DNA of 64,000 bases, taken from assembly GCF_000003815.2 (NCBI RefSeq), contig NC_049979.1, positions 5,630,762-5,694,761 on the forward strand, in the 5' to 3' direction. The translations under genes were made by a program, and so were the position numbers. The DNA is from Branchiostoma floridae. Lineage: Eukaryota; Chordata; Leptocardii; Amphioxiformes; Branchiostomatidae. Below the pieces are notes generated by a model. That model did no database searches. It was not told the origin of the DNA and saw nothing but the letters and a program-made list of their open reading frames with translations. This document shows positions 1 through 64,000 of this stretch, in pieces. Each line of letters begins with the position of its first letter. Position 1 is the first letter of the stretch.

Positions 1-136
1 AAGCGTTACTTGTTTAGGGATGAATGGTTGGATGTGTGGAATAGCTGAAAAAAAAAATTAACGGGTCTTAGTGCCATAGTGGCAAGTGTGAAGATGTTGA
101 CACACTGGCAGCACCAAATCCATATGTGTTTTTGGT

Positions 137-553
137 AATCTCCAAGCAGATCCTACAATGGCATAAAATAGTACCAAACTGGCCAAGGAGTGTAGTCAGC
201 CAAGAGGTGTACATTTGCCATGTAGAATCTGCCTCCAGTTGGCTTGAACAAAGGCTATTAACATCCAATTGTTTCCCATTTAAACTGTGTTTGCAGTGTA
301 GGCGCTAATTGCCCTCCTTCCTGTTTGGTGCTAACTTCCAACTGGGACATGTGCTGGTCAAAGACTTTGTCTCAGTGTAAGTTGCTCGTAAAATCATTAG
401 CACATGGCTACAGGGTGGGGCAGCAACACCATTGTTGAATAGAAATGCTCCTCCCTGTTTTAGTGCAGGCAGATCCCCGGTAGCCAAACACACTCCTAAG
501 CCGGCTTCACTCCTCTTCCAGCTTTTGCTACCATAGGATCTGCTTGGAGATTA
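137..553. mobile_element. Palindromic MITE, family A (CAAGCAGATCC ends), with SINE fragment alongside
   Basis: The ends read TCTCCAAGCAGATCCT and its reverse complement, followed by the paired inner motif GCATAAGATAGTATC. Other copies or pieces: 3668-3776, 4553-4620, 7581-7750, 7785-7979 and 47691-47861. This copy is longer than the usual 170-200 bp and so is probably composite. No coding capacity; a non-autonomous foldback DNA element. Confidence 0.75.
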
Positions 554-561
554 TGTTTTTG

Positions 562-664
562 GCACCTTTAGACAGATAAGCTGTGAGGCTCATGGGCATA
601 CCGAGTATCGAACTCAGGACCTACTGATTCTGATTCCAACGCTCTAGCCGTTGCGCCTCACAGG
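562..664 (-). mobile_element. tRNA-derived SINE fragment
   Basis: On the minus strand the sequence shows an A-box-like GGCTAGAGCG and a B-box-like block GGTCCTGAGTTCGATAC with tRNA-like spacing. The acceptor stem is not complete and no clean cloverleaf forms, so I read it as a Pol III SINE head, not a tRNA gene. Confidence 0.55.
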
Positions 665-990
665 CAGGTTATTTGGAATATCTGATCATGATAAATATCA
701 ACACAATACATCCTGAGGTTCTTAAGTTGTGCCAAGGTTGGTTGTGCTGACCACAAATATCTGGAACAAGTAGGTTAGCTTCCTTGATCTGGAAGTACAC
801 ATTCAGACAGAAAGACAGACACCAGAAACAACTTTCATGGTGATCAGTACTGCCAGGGACTGCTGTCATATCAGTGTTGAACAACCTCTAGCTGCCAGGG
901 GCTGATTGGTCTCCTATCAGGGAAGGCTGTTCAGTTGGGCGGGCCTCAAAGGAGCGCGATGCAACACTGTCACATCGCAAATGCATTTAA

Positions 991-1285
991 AGGCACCCAG
1001 TCACCTAGCGAGTTGAATCTGATTCGCCCGTTCGCAAATCGAAATCTGATTCGATCAAGTGACAATATCTCTGGAAATGTTCGGGACTCATCGGTCATGT
1101 TCGAAAATTTGAAATAATGGCACGTGCAGTGCTCGGATTTTCAATGAGTTCTCATCACCCAACGATATCTCATCTTTGCTCAATGGAAGTCCATATGTAA
1201 TGAGATAGTGTTATTTAACCTTATTCTGTGTAAAAATGACTTGAAAATTGAATGTGAAAAGACCAAAAAATCGCATTGCGTGCCT
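991..1285. mobile_element. TTAA-flanked MITE, family D, shortened copy
   Basis: Flanked by TTAA at 987-990 and 1286-1289. The left end AGGCACCCAG and the body (motifs CGCCCGTTCGCAAATCGAAA and GAGATAGTGTTA) match the longer copy that follows. About 250 bp of the left half is missing. It shares its right-hand TTAA with the next element, so one inserted directly at the edge of the other. Confidence 0.75.
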
Positions 1286-1289
1286 TTAA

Positions 1290-1840
1290 AGGCGCCCAGA
1301 GCAGTTTTTAGTGCATTAAAATAGGAAATATTCTGGATGAGACAATCGGTACGATATTGACATTTACTTCACCATTCTAGCACATTTGTATCACTATTTC
1401 GTACTTTCAACGTTTAAAAGGACGCAGAAACATGCCGCAAACGGCCCCCTTTGATTTATTATATCCTACAATAAATCAGCACAGGATTGAGCCACTAACG
1501 GTTTCCCGTCGGTACTTTTCGGAGATTTTCGAACGCATGAGGTCACCGAGCGAAGTGAATCTGATTCGCCCGTTCGCAAATCGAAACCATATTCGAACAA
1601 GTGACGACATCTCCGGAAGCATTCGGGATTCATTGGTCATGTTCGCGTGCGTTCCACAAATTTGAAATAATGACACGTGCAGCGCTCTGATTTTCAATGA
1701 GTTCTCACCACCCAGCGATGTCTCATCTTTGCTCAATAAAGGTCTATATGCATTGAGATAGTGTTACTCAAGCTTACAGTGTGTAAAAATGACGTGAAAA
1801 ATTAAATTTGAAAAGACTAAAAAAACTGCTCTGGGCGTCT
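1290..1840. mobile_element. TTAA-flanked MITE, family D, complete copy (551 bp)
   Basis: Flanked by TTAA at 1286-1289 and 1841-1844. Terminal inverted repeats read AGGCGCCCAGAGCAG on the left and CTGCTCTGGGCGTCT on the right, continuing as TTTTTAGT. A second complete copy at 51004-52630 has the same length once its own insertion is removed. TTAA duplication is typical of the piggyBac superfamily, so this may be a non-autonomous relative, but the ends differ from the element at 48340. Confidence 0.85.
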
Positions 1841-1940
1841 TTAAAAGGATCCACCCCTGAGGCGTCGCCATGAACGCCACGCCCACAAGGTATTAAACAT
1901 TCCCATGATGCACCACTACCACAAGTTTTGAGAAGACAAA

Positions 1941-4900
1941 ATGGCAGGAGTTGGGGTGAATGTGATGTTATTGGTCCAAACTTTACTTTACGCTGCCTGC
2001 GGTATCGCCAGCTTAGCCACGTCTATTCCAACCGGTATTGAAGAGGTATGAGACTCGTTTTGTCGTCCATGTAGTGAAAATAACGGTGTAAAATACAGGA
2101 GAGCACTGTTGTTCATCTAAAGTTAACGTGTCCACCAGCGCAAGTGTAAACACATTGGGCAGGAAGTTATTAGAAGGTGCTTACTCCTGAAGTTGCCGAT
2201 AATTCGTTCAAGTTCATCAGCGAGACAACGACGAATAGTATCATGAGGTTATGTATATTGTTTTATGCAAGTGATGAGTGGTTCGAAGACGCCGGAAAAG
2301 CTAAAGGTCATTATCAAGAAGTCTGAGGGTGGTGGGCGGGTCAACAGGGTCAATGGACTGTTCCTAAGTGCCCGAGGGGCGTTGATCATTACTTAGGCCA
2401 CACCAATTTTATTTGTTGCTTCTCGGATTCTGCTGTCCTATTTTTCCCAATTTGAAAAAAAAAATTGGCCACACCTCCCGTTGGCAAATTTACACTGCCT
2501 CAACTGACTCCCAATTTACTAATATGGGGCCTCAAGTAGATCACCTTTATCTGCGGGGTAACCTATATTTGTTGTGTTTTAATACCAACATGGTATTTAA
2601 GGCTATCAACTGGACGGACGGACGATGGTTTCAAGTTGCAATATGTTCAAAATATTGTAGTTTGAAACTAATGTCGGTCGACTTTATAAAATACCTTTTT
2701 CTAAAAAGCAACGGATATAGGTTACCCCATGGATAGAGGTGAACTAGCATTAAATTGGTGTGGCCTTATGATACAGGGATGGGCGAGATGTCTTTGACCA
2801 GCGTTGCATTTGATGAAACCACAAAGGACTAAATATCAACTAGAAAAAGAGATTAGGTAGAGATTAGGCCTGATGAATTGACTTGTACAGAGGTTGTGCA
2901 GAGGTAAGATAACTGTTAAATTGTTTGCTGGATATCACTTTTTTATACGTTAAGGACATAATACCACCCAGCATGTTGGAACAGTTCTCAATACCTGATA
3001 TGTGTATTTGTATTGTCTTTTCTTTACAGGCCAACTTTGGATCCAATTGTATCTTGTATGGCAGCTTGAAATGGAAAAATGAAACGGCAAAAACATTTGA
3101 AGTGGCAAGCTTTGGTTCTCCCAGTTCCTGCCATTTTTGTATCTACCTGAGTGTGTTTACCCTGTTCTATGGACTGCTGGCTGCGGGTTACCATGGCTAT
3201 GCCCTCTACAAACAGATAGACCCGTAGGTACCATGTTTGGGATATGGGGCAGTAATAATAGTCTATGTCATTACAACAGTTTACAAATTTGTAAAGATCA
3301 TGTCATATTTAAGTGATTTGTCACTGTTTTTCCTGTCCAATATGTGAAATGTCCAATATGTCCAATATCTTTACCCACTGACTTCCCTTTCTTTTCTTAT
3401 TTCTTTTTGTGCTCAAGTTCAAACAACCTGAGGTAAAATCAGGACTGATATTTTGGATGTCTCCTAGTGATTTTCTGTAGAACTGCAAGTTTGCTTCAGT
3501 TGTTTTGTCCATGCACCCTCTTTTGGTAAATGATTAATTTTCTCTGATGAGCTAACATTACTGATAACTACTAATCAGAATGAGAGTTGATGCATATTGT
3601 GTAGGGATTAGGTGAACAAAATTTGTATTAGAAAATAGGTTTTATGTTTCTTTTAAAGTTGTAGAGCATCTCCAGGCAGATATTGCTATGGCATAAGATA
3701 GTATCATAAGCTGGGAAGGAGTTTAGCCGGCTGGGGAGTTTCATTGGCCATGTAGCAAGATCTGCCTGGAGATTAGAGCACTTGACCCAGAAGTCATTTA
3801 ATCCTCAAGAAAGCAAGAGAAGTTATTGAAATAATTGAACTGTAATATCCAACACAAAAATTGGACTCACCCAAACTTTTGACTGAACAGCACCAGTCTT
3901 TGTCAAGTGATAACAATCCACTGCAGTCGTGACGTCACGTTAAGCAGATAGAACATGTGACTCAGTAAGCAGTGGATCATAGGTTGCAGGAAGTCTATGG
4001 CGCCCACCGTCATGACAGTAGTCAATTGTTCATTCCTTGACAACGACTGGTGCTGTTCAGTCAAAAATTTGGGTGAGTCCAATTTTTATGTTGGATATTA
4101 CAGTTAAATTACTTCAATAAAAACATAAATGACCTCTACCAACACAGATGAACTTTCAAGTTAAGTAGAAGAGTTTCTGTTTCCAGGGCAGAGATGTGGG
4201 TGATGCCAGTCATCCTGTGCAATGCAGGCCTGATGGCCCTGGTCTTCATCGCTGCCTGTGTCATGTCAGTGGGGTTCACCATGTGGTGTACCTCTCTCAG
4301 CAGCTTAGGGTTCAAGTATGTATACTAATAGTTCTATAACACTCGTTTGGTGTGTTCAATGTTCCATTTTACAGAGCCCTTCAAATAAGAGAAAAATTCG
4401 GTAGCCAAACACTCCTAGACCTACTCTCCAAGCAAAGGTTGAATCGCACAGATATAGTAGTAGTAGGAAAAATTACAGGGGCACTCTTCCTGTAATTTTT
4501 CCGACTACTACTATGTCTGCGCAATTCAACCTCTGCTTGGAGAGTACCTAGGCTGGCTTCACTCCTCTGGCAGCTTTTGATACCATCTTGTGCCACCGTA
4601 GGATCTGCTTGGAGATTAGAAATGACAGACTACACGTAACATTACTCCTAAATATAATCTTTTAGAATGAATGAATAATTATTGCTGTATAACATTGGAA
4701 AATGTGACCTAGATGATTAACAGGAAGTGAATTTTTTGTGGATTTTGTACAGATGTGTGGATGCACCAACTTTGGACTGGGGAACGTACAATGGTTCAAC
4801 ATTTTATACACACCTGGCAGCTGCACAGGTAAGACTCGAGGGAAAACTAGTTGTTGCTTCTTATACTTGGCACTAAACTTTCTCTATGAGTTACAGGAAA

Positions 4901-5204
4901 GTCTAAGTTATACTATTCTGTGTGACAAACTCTGCTGTCTCAATTGTGACTTGTTTCTCCATCAGCTGGCAACATTTGGCCAGATGATGGGTGAAACTTG
5001 AGGCTTAAGTAGGGTGTCGTTTGATTGCAGGGTGCCTTCTGGGTGACTTTCCTGATGTGGGGTGGCAATCTGGGGATGTCCCTCTGGAGATGGAGGCTAA
5101 ACAGAAGAGCCCGGTCACAGGCGCAGATGCCTGCCACGGTGTCGGACAAGGCCCCTATCACAGACCATCCTGAATACGACCCCAGCGCCAGCAGAGTCAT
5201 CTAA
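1941..5204 (+). CDS. TMEM179: TMEM179/TMEM179B-like four-pass membrane protein (5 exons)
   Basis: Exons 1941-2045, 3030-3223, 4187-4315, 4753-4828 and 5031-5204 join in one frame to 225 residues, the usual size of TMEM179/179B (about 220-235). All junctions have GT/AG. The start has a good context (ACAAAATGG). The protein begins with a hydrophobic segment (VMLLVQTLLYAACG), then a loop with an N-glycosylation site (NET), then further hydrophobic segments in exons 2, 3 and 5 (VFTLFYGLLAAGYHGYALY; VILCNAGLMALVFIAACVM; FWVTFLMWGGNLGMSLW). It ends with a basic tail. Four-pass topology is predicted; the molecular role of the family is poorly known. AATAAA occurs at 5663-5668 and 6475-6480. I cannot separate the TMEM179 and TMEM179B branches by eye, so the symbol is for the family. 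Confidence 0.85.
2394..2767. mobile_element. MITE, family G (AGGCCACACCAATTT ends), in intron 1 of TMEM179-like
   Basis: The left end TTAGGCCACACCAATTTTAT and the right end AAATTGGTGTGGCCTTA are inverted repeats. Related copies lie at about 8255-8498 and 39230-39461, and a similar inner part at 40985-41190. No coding capacity. Confidence 0.75.
3842..4101. mobile_element. MITE, family I (260 bp), in intron 2 of TMEM179-like
   Basis: Nearly 45 bp of inverted terminal sequence: the left ATATCCAACACAAAAATTGG pairs with the right TTTTTATGTTGGATAT, continuing through GACTCACCCAAA and TGAACAGCACCAGTC. A shorter copy lies at about 46140-46340. Non-autonomous. Confidence 0.8.
4424..4620. repeat. Near-perfect long hairpin plus family A fragment
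   Basis: The arms at 4424-4480 and 4497-4552 are almost exact reverse complements (CTCTCCAAGCA with GTTGAAT, and the trinucleotide run TAGTAGTAG), separated by a very short loop. A family A MITE end (ATCTGCTTGGAGATTA) follows to 4620. Transcribed as intron RNA this would fold into a stem of more than 50 bp. Confidence 0.7.
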
Positions 5205-5281
5205 CTGGAGATGATGGCAGAAATAGTGATCTCTCTCAATCTGGATCAAAGCTCTTTCAACTGACATCGTTTATGGATGCT

Positions 5282-5508
5282 AGGACGTAGGAGTTTTCTT
5301 TCACACAACCAGTTATTCTCACCTTGCTGACGTTTTGATGTCTGTCAGACATTTTCCTCAGAGCTTCTAACTGAAGTTCTGTGTCTTGCCGCTACATGTA
5401 GCCGATGTAGGTGGCGCTTTTGAGGTGAGAACACAATCGTAAAAGTGGCTGAGTTTGTATGTCAGCAAGGTGAGAATAACTGGTTGTGTAAAAGAAAACT
5501 CCAAGGTC
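5282..5508. mobile_element. Inverted-repeat element in the TMEM179-like 3'UTR
   Basis: About 50-bp arms: the left contains CACAACCAGTTATTCTCACC and TTGCTGACG, the right contains CAGCAAGGTGAGAATAACTG and GTTGTGTAAAAG. It begins about 80 bp after the stop codon and so probably lies in the mature 3'UTR, where it could form a long stem. Confidence 0.65.
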
Positions 5509-6220
5509 CTATGATCTACCAACCTGATGAAATCATTTTTGGAAAGATTTTTGGATGCTCTATGCGTTATTAGTCAGTTAAAAAAAATCTACTATGGATT
5601 ATCTGTAATCGACAAGATTGGCAGGTAGAAACCAATTACATTGTTGTACTATGTATGATCTTAATAAATGTACCACCACTATTACTACCTTGCCATGAAC
5701 CACTTATGGACTGTACAGTCCCCATAAAACTGATTTTTTTCCTAAATCAATGTAAATAGCAAACTCAGATGATTTGTTTAATGGAAAAATCCTATCATTT
5801 ACCACTTTTTTTTTTATTTTCACATTTGAACATCACCTATAAATGTATATTTTTTTGTAGCTAGGTTGTAGTGTACAAAAAGTACATAGTCTGAGACTAT
5901 AGCTTGGTTCTATTGTAATGAAAACTATGTTGTAGAAAGGTAGAAAACATTTCTATCTTGGTATGTATGGTTTGGCAGAAGAAACCAACTGCAATGGAGA
6001 ATATCCAAAACAATTTACTTATGATAATTGTAAATAAAATAATTGTAAGAAGACAACTTTATATGAAAATCATATGTTTATGTATATACTTCAAATGTCA
6101 CTAATGTGACCAGTGTGTAATACCATACTTACTTACTTGATGAGGTATGCTCAACTGTATGTAGAGTGGTCTGCATCAAGGTAATGTCATCTCCACACCA
6201 TCCAGTGCCATCCCTGGGGA

Positions 6221-6328
6221 CTAGTCTCTACCAGACTCCCGGTCGCTGGAAAACCGTAGAAATGGAACAAATCGAGGAGTAAGCCATTTCTACCGTTTTC
6301 CAGTGACCCGGAGTCTGGTTGAGACTAC
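6221..6328. mobile_element. Foldback element, family B (short)
   Basis: The left arm CTAGTCTCTACCAGACTCC with GTCGCTGGAAAAC, and the right arm GTTTTCCAGTGAC with GGAGTCTGGTTGAGACTAC, pair through AGAAATGG. A longer copy is at 7346-7537. Confidence 0.75.
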
Positions 6329-6474
6329 CTGGGGACCCTGGGCTATCACTTCCGGGTCTTCCAGCTTCCATTTTTTTTAAATATTTTTATTTTTGAGCCT
6401 ATGATCCCTCATTGACTACATTTCTTTTTCATCATGTGTGTGATGTGTACATCACACCAATTATGTAATTTTGG

Positions 6475-6516
6475 AATAAATAGAGACATGTACAATTTAC
6501 ATATGTCCTCTTTATT
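6475..6516. terminator. Facing poly(A) signals of convergent genes
   Basis: AATAAA on the plus strand at 6475-6480 and TTTATT (AATAAA on the minus strand) at 6511-6516 face each other across 30 bases. They could end TMEM179-like and ZFYVE26 transcripts tail to tail. Earlier signals exist for TMEM179-like (5663-5668), so which is used is not decided by sequence alone. Confidence 0.4.
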
Positions 6517-7345
6517 GCCATTTATAGTGAGGTTTTTGCACTGAAAAGATCATTGAGCATGTGAGGGATGTCACTCACTCACTTATTACTATCGGAGTTT
6601 ATAGTTTCAGTTGTCCTCTGTATTGCTTGCACTGCAGATGTCAAGGTTTACGTGACGGAAACTTATTTGCATCGCACATGTATACTAAGTATCATGTACA
6701 TTCAAGGAAAAATTCTTTGCATGGATTTGCCTTAATTAGCAGCAAAAAGACATACATGAACATCATAAAGGTTATGATTTTCAACTAATGAACTTGCAGA
6801 GATGCATTTACCCCAACTTTCTGGCAACCAAATTGCTGTTGCATCATTTTACTACAATGAATTTTGAGAATGAAGCTACCTGCAGAGCTGACTTCATGAT
6901 TTTTCATAAATTGTTACAGAACTGTCACATCTTCAGTTGAATTCATCATATGAAAGAAAAAAAAACACCTTAGATAACCTCCACTGTACTGCCTAATAAG
7001 CATTCTTTTTAAATATACAATTTGTACGATGGACTGACGTTGCCAGCCACTTGCTAGCTTACCAGAGGCAGTGAAATATCATCTTAAAATTAATACTATA
7101 TCTTCAAATTAAATTATGCAGAAGAAAGGCCCACAGTACATGTATTCACATTTCCTTGTTCATTTACACTTTATAATATTATACAAATTTAAAGCTGATA
7201 TGCAATTATTTAACTTTCCCCCTGTGGCCTAACCCCATATCCAATACAAAGTTTTGTGCCAAAAGGCTCCCTCTGCAGTGAGGGGTTAAACAGAGCTTGA
7301 GAAATGCGTAAGATGAGCATGTTTTAAGGTGAGTTCATACTTGTG

Positions 7346-7537
7346 GAGCCTCTACCAGGCTCCACAGGTCGCTGAAAAAAAAGAAATTGGACAAATATAG
7401 CCAGATAACAAGCCAGAGGAGTTGGCTGATCGCCAAACATGCTCAACCCACAGCTAACTCTGCTGGCATGTAATATGTCTATATTTGTCCAATTTCTACT
7501 ACTTTTCCAGCGACTTGTGGAGTCTGGTAGAGGCTAG
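7346..7537. mobile_element. Foldback element, family B (long)
   Basis: Ends GAGCCTCTACCAGGCTCCACA and TGTGGAGTCTGGTAGAGGCT are inverted; the inner arms AAATTGGACAAATATA and TATATTTGTCCAATTT also pair. Unrelated central loop. No coding capacity. Confidence 0.75.
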
Positions 7538-7580
7538 GAATTCAACATGGACCTCATACAGACTAAAATACATGTGAACC

Positions 7581-7979
7581 CTAATCTCCAAGCAGATCCT
7601 ACAACAGCATAAGTACCCAACTGGCCAAGGAGTGTAGTCAGCCAAAAGATGTCCATTTGCCCTATAGCCAAACACACTCCTAAGCCGGTTTCACTCCTCT
7701 GCCTGCTTTTGATACTATCTTATGCTACCAAAGGATCTGCTTGGAGGTGAACCTGGCTTAAGTGACAACAATGTGTTATTTTTAGTCTCCAAGCAGACCC
7801 TACGGTGCCTTAGAAATAGTATCAAAGCTGGCAAGTGCCCGTTTGACTCCCTTAGCCGGCTATCTCCCTTTGGCTGGCTATACTCCTTTGCCAGCTTTGA
7901 TACTATCTCTTTAGGCACCTTTGGGTCTGGTGGGAGACTAACTATCTTATTCTACCGAAGGATCTGCTTGGAGATTAGT
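7581..7979. mobile_element. Two adjacent family A MITEs
   Basis: Copy one spans about 7581-7750 and copy two about 7785-7979; each starts with a CTCCAAGCAGA motif and ends with TCTGCTTGGAG. They lie just beyond the ZFYVE26 stop codon and are probably within its 3'UTR if the signal at 6511 is used. Confidence 0.7.
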
Positions 7980-8003
7980 GAACCCGGCTTAAGTGACGAC
8001 GTG

Positions 8004-11000
8004 TTATTTTCTCCTGACGTTCCTGAGCAGCTCCTGCTGCTGCCGTTCCTTCTGCCTCTTCTCCTCCCATCCCAGCAGCCACTTGTCGCAAATGCTCTTC
8101 ACCGCAGACTGCCCGTGTCGCTCCGCCGTACCGGCGATCCGCCGGATGTCGTCCACACGCTCGCCACGCACCGCGATCAGGTATGCAGACTTCAGCTTTC
8201 CACACAGGATATAGGCGTTGATCTGGGGAGGGAGACAAGAAGTTTCAGTCAGGCTTAAGGCCACACACTTTAATTTGTTGGTTCACGGATTTTTAAAAGT
8301 GAAAATAAAGCGTGTGGACATCATAAATGCAACAGGCAGGGAGGAAAACTTAAATATGACTGTATTCACTTCGTGAAACAAATTGCACCAAGGCATACAC
8401 CTGGTCTGCGGGCTTTGTTTTCATGTTGTTTTTCCAGTTAGGCATATTTTTTTCCACTTTTTGAAAATCTGTGAACCAACAAATTAAAGTGGTGTTGGCT
8501 ATATGTGTTTTCCAAATTTCAAATTCTGAGTTACAAAATGCAAACAGAAAGTCATAGAGTACAAATATAAATACCTTGTTGGCATCACTTCTGATTCTCT
8601 TGATCAAGCTTTCAGCTTCCTTTGACTAATACAAAATAGATATACATAAATTGATATTAGATAATAGGAAAAACCAGAAATACTAAATTATAATACCAAG
8701 GAGGTTAAAGAACTCTTTCTTTAACCTCCTTGATAATACTTTGATTTTTACTATCAATAAGAGAACTACTAGTATTTGCATCCCGTATGATAATACATTT
8801 CCCATTTACAGCACCAAAACCTTTATGATAATAATAATGTTTGAGACAAATGACATATTGATGTGAAGGGATATTCAGCAGTGGAAGTGCGGTGTGAAGA
8901 CTATCCAACTTCTGCCTACCCCTATGTCAGGGATCCCAGCAGCATCATAATCAAAATAATGGATACTACTACTACTACTTCTTCGGAATATTCAGACAGC
9001 AGATGACATGTCATCCTCCAGATTAAACTTTCCCATCCATACATGTAGATCCATATCTACATGGAATGATTTGTCAAACAATCATTATGTACAATCTGCT
9101 AGTAGGGAAAGGTTTAGGCAGGAGTCCCTTAAGACATATGGAAAATTCAACTTGATTAGACGAACTGTACAGTAAGTACATGTACATGTATGTGTTATGT
9201 TTGTATTTTTACATGTCGTGACATATCCAGGAAGCTCAGCTGAGTGCAATTTGTAAAATTTGTACGTCAGCTAATGGACTAATAAAGTACTGTAAATGCA
9301 TTTAAGTTCGCGGGGATTTAATTTCGCGGTAGCGGGAAAAGGAAGTTTGTGGTAACACCATAGACTACAGTCTAATACCATAATAGAAAAATGTTCGCGG
9401 TGGTTTTGAGTTCGCGGTGAAGTGTATTAGAACATGAAGAACATTACTCCACCGCGAACATTTCTGCATTTCTGCAAAGGATCCCCAAAGGTACCTGTCC
9501 GGGGTCATCGGCCACCACTAAGAGACAAGCTCCGATGATCTCGTCCCAGCTCTGCTCGTCGGACAGCCCTGACTCCTCCACACACTGCAGCAGCTGGCTG
9601 ATCTCCTTGTACTGCCTCTGTTTGGCCAGGGTCCTGCCAGCCTGGATGTACACCAGGGTGCCATTCAGGTGGAAGTCCTGTGGAAAAATAACAGTTACAA
9701 TACATAGCTGGAGAACAAGTCTCAATAGGCGCCATTACCAGCTGTGGATTTCCTGGGGTTCATTTGTAGTAACTGTTGCTGTTTGGTCTACAGCTAGACG
9801 TTATATTGCGGGGAAATAGCTAGCCCGAAGAGTTTGTGAGCTCAAGGGTAGTCTTTTTGACAGCAATACCGCTTGATCACTTTTTGTAGTCATGGCCGAA
9901 CCCTGCTCAATGTTTTGGGTAGATTTTCAGGCAAAATAATGCGCTCAATAAAATAGACGCCATTCCAATTATGGCAGCAATTTTGAATTCAAAGTATTTC
10001 AAGTTAGAGGGGAAAAACTAGCATTAAAGATGGTCTACTATAGTTTAATACAATGCTTTCAATAAGGGCAAGCCTGGTTTTGGTGCAATGACTCTGGACG
10101 GCTCCGGAAAATCCAAAATGGCCACCGTAACTGGAATGGGGTCCATTGTGACAAATTCCTCATCAATGTCTTATCAGCCAGAATATACATGTACATGTAC
10201 AGTAAAACACCAATCAAGACTAGTAGACCTATGGTTTATTCTGTCACGAGCATCAAGAAGTGTGGACATGGTACACGTACCTGGATGATCCTGAAAGCAA
10301 GCCCAAACCCATCCTGGATGTGAGTTCCAGCAAGTAGGACCTGGAAAATATACCATATATAACATGTTTAACGCATTTCACAGGTATATATCATTCATAA
10401 CTTCCTACTGTAACCCGTTTTACATACAATTTACATTGCTGCAGACCACAGTGAATATAGAGGATCTCTCTACAGATTGCTGGTTATTACAGGTTTGCAA
10501 TAGCAAAAGCTGTCTTGGTTTCGCTGGTGTGTTCATGAGCGATTGTGTCTTAAGGGATTAATGCATGATGGGAAGGGTGTGGGTGTGGAATCTTGTTGTA
10601 GCGGACTTGTCGGAAATATATAGGGATGACAGCCGCACAACAATGAATGATTAGTCTGTTTAAGGTGGAATAGTGGTTTTGTATGCGATTTTGATGTGCT
10701 AACGATAAATAACTTTGGTGTGGCCTATAACTACATACAGAACACGTATGTCTCACCATGCATGCGACCTCAGACTTGATCTTGTTGTTACCGAAGAGTG
10801 AGGGGAGGCTTCCAGGACTGGCCACCTCCCCCGCCACACTGGGCGCGCCCTTTTGTGATAGGGTCGTACAACGGTGAAGGAACTTGGTCACGTCCGTCTG
10901 AAGGGTGATCGTGTTGATGTGTCTAAGAAAATGGTTTTGGACACAAGAAACTGTGAAACACATAGAACAGCGGTTTACATATAGGAGTTCTTAGCTACAA

Positions 11001-14000
11001 TATGAGATGGCTATTAGTGATCATCATTATGACAGCTTCAAGGCAGGTTCCACAATGGAAGAAGTGAAAAGTCTGGCTTAACACAACTGATAGTGAAGCA
11101 CCAAACACATTACCACACCAAAGACTCTTAAAAATGAATAGTTCAAAATTCTTTCTCTACTAAGAGGAAGAGTATGGAAGCTAAACACTTCACTACCACT
11201 GGACTAGCCCCCTGCTGTAGTGACCTATGTGTGACCCTAGGGCTTTAAAACAGATGGGTGCCAAGCCTATACACAACACAATGTGATGTATGGCAACTTA
11301 AGCTTTAGCGAACACATTATGACACTATATGTTAGTTGTCTAACCTGTTCAGCTCTGGTCTGCTCATGGCCATTTTCATACTTGGTTCTTTACTGTCCTC
11401 CCCCCAGCCAGCTGACTGTCCTGTCAGCACAGGGCTGTGGCCGCCAGCTGTCTTGCTGCCCATGCTGTCACTGTGCTGTTCCTCTAGGACATTTGTAAGG
11501 TGCTGCTTGGCACTGGCTAAGTGATGCAGCCTGTCGAACAGCTCAGTGTAGGTACTGGCTCTGGCTGAGAAGAACCTGATGCAGGTCATGGCAGCTCGTA
11601 CATAGTCCTGTGGAACAAAAATTAATGATGTGGGAACACTTCAGAAACACCTGACAGAATAAAGAGACTCTATTAACTCTATGAAATGAAAATGAATGAA
11701 ACACAACCATTGCTTTATTCTCACCAACATTTTGGTGACTGTCTGCCACCTTCTTCAGGGCAATTCTGACTGGTTCACATTGTACTGCAGGACAGGTGCA
11801 ACCTGTACTTTTCTATATGCCATTTTTGGGGGATTGTCAAGATTTTACTGTAAATTGAGTCGGGTAAAACCCATCCTCCTACGCAGGACATCCAACGGCG
11901 AAACCGCCTGTCTGGATGTACCCTGCTTTCTCAACCGTCACCCTTAGTTCCTGACCGCCCTGCTTATGAATATTAATGAGCTTACCCTTATATATGCGAG
12001 ACCCCTTTTGAAAACTGAAAGGCCTATTCTCTGATTGGCTGACAGCTGGTCTGGGGGGACATCCACAGGAACTAAGAATGACGGTTGAGAAAGCAGGGTA
12101 CATCCAGACAGGCGTTTTCACCGTTGGTCATGTCCCTGCATACGAGGATGGTAAAACTCACCTTCATGAATATCTGAAACTGGTACAAGCTGTAGTTGCG
12201 ATTGTTCTTGTTGAGGTGACGACAGGCAGCAGTTAGGTAAGTGGCCCACTTGGTCAGGGTGGGATCAAACATCACCATCTGGTCCTGCAGCTTGGGCAGC
12301 TGGGCTCGACTCAGGCAGGGAACCAGCAGACCCTCGATGAACACTTCTGGAGAGCAGTGCTGTTGATGGAAACACAGGGCCGTTACTACAGTAACTCTTT
12401 GTTACGTTAACTCAGAGAATGTACTTGAAGCAGGTATACTTTACACTGGTTAAAGAGGGCAGCTTAACATTAGGGTCCTTCAGTGTAATATAACCAGATG
12501 CTGTTGCGCTGTATGCCTACGAAGCTGGTTATTTACGCCAAAGGGGGATTATGCTAGCAAAATAGATACAGATAAGGATACAGCATTACAATGGGAACAG
12601 ACTTCATCAATTTATTATTAGCTACCAAATCTAAAGATCATTTTGCACACAGGAGTAACCACTGCTAACACAAATGCATCTTGGAGACAATTTTCAGCAG
12701 CCAACCTTGTCCAGAATGTATTTGACAGCCTTGGGCAGCTTGTTACAGCTGTAGTAGAAGTTGATGAGGTCCAGGTGCGTCCCGTATGTCCGCAGGTAGT
12801 ACAGACATTCCTGGAACATCTGGTCAGACAGCTGAGAGGCCCTGTCGCGTCCAGACAGACCCTGCAGGGGACAACAGGCAATTCTCACAATTTTGCTGCA
12901 ATTCTAAATATACAAGTTCACAAGAATTAATACCACATGTTAGAGTCCATTATGTCTATGGAATATATTCACTGATAAAAGCCGCACTATTTCTAAAGAG
13001 ACAGTAACAAGTCTAGTCAAGTCAAGTTTATTGCACAACAATTGCAACAGGTACAATGTATGGCAAATAACATGTATCATTAACAGCTACAAACTATCTA
13101 CAATTTAGTGTAATAACCTAACATCATTAACATTAGGACCAGTTGCCTTTTCACTGTAATTAAAACCAACACATGAAGCTACTGACCAGATAGGGGTTCT
13201 TGACAAGGTCCCTGCTTGGAGCCAGAGTGGCAGTGGAGGTGGACTCCAGGCACTGAAGAATCCCTGTCAGCATCTTGGAGCTATGGCTGATCATATTCAC
13301 ATCTGAGGGGGGCTGTAGAAACAAGGAATAAAGCAAAAAAAATTCAATAAAAACTGCCAGAAAGCTGGACAGATTGAACCAGTGTTCTAGCCAGCCTGAT
13401 TTTTTTTCTGTCCCCTGGAATTTGAATTTGAAAATTCTGTGGAGCACTGAAGGCGCAACGATCCTACGTGGTCTGGGGGCATGCTCCCTCTATAAAAATT
13501 TTGACCCTCTGATATGCTATTTCCTGCATTTTGAGGGGCAAATTTTGCGGGTAGATTCTGCTTGGTTCACCGGCATCTGTTTTAATATCTTAACATGCCC
13601 AGATTTTTGTCATAGAGGACGGAATGGGGAAAGTTTTTTGTCCGTCCCCAGCATTAAAATTCTGTCAAAGGACGGAAGGATGGATGCTGGCTAGAACCCT
13701 GGACTCAACCATGACTATAACATAAAAAATTGGAATGGTGCAGACACCCTGACACTCTTCTCATAATTACCTTCAAACACCTGCTGAATTTCTCCCTTGC
13801 ACCTTGGTAGTTTCCTGTCCTGAGGTAGGCCATGCCCCAGGCCGCCCACACGCCTGCAGAGTCCAGCCCACATTTAGTGGAGAAGTCCATGGCCAAGTCC
13901 AGGCGCTCGTCCTCGATCAACCTGTCCCTCAGCCGCCTGGAGGGTCAGGGATCAGATCAGGATCAGATTGAAAGTTTACAACTGTCAGTCAACACAGCAA

Positions 14001-16456
14001 GTTGCTCACCCCGAATTTTTGGTCGCACATCCGTCGCACGTTAAAGAACCCACTGCACTTAAGTTATTGAAAAGAGTAGGGGTCCTTCCTGGTGTGAGCG
14101 GAACAAACCTTACAGTCTGGTCTCTGGGTTGACATCATGCAAAGGTGATGATCACCTGTTATGTCAATCCTTCCATAAATGTGGTGAAACTGAACATATG
14201 AAAATAAATACAGTATAATGCAGAGCTTACATTCTCTTGCAAATGCTACTTCTAGAGTCATTTTTACTTTAGAAGCCTTGAAAATGTTTGAGATCTCAAA
14301 TCAAACAGTCTCATAACTGGCCTTATAATAATTACCTAGCCTTGTCCTTAGACTGTAGCTCCTGTATGGACGGCAGGCCATGGAAGTGTGCCTTAGCCAG
14401 CATCTTCAGCACATCCACATGGCTCAGGTATGTGTCGCACAGCTCTATTCCAGAGCTCTCCCCCGCCTTCATAAACTTCATCTTGGCATTGAACAGCAGG
14501 TACCGCAGCATGCTGCAATAGTGACAATACACATCCTTAGCCCCTCTCATAGCAACGATATCTGAATTTGGAAATTGTTCCAGTTGTAGAAGGCTGATTA
14601 AGGCCACAGCAATTAGATTTCAGGGATCAGCACGCTCATTAATTTTCACCTGATTTCAGAAAAAACAAGAGTTCAGAGACCTCATACCTGCATGAAATAT
14701 TTAGTTTTTTGTAAATTTATTGTTTTATCTTAACACACCACACTACCAGCAGACTAGCCCCATGCTGTAGTGGCTTGCACAAATGTGTGGCCCAAGGGCT
14801 AAAGAAATGGAGATGGGCACCACCCTACGCATCTGTTACAGATATGTGGGCAACTTTAACTTAAGTTTCAACCTTATAATGAGACTTGAGTCCACATCAG
14901 GATAGTTGAGGTTGAGAGACAGGGCGTGGCTGAGCTGCACCATCTGCTGTCCTGCAGCGCGGTCATCACTGTGGAGGTTCAGCAGGGACACGCACAGGGA
15001 CGTGTTGGGGGCCTGCAGGGGACGGGACATCATGTGTTTATTTTCTTTTACCACCTGACTGCAGTGTTCCTGTCCTCCTCTTACTCCTTCTAACCTGGCC
15101 TTATTTCTTCACAAATGTTCAATATCACTGTGATAGCTTTCCCAACATGAATGTACCAATGCCTCATAGTGTGTACCTGTTCATAGTACATGTAGAACTC
15201 CTCCCTGGCTGCAGTGTTCCTGTCCCCCTCTAGCTTCTTCTAACCTGTACTTATTCCTTCACAAATGTTGATGTCATGACAATATCACTGAGATAATTTT
15301 CCCAACATGAATGAACCAATAAACCAGTGCCTTGTAGTCTGCACCTGTTCATAGTACATGTAGAACTCCTCCCTGACTGCAGTATTCCTGTCCTCTTTTA
15401 ACTCCTTCTAACCTGAACGTATTCCTTCATGTGGATTTCAAGACCATATTACTGTGTTAACTTTCACAACACGAATGAACCAATAGACCAGTGACTTGTA
15501 GTGTATACTAGCCTGACTAAAATCGTGCCCCTAGCAGCCGGCCCTACAATTGCCGCCACCCTAGGGGAGGGGTGTAATTAACCCCAGCCAGCAAGAGATT
15601 GTGTAAACACAGGCTATAGTGTGTACCTGTTCATAATAGAACTCATCCCTGACTGCAGTGTTCCTGTCCTCCTCTAACTCCAGCCTCCAGCTCCATTGCT
15701 GGTCCAGCTGCTCCTGGTGGATGTCTGGCTCCAGCGCCTCGCTGGTGGCACTGCCAGCACCGCTGGCCACAGGGCTGGCACTGATACCTAGGGTGTAGTT
15801 ATAGGTACAGTCAAACCTGTATTATCTGTATCTGTATCAATACAGCTGGTATAACTAAGCTGCTATGAGTGGCCGCTATAGACAGGTTTGACTATAGTGG
15901 TAAATAAGTTATCCCTTTTGAACAGCTTGGCTACACCCCTTTGAAAACCATTGCTAAAATGTCTCTTTTAGATTAGAAAAAAAATCTTTATGTATACAAC
16001 ACACCTGCATTATGTACATGTGGTAAAAAGCTGTTCCATTGTTGCAAAGAAACTGATTTTTTATATTCCTTTATACACCTTTATGACCAGAGCAATGTCC
16101 GCGTGGGTAGAATGTTCGCCTTTCATTTGGTAGGTCGTGAGTTCGATTCCCGGCCGAGTCATACCAAAGACTTTAAAAATGGTACATGCTGCTTTCTATG
16201 CTTAGCACTCAGCACTAATGAGGAAGAGTATGGGACTTAAACACACATCACTACCAGTGGGCCAGCCCCCTGCTGTAGTGGCTTGCACAAATGTGTGGCC
16301 AAAGGGCTACAGAAATGGAGATGGGCACCACGTCCCTATACATCTGCACAGATGTACGAGTAATTTTAACTTTAACTCTATGACAATGGATTGTATCTAG
16401 TACCTGCTAGTCTGGCCTTCAGTCTGTCCTCCAACTGTGGACTGGAGGGGCGGGAT
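8004..16456 (-). CDS. ZFYVE26: ZFYVE26 exons 35-48 (C-terminal part)
   Basis: Exons: 16456-16404, 15787-15627, 15012-14873, 14512-14336, 13936-13771, 13312-13187, 12861-12706, 12359-12162, 11607-11345, 10922-10757, 10340-10281, 9677-9495, 8625-8575 and 8222-8004. Blocks include RDEFYYEQ, LCVSLLNLHSDD, MFVKAG-type FMKAGESSGIELCDTYLSHVDVL, the TPR-like WAAWGMAYLRTGNYQGAREKF, ECLYYLRTYGTHL, MTCIRFFSARASTYTELFD, DVTKFLHRC, DGFGLAFRIIQ, and the end ILCGKLKSAYLIAV, followed by a short basic tail. This matches the helical C-terminal region of vertebrate spastizin throughout. Confidence 0.92.
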
Positions 16457-19400
16457 CTGTACAGATGGAGAAGTGAACTGTTTAGTATGCATGCACTTTT
16501 CAAAACACAAAATACTACAATATTTCCATTTACAAGGACTGAAATGCGTTCAAAATTTCCTGAATTTGAACTGTTGTTACCGATTTTTTTGCCTGCACAA
16601 ACCCAACCTTTCCGTGGTGCTGAAATGCTTTCCAATGAACATATTTGTTGACAATGAATTACATGCATGTACAATCAATGGAAGTAGTCTTATTGTTTGC
16701 CATAGAGAACTCTTAGAATTTGTCAGGTCAGGTAGGAACAAGGTAGTTCCATTTTGGGCCGGGACCCCCGTTTCACTTTTCTCCCGAAAGACGATTATCA
16801 TAGCAATCCCTTACAACGTGTCCGAGCCAAGCCGACCATGGGATTGAACTCAGGCCCACAGATCGATTTAACTTACCTTCCCCTGTAGAATTGCTCATAG
16901 CACTCCGCACATATCCTGACAGGGATGTCCCCATAGCCAGCCACCAGCACCTTGTGGCCGGAGCAGCTGTAACACACCACCCTGCCACATCTCCGGCAGT
17001 GATGCCGACGGTTAAACTGGAAACGGGCAACAGAAAAAAAAAAAATGTAGATCACTTCAGAGTCAAAAGAGAGAGCACCTCATCAGTGAAAGTATTGAGG
17101 AGTGAATGTTTATAATGTATAGTCACAAGGAAATGTTTCTGACATCCATGTAAAAAGATATGCCAAAAAGTAGTTACTCAAGCAACTGGATGTGATTTTG
17201 GAAATGGTCAGACAATTTAGCATCCACTATCTTTCGTCAGTGACACTGAAGTGATCAGGGAGAAACTGGTATTTTATACCCTAACTATGAATGCAAAAGA
17301 GCTGAAGGCAAGTGTGTCCACCTACCATCCCAAACTGCTCAAACTTGTAGACCATGCAGCGTGTTGAATCAACACCATATGTTGTTGGTTCAAATTCTGA
17401 CCAATCAGAAGGAGCAATACACACCAGGCTGGCTATGTGTTACAGCATCATAACCAACATTGAACGGGGCCTTCTGATTGGTCTGCGGCGCCTGGCTATA
17501 TGATAATTTCGAATTTATATAGTCACAAGGAAACGTTTCTGATACAGAAAGTGAGAAAGTGTGTCCACCCGCCACCTACCATCCCAAACTGCTCAAACTT
17601 GCAGACCATGCAGTGTGTGACATCCTCATCGGGGACCCACTGAGCCCTGTTGGGAGGAGCTTCAGGCAGGATGTAGCCTGAAGCCGCCATGACTCCCACG
17701 TGGGTTTTAACTTTCCTGCTGGGAACAGGACTCTTCTGTCCAACGCTCGAGCTGAGGAGGCTGGCTGAGCTCCTACCACTGGCACTGGTGCTGTACAGGC
17801 TGCTGCTGTCACCTACACAAGCACAAACAGAAAAACACACAGGAATGTTGCAATGCAGAACAAAGCTCATAATGACTGTTAGGACTGTAAACGCATTTAA
17901 GTTTGCGGGGATTTAAATTTGCGGTAGCAGGAAAATGGAGTGTTCACTGTGGTTTTAAATTTGCAGTAGCGCCATAGACTGTAGTCACATACTTAAATGG
18001 AAAAAATGTTTGTGGTGGTTTTAAGTTTGCGGTAAAGTGGCCAACGCAAAAAACGTGAACATGAAACTACTGCAAACACTTCTGCATTTACAGTATGTTG
18101 ACATTGTACTTTATGTAACATCTGTTAATACAATATGTTAAAGCATTGGGACTGACAGTGTAAATTCACTTAGAATATGAAGACATTTAGCTTATGCCAG
18201 AATTGCAACACAATGACAACATTTCAAGCATGCAATGATTAAAATGACAAGACAACAGAAAGCCAATTGCAAAGTGTGGTAATATTTGTCACAGGCATGC
18301 AGACTTGACAAAAGGTGCAATACAAGTTTTGGAAATTGATAATGGAAACAAGTTCACAAGTACACAACATTCAGGCATGTGACAGAATACTGTAAATGCA
18401 AAAATGTTCGCGGTGGTTTCATGTTCGCTGTTTTTGCTGTGACCACTTCACCGTGAACTTAAAACCACCGTGAACATTTTTCCAATGATTACAGTATGAG
18501 ACTGCAGTCTATGGCGCTACCGCAAACTTAAACCCACAGCGAACACTCCATTTTCCTGCTAACATGAAAGTAAATCCCCATGAACTTAAATGCATTTACA
18601 GTATTCTAATCTTTTTGTTTACAAGGACTGAAATGAGATCAAAATTATCTGAATTCGAACTGTTGTTGTTGTATTTTTTGCCTGCATAAACCAAACCTTT
18701 CCGTGGTGCTGAAATGCTTTCCAACGAACCTATTTGTTGACAATGAACAACATGCATGTACAATCAATGTTTGCATTTGAATTTACAGTCACTTTGTCTG
18801 AAGGCCCGTGGCGAATCAAATTTTCTCCGAGTCTCATAGAACATTNNNNNNNNNNNNNNNNNNNNNNNNNNNNNNNNNNNNNNNNNNNNNNNNNNNNNNN
18901 NNNNNNNNNNNNNNNNNNNNNNNNNNNNNNNNNNNNNNNNNNNNNTCAAAATGGATCTCTTGGTCTTGGTTTCTGCATGTTGTCAATGCCAATTTCCAAG
19001 TAAAACAGTGTGACAACTGCATTGCTTGCATCAGACATCAAACATTCCAATCACCTGAATGTAAATATGGAAAGCATACGGCAATACTGTACTTGTGTAC
19101 CGTGTTCATTCTCCTACTCTGAGACATCCCACGGTGCCAGCAAACCGCCTTTTGTCTGTACTCGGCTATCTCAACCAAAACCATCAGTTCCTGTGGGCGT
19201 TGCCACAAAACAGCTGTCAGCCAATCAGAGAATAGGCTTTTCAGTTTTCAAAAGGGATCTCGCATATATAAGGTTAGCTCATTAATATTTATAAGCAGGG
19301 CGGTCAGGAACAGTTGGTGACATTTGAGATAGCAGACAAGTGGCAGTTTGCTAGCGCCGTTGTTTGTCTCTGCGTAGGAGAATGCCTGTGTTAAGAACAG

Positions 19401-22400
19401 TAATGTTCTTAATACACAAGGTAATATGTCACATGTCTGGATCATAACCATTCTGAGAGTGACCAGTACCTGCAGTATTCCGGTACTGCACCACAGGGAA
19501 GTCCAGTGCCTTGGCAGCATACTTGGCCAGTATGGAATCTAGCTGGTCAAAACGCAGGTCGGCTATGTCTCTACTCATTTTCAACTCCTCATGGAGAACC
19601 TGTACCACCTGGGAGGCCCAGGCAACCTGCAGATTACAAAATGGGGTGAAAATTAACTCCCTTTTATAATAGCCCAAACATGAAATTTGTCATACCTTTT
19701 TTAATAGTGTTAAAAATCCTATAAATGGAAGTGTTAATTAAACCATAAATTCAACTGCAGAACTACAAAATTTCTTACAAACAAAGACATAGCTGTAATT
19801 TCTAGGACATTAGTAAATTTTTTTGGGTTACATGTAGGTGGGATCCTTCATCTTCTACTGTCTCCGAAAAAGAAGTCAAACCCAATAGCTAAGTTTTTTG
19901 CTTTGTTCATGCTTAGTTCATTTGAATTTATCACTAGAGTTAGTCGCTGCATACTGTTTACCATTGTTTGTCTGTCCGTTTTTTTCACTTGCAATTAGCC
20001 CTCGGGCAAGAACTTGCGATAAACTTTGAATTATAAGTAAAGACAAATACATTTTGGGGGGTTTCATTCTGGTTGTATCTTACCCTCATGTTCATGAGCA
20101 GCTGCTCCAGGATGAGGTCAGGTCGGGTCACCAGATGTTCGTACTCCCCACGGGCTCCTGATGGGAGGCAAAGGAGGGCCTGGGGAGGGCAACAAACAGT
20201 CATTGGTGTCTATTAGATTACTGTCATTGCAATAATGCTGTGAGAAATGTTATCAGCAACAAATAGAGCAAAGAAATCATCAAAACTATCAGGGTTGGAC
20301 AAGTTTTCTAAAATTCACTTGTCCTATCACTTGTCCTATCATTCTAAAATTCACTTATCCTATAGCTGTAAAAAGCTATAGACTGAAGATCCACTAGTGC
20401 AGGAGAAAAGTTAGAACATTTTGTTTCTGGCTACAGATATCAAGATGACACTCTGATGGGAAACTTACATTACCTTGGCACCCATTTTCCTGAGACAGAG
20501 CTGCTGTAAAAAGCTTTAGACTGAAGATCCACTAGACTAAGTGCAGGAGAAAAGTTAGAACATTTTGTTTCTGGCTACAGATATCAAGATGACACTCTGA
20601 TGGGAAACTATGGTACCTTGGCACCTATTTTCCTGAGACAGAGCTGTTGTAAACATAGACTGAAGATCCACTAGTGCAGGAGAAAATTTAAAGTTAGAAC
20701 ATTTTGTTTCTGGCTACAGATATCAAGATGACACTCTGATGGGAAACTACGGTACATACCTTGGCACCCATTTTCCTGAGACAGAGCTGCTGCAGCTTGT
20801 CCAACTGCAGCTCATTCTGCAGATGATCCAGCAGGTACTGCAGCAGGAACAGCTGACTCTCCACCAGCTGCAGCTTGGGGAGGATGTTCTCACACACTGA
20901 GAGGCAGGTGGACTCGGATCCTAGGTTCTGCAGCACCTGAATAAAAATTACAAAATATTTGGCTTGATGTTCTCAAACACTGAGAGACAAGTGGACTCGC
21001 ATCCTAGCACCTGAGAAATCAAAATTACAAAATGGCTTCAGTGTCACTGACGAAAGATACTGGATACTATCTGAAACATCTGACCGTTTCCAAATCATAC
21101 CCAGTTTCTTCAGTAACTGTTTTTTGGCATATCTTATTACCTGGATGTCCAATCTTCATCGATGCACAAAATGGCTTGTTGACAAAGGATATCTTCAGTG
21201 GATACAAACCCTTGGGTTAAAAAAAGTTATCCATTATGCACAGACTAACCATCTGAGATCTGACTGCCTGTGTAATACCAGTAAAATGAAGACAAGTTAC
21301 TTGCAATGAACTATTGTTCAACAACTACCTGAGATACCACTACATAACTATCTAGCAGTATGATAGAACTGTACATGTAAAGCACGGTACCTGGTACGCT
21401 TTGGTAGTGTCTGCCTTGTGTCTGCCATGCTCAAGAAGCGAGATGACATACTGCTCCTCTACCATCTAAAATCAAAAGTACAGAATTAAGTTATAAACAT
21501 TAAAAAAAACTTTCACAATCATGTCTGATTCAATTAAATCACATTCAGCAAGAATCTGAGTCAAACCCCTTTATCCTCAAAATCATTCTAATTTAGTCAG
21601 TGTTCTAGCCAGCCTGAATTTTTTTTTTCTGTTCCCTGTATTTTGAATGGAAATCCTGGCATAGACGCAACGATCCTAGGGGGTCCGGGGGTATGCTCCT
21701 CGGCAAAATGTTGAAATCCCCTTTATAAGGCTATTTCCTTTATTTTGAGGGGCAAATTTTGCCGGTAGACTTAGCTTGGTTCGATTAGTATCTTAACATG
21801 CCAATTTTTGTCCATCGAAGAGGACAGAATGGGCAAAATTTTTGTCCGTACCCAGCAGCAAAATTCCGCCAAAGGATGGGCGTTGGCTAGAATCCTGAAT
21901 TTAGTTCATAAAAAATTGCATATTTCTTTACCTGCTTCAGCCTCTGTGGAACATTATGCAGTTCTGCCCACTCCCTGGTTGTAGCGAAGTCCTTTGCCCT
22001 CAGCAGTATTCCCAGGATCTTGTTAGGATTGGCGACAGACTCCTCTGCCACGGCCTGCCACCTGGTGAATGCGCTCACGTCTGCATCCAGACTGCTGCAT
22101 CCTGTCTCCTCCTCAAGGTACACTGCTGGGGCAGCCTGCAGGGCACAGTTCACGATCTGCAAAGCAAAATGTCGATCTTTAACAAACATTTGTGGTGTCA
22201 ATTAGGTACAGTCAAACTTGGTGGAGCAACTACCTGCTGTCAGAGGACACATCATTACAGTCCCATCCATCCATAGTTAAGACCCTTTCCCAACCAACCC
22301 ATCCTCCTAACGCCCGGTCCCCAACGGCATTAGCCTATGGGGGCCTGCTATCTCATGCCCTATCAGTGGTTATTATGATTGTCGCCACAAACCAGCTGTC

Positions 22401-25400
22401 AACCAATCAGACAATACGCTTTTCTTGGGCTTTTTGTTGTCGCAAGCTGTCTTGCAAAGGCCGCTGGGAAGCTATCAGCCAATCATGTTACGTATTATAT
22501 GGCTCCATCCTCCTACGCCCGATCCCCAACGGCTGACTGCCCATATAAGGGCAAGCTCATTAATATTTTTAAGTAGGACGGTCCCTAACTGGTCTGAGGG
22601 CACAAGATAGCAGAGGTAAATACAAGGAGTTTTGACACGACTGTGGTCCCTCTACGTAGGAGAATGAACCAACTGTCTTACCCATTGGCAACCAGCAACC
22701 ACATATTTGCAGTCCCCATGGGTATATCGCACCCATCTCAACAACAAAAATTGATAAACATCAAGCCTAGCAGCCGGCATGGCAAAATGAGAATTTCTGC
22801 ATGTTCATTCCATTCTAACATCATCATCGTCCTTGAGACGAGAAAAAAAGTTTTTCCCATGTGTTTCAAATTGTTTTTCCCATGTGGGTGCATATCGATG
22901 AATTCAATTTATGTGATGGGTTTCCAAACATGATCAAAAAGTTAGAATGTCTTTTAAAATTGTTTTCGATACCTTTCTTTCAATATGTAACAAACAAACA
23001 AAGAAAACGATTACGTGTGCATCTAAATTTGTCTGGAAATGTGCGTTGTTTGTCAGCTATGATTTTCTTTCATCTTTCATTTCTAATTTCTTCAAAAGGT
23101 TCTGTTTCACATTGTGTCTCAGACCTTGCCTGATGCAGAGCGTGTATTTTTGCTGTGCAGAAACCTGACAAGTCGGACCATGCCGGGAGGGCAACAGCAG
23201 TCCAGAACAGGTGATACTGGTAAACACATTAATTTAAAACATAAAACATTCTTCTATTGATATGTGTCAGCTACCAAGAGGATTTGTTTTTAAAAAATCA
23301 TGTTATGACAACTGTAAGGTTTGAAATTACCCAGTGACGGGCTATCATATATTTCTATTCTTCCAAATAGCATTTGGACGAGGCATGAAGCCTGGAGGAT
23401 GCATTCTCACGGCAGTATTTTCTCTATCGGGGTTTGATTTCATGAAATCTTGGAGTGACTGTTCTCCCTAATTCATACCGTCGACGCTATTTTTATTTTG
23501 GAATTTCCTCCAGGCACCACACCCATGCAGCAGACTGATTGGCAGGCACGTGCCGATGCTGCTGCGAGTATACCTAACCCTATGTACGCCTCCAGAGCAG
23601 GTAAAACTTCATAATCCTGTGTGAGATTCATCGTACAATAACAAACTTATTACGTTCCTGAGTCACGAGGGTGCCGTACAAGCTTTAGCTGTGTTGTTAA
23701 GAAACGACTGTCTTAGATGCTTGTCGGTGGTCAGTAATCTGTCATAGACTGCTTGATAACTCTACGACTTCAAAATCGTAAGACAAACTTAGACAGTGTG
23801 ATGTTGTGACATCTTGCTATTACATTGACTCGTCTGCAATACAGACAAATCTAATTTCGTAAGCAATCGATTGAAATTATCGAACTACCACAAATTGGGC
23901 AAAAACGTTAAAAGAGTATATCATGCAATAATCAAATAGTTTTCTTTTGGCAGACTGCTTTGTTTTAAGAACAATGTTTAGTGACAATGCTTCAAATGTG
24001 ACCCAGATTTTCAATTTGCCTATTTGGAATGAAAATTAAGCTGTATACAAACTTTCCAGCATGAAAATTTGAAAAATGTAATAAAACTATGCAATATTGC
24101 GATATTCCATAGTTTATGGTAACCACGAGCAATGTTTTCTCTCAAAAGCATGTTTTGTTCAAACCTAGATTCTAATTTCCAAACAAGAAAAGCTCTTTGA
24201 TGGTGCAATGTACAATAACAGGAGAAGGGTGTCAATTTGCCACAGTTGTGCCTGTGTTCTTAATAAAATGGTACTACCATAGTTAAGGGATATATATTTG
24301 TTCCAATCATGTTGTATTTGATTTCATAAAGTGGCTATTTTACTTTAATTCATACCGTTGATACCATTTTTATTTTGTAATTTTCCTCCAGGCACCACAC
24401 CCATGCAGCAGACTGATTTTCAGGCACGTGCAGACGCCGCTGCGAGTGTGCCCAACCCCATGTACGCCTCCGGAGCAGGTAAATCATTTTTCAAGTCCAC
24501 TTACGGCGTGACGTTCTTGTCACGCTTTTATACATTTTGTCATATCTTAGTGTGTGTTTAATTTTGTAATTTTTTCCAGGTGCCACACCCATGCAGCAGC
24601 CGCAGACTGATTGGCGGTCCATTGCGGACGCCGCTGCGAGTATACCCAACGCTTTGTACATTTCCACAGCAGGTAAAACTTTGTAATCTCGTGTCATATT
24701 TGTCCTGCGATTGCCATACGATCACAAGCTGATTAACGATCACAAGCTGATTACAACCCTGATTACAAATTTTCGACTGTCTATTTCCGGTCTTTGTCAG
24801 TCTTTGTATGTCCTTGACAAAGACTGGAGTTGGACTGTCAGAACTCTCATGTCTGATTTTCGCTTTGGAAATAAAAATCCTTGTTTTCTAACAGACCGCA
24901 CGTATCCGAGTGGAACAGGCGGCCGTAGTGCTCTCTGTAGCTTCATCCGCTCCCAGCTTACTTACATTGTCCCGGGCATTGCCGTGCTGCTGAGCCTGGT
25001 CGCTGTTGGACTCGCCCTCCTGGCGTTCATCAATGATGGGGTAAGCGCTCTTGTATCACAAAGGCCTGTTGCAAAGCAATTTTTCTGACACTGCCTCTGT
25101 TCTGTTCATGGACTCCATCAAGCCATAACTTTCTGCTTTTTCATAAAATTGGTTGGAGGTTTTTTTAACGTTTGGTCTAACATACATATATACGTTTATA
25201 CGTTCGTAGAAGATATCTGACCAAGACGACATGCACCAACTGTCCACCATTATTGACACCTTGAAGCGCAACCAAGACGACATGCGCCAACTGTCTACCA
25301 CTGTTGACGCTTTGAAGCGCGACCAAGACAACATGTCCACCACTGTTGATACCTTGAAATGCGACCAAGACGACATGCACCAACTGTCCACCACTGTTGA

Positions 25401-28400
25401 CGCCTTGAAGCGTGACCAAGACAACATGTCCACCGCTGTTGATACCTTGAAATGCGACCAAGACGACATGCGCCAACTGTTCACCACTATTGACGCCTTG
25501 AAGCGTGACCAAGACAACATGTCTACCGCTGTTGAGGCCTTGAAGCGCGACCAAGACGACATGCGCCAACTGTCCACCACTGTTGACGCCTTGAAGCGCA
25601 ACCAAGACAACATGTCCACCGCTGTTGATACCTTGAAATGCGACAAAGACGACATGCGCCAACTGTTCTCCACTGTTGACGCCTTGAAGCGTGACCAAGA
25701 TGACATGTCTACCAATGTTGATGCATTGAAGCACGTCCAAGACGACATTCGCCAACTGTCCACCACTGTTGACGGCTTGAAGCGCGAACTGGACAAGGAG
25801 CGAAGCCGAACCACCACCATGGAGCAACGTCTTCAGGATATGAGTAAGTCACCAGGTAGGTTGGTTTTTTAGTTTTCAAATAGACTATTTGTGCTGGCAA
25901 CGTTAACGCAGTGCGTATATTAGCAGGAAAATTTGTGACTATCATTACTTTATCAAATGATACTATTTACCATCCTATACTATCAATAATTCCTATGCCT
26001 GCAGAATTTCTAGCATGAATGGAGCACGTACATATGTGGTATTCATTATCACCTTATTTACATCATCAATAATGTCCTTAGATGTACATGTACATGCTGT
26101 TATGTTTACGTAGTGTTTCACTAACTCCTATCATTTACTAATTATGCTGGACCAGGTATATTGAATAAAACTAATGGGAGATATGGATGCAGTATATGTA
26201 GTGGCTAGTCAGTGATGGAATTCTGGATCATTTCTAATATCACCAATATTTTTCCCTACGCATGTTGCTGACTCGCTGTTTTCCAGCATCTTGTCCCAAA
26301 GGTTACGCAGTGTTCCGTGGAATCTGCTACAAGGTCTTCAACACACCAAAGACCTTCAGTGATGCGGCCGCGGCCTGTCGTGAAGACGGCGGCACACTCG
26401 CCATGCCCCGAGACGCTGAGGCTAACGACTTCCTGATCTCCTTGTACAAGACTGTGCCGAGCAATCTTGCTCTCTGGTTCGGCCTGCACGATCGGCGCGG
26501 ACGGGGAAGCTATGAGTGGGTGGATGGCTCTGCACTTGGGACGTACAGCTCCTGGGGTCCGGGACAACCGGACAACCCATGCGACAGAGAAGATTGTGTT
26601 CTTTACTATTCATACCGGTATGACAAGTGGTACGGCTCTCGATGCGACATACGGTATTACTTCATATGCCAGACTGTTCCAGGTACTGCTTGTAACTGTA
26701 TCTGAAGCCCTTCTGTCTAGTAAACAGGACACTGTTTATCCTATATTTTCACCATACTAAGCACTTTAGATCATCTCAGCTTTCGCAACAAACCATGTCA
26801 AAACACATCATCCCACATCTCGCCCTTAATTTCTCATACTATTTTTCAGGACGTCTATAGGTGACAAACGGAAATCTTGCTACTACAGTACAGTGGCTCC
26901 CCAATCAATTGGAAGTAAAACAGAGTAAAAACGTACAGCAGAAACTGATATTCAAAAAAATTGTACATTTATAGTAAGCTGAATTTCTTTTGCTGTAGTA
27001 AAAATAAATGGACGAAAAAAACAAAGTGCCAGAATTTGAACCGATGGTATTAACTGGTGGAAGTGCCTTAACCAAGTTACAAAGATTTTCTTACTGTTCT
27101 TCAAAGTTTGTATACTGCTCATTTGAGCCTGGACCACTGAAGAAGCCACATTGATGAAATCTGTTTGTGTGACAGACTGAATAAAAGTTGTTAACAGGAA
27201 CTATGGCTCCGGCTATCTTACTGAGCGGTGACTGTAGTGAGAAAGATCTCTGTTAGCGTGAGGATCAGTTCACAGCATTTATATACGTGTTGTTGGGTTC
27301 CATATTGCCGCCAGGAAGAAACTCGTGATCGGCACAACGTGGCATTAGGTTTATCTAATTAGGTATGTATCTAATGTTAAAAACCACGGAAGAAAAAGGC
27401 AACATGGATAAAAGAAAAGCACCGACTCTAAGCACTAAGCAGTTAAGCGGCTTCTACTGTATTTAACTTTTACAAACATTTAACACCATAAAAATTAAAG
27501 ATTAGACAACCTGAAACCACAGTACAAACATGTCAAAACAAGCCCTTGAGACAAGACATTATGATGTGCATCTTACCCGTTGGTAAACCTTCATCTCCTG
27601 CAATGCCTTCTCCACTGCCTTCTGGAGTGCAGAGGACCTGAGACTGCTGCCTGCACACATCTCCAGTAGCTCCACACAGACGTCCACAGGCCACTGACCC
27701 AGACAGGCCAACACCAGATGAGCAGATAGATCTGGATCCTGTACTCTTAGGAGGTATCTCCAGCTTTGGGGTTGTTCCGTATCTGTCTGTGTACCAGCAC
27801 TGCACAGCACAAAGTCGCACAGTAGGGCTGCGTTTTCCACATCAAGGGCAGAGCTGTGATTTTCTACAATGTCAACTGCCTCCTGCAGCCTCCCCTGTTG
27901 TAACAGCTGCAGCAGGAGTTCTTTCACGTTGCCAGCTAATCTCGCATCTGTGTGACTAGAAAGAAGACTGGGAACGATGGCAGTAGAACTGGCCGACCTT
28001 CTTTCTTCAAAGGAGTCTGTCAGCTGGTTGGAAAGAGGAAGCACCATAGCGTGGATGAAGTTGTGCAACACTGGAAACTCGTCTTCTATGTGTAACTTGG
28101 TAGACTGTACTGTCTGGTTGATGTCTGTCTCACTGTCCTCATGAACTTCTGACTCTGCCTCATGGTCCTCTGGCTCTTCTGTGCTCTGCCTTGAGGATGT
28201 CTCACTTTGTCTACAGATAAGCTGAGCTAGAGTAGCCACCAAGTAAGACCGATTCCTCAAGTATTGCTGAGTTGTGCCAGATATTCTAAACATTGGAGAC
28301 TGTTCATCTGTCCTTGGTGCAGAGTCCTGTGCTGATGACAAAAGTTGGGATTGGTCTATCTCTGCATGCCTTGAATCAATGGGTCGTTCAAACATGAATG

Positions 28401-31400
28401 CATACTGGAATGTTGCATCAAATGGAACCAGAGAATAGGTGGTCCTTGGCTGGGATTGTCCTGAAATTCAAACATAATATATTGGAACTGTGGTGATAAG
28501 AAATTTGAGAAATGCACAAAGTTTAAAGTCAGCCAGCAATGCTACACTAACTACCTGGTAGAATACTTTTATCTGGATAAGAAGATGATGGTTTGCAGGG
28601 TTGGACAAGTCCACTAGCCCTATTGTCCAGGGCTAGTGGAAGTGCTGATTGGGCAAATGCATGGCCTACCCCAATGGGCAAGTAAGATTTTTCCATTGAG
28701 GGACATTTTGATATTCTTGTTACAGTCATGACATCAAGCAATGGTCAAGATAGAAAAATACAGGCAATCATAAGAATTCCATTGCTGGAAGTGAAATTGC
28801 ATATAAAAGTGACAAATTGAAAATTGGTTCGGGCAAGTAAATTTTTTATGTGCTTGCCTGATAGGACAAGCAAATTTTAGAAAACTTGTTCAACCCTGGT
28901 TTGGGGTTAATGTCATGTACAGAAATGACAGTGAATGTTCCTGATCAGACTGTTCCAAAGATCATGGATAATGTGACAGGGGTATTACCAGACTGTTCCT
29001 GCTGGGCCTCCAGTTTCCACAGCACATCAGCCAGGTGGGGAGGGCAGTGGTCTGCCAGCACTGACATCAGCGCCAGGAGGGGGTCATCGGGTGACTGGTT
29101 TTCACCAAGGAAGTCTTCCTTGTACCAGTCCAGCAACTGTGGAATCTTCACCTAAAGGTAGATAGGCATGATTGGAACACTCTGTTAGGCCACGTTGATT
29201 TGATTATATAGATGACATCCTCTTGGAATCCAAAAACTGATGCCAGTGTGTGAATAAAAAAAAGTTTGACCGAAAAAAATGTTGCTTTCAGTTCTTTCAC
29301 ATATTCTTTGACCATTTTCTATGACATAATATAAGTATACATGTGCCAATGTTAATTTTTACAATCCACAGCATATCTTTGATTATGTCTTGTTGTGACC
29401 TGTACTTAGCCCGGTGTGGCAAAAATGTGCAATAAAGATCTTCATTCATTCATTCATTATTTTAAAGCTTTTTTTGGACAATTTAGGGTGTGGTTGAAAC
29501 TTTTTTTATGTTTGAAAACGCTGGAAAATTGATATGCGTGTGGATGTCATCCATATAATCAAATCAACATGGCCTTACTGATAAATAAAAAGATGAATAC
29601 ATTGCCGCTAAGGTCAAATAATTCAAAGCAAGAAAAAAGTTTCCTTAAGACTCTATTGACATACATGTAAGATGGCCTCGTCCACTGCCAGCTGTGTCTC
29701 CAGGTACAGACGTATGGCTGTCTCCAGCTGCAGCTCAACTTCATCTGGCTTCAGCACCTAAAGTGGGGTGTACAAACATAATTAATGATTTTTGGATAAT
29801 TAGTTAAAAATGTAAAGTATTTGTTTATTCATCAGATTCTGACAGGGTCATTTTGGCGATAATTGAAGGTACACGTGCCTTGAACGTTACAGCGCAAGTC
29901 TTTGTCGGCGAATTCACCAACATTGCACGTGGCAATATCATTTACGGTAGATTTGACTTTGGCAGGCTCAATTGAAATTTGAGACAATCGAGACAATGTT
30001 ACTTGGTGAGAAGTGGGTAACTTATTGCTTGTGGTCAATTGATCACCTGTCTGTAGTGGCCACATTTCTCCAGTCCCTTGAGTGACCGCTATTGACAGGT
30101 TTGACTGTATATGTTTGCATATAGCTAGTGTTATTTACCTGAAGGGGTGGGGAAGAAGCTGCCCCCTCTGTCAGCACAAACAGAACCCTGGGGTCCGCAG
30201 GGGGCAGGAACTCATGCCAGGGGTCGTTTGGAGACAGTCCTATGTACAAAACATACAGTTCATATCAACACATACAAAATGTATCAGATTCTTCCTTATT
30301 ACTGGTTTACAGAACAATATTTTCTACATACGGCTATCATGTTCTAGTCATATATCTGCCTACGTCAATTTATCTATACTTTATTCCAGCCTCTTTATTC
30401 CAAATGTGAGACCAGAACACTCCTACATGACTTTGCTGTTATCGATAATATTTTGTTGTTCTGTATGTAGCATGTAGTGTACCATTGTCTATATAGCTAG
30501 TACATGTAATTGTCATTGCTTGCCATACATTGTACCTTGTGCGATTGTTGAGCAATAAAGTTCATTCATTCATTCATTCATTGTATGAACAGCAGCGGTG
30601 GAATATGCATCATATTTATCTCTATCATTCTGAATATTGATGGTTTTATATGAAATCTTTTGAGGAGCACAGAAAAAGAACAAAAAGAACTTCATAGCAC
30701 AACAATTGTACAAGGTACAAAGCATGGCATCTACTACATACATAACTTCTATAAGGTTAACCTACTTAATACAAGTGTACATAGTATAGGATGAAAATGG
30801 TCTATTAGAATCACTGGAGGGATTTCTAGCGTCTACACATTCCTAAATATATTTTCCTATGTATACCATACAGGGGTTGTCACATGTCATAATCTAAGTC
30901 CATATAATTGTTTATTATGTTTTTTTACAGGAACTAGATTGTGCTAGGCTTACCATGGAGTCTGTTCTTAAGCAGGGAGTAGTTGGAGGGGAGGGGCAAA
31001 CCATGATGCAACACCAGGAACCTCAAGTCAAGGGCACTGGGAAGAAACAGGCGGAAGCAGACATTGATGAGATCTATGACTCCTTCAACCAAATAAGGAG
31101 ACTCTTTTAAAAAACTATTGCTTTATTTTTACCAACGTTTTGGTGACTGTCTGTCACCTTTTTCAGGGCAATACCTAACGTGAGAGCATCTGAACTGTGA
31201 GCAGCAATAACTGTCCTGCAGTACAATGTGAAGCAGTCAGAATTGCTTAAAAGAAGATGACAGACGGTCACCGAAACGTTTTTAAAAATCTCAAGTCAAG
31301 TGCACTGGGAAGAAACAGGCAGAAGCAGAATACTGATGATATCTACTACTCTTTAAACATTTACACAATTAATGAAGCATATAAAGGACTGTGATCAAAA

Positions 31401-34400
31401 CACGCTCTGATTAATTGAAGGTAACTGGTATGAACTTACAGAATATGTTTTTTTTGTTTTGGTTTACTTAACTTGATAAAGATGTTTAACTTGCCTTGGG
31501 AACAAGGTTGTGCTAGCCCAAGTAAATGTCAAACTTCTAACTCTGCAGTCTCTGGCCGCCACTGGTCAAATTCTTATTAGATTCAGAACGACTGAATCCA
31601 CAAAGGTATGAATTCTACATTCAACTGGGAACAAAGAATACCATCCCCCAGTGTGGTTACGGTAAATGCAGAAATGTTTGCAGTTTTCGCGAGGCAGTCT
31701 TACTGCGAACTTAAAACCACTGCAAACACTCCACTTTCATGCTAACGCGAAATTAAATCCCAGGAAACTTAAATGCACTTACAGTAACTGTTCTTCTTCA
31801 GAGGTCGGTCTGAAGGACCACAACCTGCTAGCCGCCATACTAGACAGAGATGCATGGTCGGACATCATTAATTTAATGGCGCCTCTTTCGAGGATGAACT
31901 GAGCTGAACAGTCCTGCACATTTACCTTACTGTCCCCATCTGGCCAATGTTGTAGGCAATGCTGCTGAGCCAGATCACACTGTCGAGTGGGTGGCTACAA
32001 TGGAACAGAGCGAAGGGGGCAGCTTTACTCCCGGTCCTCCTCCTGGCCGCGAGCTGTGCCAGGGCAGCATGGGCCAGCATCAGGTTGAAGACGTTTGCAA
32101 AGAAGCAGAGCTTCTCCGCGTCGGTACCGAGGAGACTCAGATCCACTGCCTCCAACTGCTGAGCTGCTGCTGCCAGGTCATGGTAGTCTGAGGACTGACA
32201 GACCTGCACGCCTCCCCTGTGGTCAAACACTCCGTCTGTGGCATGAGCTGGACAAAATGTAGAGAGAGAACTTTATAGCACGACAATTGTACATGGTACA
32301 ATGTATGACTATTACACAGAGTACAAAGTAGAGGTATAGATTCTGAATAAGACTTTTAACATCCTCGTTAATATAACAATAAGGGCTAATACAAGTCTTT
32401 GATATAGTGTTACAATCGAGTTGGGCTAATCATGAGTTTAAGTATTCTTTCTAATAGCAAAGCAGTTTTTGATATATTTACCTATCTTTGCATTATGAGA
32501 GTTGTGCCATCTAAAGATATATACAAATCTGTCTGTAGCATCGAGTCTCTTGAAATCTGCTGTTTACATTACAACTGTATTCGAGAAATGTATGAAGAAG
32601 GAATCCACACTTATAGTTGCTGCCTCTTCATAGGGTTCATATGAATGTGATGACACCATCATTTGAAGGCAATATGATACAAAATTAATCTTAAGGCTAA
32701 TTGATTGTATATCTAATGTATTTGTGTACAGAAATGTATGAGAAATACCTTTCAGCAAGTTGACCATCCTTGACAGCAAGTCTTCAGCCAATCCTACTGG
32801 GGAGATCCTGCTCTGATCCGTGTCATCTTGCTCAGTAAAGTCTGATGCATTCAGAACCCACAAGTCCCCTGCAAGTGAGACAAAAATGATAATTGAAGTT
32901 TATTTGCAAGTTCATGCCCGGAGGCCAATTGCAAGTGATAATGGACGGTGATTAACATTATAATTGTAAAAAGGGGCTTAGGTCAAATACTAGTGTTGGC
33001 TATTTCTAAACAGGCTGGGTTTGACTTCTTTTTTGTATGCAGAGGAAGATGGAAAGAAACACTTTTTCTACAATTTGTGGGTTCTGCAATTTCAAAATAA
33101 CACCTATGATCAACTTCCTCGAAACCTGCGAGCAAATCAACACCTTACAATTGACCTGATCATGGCAAAACACTTCAGAAGTGTTTGTTTATGCTAGGTT
33201 GTCAGTATTTATTTCAATGTTGAGTTAGGAATAGAATATTGTCCATTGTGGTCAGATCTGATGTGAGTGGTGAAAATGCCTTCTTAACTCAGATGACATT
33301 TTACATGTAGTATGTGCATTTGATAGATCAGTATCTATTAATGTTTAAAAAATCTTTATATGTATTCAACATCACTCAATTGTTTCAGACAGAACTGCTG
33401 TAGTTCTTAACTAGGTTTTCTTCAAATTCACATCGCTATATACTGTTCAATTGCCTGTTTCCAAGTCCTTCTACAGCAGCAGTTTCTTTACCCGGATGGC
33501 AAAATTATGAAACTCCCTCGACGACACCTGTTTCCCTCCTGTCTACAACTTATCAGCCTTCAAAACAAATGTTCACTGCTATCTCCGTGCACAATTTCCA
33601 ACTTCTAATCTTAGTTCATTGCCTTGAAGTGGTCTTGTGACCTTGCTTTGAACAATCTCATTAAAAAAAAAGTTCTTCACCAGAGGTTGGAGACTGCTCC
33701 ATGGTGAGAGGTACCCTGGGACAGCAACTCTGCACGATCACATGCACCAGGTCCATCCGTAACTGCTCAGCAACGGTCTGCAATCTGTAGAGGGTCAACA
33801 GTAATACTAGTCAAGATACTGAAAATTCAGAAATGTTCACGGCAGATTTATGTTCACGTTTTTCACATTGCCAATTCACCTCAAACTTAAAACGACCGCA
33901 AACATTTTTCCATGGCAGTAACAGACTACAGTGCATGGTGCTACCGCAAACTTAAAACCGCCACCGCGAAACTAAATCCCCACGAACATGAATGCATTTA
34001 GAGTACCCAGATCTAGCAGACTCAAAACAAGATAAAGGATTCACATAAGGATGCCAGTTTAGTCAGGGGAAATGTCTGAAATGTTTCCTGCAGGACTGAA
34101 CAGTACTTACTGATCGGGAGGCACTCCATTGTCAAACATCAGTTTGCCCAGAGTGTAGGTGGGTCCTTCAGTCAGCACCAGAAAAGGGTTGCCAGGCTTC
34201 ACCTGGGACGCCCTACTCTGCTTGGCCAAATCTGAGAAAGCAAGGTGAGGAAATAGGATATAAGAGCATTCTTGTACACAACCAGGATGTACTTACATTG
34301 CTAGGAATGTCAACCCCCAGTGATGAACCGGGACAAGGGGGGATACAAACACTGCCACTGGCCGTTACGGTGAAAACGTCCTATAATGGGTGAATGTTGG

Positions 34401-37400
34401 TGAAACACGGTGAAAAACGGTGAAAATGTGTCACCCGGATTCGCATTGTTCCCATGTAAATATGGAGGGGTGAAAGCAAATCTTGCACCTACGTGACAAA
34501 AGAGTAAAACGTGGTGAAATGACGGTTTCACCCCTAGTAAAACAAACAGCAATTACGTTATTGTGTGTGTTGTTTCACGAGCTAGCGACGTGCCCGGCGC
34601 TGTCCAGTCTACGGCACTGGGTCAGAAGACTGCCCGCCCAGTTCCTCAGCGCAAGCCGGGGATTTTTTACGCCCCCTCTAGCTCCGCACGCCGGGCAAAT
34701 TTTAACGGTTACAGCTCGGCGCTATCTGTAACGGCACTGGGACTGAAGACTGCCTGCCCAGTTCCAGGATTTTTTACGCTTGCGACCCAGTCACATATTT
34801 CTGGGTCGGAACCACAGCATTGATTCCTTGCCGCATGCTTGCAAGTAAAATATTAATTTTTCATTCTGAAATCGAGAGCGCCATGACAGGACTTGTATCT
34901 GACAACCCTCTTTTGTATCGAGAGACCAGACATCTATTAAAAGCGCGTCTGATAAACTTATAAAACTTGGTAAAACATTGTGTCCGGGCTTTTTCCCAGT
35001 CAAATACGGCGCTAAATCAACTCCGGCCGCCATGATGCACGGCGTCTGCAAGCTTGCAAGACGTGCACGTGACCGGAATACGCACCTCTGATTGGTTGAT
35101 CCTACAGCTTTAGGGGGTTCCCCACTATGATCTGCGCTCTGATTGGTCGAGCTTTCTTTGCTGCCCCATGATGCCTTGCGACCACGCACGTCAAACTAAA
35201 TTTCTTTGTATTAAAAATGTTACATTTCTACGCAAAAAACGCTCTATTCCACAATTACATTGCAATATTCTCGTAAAGAAATACACAATTACAATAGTCT
35301 TTCGAGAAAGCATGCATTTATATCCGCATTTATGGGGGAATTTAAGCTGGGAATGTAAAGATACGGCCACGGAAAATTCTTTGATTACGGCTCCCGACAA
35401 CAACAACAAAACTTACTCAGAGGATCTGAAAGACGTAACGTTAGAATATATTTCCCAGTGTTGCAAATGCTGTAAAACTATGAGTTATTGGAAGATATTC
35501 GTGCATAACCAATAATCGGATGATTCGGGCCTGGTAGAAGCTGCATGACCGCCAGTCCAGTCCGGTACCTCGCCAGCCAGCGTCGCTTGGTACTGATTTA
35601 ACGTGATATTTTTGCACCAGTTGTTCCATTCTAAAATTCGGCATAATAAATATTATAAAACATTCTTTATTTTTATGATATACAAACATGATCCAAAGTT
35701 GCTCAAAATCATGCTGTATTCCGAACGCAGTATGGGGAGGGTAACGTTAGGTGACTGTATGCCATGCTGGCTTTCCATCATTTTTCGGGAAAAGAACACT
35801 CTAGTAGCAAAACTCCCCACGATGTCACCACGGTTTTCGATTTCGATTTTTTTCAATCGTGTGGATAGGGTCTAATACCGCCCAACAGCGGTAAAAATTC
35901 CCCGGCTTGTGCTGATGAACTGGGCGGGCGTTCTACACTCCCAGCACCGGCTAGATAGCGGCGAGCTACCGATGGTATGTTTCTTTGTCTATGGAGTTGC
36001 GTGCGCCCGTACGATGACACCTTTCACCGGAGGTGTTAATTTCAGCGGGGTGAAACACGGTGAATTTTCTATTGTGTTCTGGTGCAAAGTAAACACTTGA
36101 AATTTCACCCCATCCTTGCATAATCTGCTCAAAATATGTGATAATTGCTCAAAATTAACCCCTTGCAGAGTAAACATAAAAGGGGTGACTTTGACTCAGA
36201 ACAATCAGAGTACCTATTTCAACCGTACTTTCACTACAATTCACCCATTAGAGGACGTTTTCACCGTAACGGCCAGTGGCAGTGAAAGTTGGCCACGTTT
36301 GGGATTGTGTTCTCGCCGCAAAAGACACCACCTATATCGGTTACATAAAGCTGCAAGAAGCAAAACTCCTGACAGGCAGTGACCAAGCCTACTGTGGACA
36401 GGCTACTATAGACAGGAGCTTACCCTGGTGTTCTGTGAGCAGGGTTGTCATGGTGCTGACGTGGGTGTACAGACTCCTGAGGAAGTCTGCCCACTGCACG
36501 TCCTCTTCCCTACACACGACTCAGTAATGTATTAAGTATAGTACACATCCCCACGACTCAGTAATATATTAAGTATAGTAGACAGGAGCTTACCCTGGTG
36601 TTCTGTGAGCAGGGTTGTCATGGTGCTGACGTGGGTGTACAGACTCCTAAGGAAGTCTGCCCACTGCACGTCCTCATCTCCAAGACTCTCCAGCTGCTCC
36701 ATGTGCCACAGGCTGCTGCACAGCACAGGGTAACCGTCGTATACTTTGATCAAGTGTTGCATGGCCTAGAAAGAATGCAGACAATGTCAGCATACTCTAG
36801 TTTTGATAATGATTGACCTGCTTTTATAGGTTTACCTTAACATTCACGGAGTCTCACCTAAATAAAGGTTCAGAACTTGAACTATGCGGCTCCAAATGTC
36901 TTACTGAGGGATGACTGTGGTGCGATAGATGTTGGTTAGCTGAGGAATGAGTCCACTTTACTATATACTGACCTACTTTTATTGATTTACCTTAACGTTA
37001 ATGGAGTCTCACCTTGTTTGAAGCCTGACGTGCTTTTAATACCTTACTTGTAATACTTTACTTTTTGTTACTCTTTGTCCTGACTTTGTCATTACCACTA
37101 ATAGCCACAGTCTATAGAATTGAAGAATCAACAGAAAGCAAATTCTGAAGAATGTACCTGTTGAACTGCACTACGTTTTGCCTTGCCAGTCTTTCCCTCC
37201 AATGTCTGCATATCTCCATCCTCAGACAGGGCCTTGAACAGTCTCTCCACAGCTTTCTCCCTCTCCAGCAGACTGCTGACCTGATTTCGCAGTTCCTCCC
37301 CATCCAAGGACGTGGAACCTCTGCCTAAAACGTCCCTTGCACTGTGTTGGAAGAACTTTGCCTTAACCTGAGGAAAAAAAAAATATTGTACATAGATCAG

Positions 37401-40400
37401 AGTTCAGCCAAAGCTAACATGAACAAAACTAATTCTGTTCTAGAAAGACTAAAAAGGTACAATATACTAGGGGAAAACCATATTTGTTGCTTCTCAGATT
37501 TTTTCCAAAAAAATTGGACCGACAGGTCAAAACTTTTTTTTCCAAAGGTCTGGGGTGAAGATACACGGTTTAAATAACACCAAAAAAAAACAGCCTAAGG
37601 AATGGAACAGACTGCCAGCAGAGGTAGCCCAAAGCCCCACTCTTGACAATTTCAAATCACAGTTATAGATCCCTCCCCACCCGTCCCTCCCTCCCCATTA
37701 TAACATTCCATTTGGCTACTCCCAACCTTGCAGTAGACCCTCATACAATAGGAAACATAATCTTCACTATACGGTTGCCTCAAATGAAAGAAGACTATGC
37801 AGTAAGCCTTCTTTCCACCTTCTCACCTCTGGCCGTATAAGAGAAGAGCTCTCCCCCGAGTCCTTCCCCACAACGCCCACAATCTGCTTGAAGACAGACT
37901 CAAAGCCAGCAATGCTCTCCTCAGCCTTTGAGATCCTGTGTTGGTCTTCCTTTCCAAGCTTGTAGTTCGTCTGCAGTTCCTGGCTCTTGACTGCAGGTGT
38001 GACTTTCTTGTCAGCCATCTCCAGCAGAGACCTGGACACCTGTGATGGGAACGGCCAAAACAAACAAACTTGAATCATGTAGCAGTTCTCTCTATCATGT
38101 AGTTTGTACGTTTGTACGTTTGTATGTAAAAATTGTGTATATAGACTTAAAGGGACTTTAAACAATGTAAACTGTCTCTGTTATATATGCTGTCTGACCC
38201 TTGCCTCTTCCTTCATAACCTCAATGAAAAGTGGCCTGCAGGCCAATTTGAGCTTTCATGAATAAAAAAAGTTTCAAACAATGCCACCTATGTTGGTTTA
38301 TGTTGTATTTAGTTAGACTGACACCCGATATTAAGTTGGTTTCGTCCAATAGTTAAGTCTGACCACCGACACCTTGAGGTCAGCCATGTTGGAATAAAGC
38401 TCTTCAAGTTAGTTGCACTTGTGTCGCCCGTGAGTCGCTCCCTTTAGCGGTCCTTCTACTAAGTTCAGTTCAGTTCAGATCATCCTCTACTAAACTGGCG
38501 CAAAAAATTAAACAAACCTCCCATCTACATTAGAGCACAACAGCCGACACTGAACAGAGACGGGGGCCGATATCGTCTGCCAGGCATTTATGATTCGTTA
38601 CTTGAATCACGTGTCTCTAAGTCACGTGATCAGAGTAACTGAATCGTCACTCCTGAAGAAGGTCGACGGAAGTGCGACTGAAAATTCGAGGTAAGCTAAT
38701 TTTGGTGTTGTAAGACAGTGGAAAATCTTCAATATGTACTACATCAACACACATGAGCTTTCATGCTAACCTCCCAGGAGTTGGTGGCAGTGCAGGCCAA
38801 GTCAAAAATGATCATGGCGGGGACGTTCTCACTCCTAATCAGGGAACAGATGAGGGGCTTCGTGGCCATCTCCTCCTCATCAGCCCACACAACAGCTGGA
38901 AGTCTCTCTGTCTTCAGCAGCTGGTCTACAATGTTGTTGAGAGACATCGAGGCCATCCCCGCTGCAGCGGCACTGGCGATGGCACCCAGCGGCGACTTGC
39001 TCATCGCGGCAGGCTTGTCTGCTTTGCCACTCGTGTTGCCCCCTTTGGACTTCACCTCCACTGACTGGAGCTGCTTGCTTGCTGCTTCGTAGTTCTCCGA
39101 GAACTTGACCTCTGCGACGTTGGCTTCATTCTTAAACTGGAACATCTTGATAACCTACAGAAACAGGAAGGACAATCATAAAGATTGTTTTTGGTGACGT
39201 CATAGTGACTTTGGTAGTGACCTTGGCAACGCCAGTTTAATCTGTTGGTTCTCGGACTTTAGAAAAAAAATATGCTCGACTGGAAAAACATAATGAAAAC
39301 AAAGCCAGACAAACAGGTTTATGCTTTGGTGCACTCACTTTTATGACGTGAATACAGTCATATTAAAGTTTTCCTCTCTGCCCATTGCTTTTATGATGTC
39401 TGTTTGCTATATTTTCACTCAAAAAACCAAGAACCAAGAAATTAAATTGGTCTGGCCTTATTACCAGTTAAAGTAACGTTTAATTTCTTTCTTTCTTTCT
39501 TTTTTTCTTTGTTGATGATGAAACAACTCATCACATGGGACTGCCTAGTCCTGCTAGGGCTGGTTGCATCTGACCCGCAAAATACAGACAGACATACACA
39601 ACAAACATTACAACATGATACAATATAAAATTATCAATAACTATCAAATTTGTCATGCATCTACAGATATCTGAGAAAATGATCTATAACATACCTAAAA
39701 GATGGGAGTGAGTGGAGTAGGTGGAAGGTTACTTAGTAAAAGTAACCTATCTCCAAAGTGATGGACACAAGAACTTCATAAGCCTTATTTTGCTATTCAT
39801 TCTTTATGTTATTGAAACCCTTACCTGATGAGCCTGAGTGTAATTGCCTCTTTGTAAGCACATGTTTAGAAGGGTGCCCTTGGTGGCCAACATCCTGGGA
39901 ATAATGCCTAAGGATGAATCAACAAAACTGCTTTAAAGCTGGCGTAGTTGATGAAATCGAAGTATGACAGTGTGGTCCGCAAAAATGAGGGGCAAAGAGT
40001 CATACATGAACTCGTCTTTCCACTTTTGAAGCAAAAGTTTGGCCAACTTCATATGTATACATATTTGTGAAACTACATGTACAGGTCAACGGCAACACTC
40101 ATTTTACTATGAAGGTCATACAATGTCACTTAACAAGTTTCCTTTTTACAGGTTTATAATTTCATGTCACATCAAACTGTACAGATTTCTAAATGATGTC
40201 TCCATCTGCTATCCTACCTGTTTTCCTTTTAAGGACAAGAGAACTGGCTGCTGAGCTGTATCGAGCGCTGTGGTTCCTCCTCCTGCGACGCCTGCCCTTG
40301 TCACTGTCATCTATAAATCATGAACAACAACCCATCACTACCGTTTCTGGACTGGCACAGTACCAGCCTGGGAGTGGGTACCACCTGGATAGTAGTTCGC

Positions 40401-43400
40401 TCCTGTATATGTTTGCTTCTGCTACCTGTCTGGAGACCTACGCATTCAAACCCTTTAGTCTGTTGATGAGCGAATTAAGGAATAGGTTCTAGAACACTCG
40501 TTCGATGACAACAGGCACTCCCGCAAGCGGATGGAGGGCTTGTCCAGTGTTGGAACGCCTGTTCGAACGATCTTTTGAATCCATTCCTTAACTTGCTCTA
40601 GTGCAAGGACCAGTCAGCACCCTCGTCCAAAATTTGGATGATTCCAGACATTAACGCGGCCAAGGATCCCAGACGAAACAGCAGAGAAGCGACTGTATAT
40701 AGTGTACAATGAATGTCAGAGCTAGAAGCGAACTACTTTCCAGATGGTACCTAGGCCATCAGATACACCCAAAGACATTGAAAACGTAGCAAAACCTGCA
40801 AAGAGAAAAAAAGATAGCAGGCAGGGACTGTAGGGTAGCCACTAACCAGTTGCCGTGCCAGTCTGTGTGCCAGTCACCTGCTCACTGCCTGGGAAAGACT
40901 TCTCACTTTCTGCCCCAGTTCCTTGAGAAGTAGCTAGCAGCACAAATTAAGAGGTGCAAATTTTAACTGAAGCAAGTATTTCGGATTTACTATTAATATA
41001 TCTATACTATATCCGTTGCTTTTGAAAAACATGGAATTTAGGGTGTTAAGTCAACGGATTCAAACTGCAATTTTTTAAAAATATTGCAGTTTGAAACCAT
41101 CTTCCGTCAAATTGATAATCCTAAACACCCTATTCTAAATACAACGGATATAGGTTACTCTGCGGATAAAGGTGAACTAGCGTTACATAGAAGCAAGCTA
41201 AAGCTGGTTTACAGAATATATCCTTAAAATCACGATGCTAGACACCAAAAAAATCTGTCTACAGCATTAAAAATCTGGCAAGTACCTGTCTCACTCCTGC
41301 TTCTGCTAGATGAAGTCCCCCGTTTCTTTCTTTGTCTTTTACTCCTTTTGTCTTGTTCCCACCTGCTGTAGTAACTTCCCATCTCATCACCACTGCTGGT
41401 GTCTCCCGAGTCTCTGCTTCCCACAGCAATCAGACCTAAAAACAATAAACCTGTCAGCATCAGACTATGACACGCTGTACACTAGCGTTTTCTGAGATGT
41501 CTTGGCCCAAGATGTCTCAGGAAACACTTAATTTCCCAGTAGAAAGAGAAATTTTATAAGTGTCCCAAGACACATTTCCTGCTGTGCGTCTTGAGACAGC
41601 TCGAGAGGTGCACCCAAGATGCTCAGCGGGAGAGCCAAGACCCTTTTTTCCTGTGTAAGGAGAACAGAGCCTGCTTAGAGTCAACTTGGAGCGGTGCCTG
41701 TAGGCCAGAGGGCATATATTATTGAGCCTACCAAGTGCAATCTCCACAGCATTTTGGATCTGTGTTTACTAGGAGGTTGTTTTTCATCTTTTCTCACATC
41801 TTCGAACAGGGACAGTTTTATTCTGATTGCAGTTAGAGTCCACTACAACCCTTTGATATTTCCCCCCACATTTGCGGCAAAACTGCCCAATTATTACGGA
41901 GGACAGAGTGTGGCCAGATGCAGAGACACAAATACATGCCTGCAAGCCTGCTCTGCGGGGAGTCCGAGACAGCTTATCACAGCGTGTGTGAAGATGGGTT
42001 TGCTGAGACATCTCCGCGAGAGGTGTCTCAAGACAGCTTTAGCATTTTTAGTGTAAAGAGAGCCTAACTTTCCAAGGTACAAGCCCACGAAAAGATGACC
42101 CCAAACATACACTAAGTCTTGGTAATCTTTTCCTCAAGGATGCAGAAGACCCCTAACCTGGCTGTTTTGGGACATGTTCTGGTACCACCAGCTGGAAGCG
42201 CCACTGAGCCTCGTTAATGCACTGGTCCAGCCTGGAGATTCTCTGCTGCAAGGAGCTCTCCGTAATGGAGGACGACACACACTTCAGGAGGTCCTCATCT
42301 GGAAAGATGGAGCAATCAAAGATGTTATAAAATCTGGTTATGATTATTAGTTTCTCAGAAGTTATTTAATGTCAATCTTTAGCTATTTAGCAAACTTTAA
42401 ACAGTTAAGAATTCCAGCAAAGTGCTTTGATTACGAGGGACTGAGTACCCCTTCTTGCAACTCACCTTCTCCGTTCTGGCCCTGCCCTAGCTTGGCAAAC
42501 CTGGCAGACTTGAGGTTAAGAAAGCACTCCTTCAGCACAGCCAGGATGTCTCGTACCAAGCACTCATCCATCAGAAACCCCAGCCTGGGCACCTCCCGGG
42601 TCCAACCATCCCCACTTCTCCCGCTGCTGTGCCCTGACAACCCATTCCTGTCCTCACTGGCCGGCTCTGCAATGTCCGACAGACTAGGATGATGGTTCTT
42701 GTCCCTCCCTTTTTTCCTCTTGGTGGTGGGTTCTTCTTTAGTAGCTGTTACCTCTTCTCTATTCTCAGGGACCATGGCTTCTTTGCCTATAGCTATCCCC
42801 TCGCTTGCCTGGACTATGGCGTCTAACACTGTTCCCGGTACATTTGGCTTCCATGTGGTGCTATTGTCTGCTAATATTCTGTACACCTCAGTGCTAGATA
42901 CCATCTCCACACTGCTGTCCAGGGAGGGTGGACAGCTGAGTAGACTCTCTCTTCTCGACCCGCGGTTTGTCCTGTCCAGTTCGTATTGCCCCTCCTCCCC
43001 TCCGCTGTCGGACAGAACTGACCTGTCGTCGAGCAGGTCGTCGTGGGTGACAAACAGCAGGGAGAAGATGTTCTCCAGCACCTCAGCTCGGAAGGTCAGG
43101 GGTTGGATCTGGGACAGGTGGTCCTTCCCTACCTCCAGGTTCTTTGTGACAAGTCTGCCATACATCTCTTCCATCTGTGCAGAAGGCTGGGTGCCGCTGA
43201 TGTTGCTTCCCGCAGACAGGCTGCTGTTGGCCCTGGCTTTCATCCCCAGGTCCTGGCCGTGCAGGATAGCGTCCATGAAGCATCTTATGGCACAGTAACC
43301 CCTGGAAATAAGTGCAGGTATATTTTGAATTTAAATTTATCTGGTGTATTTGCAGCCAGTGACATAGGCAGGTACCCAAAGTCAGTAATGAGGCTGATTA

Positions 43401-46400
43401 ACATGGTCGAGACGCCATCTTGAACATGGGACCCCCGTTTTACGTCCCTTCCGGAAGACGATTTGGTGGAATGACCATGCTTGGTCCGGCTAGAGCAATC
43501 CGGTCGCCCTTGGTTAGACGCCCATCCAAGAACTGACCGGACTGCGTGTTGCTTAACTTCCAAGATCGAGGGATCGGGTGTACACATGTATCCAACAGCC
43601 ATAGCATGTTACACAGAATATTGATATTAAGGTAATATACATTAATATACATTAATATACAGTAATATCATCAGTGAACATTCAGTTCAGGAGTTTGACA
43701 ATGTACCTGTCACAGTAGTTCAACCTTCTGAAAAATAAAAATAAAATAAAACCCTACTGTAGGTAGCAGAGGCTAAGTTTGATAACAGTCCTGCTTGCGA
43801 CATAGTATACATCGAGTCGCCATCGTATCGCGTTCCCCACGGGTCACCGAGTTGTGTTACAGTTTAACCATGTTGCATTTGGGTTTACCAGATGCATAGT
43901 TAATGAGATGGGGTCAAATTTCATGTTTGTTTTACCAGCCTTTAAACAATCGGGACTTGACACCTTGAAGGATGTTATGTGGTGACGGCTCCACCTCTAC
44001 CCTCTCTACCTCTCCTCGTTCTACCCTGTGTCATGAGGAAAACCTGACAGTGTGTTCTTATAATGTATTATCTGCATGACTGTTGGTGTGATCAATAGAT
44101 AAAAAGGCATACCTGTATATGGAAATGTCCCTCTGTTGCTGGAGACTCTGTGGTCCTTCAGAGATGGAGATGTCCTCAGCACTGTCATCATCCACAGGAG
44201 CAAACCTCACAATCTTCTTTGAAGAGTTTTCTATGGGTACATAGACATATTGTTAAGTCAAACTGAATGAAATACACACCAGAAGTATCACCCTACATTC
44301 ATCTTCATGTTCAAGTACTTCTTCACACACTGCAAAGAGGTTAGTTAAAAGCAGATGAATCTATTGTACTGTATTTACACTGTATGTGCTATGGCATATC
44401 TATTCCTTAATTAACACTCACATTTACAGTTTACCTAGGCTGACTCCTTTAATCAGAATGATAAAAATTCTGGAAGATCCAAAGTAAAACTTAATGTGCG
44501 CATCTGACTTTTTGATACATGTAGTATTGCACAACGTTATAATTAATTACATAACAATCTTGGCGTGTATTGCACTGTTGCTTTTACAAGAATATTGCAC
44601 GTAAACAAAAGTTATCTACTAGAAAATAACCCAGATTATAAAATAAAAAACAACCTTCTGTGGGCAGTGATGGCTGCTTGTGCAGCAGGTCCAGCACCTC
44701 TTCCTGGTTCAGCCTGGCCAGACTGGTGGCCTGGTGCAGCATGAACAGGACCGAGTGGAACTCCAGGCCCTGAAACAGCTCGCTGGCTCGGTCATGGTGG
44801 GTGGTGGGGGCTCCACTCTCGATCACCAGGGGCCTGGGGAAATTGTCACAGTCACTGAGAATTACTAGTGTAATCATGTGTGCAACATGAACAGGACCGA
44901 GTGGAACTCCAGGCCCTGAAATAGCTCGCTGGCTCGGTCATGGTGGGTAGTGGGGGCTCCACTCTCGATCACTAGGGGCCTGGGGAAATTGTCACAGTCA
45001 CTGAGAATCAGGCTTTTAGCCAGGCATGTGTCATGGCTTCATTGGGACGTGCTTTTCTTAGAATAACAAGAAATTGGACGCACTAGGCACCCTCAGGAAG
45101 CAGATCCTCTGACAAGCATGAATTAACCAGGGATGCTACTTGGTCATCAGTAAAAGACTGTGACCTCTTCTGGCAGTAAATTTGCCCCTCAGGATAAGTT
45201 AGAATGCACCATCTTAACTTAAAATTCTCAAAAACTCTATGGATGGTGGATGCCACTAGACAGTCGTGCCTATAGTATTTACTGCGACTCACCAAGAAAT
45301 TTGGACTCCCTATAATAAAATCCTAGCTAGAACTAAAAGTCAGCTATAGAGAATTGCTACATAAAAAATCATCAAGCTCTCCATAAAGCTGTAAAGATCT
45401 TTGATTGAAATGACAGACGGATAAGAAGAAAAAAAAAAGCAACTGATTACCATTTTAGACAGGTGCTTACCTGTGCCAAAAAGCATTAACTCAAGCAACT
45501 GGATATGATTTTGGAAACAGTCAGAGTGTCAGACGTTTCAACTAGCATCCACTAGTTTTCATGTCACTGACAAAAACTAATTAGTGGATGCTAGTTTAAG
45601 GTCAAACCGTTTCCAAAATCATATCCAGTTGCTTGAGTAACTACTTTTTGGCATATCTTATTACCTGGATGTCTAACCTTCATCAATGTAGGTGCTTACC
45701 TGGTCTTGTCCAGACACCATTGCACCAGCTGAACTTGATAAGCCAGGTTCCTGCAGGCCTGGGACAGGACAGGCTGGCTCTGCATCATCTCAGCCTGGTC
45801 ACTCAGGGCCTAGAACACACAACAGTATGAACATGTTAAATGGCTATCAGCAACCAGGGTTGAACAAGTTTTCTAACACTTTGTTGCACCACCCGGATAA
45901 TCGGTAGCGCTTTAGGCACAGGCCCAAGAGGTCCCGAGTTTGAAACCTACCATGTCACCAATCTTGTGCCTTTGGCCTGGGAAAGGCACTTAACATGGGG
46001 GCATCCCCTGGATAGGACGTTAAATGGAGATCCCGTGTTCGGGGAGAGCCACACCTTACAATCTGGTCTCCGGGTTAACATCTTGAAAGGTGATATGTCA
46101 ATCCTTCCACAAATGTGTTAAAACTGAATAAATAAATATATCTCCCTAACCATCCCTGAATAGAGACGGTGGGCGCCACAGACTTCCGCAACCTATGATC
46201 CACTGCTCACTGAGTCACGTGTTCTATCCGCATTACGTGACGTCACAACAGCAGTGGATTGTTCATTCCTTGACAAAGACTGATGCTGTGCAGTCGAAAA
46301 ATTGGGTGAGTCCAACTTTCGTGTTGGAAATTACAGTTCAACTACATGTATTTCAAGAATGACTTCCACCAACACAGATGAACCTTCAAGTTAATAATAA

Positions 46401-49400
46401 ATATACCTGAGTGTTCCACAGCCCGTCCATGAGTCTGGAGATGTTGTGGCAGCCGTAGCAGTGGTTCCACCCCAGCAGCAGCACCAGGGGGCGCAGTGGC
46501 TGGAACTCTGCCGGTGCCAGCAGGGCAGCCAGCTCCTCAAACTGGCCAGCCTTCACAAGGGACACTGCTGTACTCTGTCAGCAAACAGCACAATTTAGTA
46601 CATCAAACTGGCCAGCCTTCACAAGGGACACTGCTGTACTCTGTCAGCAAACAGCACAATTTAGTACATCAAACTGGCCAGCCTTCACAAGGGACACTGC
46701 TGTACTCTGTCAGCAAAGAACACAATTTAGTACATCAAACTGGCCAGCCTTCACGAGGGACACTGCTGTACTCTGTCAGCAAAGAACACAATTCAGTACA
46801 TCAAACTGGCCAGCCTTCACGAGGGACACTGCTGTACTCTGGCAGCAAACAACACAATTCAGTACATGCAGCAAATTATACAGGTTACATTTGCAACATA
46901 TCAAAAACCATTGAAAGTCATTTACAATATACCAACAGCTAAGAGCAATGGCAATGCTGTTCTTAGATCCCTACCATAACATCTTCCAGGATGTGTCTCT
47001 GGCCCCGCAGACACCTGAAGAACAAGTTCTGCCATACGGCCATCCTGTCCTCTCCATTGGTCATCGCCATGGTGATGACCTGGTCATCAGTCTCATCTTT
47101 ATTAGACTCTTCTGACCCACTCATCACTCTCTCAGCATATCTCTGTCTGCTAGTCCTTATCCTCATTTCATTTTCAACAGCTGCAAACTCCTCCAGCAGC
47201 CAGGAGTCCTGCCTGCCCAGGAGACAGGAGTTTATTGCACTAAGTTGCAGACACGGCTGGTCTCTGTTGACGAAGCTAAGCAGCTCACTAAACAGGTCCT
47301 GAAGTTTGAGGTCCACCATGTCTCTCGAAGGGTTCAGCAGGGCAAGTATATCATAGAGATGTCTACAGATGTCACGTGATCTTTCTGTATGATCTCCATT
47401 CTCTTTTAAGTTGTTCAGAGTTTTGAGATCTTCAAATATACAGTCTATATACAGCTTCTGTAAGGCTTGGTTGTGTTGCAGGTACATCTCTCTGTCTTCT
47501 GACACAGTGAGGTGTGCTAGAATGGCATGTCCCAAGGTAGGTGTCTCTTGCAGAACAGCCTTTAGGAAGGACAGGGCCTCGGTACTCAGACCAGTAAGGG
47601 TCGCGAGCTGGTGTTCCCGGCTGCTGTTCCTCTTAGTGATGGCACAGCAGTGAAACCTGTACACTTCCTACAAGGAGGACAGAAAAAAGGAATCTCCAAA
47701 CAGATCCTACGGTAGCATGAGATAGTATCAAATCCTGGCAGAGGAGTGAAGCCGGCTTAGGAGTGTGTTTCGCTACCGCAAATGGACACCTCTTGGCTGA
47801 CTACACTCCTTGGCCAGTTTGGTACTATCGTATGCCATCGTAGTATCTGCTTGGAGATTAGACAAAAAGTACACCTACTGTAGTATGAGGAACAAGGAAG
47901 GACATACATCCAAAGCTGTACAAGCTTTCTTTACTTTTGATTACAAATACACACACATCTCAACTTGACTTATCAATTAATCCAAGAGAAATTCAAATTC
48001 TACTGTACACACTGCCTTCTTTAATCTTAGCAAAAAACATCACCTGTAAGGTATTGTGGCTTGCTCCCTTTCCAGCCTCGAATAACAAAAGTCGAAACTC
48101 TGCATCCTGATAGATGTCTAGATGGATGTTTGCTGGAAGTTGTTCCTGCAAAATGTCTTCATTTAGTAGATGCACCAAAAAGTAATTTCTTAAGGAACAG
48201 GTTTACAAAGTGCATTGACTTATATTTGTTGTGTGCTAAGTTTTTTTTTTTTCATGTATGTTGTGTCCATTACCTCATCATTAGCAGCTGTGCTAAACTG
48301 AATAATGATTGTAACTAGGGTATCACGGTGGGCCCTTAACCCTCTCAGCACGAAAAGCCATTTTCGTGGCTTTCCCGTAGACCGCGAGAAGCCACGTACG
48401 GGGCTTCGTACGTCACGTTTTGGATTTTGAACTCCCTGCCCACCATCATGACGAATCCCACAACTAGAACGCTGGTAATTGTAAGAGAACCAATCAATCA
48501 GAAAACATACAGCATTTTGACTTCATTCAAACCTTATTTGAACGTAATCCAGACGCTAGATAATCATGAGTGCTTCAGAGGCCTCATCGGCCGATAATGA
48601 AGATTTAGTGGAGGCTCCCACCAGCGGGGAAAGTGACGAACAACAAGGTAAACAACGGGGTTTTTTTGTTGAATATTTGCTGCTGTCTCTTCATGCCAGG
48701 TTTGCGGTTTCGTACTGCTGCTATCTAGCTGCATTTTACAGGTTTGCGATAGCAGAACCTGTTCTGTTTTACAGGCTTGCGATAGCAAACCTTTTTTTTT
48801 TTCAAATTTTTTTTTTTCAAATTTTTTTTTTTAGATATTGTCAGAGCTTGTAGTTATACTTATGTGAACATATAAATGAAAGTGGTTGGAAGTTGTACTA
48901 TTTTTTAAATAACATTACTACAATTTTTCCTCAACAAAACAATAATTTCACATGATAATACAACAATACAATTGTTCAACAACAAAACATGTGATTATTA
49001 TAAACTATATTTTGGTTTTCTCCCCAGCATCCAGCAGTGACAACATCGATGAAGATGATGAGCAGTGTGAAGATGTTTGATGCCCATCACATAATACCAG
49101 CATTGCTCTTGTATTATAATGTATTTCTGTGTAGTTTCAGGATAAGTAAAGTATGTTTTTGCCCCTGAATGGACTTTTTATTTTGTGAGACATGTTTTTG
49201 TTTTGTTTTGCATATTGTGTTTTTGTTTATTGTTATTACTATTACTACTATCAGATTGATGGTATGATGTTTATTTTGCTTTTATTGGAAAGGCCAGTCT
49301 GTGAGCTTTCCAGAAATATATAGTTTTCCTAGTCTACTCCTTACATAGCAGCTGTAATAATAATTAACAAAAAGTACTAATTGACACCTGTATAGACTGA

Positions 49401-50652
49401 AATTATATGTCGTATATGGTATACAGGAAAAAATTTTATGACGTGCTGAGAGGGTTAATCAAGATTGTGAAAAGCCCTGACAACATTCAACAAAGACAAA
49501 TGAAAGCTAGGTCCTCAATACATAAAGAAATGCCTTTTTTACAAATCTGATAATAAGATAATATTTTACAACCACTGACCTGTGACATAAAGTATTACTG
49601 CATGAGTATGCCTCCCGAGGATGCCATTATAAGTTTCAAATACAACTAACTGTAATATGCATAAAACACTTTAACTCCACAATCCCCTAATATGTGATAA
49701 GCATCTGTTCTGACCTGAGTTTGTAGCCCTTGAAACTCTGTAAGACACATCCAGGACAGGTGATGGGGTGTGGGGACAGACACTCCACCAGACCTGGGAA
49801 AACAAATGCACAGTAAGGACAAAGGCACCAGAAGGTGATATAGAGACAGGATTTGCATAATTCTGCAAATAGTTAATATGTAAAATTTGTCATCCTTGGC
49901 TGTGTCCTGCAAAACAAATTAATAACAATTCTGGAAAATACATCAATTGGATTGTTTTGCAAAGTTACATTATTTTACTTCTCAATGATTGTAACGTTAC
50001 TAGTAGGTAAATATTACAACTACAAACTACAATATCTGACTTTATAAATGCATGCTGAATGCAATGAGGGAAAATAGAACCAATTTGGCGGCCGCGGATG
50101 AAACTCCGTCTGTTTTATCTTTGGGTATGGATTTGACACTTTGATGCATGATGCAAGTTTGTACTGTACAATACTTCGCGACCTTTGTTACGTATGACCC
50201 AAATCAATATGACGAACGTGTTGTCATTTTGAAGCTTTAGTATATAGAAAATGACAATGCGGTTTACAATGTAGATATTGAGATATAAGATCATTTAAAC
50301 ATTTTTTATGACAGGATCGAACTTTTGCATGCCCCGCCCCCCACTCAGAGTTGCAAGTTGGACAATCCGGAAGTTGTGGGGAGGGGGGCGTTGTGATTTT
50401 CACCTTTTATGGGAGAAAGACCTACCTTAGTTCATAAGGGTGCTGTGCGATGGCCTTGAGAATATCCTGGATGTCACACGGAGTTTTCTCCCTGCACCTG
50501 TGCAGCTGTTCCACGCAGGCTCGCGCCAGCTCCCACTGGCCCAGAGAGACGTTGTTGCAGAAGCAAACGAACAGCTGACTGACCGCTACCGCTTCCTCTC
50601 TCCCGAACGGGTGGGACGACTGTTTCCCGTCACTGCTGTTCACCGCCTCCAT
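8004..50652 (-). CDS. ZFYVE26: ZFYVE26 (spastizin / FYVE-CENT), 48 coding exons, 3085 aa
   Basis: The gene starts at ATG 50652 and stops at 8004. I joined 48 exons by GT/AG sites and phase; the coding length is 9258 bases, exactly 3086 codons. Conserved blocks lie in vertebrate ZFYVE26 order: N-terminal HPFGREEA, the SAAAAGM and DLAC region, LEQLLMNM, AKALDFP, the FYVE finger, EFYYEQ, VDVLKMLA, WAAWGMAYL, AREKFSRCLK, MTCIRFFS, LPSLFGNN and near the end CGKLKSAYLIAV. The family protein binds PI3P, works with spatacsin and AP-5 on late endosomes/lysosomes, and acts in autophagic lysosome reformation and cytokinesis. Vertebrate proteins are about 2540 aa; this one is longer, partly from a DUF547-like insert. 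Exon lists are in the block entries below. No frameshift or stop interrupts it. Confidence 0.95.
8255..8498. mobile_element. MITE, family G, in ZFYVE26 intron 47
   Basis: The left end TTAAGGCCACACACTTTAAT and inner TTTGTTGGTTCACGGATTTT pair with the right AAAATCTGTGAACCAACAAA and TTAAAGTGGTGTTGGC. Related to 2394-2767 and 39230-39461. Confidence 0.7.
9288..9476. mobile_element. MITE, family C (ACTGTAAATGC ends), intron 46
   Basis: The left ACTGTAAATGCATTTAAGTT and the GTTCGCGGTGGTTTT / AGTTCGCGGTGAA motifs are typical of this family. Other copies: 17884-18094, 18389-18603, 31658-31786, 33817-34005 and, interrupted, 50969-52813. Confidence 0.75.
11165..11315. mobile_element. SINE tail fragment
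   Basis: The motif GGAAGAGTATGG, CTAGCCCCCTGCTGTAGTG and GATGGGTGCCA match the 3' part of the tRNA-derived SINE at 16083-16375. A third piece lies at about 14745-14870. Confidence 0.6.
11696..12146. mobile_element. Repeat block in intron 42: hairpin fragment and family J element with promoter-like boxes
   Basis: 11700-11800 matches 31118-31240 (core CCAACNTTTTGGTGACTGTC). From 11876 to 12146 a longer inverted-repeat element has ends CTCCTACGCAGGACATCCAAC and its approximate complement at 12120-12146. Inside, on the minus strand, are CCAAT (12034-12038) and TATATAAG (about 11986-11994). Copies at 19125-19383 and 22302-22668 keep the same two boxes. Confidence 0.65.
13378..13703. mobile_element. 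MITE, family K, intron 39
   Basis: The ends read AGTGTTCTAGCCAGCCTGA and TGGCTAGAACCCTGG (inverted). A related copy lies at 21598-21897. Inner motifs CAACGATCCTACGTGGTCTG and GAGGGGCAAATTTTG are shared. No coding capacity. Confidence 0.75.
15050..15620. repeat. Tandem partial copies of ZFYVE26 exon 36 end with its donor
   Basis: Three extra copies of the exon 36 3' part lie downstream of the real exon (15787-15627), at about 15341-15405, 15171-15245 and 15053-15100. Each carries the DRNTA-type coding segment; the first two also keep the sequence for YYEQ and its GT donor. The unit is about 170 bp and includes intron sequence. The copies read EFYMYYEQ where the real exon reads EFYYEQ, three extra bases. 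Confidence 0.85.
16083..16375 (+). mobile_element. tRNA-derived SINE, intron 35
   Basis: The head shows an A-box-like GCGTGGGTAGAATG and a clear B box GGTCGTGAGTTCGATTCCC. The body continues with GAGGAAGAGTATGGGAC, CCAGCCCCCTGCTGTAGTG and GATGGGCACCA. Tail pieces are repeated at 11165 and 14745. No intact cloverleaf for a tRNA gene. Confidence 0.75.
16525..16680. repeat. Dispersed repeat, copy 1 (copy 2 at 18615-18768)
   Basis: The two segments share long stretches such as CCTTTCCGTGGTGCTGAAAT and ATGCATGTACAATCAATG, with scattered differences. No terminal inverted repeats seen. The second copy ends near the assembly gap. Confidence 0.7.
16877..17812 (-). CDS. ZFYVE26: ZFYVE26 exons 33-34: FYVE zinc finger
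   Basis: Exons 17812-17580 and 17016-16877. The domain (about residues 2313-2379) starts in exon 33 with WVPDEDVTHCMVC and continues in exon 34 with FNRRHHCRRCGRVVCYSC, then VRICAEC. All eight zinc-binding cysteines are present, as are WxxD and RRHHCR; the third FYVE signature, RVC, is RIC here. This is the PI3P-binding module. The exon join falls between zinc ligand pairs 1 and 2. A degenerate partial copy of the exon 33 end lies in the intron (separate entry). Confidence 0.95.
17119..17372. repeat. Degenerate partial copy of ZFYVE26 exon 33 end
   Basis: 17320-17372 matches the last about 50 bases of exon 33 with its donor (real copy 17580-17630), and 17119-17135 matches 17519-17535. The copy encodes CMVYKFEQFGM where the exon has CMVCKFEQFGM, so one zinc ligand codon is lost. 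It is not usable as a FYVE exon. Confidence 0.75.
17884..18603. mobile_element. Two family C MITEs in intron 32
   Basis: Copies at 17884-18094 and 18389-18603, both with CTGTAAA-type ends and the internal GTTTGCGGT / GTTCGCGGTGG motifs. Between them is plain AT-rich intron. Confidence 0.75.
18846..18945. other. Assembly gap (100 N)
   Basis: Exactly 100 undetermined bases within intron 32 of ZFYVE26. A round 100 usually marks a gap of unknown size. The flanking exons 32 and 33 join in frame and match the family without missing residues, so no coding loss is implied. Confidence 0.98.
19125..19383 (+). mobile_element. Family J element with CCAAT and TATA boxes
   Basis: CCAAT at 19221-19225 and ATATATAAGG at 19264-19273, about 40 bp apart, followed by CTCATTAATATTTATAAGCA. 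Outer ends GAGACATCCCACGGTG and CTCTGCGTAGGAGAATG are related to the ends of the copies at 11876-12146 (inverted) and 22302-22668. Confidence 0.65.
19470..28460 (-). CDS. ZFYVE26: ZFYVE26 exons 27-32
   Basis: Exons: 28460-27577 (884 bp), 22156-21932, 21465-21391, 20936-20760, 20179-20084 and 19626-19470. Exon 27 starts in a variable acidic linker and ends with a conserved helical block (DLSAHLVLACLGQWPVDVC, MKVYQR). The intron after it is 5.4 kb and hosts the C-type lectin gene on the other strand. Exon 31 has LILEQLLMNMR, exon 32 FDQLDSILAKYAAKALDFP; both are near-invariant in the family and precede the FYVE finger. Confidence 0.9.
20285..20760. repeat. Three tandem copies of ZFYVE26 exon 30 end with donor
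   Basis: The segment ACCTTGGCACCCATTTTCC and following TGAGACAGAGCTGCTG (exon 30 3' end plus GT donor, minus strand) occurs at about 20472-20507, 20614-20648 and, as the true exon, 20757-20792. The roughly 140-bp unit includes flanking intron (GTTAGAACATTTTGTTTCTG). A family L fragment (GGGTTGGACAAGTTTTCTAA) sits at 20291. Confidence 0.85.
21598..21897. mobile_element. MITE, family K, in ZFYVE26 intron 28
   Basis: Ends AGTGTTCTAGCCAGCCTGA and TTGGCTAGAATCCTG are inverted repeats; body matches 13378-13703. It ends about 35 bp from the exon 28 donor at 21932. Confidence 0.75.
22302..22668 (+). mobile_element. Family J element just upstream of the lectin gene
   Basis: CCAAT at 22479-22483 and TATAAGG at 22544-22550 in the plus direction, then CTCATTAATATTTTTAAGTA. 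It ends with CTCTACGTAGGAGAATG. It lies about 510 bp before the lectin ATG and in the same orientation, so it could supply promoter elements; that is only inference. Confidence 0.6.
23180..26860 (+). CDS. C-type lectin, type II membrane protein, nested in a ZFYVE26 intron (8 exons)
   Basis: Exons 23180-23210, 23514-23600, 24392-24478, 24580-24672, 24895-25040, 25210-25843, 26287-26682 and 26850-26860 join to 494 residues. Order: short start; three repeated cytoplasmic exons of about 30 aa; one transmembrane helix (YIVPGIAVLLSLVAVGLALL, about 122-146); a repeated coiled coil (149-359); a C-type lectin domain (about 361-492) with CPKGYAVFRGICYK, six or more cysteines and QPDNPCD. QPD predicts galactose-type binding, but the usual WND calcium motif is replaced by KWYGSRCD, so calcium/sugar binding is uncertain. 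There is no signal peptide, as expected for type II. AATAAA is at 27180-27185. Lectins of this shape act in recognition or innate defence; the ligand is unknown. Confidence 0.85.
23514..24672 (+). repeat. Tandemly repeated phase-1 exons encoding an NPxY-type motif
   Basis: Exons 2, 3 and 4 of the lectin are homologous (87, 87 and 93 bp; all phase 1-1), each starting TPMQQ and containing ADAAAS followed by PNPMYAS (exons 2 and 3) or PNALYIS (exon 4). Introns between them share TTTTATTTTG and CTCCAG acceptor tracts, so whole exon-intron units were duplicated. NPMY fits the NPxY endocytic/PTB motif; exon 4 has lost it. Confidence 0.85.
25222..25790 (+). repeat. Coiled-coil minisatellite inside lectin exon 6
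   Basis: Alternating 14- and 17-codon units (such as MSTTVDTLKCDQDD and MRQLSTTVDALKRDQDN) are repeated about six times, a compound unit of 93 bp. Frame is kept throughout. The 17-residue units add three residues to two heptads, so the coil has regular stutters. Some units carry a Cys (LKC) that could cross-link chains. Confidence 0.85.
28594..28900. mobile_element. MITE, family L, in ZFYVE26 intron 26
   Basis: Ends CAGGGTTGGACAAGT and ACTTGTTCAACCCTG are inverted repeats; inner CACTAGCCCT and GGGCTAGTGG also pair. Solo fragments at 20291-20350 and 45858-45880. Confidence 0.75.
28989..32247 (-). CDS. ZFYVE26: ZFYVE26 exons 22-26: DUF547-like domain
   Basis: Exons 32247-31926, 31036-30954, 30239-30139, 29757-29665 and 29151-28989 encode about residues 1464-1717. 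Read in order they give the signature blocks of DUF547 (Pfam PF04784): EKLCFFANVFNLMLAHAAL (family pattern eRlAFwINlYNalviHa), YNIGQMGTVSALDLRFLVL (YNIGGhr.SL.dIehgiL), DPRVLFVLTEGAASSPPL (dpRihFALncGa.SCPpl), then a helix with ELQLETAIRLYLE, and IPQLLDWYKEDF (vs.ifkWYk.DFg). The canonical Cys of SCP is Ser here. Exon 22 ends with the second of two overlapping donors (AAG|GTAAAT), which alone keeps frame with exon 23. DUF547 is of unknown function. I do not know it from vertebrate spastizin. Confidence 0.8.
29185..29577. mobile_element. MITE, family H, in ZFYVE26 intron 25
   Basis: The left TTAGGCCACGTTGATTTGAT with TATATAGATGACATCC and the right GGATGTCATCCATATAATC with AAATCAACATGGCCTTA are inverted repeats of about 38 bp. 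One end alone recurs at 58238-58268. A CATT microsatellite lies inside at about 29440-29460. Confidence 0.8.
31658..31786. mobile_element. MITE, family C, short copy in ZFYVE26 intron 22
   Basis: GGTAAATGCAGAAATGTTTG on the left and AAATGCACTTACAGTAA on the right, with GCGAACTTAAAACCACTGC inside. It ends 140 bp from the exon 22 donor. The hairpin-like repeat at 31118-31290 in the same intron matches 11700-11800. Confidence 0.65.
32749..42298 (-). CDS. ZFYVE26: ZFYVE26 exons 10-21 (central part before the DUF547-like insert)
   Basis: Exons: 42298-42158, 41435-41286, 40933-40847, 40310-40218, 39907-39825, 39154-38771, 38039-37827, 37367-37158, 36765-36594, 34231-34111, 33784-33681 and 32868-32749. 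Exons 10-13 encode a basic, serine-rich linker (stretches such as KRQRKKRG and GRRRRRNHS) that matches the low-complexity basic linker of vertebrate spastizin. Exon 14 holds LNMCLQRGNYTQAHQ, exon 15 AIASAAAAGMASMS and IIFDLACTATNSWE, exons 19-20 VKPGNPFLVL and VIVQSCCPRVPL. All are recognisable family blocks. Small exons 12 and 13 are the least certain because the linker is poorly conserved. Confidence 0.85.
33817..34005. mobile_element. MITE, family C, in ZFYVE26 intron 19
   Basis: Left CTGAAAATTCAGAAATGTTC and right ATGAATGCATTTAGAGTA; inner AAACTTAAAACCGCCACCGC is the family hallmark. Confidence 0.65.
34350..36284. mobile_element. CACTG-ended DNA transposon (non-autonomous, 1.9 kb) in ZFYVE26 intron 18
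   Basis: Terminal inverted repeats of about 44 bp: the left CACTGCCACTGGCCGTTACG, GTGAAAACGTCCT and AATGGGTGAA; the right end is the reverse complement with one or two differences. The flanks are AAA on both sides (34347-34349, 36285-36287), a possible 3-bp target duplication. Several GGTGAAA motifs lie just inside both ends, resembling the subterminal repeats of CACTA/EnSpm elements. Inside, 34600-34665 and 34725-34790 are a direct repeat. The longest open frame (132 codons) resembles no transposase I know, so it is non-autonomous. Confidence 0.75.
36411..36764. repeat. Tandem partial copy of ZFYVE26 exon 18 with donor
   Basis: About 98 bases of the exon 18 3' part with the donor (GAGCTTACCCTGGTGTTCTG on the plus strand) recur 170 bp downstream in the intron: true copy 36582-36678, extra copy 36412-36508, with only one or two differences. 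The copy has no properly phased acceptor, so it should not be used as an exon, but its donor is intact. Confidence 0.85.
39230..39461. mobile_element. MITE, family G, in ZFYVE26 intron 14
   Basis: Inverted ends around TTTAATCTGTTGGTTCTCGG and CCAAGAACCAAGAAATTAAA; the right end AATTGGTCTGGCCTTA matches the family terminus. A T/C-rich run (TTTCTTTCTTTC) follows at about 39484-39510. Confidence 0.65.
41491..42070. repeat. Imperfect inverted repeat in ZFYVE26 intron 10
   Basis: Blocks such as CTGAGATGTCTTGG, GATGTCTCAG, GTCTTGAGACAGCTC on the left and GCTGAGACATC, GTGTCTCAAGACAGCTTTAG on the right are complementary, suggesting a larger old foldback element of about 570 bp. The ends are not sharply defined and I see no target duplication. 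Confidence 0.45.
42466..50652 (-). CDS. ZFYVE26: ZFYVE26 exons 1-9 (N-terminal third)
   Basis: Exons: 50652-50426, 49793-49715, 48145-48044, 47667-46975, 46574-46407, 45809-45700, 44833-44655, 44230-44113 and 43301-42466. Phases agree at every join. Exon 1 encodes the conserved HPFGREEA and WELARACVEQL helices. Exon 4 is long (693 bp) and leucine-rich helical. Exon 5 gives the RPLVLLLGWNHC block. Exon 9 (836 bp) carries LENIFSLLFVTHDDLL, then a long acidic/serine-rich unconserved linker. The region is predicted to be alpha-solenoid, as in spastizin. Exons 5 and 7 are accompanied by tandem partial copies (separate entries). Confidence 0.9.
43410..43600. repeat. Dispersed repeat (SINE-like), also at 16735-16860
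   Basis: Shared motifs include GGGACCCCCGTTT, CGAAAGACGAT / GGAAGACGATT and a CCATGxTTGGTCCGGC / CCAAGCCGACC region. It may be a tRNA-derived SINE, but I cannot place both Pol III boxes. Confidence 0.4.
44655..45015. repeat. Tandem partial copy of ZFYVE26 exon 7 with acceptor
   Basis: The first about 100 bases of exon 7 and its acceptor (true copy 44737-44878) recur directly upstream in the sense direction at about 44880-45015 (shared CTCCACTCTCGATCAC and GGCCTGGGGAAATTGTCACA). The decoy acceptor at 44980 would open the correct frame but then reads into a stop soon after the copied segment ends (VLFMLH, one residue, stop). Confidence 0.85.
45475..45665. mobile_element. Foldback element, family M, in ZFYVE26 intron 6
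   Basis: Arms CAAGCAACTGGATATGATTT with TGGAAAC on the left and GTTTCCAAAATCATATCCAG with TTGCTTGAG on the right; inner CTAGCATCCACTA and TAGTGGATGCTAG pair too. Single arms recur at 17165-17245 and about 21030-21150. Confidence 0.75.
45893..46130 (+). mobile_element. tRNA-derived SINE, second type
   Basis: B-box-like GGTCCCGAGTTTGAAAC near the 5' end, then CCTTTGGCCTGGGAAAGGCA, CACCTTACAATCTGGTCTCC and GTCAATCCTTCCA. A related 3' part lies at about 14000-14190. Followed directly by a family I fragment (46140-46340). Confidence 0.6.
46539..46870. repeat. 66-bp tandem repeat: five copies of the ZFYVE26 exon 5 acceptor region
   Basis: Five units of 66 bp start at about 46541, 46607, 46673, 46739 and 46805. 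Each has the exon 5 beginning (encoding STAVSLVKAGQF, minus strand) and the acceptor tract with its AG. Only the unit nearest the exon body (AG at 46576-46575) continues into FEELAALLA. In the others the frame runs FDVLNCVLC or similar and then hits TGA within the next acceptor. Units differ by a few bases, so the array is not brand new. Confidence 0.9.
47691..47861. mobile_element. MITE, family A, in ZFYVE26 intron 3
   Basis: AATCTCCAAACAGATCCTAC on the left and GTAGTATCTGCTTGGAGATTA on the right; inner GCATGAGATAGTATCAAA and TTTGGTACTATCGTATGC pair. It begins 24 bp upstream of the exon 4 acceptor. Confidence 0.75.
48336..49458 (+). mobile_element. piggyBac-type element, internally deleted (1115 bp plus TTAA duplications)
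   Basis: TTAA at 48336-48339 and 49455-49458 flank a 1115-bp element with perfect 13-bp inverted ends, CCCTCTCAGCACG (48340-48352 and 49442-49454). TTAA duplication and a CCC start are the hallmarks of the piggyBac superfamily. The left end is followed by an imperfect palindrome (AAGCCATTTTCGTGGCTT). Inside there is a small acidic open frame (next entry) but no transposase core. It lies in ZFYVE26 intron 2. Confidence 0.88.
48566..49080 (+). pseudogene. Two-exon acidic ORF remnant inside the piggyBac-type element
   Basis: An ATG at 48566 opens an acidic, serine-rich stretch (MSASEASSADNED, then SGESDEQQ) that reaches a good donor at 48648. It can join an acceptor before CATCCAGCAGTGAC (about 49028) to end in DEDDEQCEDV at 49080, about 45 codons in all. 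Acidic, serine-rich N-termini are common in piggyBac transposases, so this may be the leftover start of one; the catalytic part is absent. A separate host micro-gene is less likely. Confidence 0.45.
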
Positions 50653-50850
50653 GTTTCCAACGTCACGGAGGTGCTTTGGGTGATCGGGAAACTACTTACA
50701 AGTGGGAGACACGGACATTGGCCGCTTGGTTTGCTCCAAAGTAGTAGGAGACTCGAAACTTTGCCATGGGGGCAGCCATTTTGGGTCAATCATGTGACAG
50801 CTGGAACAGATGCATGATGGGCAAAATACACCTGTTCCCAAGACTTCCCT
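50653..50850 (-). promoter_or_regulatory. ZFYVE26 upstream region with TFE/MITF-type and YY1-type motifs
   Basis: About 140 bp before the start codon is TCATGTGA (50790-50797), the palindrome-like site bound by MITF/TFE-family factors, and nearby GCAGCCATTTTG (50772-50783; CAAAATGGCTGC on the gene strand), which resembles a YY1 site. No TATA box is seen. TFE-family control would suit a lysosomal/autophagy gene, but motif presence alone is weak evidence. Confidence 0.4.
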
Positions 50851-51003
50851 GTAAGATTATGAATATCCACAATGTGTACTGTTCTTAATTTGTTTGCCTA
50901 CAATTATCTTCAATTGGCAAAGAAAAGTTGTGGAAATCCTTAAAAATAAATAAACAAATAAAATACATGTACTGTAAATGCAGAAATGTTCTGGGTGGAT
51001 TAA

Positions 51004-52630
51004 AGGGGCCCAGAGCAGTTTTTAGTGCATTAAAATTCGGGATATTCCGGATGAGACAATCGGTACGGTATTGACATTTACTTCACCATTCTAGCACATT
51101 TGTGTCATTATTTCGTACTTTCAGCGTTTAAAAGGATGCGCAAACATGCCGCAAACAGACCCCTTTGATTCATTATATCCTAACGGCACTGAACTTTAAT
51201 CCAACGCAACTTTAATCCAACACTTTTCAGAACCCATCTGTCAGTCAAAAACTAGCTCCGGTTTGCAAATTCTTTTGAGTGCTTTACAAGACCAGTAAGG
51301 TATACGACTTAAAACCTTGTAAGTTTGAGCTCACAAAGATCGCATGTTGCAGTGACAAGTTAATCAATCTTCTGGTATGTTTTCATGCTGTTAATCAAGC
51401 CGTGGGAAGAGGGCAGCGATTGTAATTTCAAGCAACCCTACTCTTCGTCCTCACATTACACAATCATCATGACAGTAAATATAGTGAAATATCAATAAAC
51501 TGTCCATCCAACACAACCAACATGCCTTGAAGTATCCCTCTTTAAAGTACAGGGCCAGGCTTTGTTACGCAAATTCAGTGGAAATCCGAACACGCGCCAT
51601 TTTGAATCATATTTCAGCACGCCCCTTCACCCCTATTTTTGAAAGTGATCACATCCAAAGGCCAGTAGGACGGATCTCACTGGCGATACTATTATAGCCC
51701 CACATGGGGGACGTGCTGTAGGGAGTTTGTACTGTGTTTTGCGGGGATATTTTTGGGGAACCATTCACAAACAACGTATTTTGCCACCATTTGCTGACCA
51801 AACAACGGATGAAAAGTTTCATAGAACGTCATAACTGTGTAGCGGAACAGCAGAACGGATTTGCCGCTGGTTGATGTATTTTCGGGCCGTGTTTTGATCG
51901 CTGCTATCAGCAGTTTACTGACATGCCGATTTGCCAATTAACCTTGAGTAAGTGCCTGCCGATTGATACAAATTTGTCGTTGTAAATATGAAATCCATAG
52001 ATAAACAGCCTTGTTATATTATTGTGTTGGATTAAAGTTCCACTGGGAATAGAATCCCAAAGGACTTGCTATCAGTTACACTGTCTTTGAAATATTATTT
52101 TCTCGCGACACAACAGAAAGTGGCAGACCAATGCGTGTGTAGCAATGGCCGGGGAAACATAGTAAACAATGCACTAAACAGTTTCCAGAATGCGCTAAAG
52201 CCCGCTTGTTTATTCATGGTTCAGTTTAGAATTTGTTGGAATGTGTTGGATTAAAGTTACAATAAATCAGCACAGGATCGAGCCACTAACGGTTTCCCGT
52301 CGGTACTTTTCGGAGATTTTCGAACGCATGAGGTCACCGAGCAAATTGAATCTGATTTGCCCGTTCGCAAATCGAAACTTTATTCGAACAAGTGACGACA
52401 TCTCCGGAAGCGTTCGGGATTCATCGGTCATCTTCGAGTGTGTTCCACAAATTTGAAATAATGGCATGTGCAGCGCTCAGATTTTTAATGAGTTTTCACC
52501 ACTCAACGACGTATCATCTTTGCTCAATAAAGGTCAATATGCAATGAGATAGTGTTATTCAAGCTTACTGTGTGTAAAAATGACTTGAAAATTAAATTTG
52601 AAAAGACTAAAAAAACTGCTCTGGGCGCCT
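51004..52630. mobile_element. Family D TTAA element, second complete copy, itself interrupted
   Basis: The ends AGGGGCCCAGAGCAG and CTGCTCTGGGCGCCT are inverted, flanked by TTAA. The body matches 1290-1840 closely up to 51182 and again from 52259. Without the inner insertion its length is about 550 bp, the same as the copy at 1290-1840. Confidence 0.88.
51183..52258. mobile_element. 1.08-kb element inserted in the family D element
   Basis: The ends carry inverted ACTTTAATCCAACAC / GTGTTGGATTAAAGT; the motif TTTAATCCAAC is doubled on the left (51193-51219) and recurs inside on the right (52027-52038). TA flanks both sides (51181-51182; 52258-52259), a possible TA duplication. No transposase frame is seen. 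A clean comparison with the uninterrupted copy at 1470 fixes the borders. Confidence 0.8.
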
Positions 52631-53783
52631 TTAATGTTCGCGGTTTTCGCGGTGACCACTTCGCCGCGAATTTAAAACCACCGCGAACATTTTTCTATTA
52701 TGATATTAGATTGCAGTCTATGGTGTTACCGCAAACTTAAATCCACCGCTTAAAGTCCTTTTTCCCGCTGCCGCAAAATTAGATCCCTGCGAACTTAAAT
52801 ACATTTACAGTACTCCAGGTAATGTTACCACCTGAGCACACACAAAGACCACAGGCCCCAGATAGAGAAAAGTTTCATCAGCAAGTTAAGTCAATTCATC
52901 TTTACCCTTCCTGAAATAAGAAATGACACTGGACTATCTAGTTCAAAACAAACCTAGACTTTATTTCATTTCTATCATGATAAATCACAAAATAGAAGGA
53001 CTCTTGCACATGCAGAGATTTTTTCATTGTTAGGGAACATTTTTTCTATAAAAACATATCTTTGCTTTAATATGTAACACTCTCTTGCAGAGCATATATG
53101 TGCACCATAAATGATCATTGATCGATTGTGTGCACAAATTTGTAGATTAAAGTGAATGGAAGCTCTCCATCTTTGCAAGTTTTTTAACAGAACAAAATCA
53201 CAGATTAAAATTAGAGATCTAAAAAAAGATTAAAATCACAGATAACCTCCTTGCTACTGTGCATTTGTAAAAAAAATCAGCACATTTTTTTAAAACTTGA
53301 ATTCTGATGGTAATATCAAAACACATAACATATTGACAAACATTCTACTGATATAGATATAGAGAACCCTCTTGTGTCAAAAGTTTGAAGCACCATGTTC
53401 ACCACATATTAATGTTAATGTTACCTCCTCATTTGCAAAATATATACTAACATTACATCTTTGATCTGTTTGCAATTCTTTGGTCCTGTTATGATTGAAT
53501 GGTCAATGTTTCTTCAATGACAAAAGATTAAATATTCCGTTGCTGCAACTTTTGCTGTCACATTTAACAGCGCTCGAAAGTTCTCACCATTTTCTGTAAC
53601 ATTGACTCAACTTAAGAATCTATAGATGTTGAAACTAACTATCATCAAATTAATGTCTAATGGAATGTATGTACATGTATATAAAGGCATAATCTAACAT
53701 TATATGCTAGCTCTACTGCTCTCAAGATGTTACAGCTCCCGAGAGGTTAGTGTACACTCAGCAGCTTGGAATTGATTTTGCTC

Positions 53784-56212
53784 TCATAAGATAACACAAA
53801 CTTTGGACTTTGATGAAAGCTTTTTTTCCACCTCCTTTAACCTCTGTTCTTTGTCTTGAAGTTCCTGAAGGAGCTGTTGCTCCCTATTCTTTAAGACATA
53901 CAGATCCTGAAGGTAGTTTTGGGAGGAAACATCTTTGTCTTGTAGTTCCTCGTCTTGGTGGTGCTGGTGCTCCTTGTCTTGTAACCTGTGCTCCTTCTCT
54001 TGTAGTTCCCTGAGAAGTTGTTTCTCCCTGTCCTGTAGCATCTGCAGGTCCTTCTGGTAGTTCTGCATGGCAGGGATTGTGATAGGTCAGAAATTCTTTC
54101 ATCAAGCACCGAAAGTTAGAAGAGTCTTAGCTTCTGCCTAAATGTTTGTGGAAACTTATGAAAAACACACAACAAATCTTTTGATCAAAAACTGTTGACG
54201 GACTGACATTGAATTGTTGAAACTGTGTGGATGATTTTCAAAGACCTGGACAAAACTCAAACAGTACTTTCTATTATGTTGCAGTAAAAATGTAACTAGT
54301 AAATGACTGGCAGATTACCCCAAATGGAATGCGCGTTCAGTTCGAATCACGTCATGTCGCCATGGCTGTTGCATTTGAAGTGTAGTCTACTACAGTTTCT
54401 GTTTACACCCAGTTCAAAGTCTCATAGAACCTACATTGAAGTGAAATATTACAGCCTCAGAGGGTGTAGTAGACTACTGTAGTAGACTACACTTCATTTC
54501 TGTCTACACCGGAAAAAAATCTGTAGTCTACTACAGTAGTAGTGTAGTACTACAGTTAAAATGACAAGTGTAAATTGGGCCTAAGGTATGATTGAGTAAT
54601 ACTGATTGATGAGGAAGGAGTCAATGATCCTTACTCTTCTGCACCACTCCTGCACACCACTGGCTGAGAGCTCCTCCACACTTCCATCCCTCCGTACAAA
54701 CACCTCTCCGTGGGGCGTGGCGTACAGACCTTGGTGTTGGTCTACAGGGGTGTGTACTGTGATGCACAGCACTTTCCTGTTGGTAGGAACATCACCTGAT
54801 GGCACAGAGGCATTTCAAATTCAAATGAAGTTCCAATGATGTTGCAATAAACACATGTACAAAAAAGAATGTCTTGCCACTTAACACTGTTTACTTTGTT
54901 TTGTTATATATCTTTGATATATAAATTCTATTTTCTACCTCATTTACTTTATTTATCATATTGAGTTGCTTGTATTACTAGTCTGCATTTCTTTGGTTTG
55001 TTGCATTGATAATATCTTTTATCTTCAATGCATTTAAGTTGATTTTAACCTTTGTTTTATGGTATAACCTATGTTATATTTTTTTTTTGAGAACAGGTAA
55101 AAATCAATGCGAACGCACAAGTCAGTGTGGCCTTAGCAAGAGAAAATGGTAAATACCATGTAAGGATTGCTCCAGGACTGGGATGAACTGGACACTGTAC
55201 TGTGATGGAAAGACTTGAGGTCTGAAGCCTTTTATCACACTGTCAATGTCAATCCTGATGTTGTCTTCCCTTCTGTGGTCACAGCTGACACCACACACCT
55301 TCCCTAGTGAAACAAAAACATGTCTTTGGGGGTTAAATAATTATGTGCTAATCAGACGTTTTGTAAACACTTCTTCTTCTTGTCCTTTGAGTAAACACAA
55401 ACACACAAAAAAACTGTCAGAATTTTCTTTAACATACATTGTGAATACATTGCCATCCCAGCTTCATAGTGTCATTTAATTACATTAACGTTATATAATT
55501 AAAACTGCAGGTAGACTTATTTGCAGATAAACGTACCATCATCAGTGACTCCCACCATCAGTGTTCCACCACCACTGTTCAGAAAAGCACATGTATATTT
55601 AGCCACTGTTCTTTTCAGATGGAATTCCAAGAAGTTACCATCTCCTTTTTTGAATTCCAGAGACCTGGTTTCTGCACCAAGGGACTCCCCAAGCAGCAAG
55701 TGCTCTAAACTTCTGCTGGCTGTCCATTGAGTTCTCAGAGTTTCGTTTGGAACTTTGCTAAACCTCAAAAGATTTGGGGGTTGGCTATTATTGCACCGAG
55801 CATTTGATGAAGGATGGTTTGTCACACTTTCATGACCAGCCATTTGATGCTGCTCCAAATTGCGTGCTTGCTTCCATCGCTTTTCCATTTGCACAGAGTG
55901 ATCCCCGTTATTGTCCTTCTTCAAGGCGACTTTAAGGCGTTTGTTCTCTGCTACTATTTGAAGTTGGGAAATCAAAATCAAACTATTTTCAGAGAGTAAC
56001 GATAAACTCCTAATTGCCTGCTTTTGCTCTTCTTCGTGCTGGAAGTAGATGAAGCCAAAGGCCCTTTGGTGTTTCTTTCTCACGTCCACATCATCTTCTC
56101 TCACTGCACTGAAGCCAAGACTTGTCAGCAGACATGTCAGGCCATGCTTGAGTTCCTCCTTGCTTCGGGATCGGTTGAGGTTTCCTACAAACACACCGTG
56201 ACTTCCCGACAT
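53784..56212 (-). CDS. SLFNL1: SLFNL1-like protein: RRM + Schlafen AlbA_2 domain + coiled coil + CaaX
   Basis: Exons 56212-55537, 55303-55157, 54795-54635 and 54062-53784 join to 420 residues; phases agree. The start is the in-frame ATG giving MSGSHGVFVGNL. Residues 5-75 form an RRM-like fold (VFVGNL as RNP2, RAFGFIYF as RNP1). A linker follows. From about residue 180 comes a Schlafen-type AlbA_2 domain: GAETRSLEFKKGDG, CAFLNSGGGTLMVGVTDDG, CDHRREDNIRIDIDSV, FPSQYSVQFIPVL and GEVFVRRDGSVEEL. Residues 329-412 are a coiled coil. The last four residues, CVIL, form a CaaX prenylation box. The order and the QEWCRR end of the domain match vertebrate SLFNL1 (about 407 aa). AlbA_2 domains of Schlafens act on RNA; the cellular role of SLFNL1 is little known. 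Confidence 0.85.
53803..54062 (-). repeat. Internal repeats in the SLFNL1-like coiled-coil exon
   Basis: The exon encodes two similar blocks, NYQKDLQMLQDREKQLL and NYLQDLYVLKNREQQLL, each followed by a run of ELQ(E/D)KE-type units. At the DNA level the block is an imperfect duplication of roughly 120-150 bp. Confidence 0.65.
54290..54560. repeat. Inverted-repeat cluster in SLFNL1-like intron 3
   Basis: GTGTAGTCTACTACAGT and its complement TAGTAGACTACAC recur several times in both orientations, with GTCTACACC-type ends. It can form more than one hairpin. No coding content. Confidence 0.6.
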
Positions 56213-57038
56213 TTCGCCTCTCGACTTTACATCCACAATAAATTTATACTCAACATTTTGTTTTGTAAGGAGGTGTTAGTTTTGCTAACACATAATCGGT
56301 AACGTTACCTGTTTATAATAGGCAACGGTTTCATATTCTGGTAGTGAGAGCCAGTGCAAATTTCACCTGTTTCTGAAGACAATAGACTAACGTTATTGAC
56401 AACAGGTTCGAAAACACTGCCGTACGCCTTGTCTTGTAGTCACCGGTACTTCAACACAACTTTACTCTACTCTACTCCACATGGAAATTGAAGAGGGTGG
56501 GGGGCATGGAGAGTCCCAAGCGTGCGCGCATCTGAAGACGGTCAAGATTTGTCTGCGGCGCGCGAAATTGGCCACCGATGGTCGTCAACTTCCTCCCCAG
56601 CTTACCGGGCATACATAACTTTACCTAACACCACACGTAGTCGTCAGAATACACTCTAAGACTGGCACGAGTCGCGAATGTTTACATTTCTCTGGATAAA
56701 CAGTAACGTTTCACCTTTGACCTCACGATGAGAACGAGGCCACGTGCAGTACTGTACAAATATGACAGAGGACGCTGTGTGACCAGGCACGTTTCTGTTC
56801 AACTATTTAGTCTACATTATCTGCAGTTCTCGTGCGATCTTCACAATGACTCGATAGGGTTTTACCCAATCGATAGTATGTCTCAAAAGTGATATGTAAA
56901 ACACAAGGCTTTCAGTAAACAACTGAATTACTCGGAAGTCTGTCTGCCTGTGATATAATAAACTTGCCTGTGGCTAAACTGACCAATGTTGGCCCTCGAC
57001 ATGGACTCCGGGCATTCACAAAACCTCCCTACATCTGC

Positions 57039-57119
57039 ATGAAGATGAAGCATGGGGGGCCGGAGCCTCGTGTCGCCATCAGCATGGTTCTCCCTGCTAG
57101 GGCCTCCTCAGCTGATGAC
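57039..57119 (+). CDS. Candidate upstream coding exon of GPR75 (weak)
   Basis: An ATG at 57039 opens 27 codons ending SSADD exactly at a consensus donor (GACGTAAGTG, GT at 57120). The GPR75 reading frame extends upstream of its first ATG (59734) to a consensus acceptor (TCCCCACAG, AG at 59708-59709). Both junctions are phase 0, so the two could join in frame. The encoded tail is not recognisable and an untranslated 5' exon elsewhere is equally possible. Confidence 0.2.
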
Positions 57120-57377
57120 GTAAGTGATGACGATGGTCCTCCCGCAGCAGCCTTCGCGAGGAGGGGCGCCGTGCAGAGCTGCCGGGTTTTCACGGCCGGG
57201 AGTCGTTTCCCTCAGTCCAGGGCAACCATAGCCTCACCAGACCATCGTCCCATCGCCCGACAGTCGCAGCAGAGGCGGGTCCTAGAGGCTGCGAACATCC
57301 GGGGAAACTCCGCCTTCAGCGCATCGGGGGCTTCAGATCAACAGGTTTCAGTTGCACTACGGCGTACCGATACTCGC

Positions 57378-57540
57378 CAGGTGTGTGTGTGTGTGTGTGC
57401 GTGACGGTGTGTCTATGAGCGTTTCTCTCTCAATCTCTCTGTGTCTGTGTGTGCGTGCGCGCGCGCGCGTGTGTGTGCGTATGTGCGTGTGCGCGCGCGC
57501 GTGCCTGGGTGTGCGTGCGTGTGCGCTGCACTGCACTGTA
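57378..57540. repeat. GT/GC dinucleotide microsatellite
   Basis: Runs of GT interrupted by GC blocks (GCGCGCGCGCG at about 57459-57469 and 57491-57500). Alternating purine-pyrimidine DNA of this kind can adopt Z-form. The frames 57352-57555 on both strands are products of this repeat. Confidence 0.9.
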
Positions 57541-59733
57541 CTGTACTGCACTTGAGTTCATTGGCTTGTATACTGTGTTTTCTAAAGTTTGCATGGCTCT
57601 ATTAATGGCGAACGATTTAATAGTATAGCCATATCTGAGATAGACCGGGTACCGTACGACTGCTGTACGACTGTTAATTTACTAGCGCCGAGGGAACACC
57701 GTGAGGAAAGAACACAGGCGTAGTCTCGCCGCGGAAGGGCCCAGATGGGAAACACGGTCCGACAGTTTATTTTTGTACAAGACCAGAAATGTACGGCAGC
57801 TTCTTGACCTGTTTCAGATTGTAGCTGTAGGAGTTTCACTTTCAGATTGCCGTGACATAAAACGGGGTCGGCGTAGGGGTCAAGCTGATTTTAGGTGGTC
57901 ATAATTTTGTGTTGAATCATGATGTTTTTATGATCCTCTTAGCAAGTTCTACGAGCCTGTGAATTTTCATTGAAAAATATTAATGTTTCATTTTTTGCCA
58001 GAATTTGCCACTCCTGGGTACCGATATGTGAAATTTAGGGTCCTGGCCCATGAACTACTAGAATATGTGTTCGGTCATTTGTTCAACCTTCCTGACTTTA
58101 GATAAATAAGTAACCTGACTAATAAATAACCTTCCTGACCACTTAGATTCCATAATCATTATTAATGATAGCAACATTTTTGGTCAAGCTTTTTTCGCAC
58201 GCTCACAGGACCCCCTCGCAGTAGTTTTGGAGTTCCCGTAGGATGTCATCCATATAATCAAATCAACCTAAATCAGCCTAAAACTTATCTAGAATGCTCA
58301 AACATCCGAACCGTTGCCAAGCAAACCTGCAGTCTGCCAACAATCCGCGCCAGGCGGGATTTGGCGCCCCCACAGCGCCAGTCAGCAGAATGGACAAAAC
58401 CTTGGCCTCCTTCACCGGCTCTCTGTGGGCCTTGGCGTAAGTTGTTTGTCGATGGCCATAGTTAACTTTGAGGAACATAGATTGCAATACATTGAAGAAT
58501 TTATCACCAAGCGACCAACACCACAATTAATCAGTTTACTAAAAAAACGGTACGTCAAAAATTGGTTTCATATCTGTTGTGTTGGTAGGTTGTGATAGAA
58601 ATTGGAAATGATTGACTTTTAGGCCCCGTGTAGGGACGTTTAAGTCGTTTTTGTTAAAATCTTGTTGGACAATCTAACTTTAATAATCAATCAGGATATT
58701 TTAAAATCACATGTGCCCCTCGATAGGTCCATTGTAGCATGTGACATATGTAACCGAGGAAAAGAGAATAATACGAACTACTTTAGTATGCAGATTATTA
58801 TGTAATTTGCATAAGTAAAGAAGTATAATTCCATACGATTGGATGTAAATCATCACCACTTTAGACATAAATGATTGAAATCAGGGCTTCATTTACAAAA
58901 TTGATTAGAAAAAGGCTACACAAGATGCTTCTTTGCTTAGATATGACTTTCATACATTGAGCAAATTGCGCTACTCGGGTGGAGAAGATGACCAACTACT
59001 ACAAGCTTTTTATTAGTTGATCTCCTAAATATAAGACGTAGGCGGTCTTAAACCAACCCAGCTGATGTTTGTCTCCCTCCGCTCCGGAGAAGCGCGGTTT
59101 ATTTTGTTTCGTGACCAGCCGAGGCAAGATTTACTTTCTGTTTGGTAACATTAGGCATATTCAGGCCCGATTCGTATTAGCTAGAGGATCATTTTAATGT
59201 AACAACGTGCTTAATTACTCATCCTCTTCATCCGGCGCTAGAGGTTCAGCTGCATGCAGGGGATCTCTATGACCAATAGATATCTTGCCACGGTGCGTCT
59301 CCATCTAGGTTTTAATATATAGGAGGCCCTCATTTCCTCTTCCCTCAGGGGTCCAATGTAGAACAGTTTTGGGAGACGAATATCCGTAGAACATGGCCGT
59401 CATTTTAATCTTTTAATGGGAATTTTAGTTGACATTTGTCTTCTGTTCGTTTTTATGTACAGTTCTTGGTATGGCCTTAGACATCACTTATGCTACGCAG
59501 ACAGCTAATTGTAAAATACATTCACAATACAATACAATACAAAATACACTCTCTACATATCTGACTTTGTAACTCTCCATCGAAGCAAAAGGGCAAACTT
59601 CACGTCACTGTTATAGAGTCTGAGATTTGTGTTCAGGCTGAACGATTCAGACTCACGCAGGCGACTGAATCTGAGTTGATTCCTTATTCTTATTTTTGTG
59701 TCCCCACAGGCGCAGCCGACAGCGCAGGTTCCC

Positions 59734-61362
59734 ATGACGACAGTGCGGGGTCCCATCATGTCGGGGTCGCTCCGGAACTGGTCCACCAACTCCAGCGGGG
59801 AGATCCCCTCCGGTTCCCTGGCGCTCGGGCCGGACGACCTGTACCCGTCGGCGCTGGTGGCCAGCACGTTCCTTCTGGTGGCCGTGTTCCTGGTGGGGAC
59901 CGTGGGCAACACCGTCATCTTCCTGTCCGCCTTCCAGAGCTGGGGCAAGAAGCTGCGCACGGGCTTCGACCTGCTCATCTTCGACCTGACCGTGTGCGAC
60001 TTCCTGGCCTGCGCGGTGGTGACTCCGGCCTTCACCGTCAGCCTGTTCCGGGACCCGGCGCCCGGCCTGGCCGAGTCCGTCTGTCACGTGTTCGTGTTTC
60101 TCAGCACTGCCTGCACCTTCATGTCTCTGTCCACGCTGGTGGCCATCGCGCTGCACAGACTCACCATGGTCAAGTCGCAGGCCAAGCGGCCCATCTCGTG
60201 GCGCGGCGCCGTGCTGGTGCTGGCCGGGCTGTGGGCCATCAGCCTCACCTCCGCCAGCCTCGTCACCCTGTACGGCCGCTCCGAGTGGCACGCGCACTCG
60301 CCTTCGGGATGTCTGCCGTTCCTAGGCTACAACCACATCAACAACGTCATGGTCTGCTTCACGGCGCCCGTCTTCTGTATCTCCTTTCTGATTGTATGCG
60401 TGTCCTATGGCTTCATCGCGGACGCCGTCAGGCACCAGGCCAACAGGAAGGCATCCGTGGCATTCTCTGCAAAGTATGTCCCCGCTGACGGGGCCGTGCA
60501 CCCCATGGACGGGGCCGTGCACCCCGTGGACGGGGCCGTGCACCCCATGGACGGGGCCGTGCACCCCATGGACGACGCGATGCACTCCATGGACGGGGCC
60601 GTGCACCCCATGGACGACGCGATGCACCACATGGACGGGGCCGAGCACCCCATGGACGGGGCCGTGCACCCGTACCCCATGGACGGGGCCGTGCACCCCA
60701 TGGACGGGGCGTCCCGGAACAGCAGCCCCAGCGCGCATCTGAACTCGCCCCGTGCAGACCCGGTCCATGGCAGCCCAGTCGCCTCCGTTCCCGTGCCTGT
60801 CGTGTTGGAGAAGGAGTCCAAAGCTATGAAGCTCTGCTTCTTCATGACCGTGTCCGTGCTCTGCTGCTGGGGCCCGCTCGTCATCTGTCAGTTCATCGAG
60901 TACCTGTCGGGACCCAGTGCCGGCTTGTTCCAGGTGAAAGTGTGCAGCATGGCGCTCCTGCTCACCAACTCGTCGCTCAACCCTTACATCTACCCGCGGA
61001 ACAGCGGCAAACTGCGCGCCAAGATCACCCGCTTCCTCAGCAGCCTGTGTCCGTACCAGCGGACAACTCAGTTGGAGGTTCTCGGAGACGGAGATCTGGA
61101 ACTAAACCGGAACAAGTCGTCGCACCAGGACCCGATGTACATGGACGCCACTCCGAACCCCAGCCGGGTGGACCGGGCGGTGGGGCCGAGCTACACCCAC
61201 GGGCGGTCCCAGAGAACGCCGTGCGGCGCCAGGCGGCCCGGCAGGCTGCGCCCCACATGGGAGATCTCCACGGACTTTAGACGGTCCATCTCCAGGTCTA
61301 GAAAGGACTCCTATATCGTGCCAACAGACAGTAGAGCAGACGGACCCACGGCGCTGGTGTAG
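59734..61362 (+). CDS. GPR75: GPR75-like class A receptor with repeat-expanded intracellular loop 3
   Basis: Single-exon frame of 542 residues from ATG 59734 (an upstream in-frame segment from 59710 follows an acceptor, so the true start may be earlier). N-glycosylation sites NWS and NSS lie in the N-terminus. Seven hydrophobic segments follow: about 40-66, 78-104, 116-143, 155-180, 203-230, then after a long loop TM6 (SVLCCWGPLVICQFIEYL) and TM7 ending NPYIY. DRY at the end of TM3 is replaced by LHR (IALHRLTMV), as in GPR75. The tail block LELNRNKSSHQ and then AVGPSYTH is a GPR75 hallmark. Vertebrate GPR75 (540 aa) couples to Gq and has been linked to CCL5, 20-HETE and body weight. Loop 3 holds an unusual 7-residue repeat. 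AATAAA at 61527-61532. Confidence 0.9.
   Translation: MTTVRGPIMSGSLRNWSTNSSGEIPSGSLALGPDDLYPSALVASTFLLVAVFLVGTVGNTVIFLSAFQSWGKKLRTGFDLLIFDLTVCDFLACAVVTPAFTVSLFRDPAPGLAESVCHVFVFLSTACTFMSLSTLVAIALHRLTMVKSQAKRPISWRGAVLVLAGLWAISLTSASLVTLYGRSEWHAHSPSGCLPFLGYNHINNVMVCFTAPVFCISFLIVCVSYGFIADAVRHQANRKASVAFSAKYVPADGAVHPMDGAVHPVDGAVHPMDGAVHPMDDAMHSMDGAVHPMDDAMHHMDGAEHPMDGAVHPYPMDGAVHPMDGASRNSSPSAHLNSPRADPVHGSPVASVPVPVVLEKESKAMKLCFFMTVSVLCCWGPLVICQFIEYLSGPSAGLFQVKVCSMALLLTNSSLNPYIYPRNSGKLRAKITRFLSSLCPYQRTTQLEVLGDGDLELNRNKSSHQDPMYMDATPNPSRVDRAVGPSYTHGRSQRTPCGARRPGRLRPTWEISTDFRRSISRSRKDSYIVPTDSRADGPTALV
60484..60714 (+). repeat. 21-bp coding minisatellite in GPR75 loop 3
   Basis: About 11 copies of a 21-bp unit encoding GAVHPMD, with variants DAMHSMD, DAMHHMD and GAEHPMD, and one unit enlarged by PYP. 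All keep frame. The unit is GC-rich and open on the antisense strand too, which creates long spurious frames there. It sits between TM5/TM6 anchors, where G-protein and arrestin contacts lie. Confidence 0.92.
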
Positions 61363-62384
61363 AAGCTGTGTCGGTAAGGTAAAACTGTAACAGGGGACCA
61401 CTTCAAAAATAATTCCTGTTCAACATTTGAGCTTCCGGGCACCCGGACTTAAGTATTAAAGTAACCCTGAGAAACAACCTAAAGAGTTAAACCTTAACAT
61501 TGAATTACATGCAGAATAACAAGAAAAATAAATATTTTACAATGCTGCGTGAGCCTCTGAAATCTCTCTGAGTTTCAGACCGCGACTCTGTGAATGAGAA
61601 CATTGTCAGCCCCAGTCAAGGGCACAAGAAACATTCCTTGGTCATAGAACAGGTTTGGTACATTAGGCATGTATTCGTGATATATAATTAATTCATGAAT
61701 GCACAACAATACATGTATTACTGCATTTACACATTAAAAAAGTATCTGTTAGTGTTACACCCTTTACTTCATCCCCTCCCCTATTGCACACGTCTGTTCC
61801 CATGACTACTTATACTGTAGACACCTGGCACATATGCAGATACAGCCCAGTCTTTGCTTGAGAAAATATTCAGTTCAACACAGTTCAGCAAGCCTCAATG
61901 AAAATTCGATACACAAAAAGCCATACAAATCTAATTTCTTCTTTTATGGACTTTTCACATAGGGGAAAAAGGCAACTTTATTGTTGCCTGGGTCAGGTCA
62001 GGTCAATACCGTGAAGCATAGCTCTTCTTCCTACTCTTTTCGACAGTTATACGACAGTTTTGTCCATTTTATTATGTGTAACCTCCTTGGTGTAACCGAA
62101 AAAATGGACTTGTCAGTCCATATTGAATTGACAGCATTGCCCAATTGTCGAGATATTTTCATACATGCTTTGGAAACCTTTGATTAAATAAGTCAAGGTA
62201 GTCTTTTTTTCTTCAAGAACAAGGGCAGTCCTTTAAGAAGACATCAAGTTTGTATGGCAAGAAGAACAAGCAAAATGCTATACATGATACATATGACGAC
62301 TCAAGGGATAGCGAAACTTGGGAACGTTTCGGAGGGTGAAAGAAAAGCCCCTGGTAGCATTGGATTCATCATAGTGACGGATGA

Positions 62385-62905
62385 TACACATGTAGTGTTA
62401 CAAGTTGATACACATGTAGCATTATAAGTTGATACACATGTAGTCAGTGTGTGTTATAAGTTGATACACATATATCACTATAAGTTGATACACATGTAGT
62501 GTTATAAGTTGATACACATGTAGCATTATAAGTTGATACACATGTATCATTATAAGTTGATACACATGTAGCATTATCATTTGATACACATGTAGTGTTA
62601 TAAGTTGATACACATGTAGCATTTTAAGTTGATACACATGTAGTGTTATAAGTTGATACACATGTAGCATTGTAAGTTGATACACATGTAGTGTTATAAG
62701 TTGATACACATGTAGCATTGTAAGTTGATACACATGTAGTGTTATAAGTTGATACACATGTAGTGTTACAAGTTGATACACATGTAGCATTATAAGTTGA
62801 AACACATGTAGCATTATAAGTTGATACGCATGTAGCATTATAAGTTAATACACATGCAGCGTTATAAGTTGATACACATATAGTGATATAAGTTGATACA
62901 CATGA
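62385..62905. repeat. 24-bp minisatellite, about 21 copies
   Basis: The unit is ATAAGTTGATACACATGTAG followed by a variable CATT or TGTT. The two variants (GCATT and TGTT types) often alternate, suggesting that 48-bp pairs were also amplified. Since 24 is a multiple of 3, the minus strand stays open for 138 codons (HVYQLIML repeats), which is not a gene. Confidence 0.92.
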
Positions 62906-63429
62906 TTTAAAGATCTCTGTGTGGAGTCCTCACCAGAGGGGCTCCTATTTACACTACTTACTCCTCGGATCTGAGACTGCCAGCAAAGCTGAGACTCAAC
63001 CATTACAGTTTCTATGGAGACCATGCCCTTATTAGGGAGATGCGTACATGTAGAGTATCATCTGTAATTGCAGAGCAGAGCTGTTGGGAGTGACACTCCC
63101 ACTGTTTTACCTTGTTGAGGGAAAGTGTCTTTCACAGAAAGGAAAAGTCTCCATTAGAAAGGCTGACTGCCCTCTGCTTCATCTAGAAGATGACTTGAGT
63201 ATGTACAAGTTTATGCCATCATTCAACCTTACTTATATAGTCATTAGTTTCTAACCTTATCTATGTATTTAGTAGAGTCACCTATATAGTCAGCATTGCC
63301 ACCTATATATTTTAGTCGCCTATTATAGTCCGTAGTTACAATACAGCGTCCGAGTAACCCGGATAAACTGCATCAATGTATGATTGTGCTGTGCAGATAA
63401 CATCCACTAGGATCACACTGCTAATTACC

Positions 63430-63800
63430 GTAGGTTACATTACCCACAGGCCTCACAGTGCTTACTATGTTATGTTACACACTACAGGCTTCTCACTTCT
63501 TATGTTACACTCTACAGGCTAGCTTATGTTACACACTACACATAATGGGCTAGCTTATGTTACACACAACAGGCTAGCTTCTGTTACTTGCTATAGGCTT
63601 TATACTGCTTACAATGTTATGTTGCACACTACAGGCTTAACACTAAATGCATGTATGTTGCACACTACAGGCTTCACAATGCTTACTAGCTAATGTTCCA
63701 CATTACAGGCTTCAGACTGCTTATTTGGTTATCATACAAACTACAGACTAGCTTATGTTACAAACTACAGGCTTTACACTGCTTTAATACTAGCTTCTAG
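63430..63800. repeat. Degenerate tandem repeat
   Basis: Variants of TTATGTTACACACTACAGGC followed by TAGC or TTCAC recur about 10 times with irregular spacing (about 25-60 bp). Old, diverged array. Confidence 0.7.
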
Positions 63801-64000
63801 TTACATACTTCTTACTACTAATGTATGCTACAGATGACAAGGTGCAGCAGTAACATATGGAAATCCCTGGTTAGTGAGTTCGAAATGGCCATCCTTCTCC
63901 AGCTCTATCTCTAGGGTAAATACAGTCTTGAGTAGTTACAGTTGTGAAGCTCTACACATACAGGTCCATCAAACAGCGGCACCATGCACAATAAGTTTGC

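What the first reader, a model, noticed from the sequence alone, without database searches (positions are those of the whole stretch)
28989..32247. A DUF547-type domain inside spastizin (ZFYVE26)
Five consecutive exons read in order through the conserved blocks of DUF547: an FFANVFNLMLAHA helix, YNIGQM followed by an SALDL motif, DPRVLFVLTEGAASSPPL, and IPQLLDWYKEDF. The blocks are spread over five exons with three different intron phases, so this is an old part of the gene, not a recent insertion. I know of no DUF547 in vertebrate spastizin, where the matching stretch is a poorly conserved linker. If real, either the ancestral chordate protein had this domain and vertebrates lost or eroded it, or cephalochordates gained it. 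DUF547 has no known function, and linking it to a PI3P-binding lysosomal scaffold would be a first clue.
Basis: partly seen in the sequence, partly recalled or inferred. Interest (0 to 1): 0.88.

Follow-up and report, generated by a model that had tools for sequence, protein, structure and literature searches.

The report
Dead DUF547 module inside amphioxus spastizin
In this amphioxus-like genome, the counterpart of the human spastic-paraplegia protein spastizin carries an extra complete DUF547 domain that has lost its likely active site and that the human protein lacks.

Summary
Five exons (32247-28989, minus strand, all GT-AG) splice in frame into a 47-exon ZFYVE26/spastizin model (50652-8007) and give a full-length Pfam DUF547 match (65.4 bits, cut-off 27, E 6.5e-18). 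A profile built only from prokaryotic DUF547 proteins also finds it (49.2 bits; best of 1000 shuffles 2.1). Human ZFYVE26 (PDB 8yad_C) aligns on both sides but has 51 residues where amphioxus has 347. The block is 762 nt and flanked by phase-1 introns on both sides, so it can be lost or gained in frame. And it has lost the residues nearly invariant elsewhere: Glu 77/78, His 78/78, Cys 77/78, Cys 77/78 in prokaryotes, and all four in three amphioxus paralogs, while keeping much of the fold signature. I read it as a catalytically dead DUF547 kept as a structural or binding module of the AP-5/SPG11/SPG15 coat. One shared intron and extreme divergence hint at old age, so vertebrate loss is likelier than recent gain. 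No third animal could be examined, so this is not shown.

The parts
8007..50652 (-). ZFYVE26 (spastizin/SPG15) coding region, 47-exon model, 3021 aa
   Evidence: human ZFYVE26 8yad_C matched at E 1.2e-297
31926..32247 (-). DUF547 exon 1 (preceded by a phase-1 intron; ends in phase 2); helix FFANVFNLMLAHA
30954..31036 (-). DUF547 exon 2 (ends in phase 1); SALDLRFLVL, where paralogs have S-L-x-D-I-E-H/N
30139..30239 (-). DUF547 exon 3 (ends in phase 0); DPRVLFVLTEGAASSPPL, where a paralog has DPRIHFALVCGARSCPAI
29665..29757 (-). DUF547 exon 4 (ends in phase 0); EVELQLETAIRLYL helix
28989..29151 (-). DUF547 exon 5 (ends in phase 1); VKIPQLLDWYKEDF; its 5' intron sits at the same codon position and phase as in the C8 paralog
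29701..32122 (-). span of the Pfam PF04784 match, model residues 1459-1604 (introns included)
   Evidence: coordinates derived by hand from the exon table
31021..31023 (-). Arg codon where 77/78 prokaryotic and 3/3 paralog domains have Glu (a His five residues on in the alternative 4-row alignment)
30181..30183 (-). Leu codon where 78/78 prokaryotic and 3/3 paralog domains have His
30166..30168 (-). Glu codon where 77/78 prokaryotic and 3/3 paralog domains have Cys
30151..30153 (-). Ser codon where 77/78 prokaryotic and 3/3 paralog domains have Cys
32248..32748 (-). phase-1 intron before the DUF547 block
28461..28988 (-). phase-1 intron after the DUF547 block; with the one before it makes a symmetric 1-1 module of 762 nt
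16888..17642 (-). FYVE zinc finger (two exons), model residues 2266-2329
   Evidence: coordinates derived by hand
8076..9656 (-). TPR_ZFYVE26 (PF25569), model residues 2896-2998 (two exons)
   Evidence: coordinates derived by hand

Best explanation
The segment is a complete but non-catalytic DUF547 domain, a built-in module in the middle of amphioxus spastizin (residues 1417-1670 of 3021), ahead of its FYVE finger. Shown: membership by profile, in-frame place in the gene, loss of the E/H/C/C set, absence in human. Partly shown: a kept hydrophobic core. Inferred: the domain still folds and works as a binding or scaffolding surface of the AP-5/SPG11/SPG15 coat on late endosomes/lysosomes, placed there by the FYVE finger, and does no chemistry. 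It descends from an ancestral eukaryotic DUF547 domain. Being a symmetric phase 1-1 exon block, it could be dropped cleanly in the line to vertebrates.
For: Pfam match over the full profile. Prokaryote-only HMM with 1000 shuffles as control. ZFYVE26 identity through human 8yad_C, FYVE and TPR_ZFYVE26. Human gap: 844-1370 aligns to 712-1239 and 1718-3000 to 1291-2526 (similar breaks), and neither the segment nor three DUF547 profiles list 8yad_C at E<=10. Lost site. The only prokaryotic departures from E, C and C, 1 of 78 each, fall in one protein, L087, which suggests one site lost as a unit. Core: 46 of 51 strongly hydrophobic columns kept, against a mean of 34 and a maximum of 45 in 200 realigned shuffles. 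Phase 1 on both flanks, 762 nt. Phase-0 intron 8 residues before the invariant Trp shared with the C8 paralog.
Against: No third animal was available, so ancestry and loss rest on one pair of genomes. No RNA evidence. The spliced protein was not folded. The core test is clear by count (0 of 200 shuffles reach 46) but not by fraction: ZF keeps 0.90 of the columns it fills and at least one shuffle reaches 0.93. Of nine internal length changes against the prokaryotic model, three fall in loops, three at helix ends and three inside a strand or helix, so the fold may be altered. Binding is a guess: no partner is known. No test of selection was possible. The shared intron could be chance (my estimate about 4%: 4 introns against 6 positions in about 570 slots).
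Confidence: 0.58

Rival explanations
1. Cephalochordate gain: a DUF547 block was shuffled into ZFYVE26 only in the amphioxus line, and human shows the ancestral state.
For: The block is a symmetric phase 1-1 module, from my knowledge the classic form of shuffled exons in animals. The genome has at least three other DUF547 loci as donors.
Against: The copy is only 24-30% identical to those paralogs, depending on the alignment, while two of them are 48% and 51% identical to the third. Its tree branch is about 4 changes per site. Three of its four internal introns match none of theirs. This fits an old rather than a recent copy, though fast decay of a dead domain would look alike.
Confidence: 0.25
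2. Relic: the domain once mattered, has lost its active site, and is now a tolerated passenger without function.
For: E, H, C, C all gone and an exceptionally long branch. Three of nine internal length changes fall inside predicted strands or helices.
Against: Reading frame and splice sites are intact across five exons, and 46 core hydrophobic columns are kept, more than in any of 200 realigned shuffles.
Confidence: 0.17
3. Active DUF547 with a rearranged site: the domain still does the chemistry of the family with other residues.
For: Both Asn of the N-x-Y-N motif, W-Y-x-x-D-F, and the Trp and Leu of the C-terminal Y-D-W-x-L-N stretch are kept.
Against: All four near-invariant polar positions are replaced (R, L, E, S), and Tyr, Asp and Asn of the C-terminal stretch are too. 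I know of no activity for the family.
Confidence: 0.06
4. Gene-model artefact: the five exons belong to another gene lying in a spastizin intron.
For: No transcript evidence; the 47-exon model is my own, with one doubtful 8-nt exon elsewhere.
Against: Both flanking junctions are phase 1 and read through in frame, and there is no stop in the 3021-residue model.
Confidence: 0.04

Closest known systems
Human ZFYVE26 / spastizin / SPG15 (PDB 8yad chain C, 2539 aa)
   Same: Collinear homology on both sides of the block, FYVE region included.
   Different: 51 residues where amphioxus has 347; not listed at E<=10 by the segment or by three DUF547 profiles.
Canonical DUF547 domains: three amphioxus paralogs (C2:14.26 Mb, C2:15.19 Mb, C8:16.40 Mb) and 80 prokaryotic loci
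   Same: Profile match, both Asn of N-x-Y-N, W-Y-x-x-D-F, many core hydrophobic positions.
   Different: They keep E, H, C, C; spastizin has R, L, E, S. Only 24-30% identity to the paralogs; inserts of 20, 8 and 6 residues against L012.
L087, DUF547 protein of an Omnitrophica MAG
   Same: Also lacks E, C and C (R, V, G) while keeping W-Y-x-x-D-F: another naturally degenerate copy.
   Different: Stand-alone bacterial protein; keeps the His.
Entamoeba histolytica PTEN with DUF547 (PMC9122207, one figure-legend passage)
   Same: DUF547 listed among the features of a phosphoinositide phosphatase family.
   Different: A lipid phosphatase, not a coat protein; the passage does not say which PTEN bears it, and its sequence was not examined here.

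Membership tests
PF04784 (DUF547) as a sequence family | Pfam profile score above the curated cut-off of 27 bits | tested here: met
   65.4 bits on the segment, 64.4 on the whole protein
PF04784 (DUF547) as a sequence family | match over the whole profile | tested here: met
   profile positions 6-125 of 125
PF04784 (DUF547) as a sequence family | same fold as other members | not testable with these tools
Indirect: core columns 46/51; three of nine length changes lie inside predicted elements.
Canonical, putatively active DUF547 proteins | Glu, His, Cys, Cys at the four near-invariant positions | tested here: not met
   R (or a nearby His by another alignment), L, E, S in spastizin, against 77, 78, 77, 77 of 78 prokaryotic proteins and 3/3 paralogs. 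L013 and L022, left out of the count for length, keep the set.
Canonical, putatively active DUF547 proteins | N-x-Y-N helix and W-Y-x-x-D-F | tested here: met
   N-V-F-N (Tyr replaced by Phe) and W-Y-K-E-D-F; part of this conservation in prokaryotes follows from the search patterns
ZFYVE26 / spastizin | collinear homology to human ZFYVE26 | tested here: met
   8yad_C, three stretches, E 1.2e-297
ZFYVE26 / spastizin | FYVE finger and TPR_ZFYVE26 | tested here: met
   67.3 and 116.5 bits
AP-5/SPG11/SPG15 complex membership | physical association with SPG11 and AP-5 | not tested
   Assumed from human (PMC7814351 passages). The search for the spatacsin family PF14649 in this genome did not complete.

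The most novel reading that the evidence does not exclude
Spastizin ancestrally carried a DUF547 pseudo-domain, dead as an enzyme but kept as a binding module of the AP-5 coat, and the vertebrate line deleted it as one phase 1-1 exon block; the human disease protein is a trimmed version whose short linker marks the scar.
Probability: 0.43. Interest if true: 0.65.

Novelty: new variant of a known kind. Interest (0 to 1): 0.5.

Why it matters
SPG15 loss causes hereditary spastic paraplegia. A whole domain present in a chordate relative and absent in human marks where the protein can carry, or once carried, another function, and gives a removable in-frame module for testing it. For DUF547, whose function is unknown and for whose bacterial model no clear structural match was found here, it gives a natural dead version and points to the E/H/C/C set as the thing to test in the live ones.

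Tried and rejected
Bacterial transfer straight into the gene: disfavoured, since two of the three amphioxus paralogs are the nearest rows (29.0 and 28.0%) and one shares an intron. The margin is small: bacterial L021 (26.9%) is nearer than the third paralog (24.0%). Recent duplication of a paralog within amphioxus: disfavoured by low identity and by mostly different introns. Viral origin: no relative in viral contigs and no BFVD fold match at E<=0.001.

A first core test (47 of 52 columns, 0 of 10000 shuffles) did not realign the shuffles and is too generous; one search replaces it and is weaker by fraction. After rechecking this I lowered the best explanation from 0.62 to 0.58 and the novel case from 0.45 to 0.43, and raised the relic reading from 0.15 to 0.17. 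A DEP domain near the C2:14.26 Mb paralog is only a sub-cut-off match (20.7 bits against 32.7).

Papers: 'DUF547' with 'ZFYVE26' 0 papers; 'ZFYVE26' with 'Branchiostoma' 0; 'DUF547' alone 21 papers, seen as a listing, two of them read in passages; 'PF04784' 3 papers, seen as a listing. That the combination is not in print rests on these open-licence searches only; automatic database annotation of it is quite likely.
Full report
WHAT IS THERE. The window lies on contig C1 of a 513-Mb assembly. A minus-strand gene runs from 50652 to 8007. An 8-nt exon at 40225-40218 is doubtful. The product is ZFYVE26: FYVE, TPR_ZFYVE26, and a collinear match to human ZFYVE26 chain 8yad_C at E 1.2e-297.

THE DOMAIN. 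A profile built from 60 of the 80 prokaryotic DUF547 proteins found here (one of them archaeal) scores 49.2 bits on the segment; the best of 1000 shuffles scores 2.1. Chance is excluded. In the wider alignment even the Trp and Leu of the family's C-terminal Y-D-W-x-L-N stretch find partners near the end of exon 5, while its Tyr, Asp and Asn do not. So the five-exon block holds about one whole domain.

HUMAN LACKS IT. phmmer aligns amphioxus 844-1370 to human 712-1239 and 1718-3000 to human 1291-2526 (shorter queries break at nearly the same places). So 347 amphioxus residues face 51 human ones. The segment itself and profiles from the paralogs, from prokaryotes and from paralogs plus spastizin do not list 8yad_C at E<=10. 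Human is the only vertebrate tested.

THE BLOCK IS A CLEAN MODULE. The five exons sum to 762 nt, and both flanking introns are phase 1, so the block can be removed or inserted without touching the frame. Its internal introns are in phases 2, 1, 0, 0. Three amphioxus paralog domains were joined from G000. Reading their splice borders by hand gives six intron positions within the domain. One of them, in the C8 gene, is phase 0 and lies exactly 8 residues before the invariant Trp, as does spastizin's fourth intron. I estimate about 4% for one such coincidence by chance, so it is a hint only. The other three spastizin introns match none.

THE LIKELY ACTIVE SITE IS GONE. In 78 proteins (L013 and L022 left out because their open frames are long; both keep the set) the alignment shows Glu 77/78, His 78/78, Cys 77/78, Cys 77/78 and Trp 78/78. 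These four polar positions were not part of the search patterns, whereas N-x-Y-N and I-F-K-W-Y partly were. All three paralogs have E, H, C, C. Spastizin has R, L, E, S; in another alignment the Glu falls on a His. The only exceptions to E, C and C are all in one protein, L087, which suggests that these residues form one site that is lost as a unit.

IS IT STILL FOLDED? 46 of the 51 strongly hydrophobic columns that spastizin fills stay hydrophobic, against a mean of 34 and a maximum of 45 in 200 realigned shuffles. By fraction the result is weaker: 0.90 in spastizin, mean 0.77 and maximum 0.93 in shuffles. Of nine internal length changes against the bacterial model, three fall in loops, three at helix ends and three inside a strand or helix. 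I read this as a folded but modified domain; a relic is not excluded.

AGE. Spastizin's copy is 24-30% identical to the paralogs, depending on the alignment; two of these are 48% and 51% identical to the third. In a tree of 43 rows (39 of the 78 prokaryotic ones) it sits next to the amphioxus domains on a branch of about 4 changes per site, which the program flags as unsure in place. This fits an old domain evolving without catalytic constraint, but fast decay after a younger gain cannot be told apart from it.

HOW IT PROBABLY WORKS. In human cells the SPG15 FYVE finger binds PI3P, and the AP-5/SPG11/SPG15 complex is recruited to late endosomes and lysosomes with Rag GTPases (PMC7814351, passages). 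AP-5 is old, with representatives in five eukaryotic supergroups, and SPG15's distribution is said to match closely (PMC3191125, passages). A structure paper on the complex exists (Mai et al. 2025, seen only as a reference-list entry in PMC13178560); that 8yad belongs to it is my inference. I infer that the DUF547 module juts from the middle of amphioxus spastizin and offers a binding surface for a partner of the coat. Which partner is unknown. A link between DUF547 and phosphoinositide proteins has precedent in an Entamoeba PTEN figure (PMC9122207, legend passage).

VERDICT. A real domain combination, not found in print as far as searched, better described as a dead DUF547 module than as a DUF547 enzyme. 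Vertebrate loss is the likelier history but is untested.

Noticed in passing
36409-36508 and 36579-36678; 44734-44862 and 44880-45008; 20396-20465, 20540-20609 and 20679-20748: Short tandem duplications of 89-100% identity that copy pieces of ZFYVE26 exons and adjoining introns: assembly or haplotype artefacts, or local exon duplications.
   Followed up: partly
31287-31329: A 93% copy of the acceptor and first bases of DUF547 exon 2 (31019-31061) lies 268 bases upstream in the intron, a pseudo-acceptor that could confuse gene prediction.
   Followed up: partly
L087:2866-3690: A bacterial (Omnitrophica MAG) DUF547 protein that lost the conserved Glu and both Cys but kept W-Y-x-x-D-F: another pseudo-DUF547.
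   Followed up: partly
L013:838-3687 and L022:988-3654: DUF547 at the end of long open frames of 950 and 889 residues, possibly fusions with another enzyme.
   Followed up: no
L006 positions 5589-6053 (G000:C2:14.264 Mb): Dual-specificity phosphatase exons (PF00782, 70.4 bits) lie between two DUF547 exons of the C2:14.26-14.27 Mb locus.
   Followed up: no
18846-18945: A run of 100 N, an assembly gap, inside the ZFYVE26 gene between exons 19626-19470 and 17812-17580.
   Followed up: no
25059-25848, 60408-60887 and 62425-62929: Long open frames made of repeated short peptide units, probably minisatellites.
   Followed up: no
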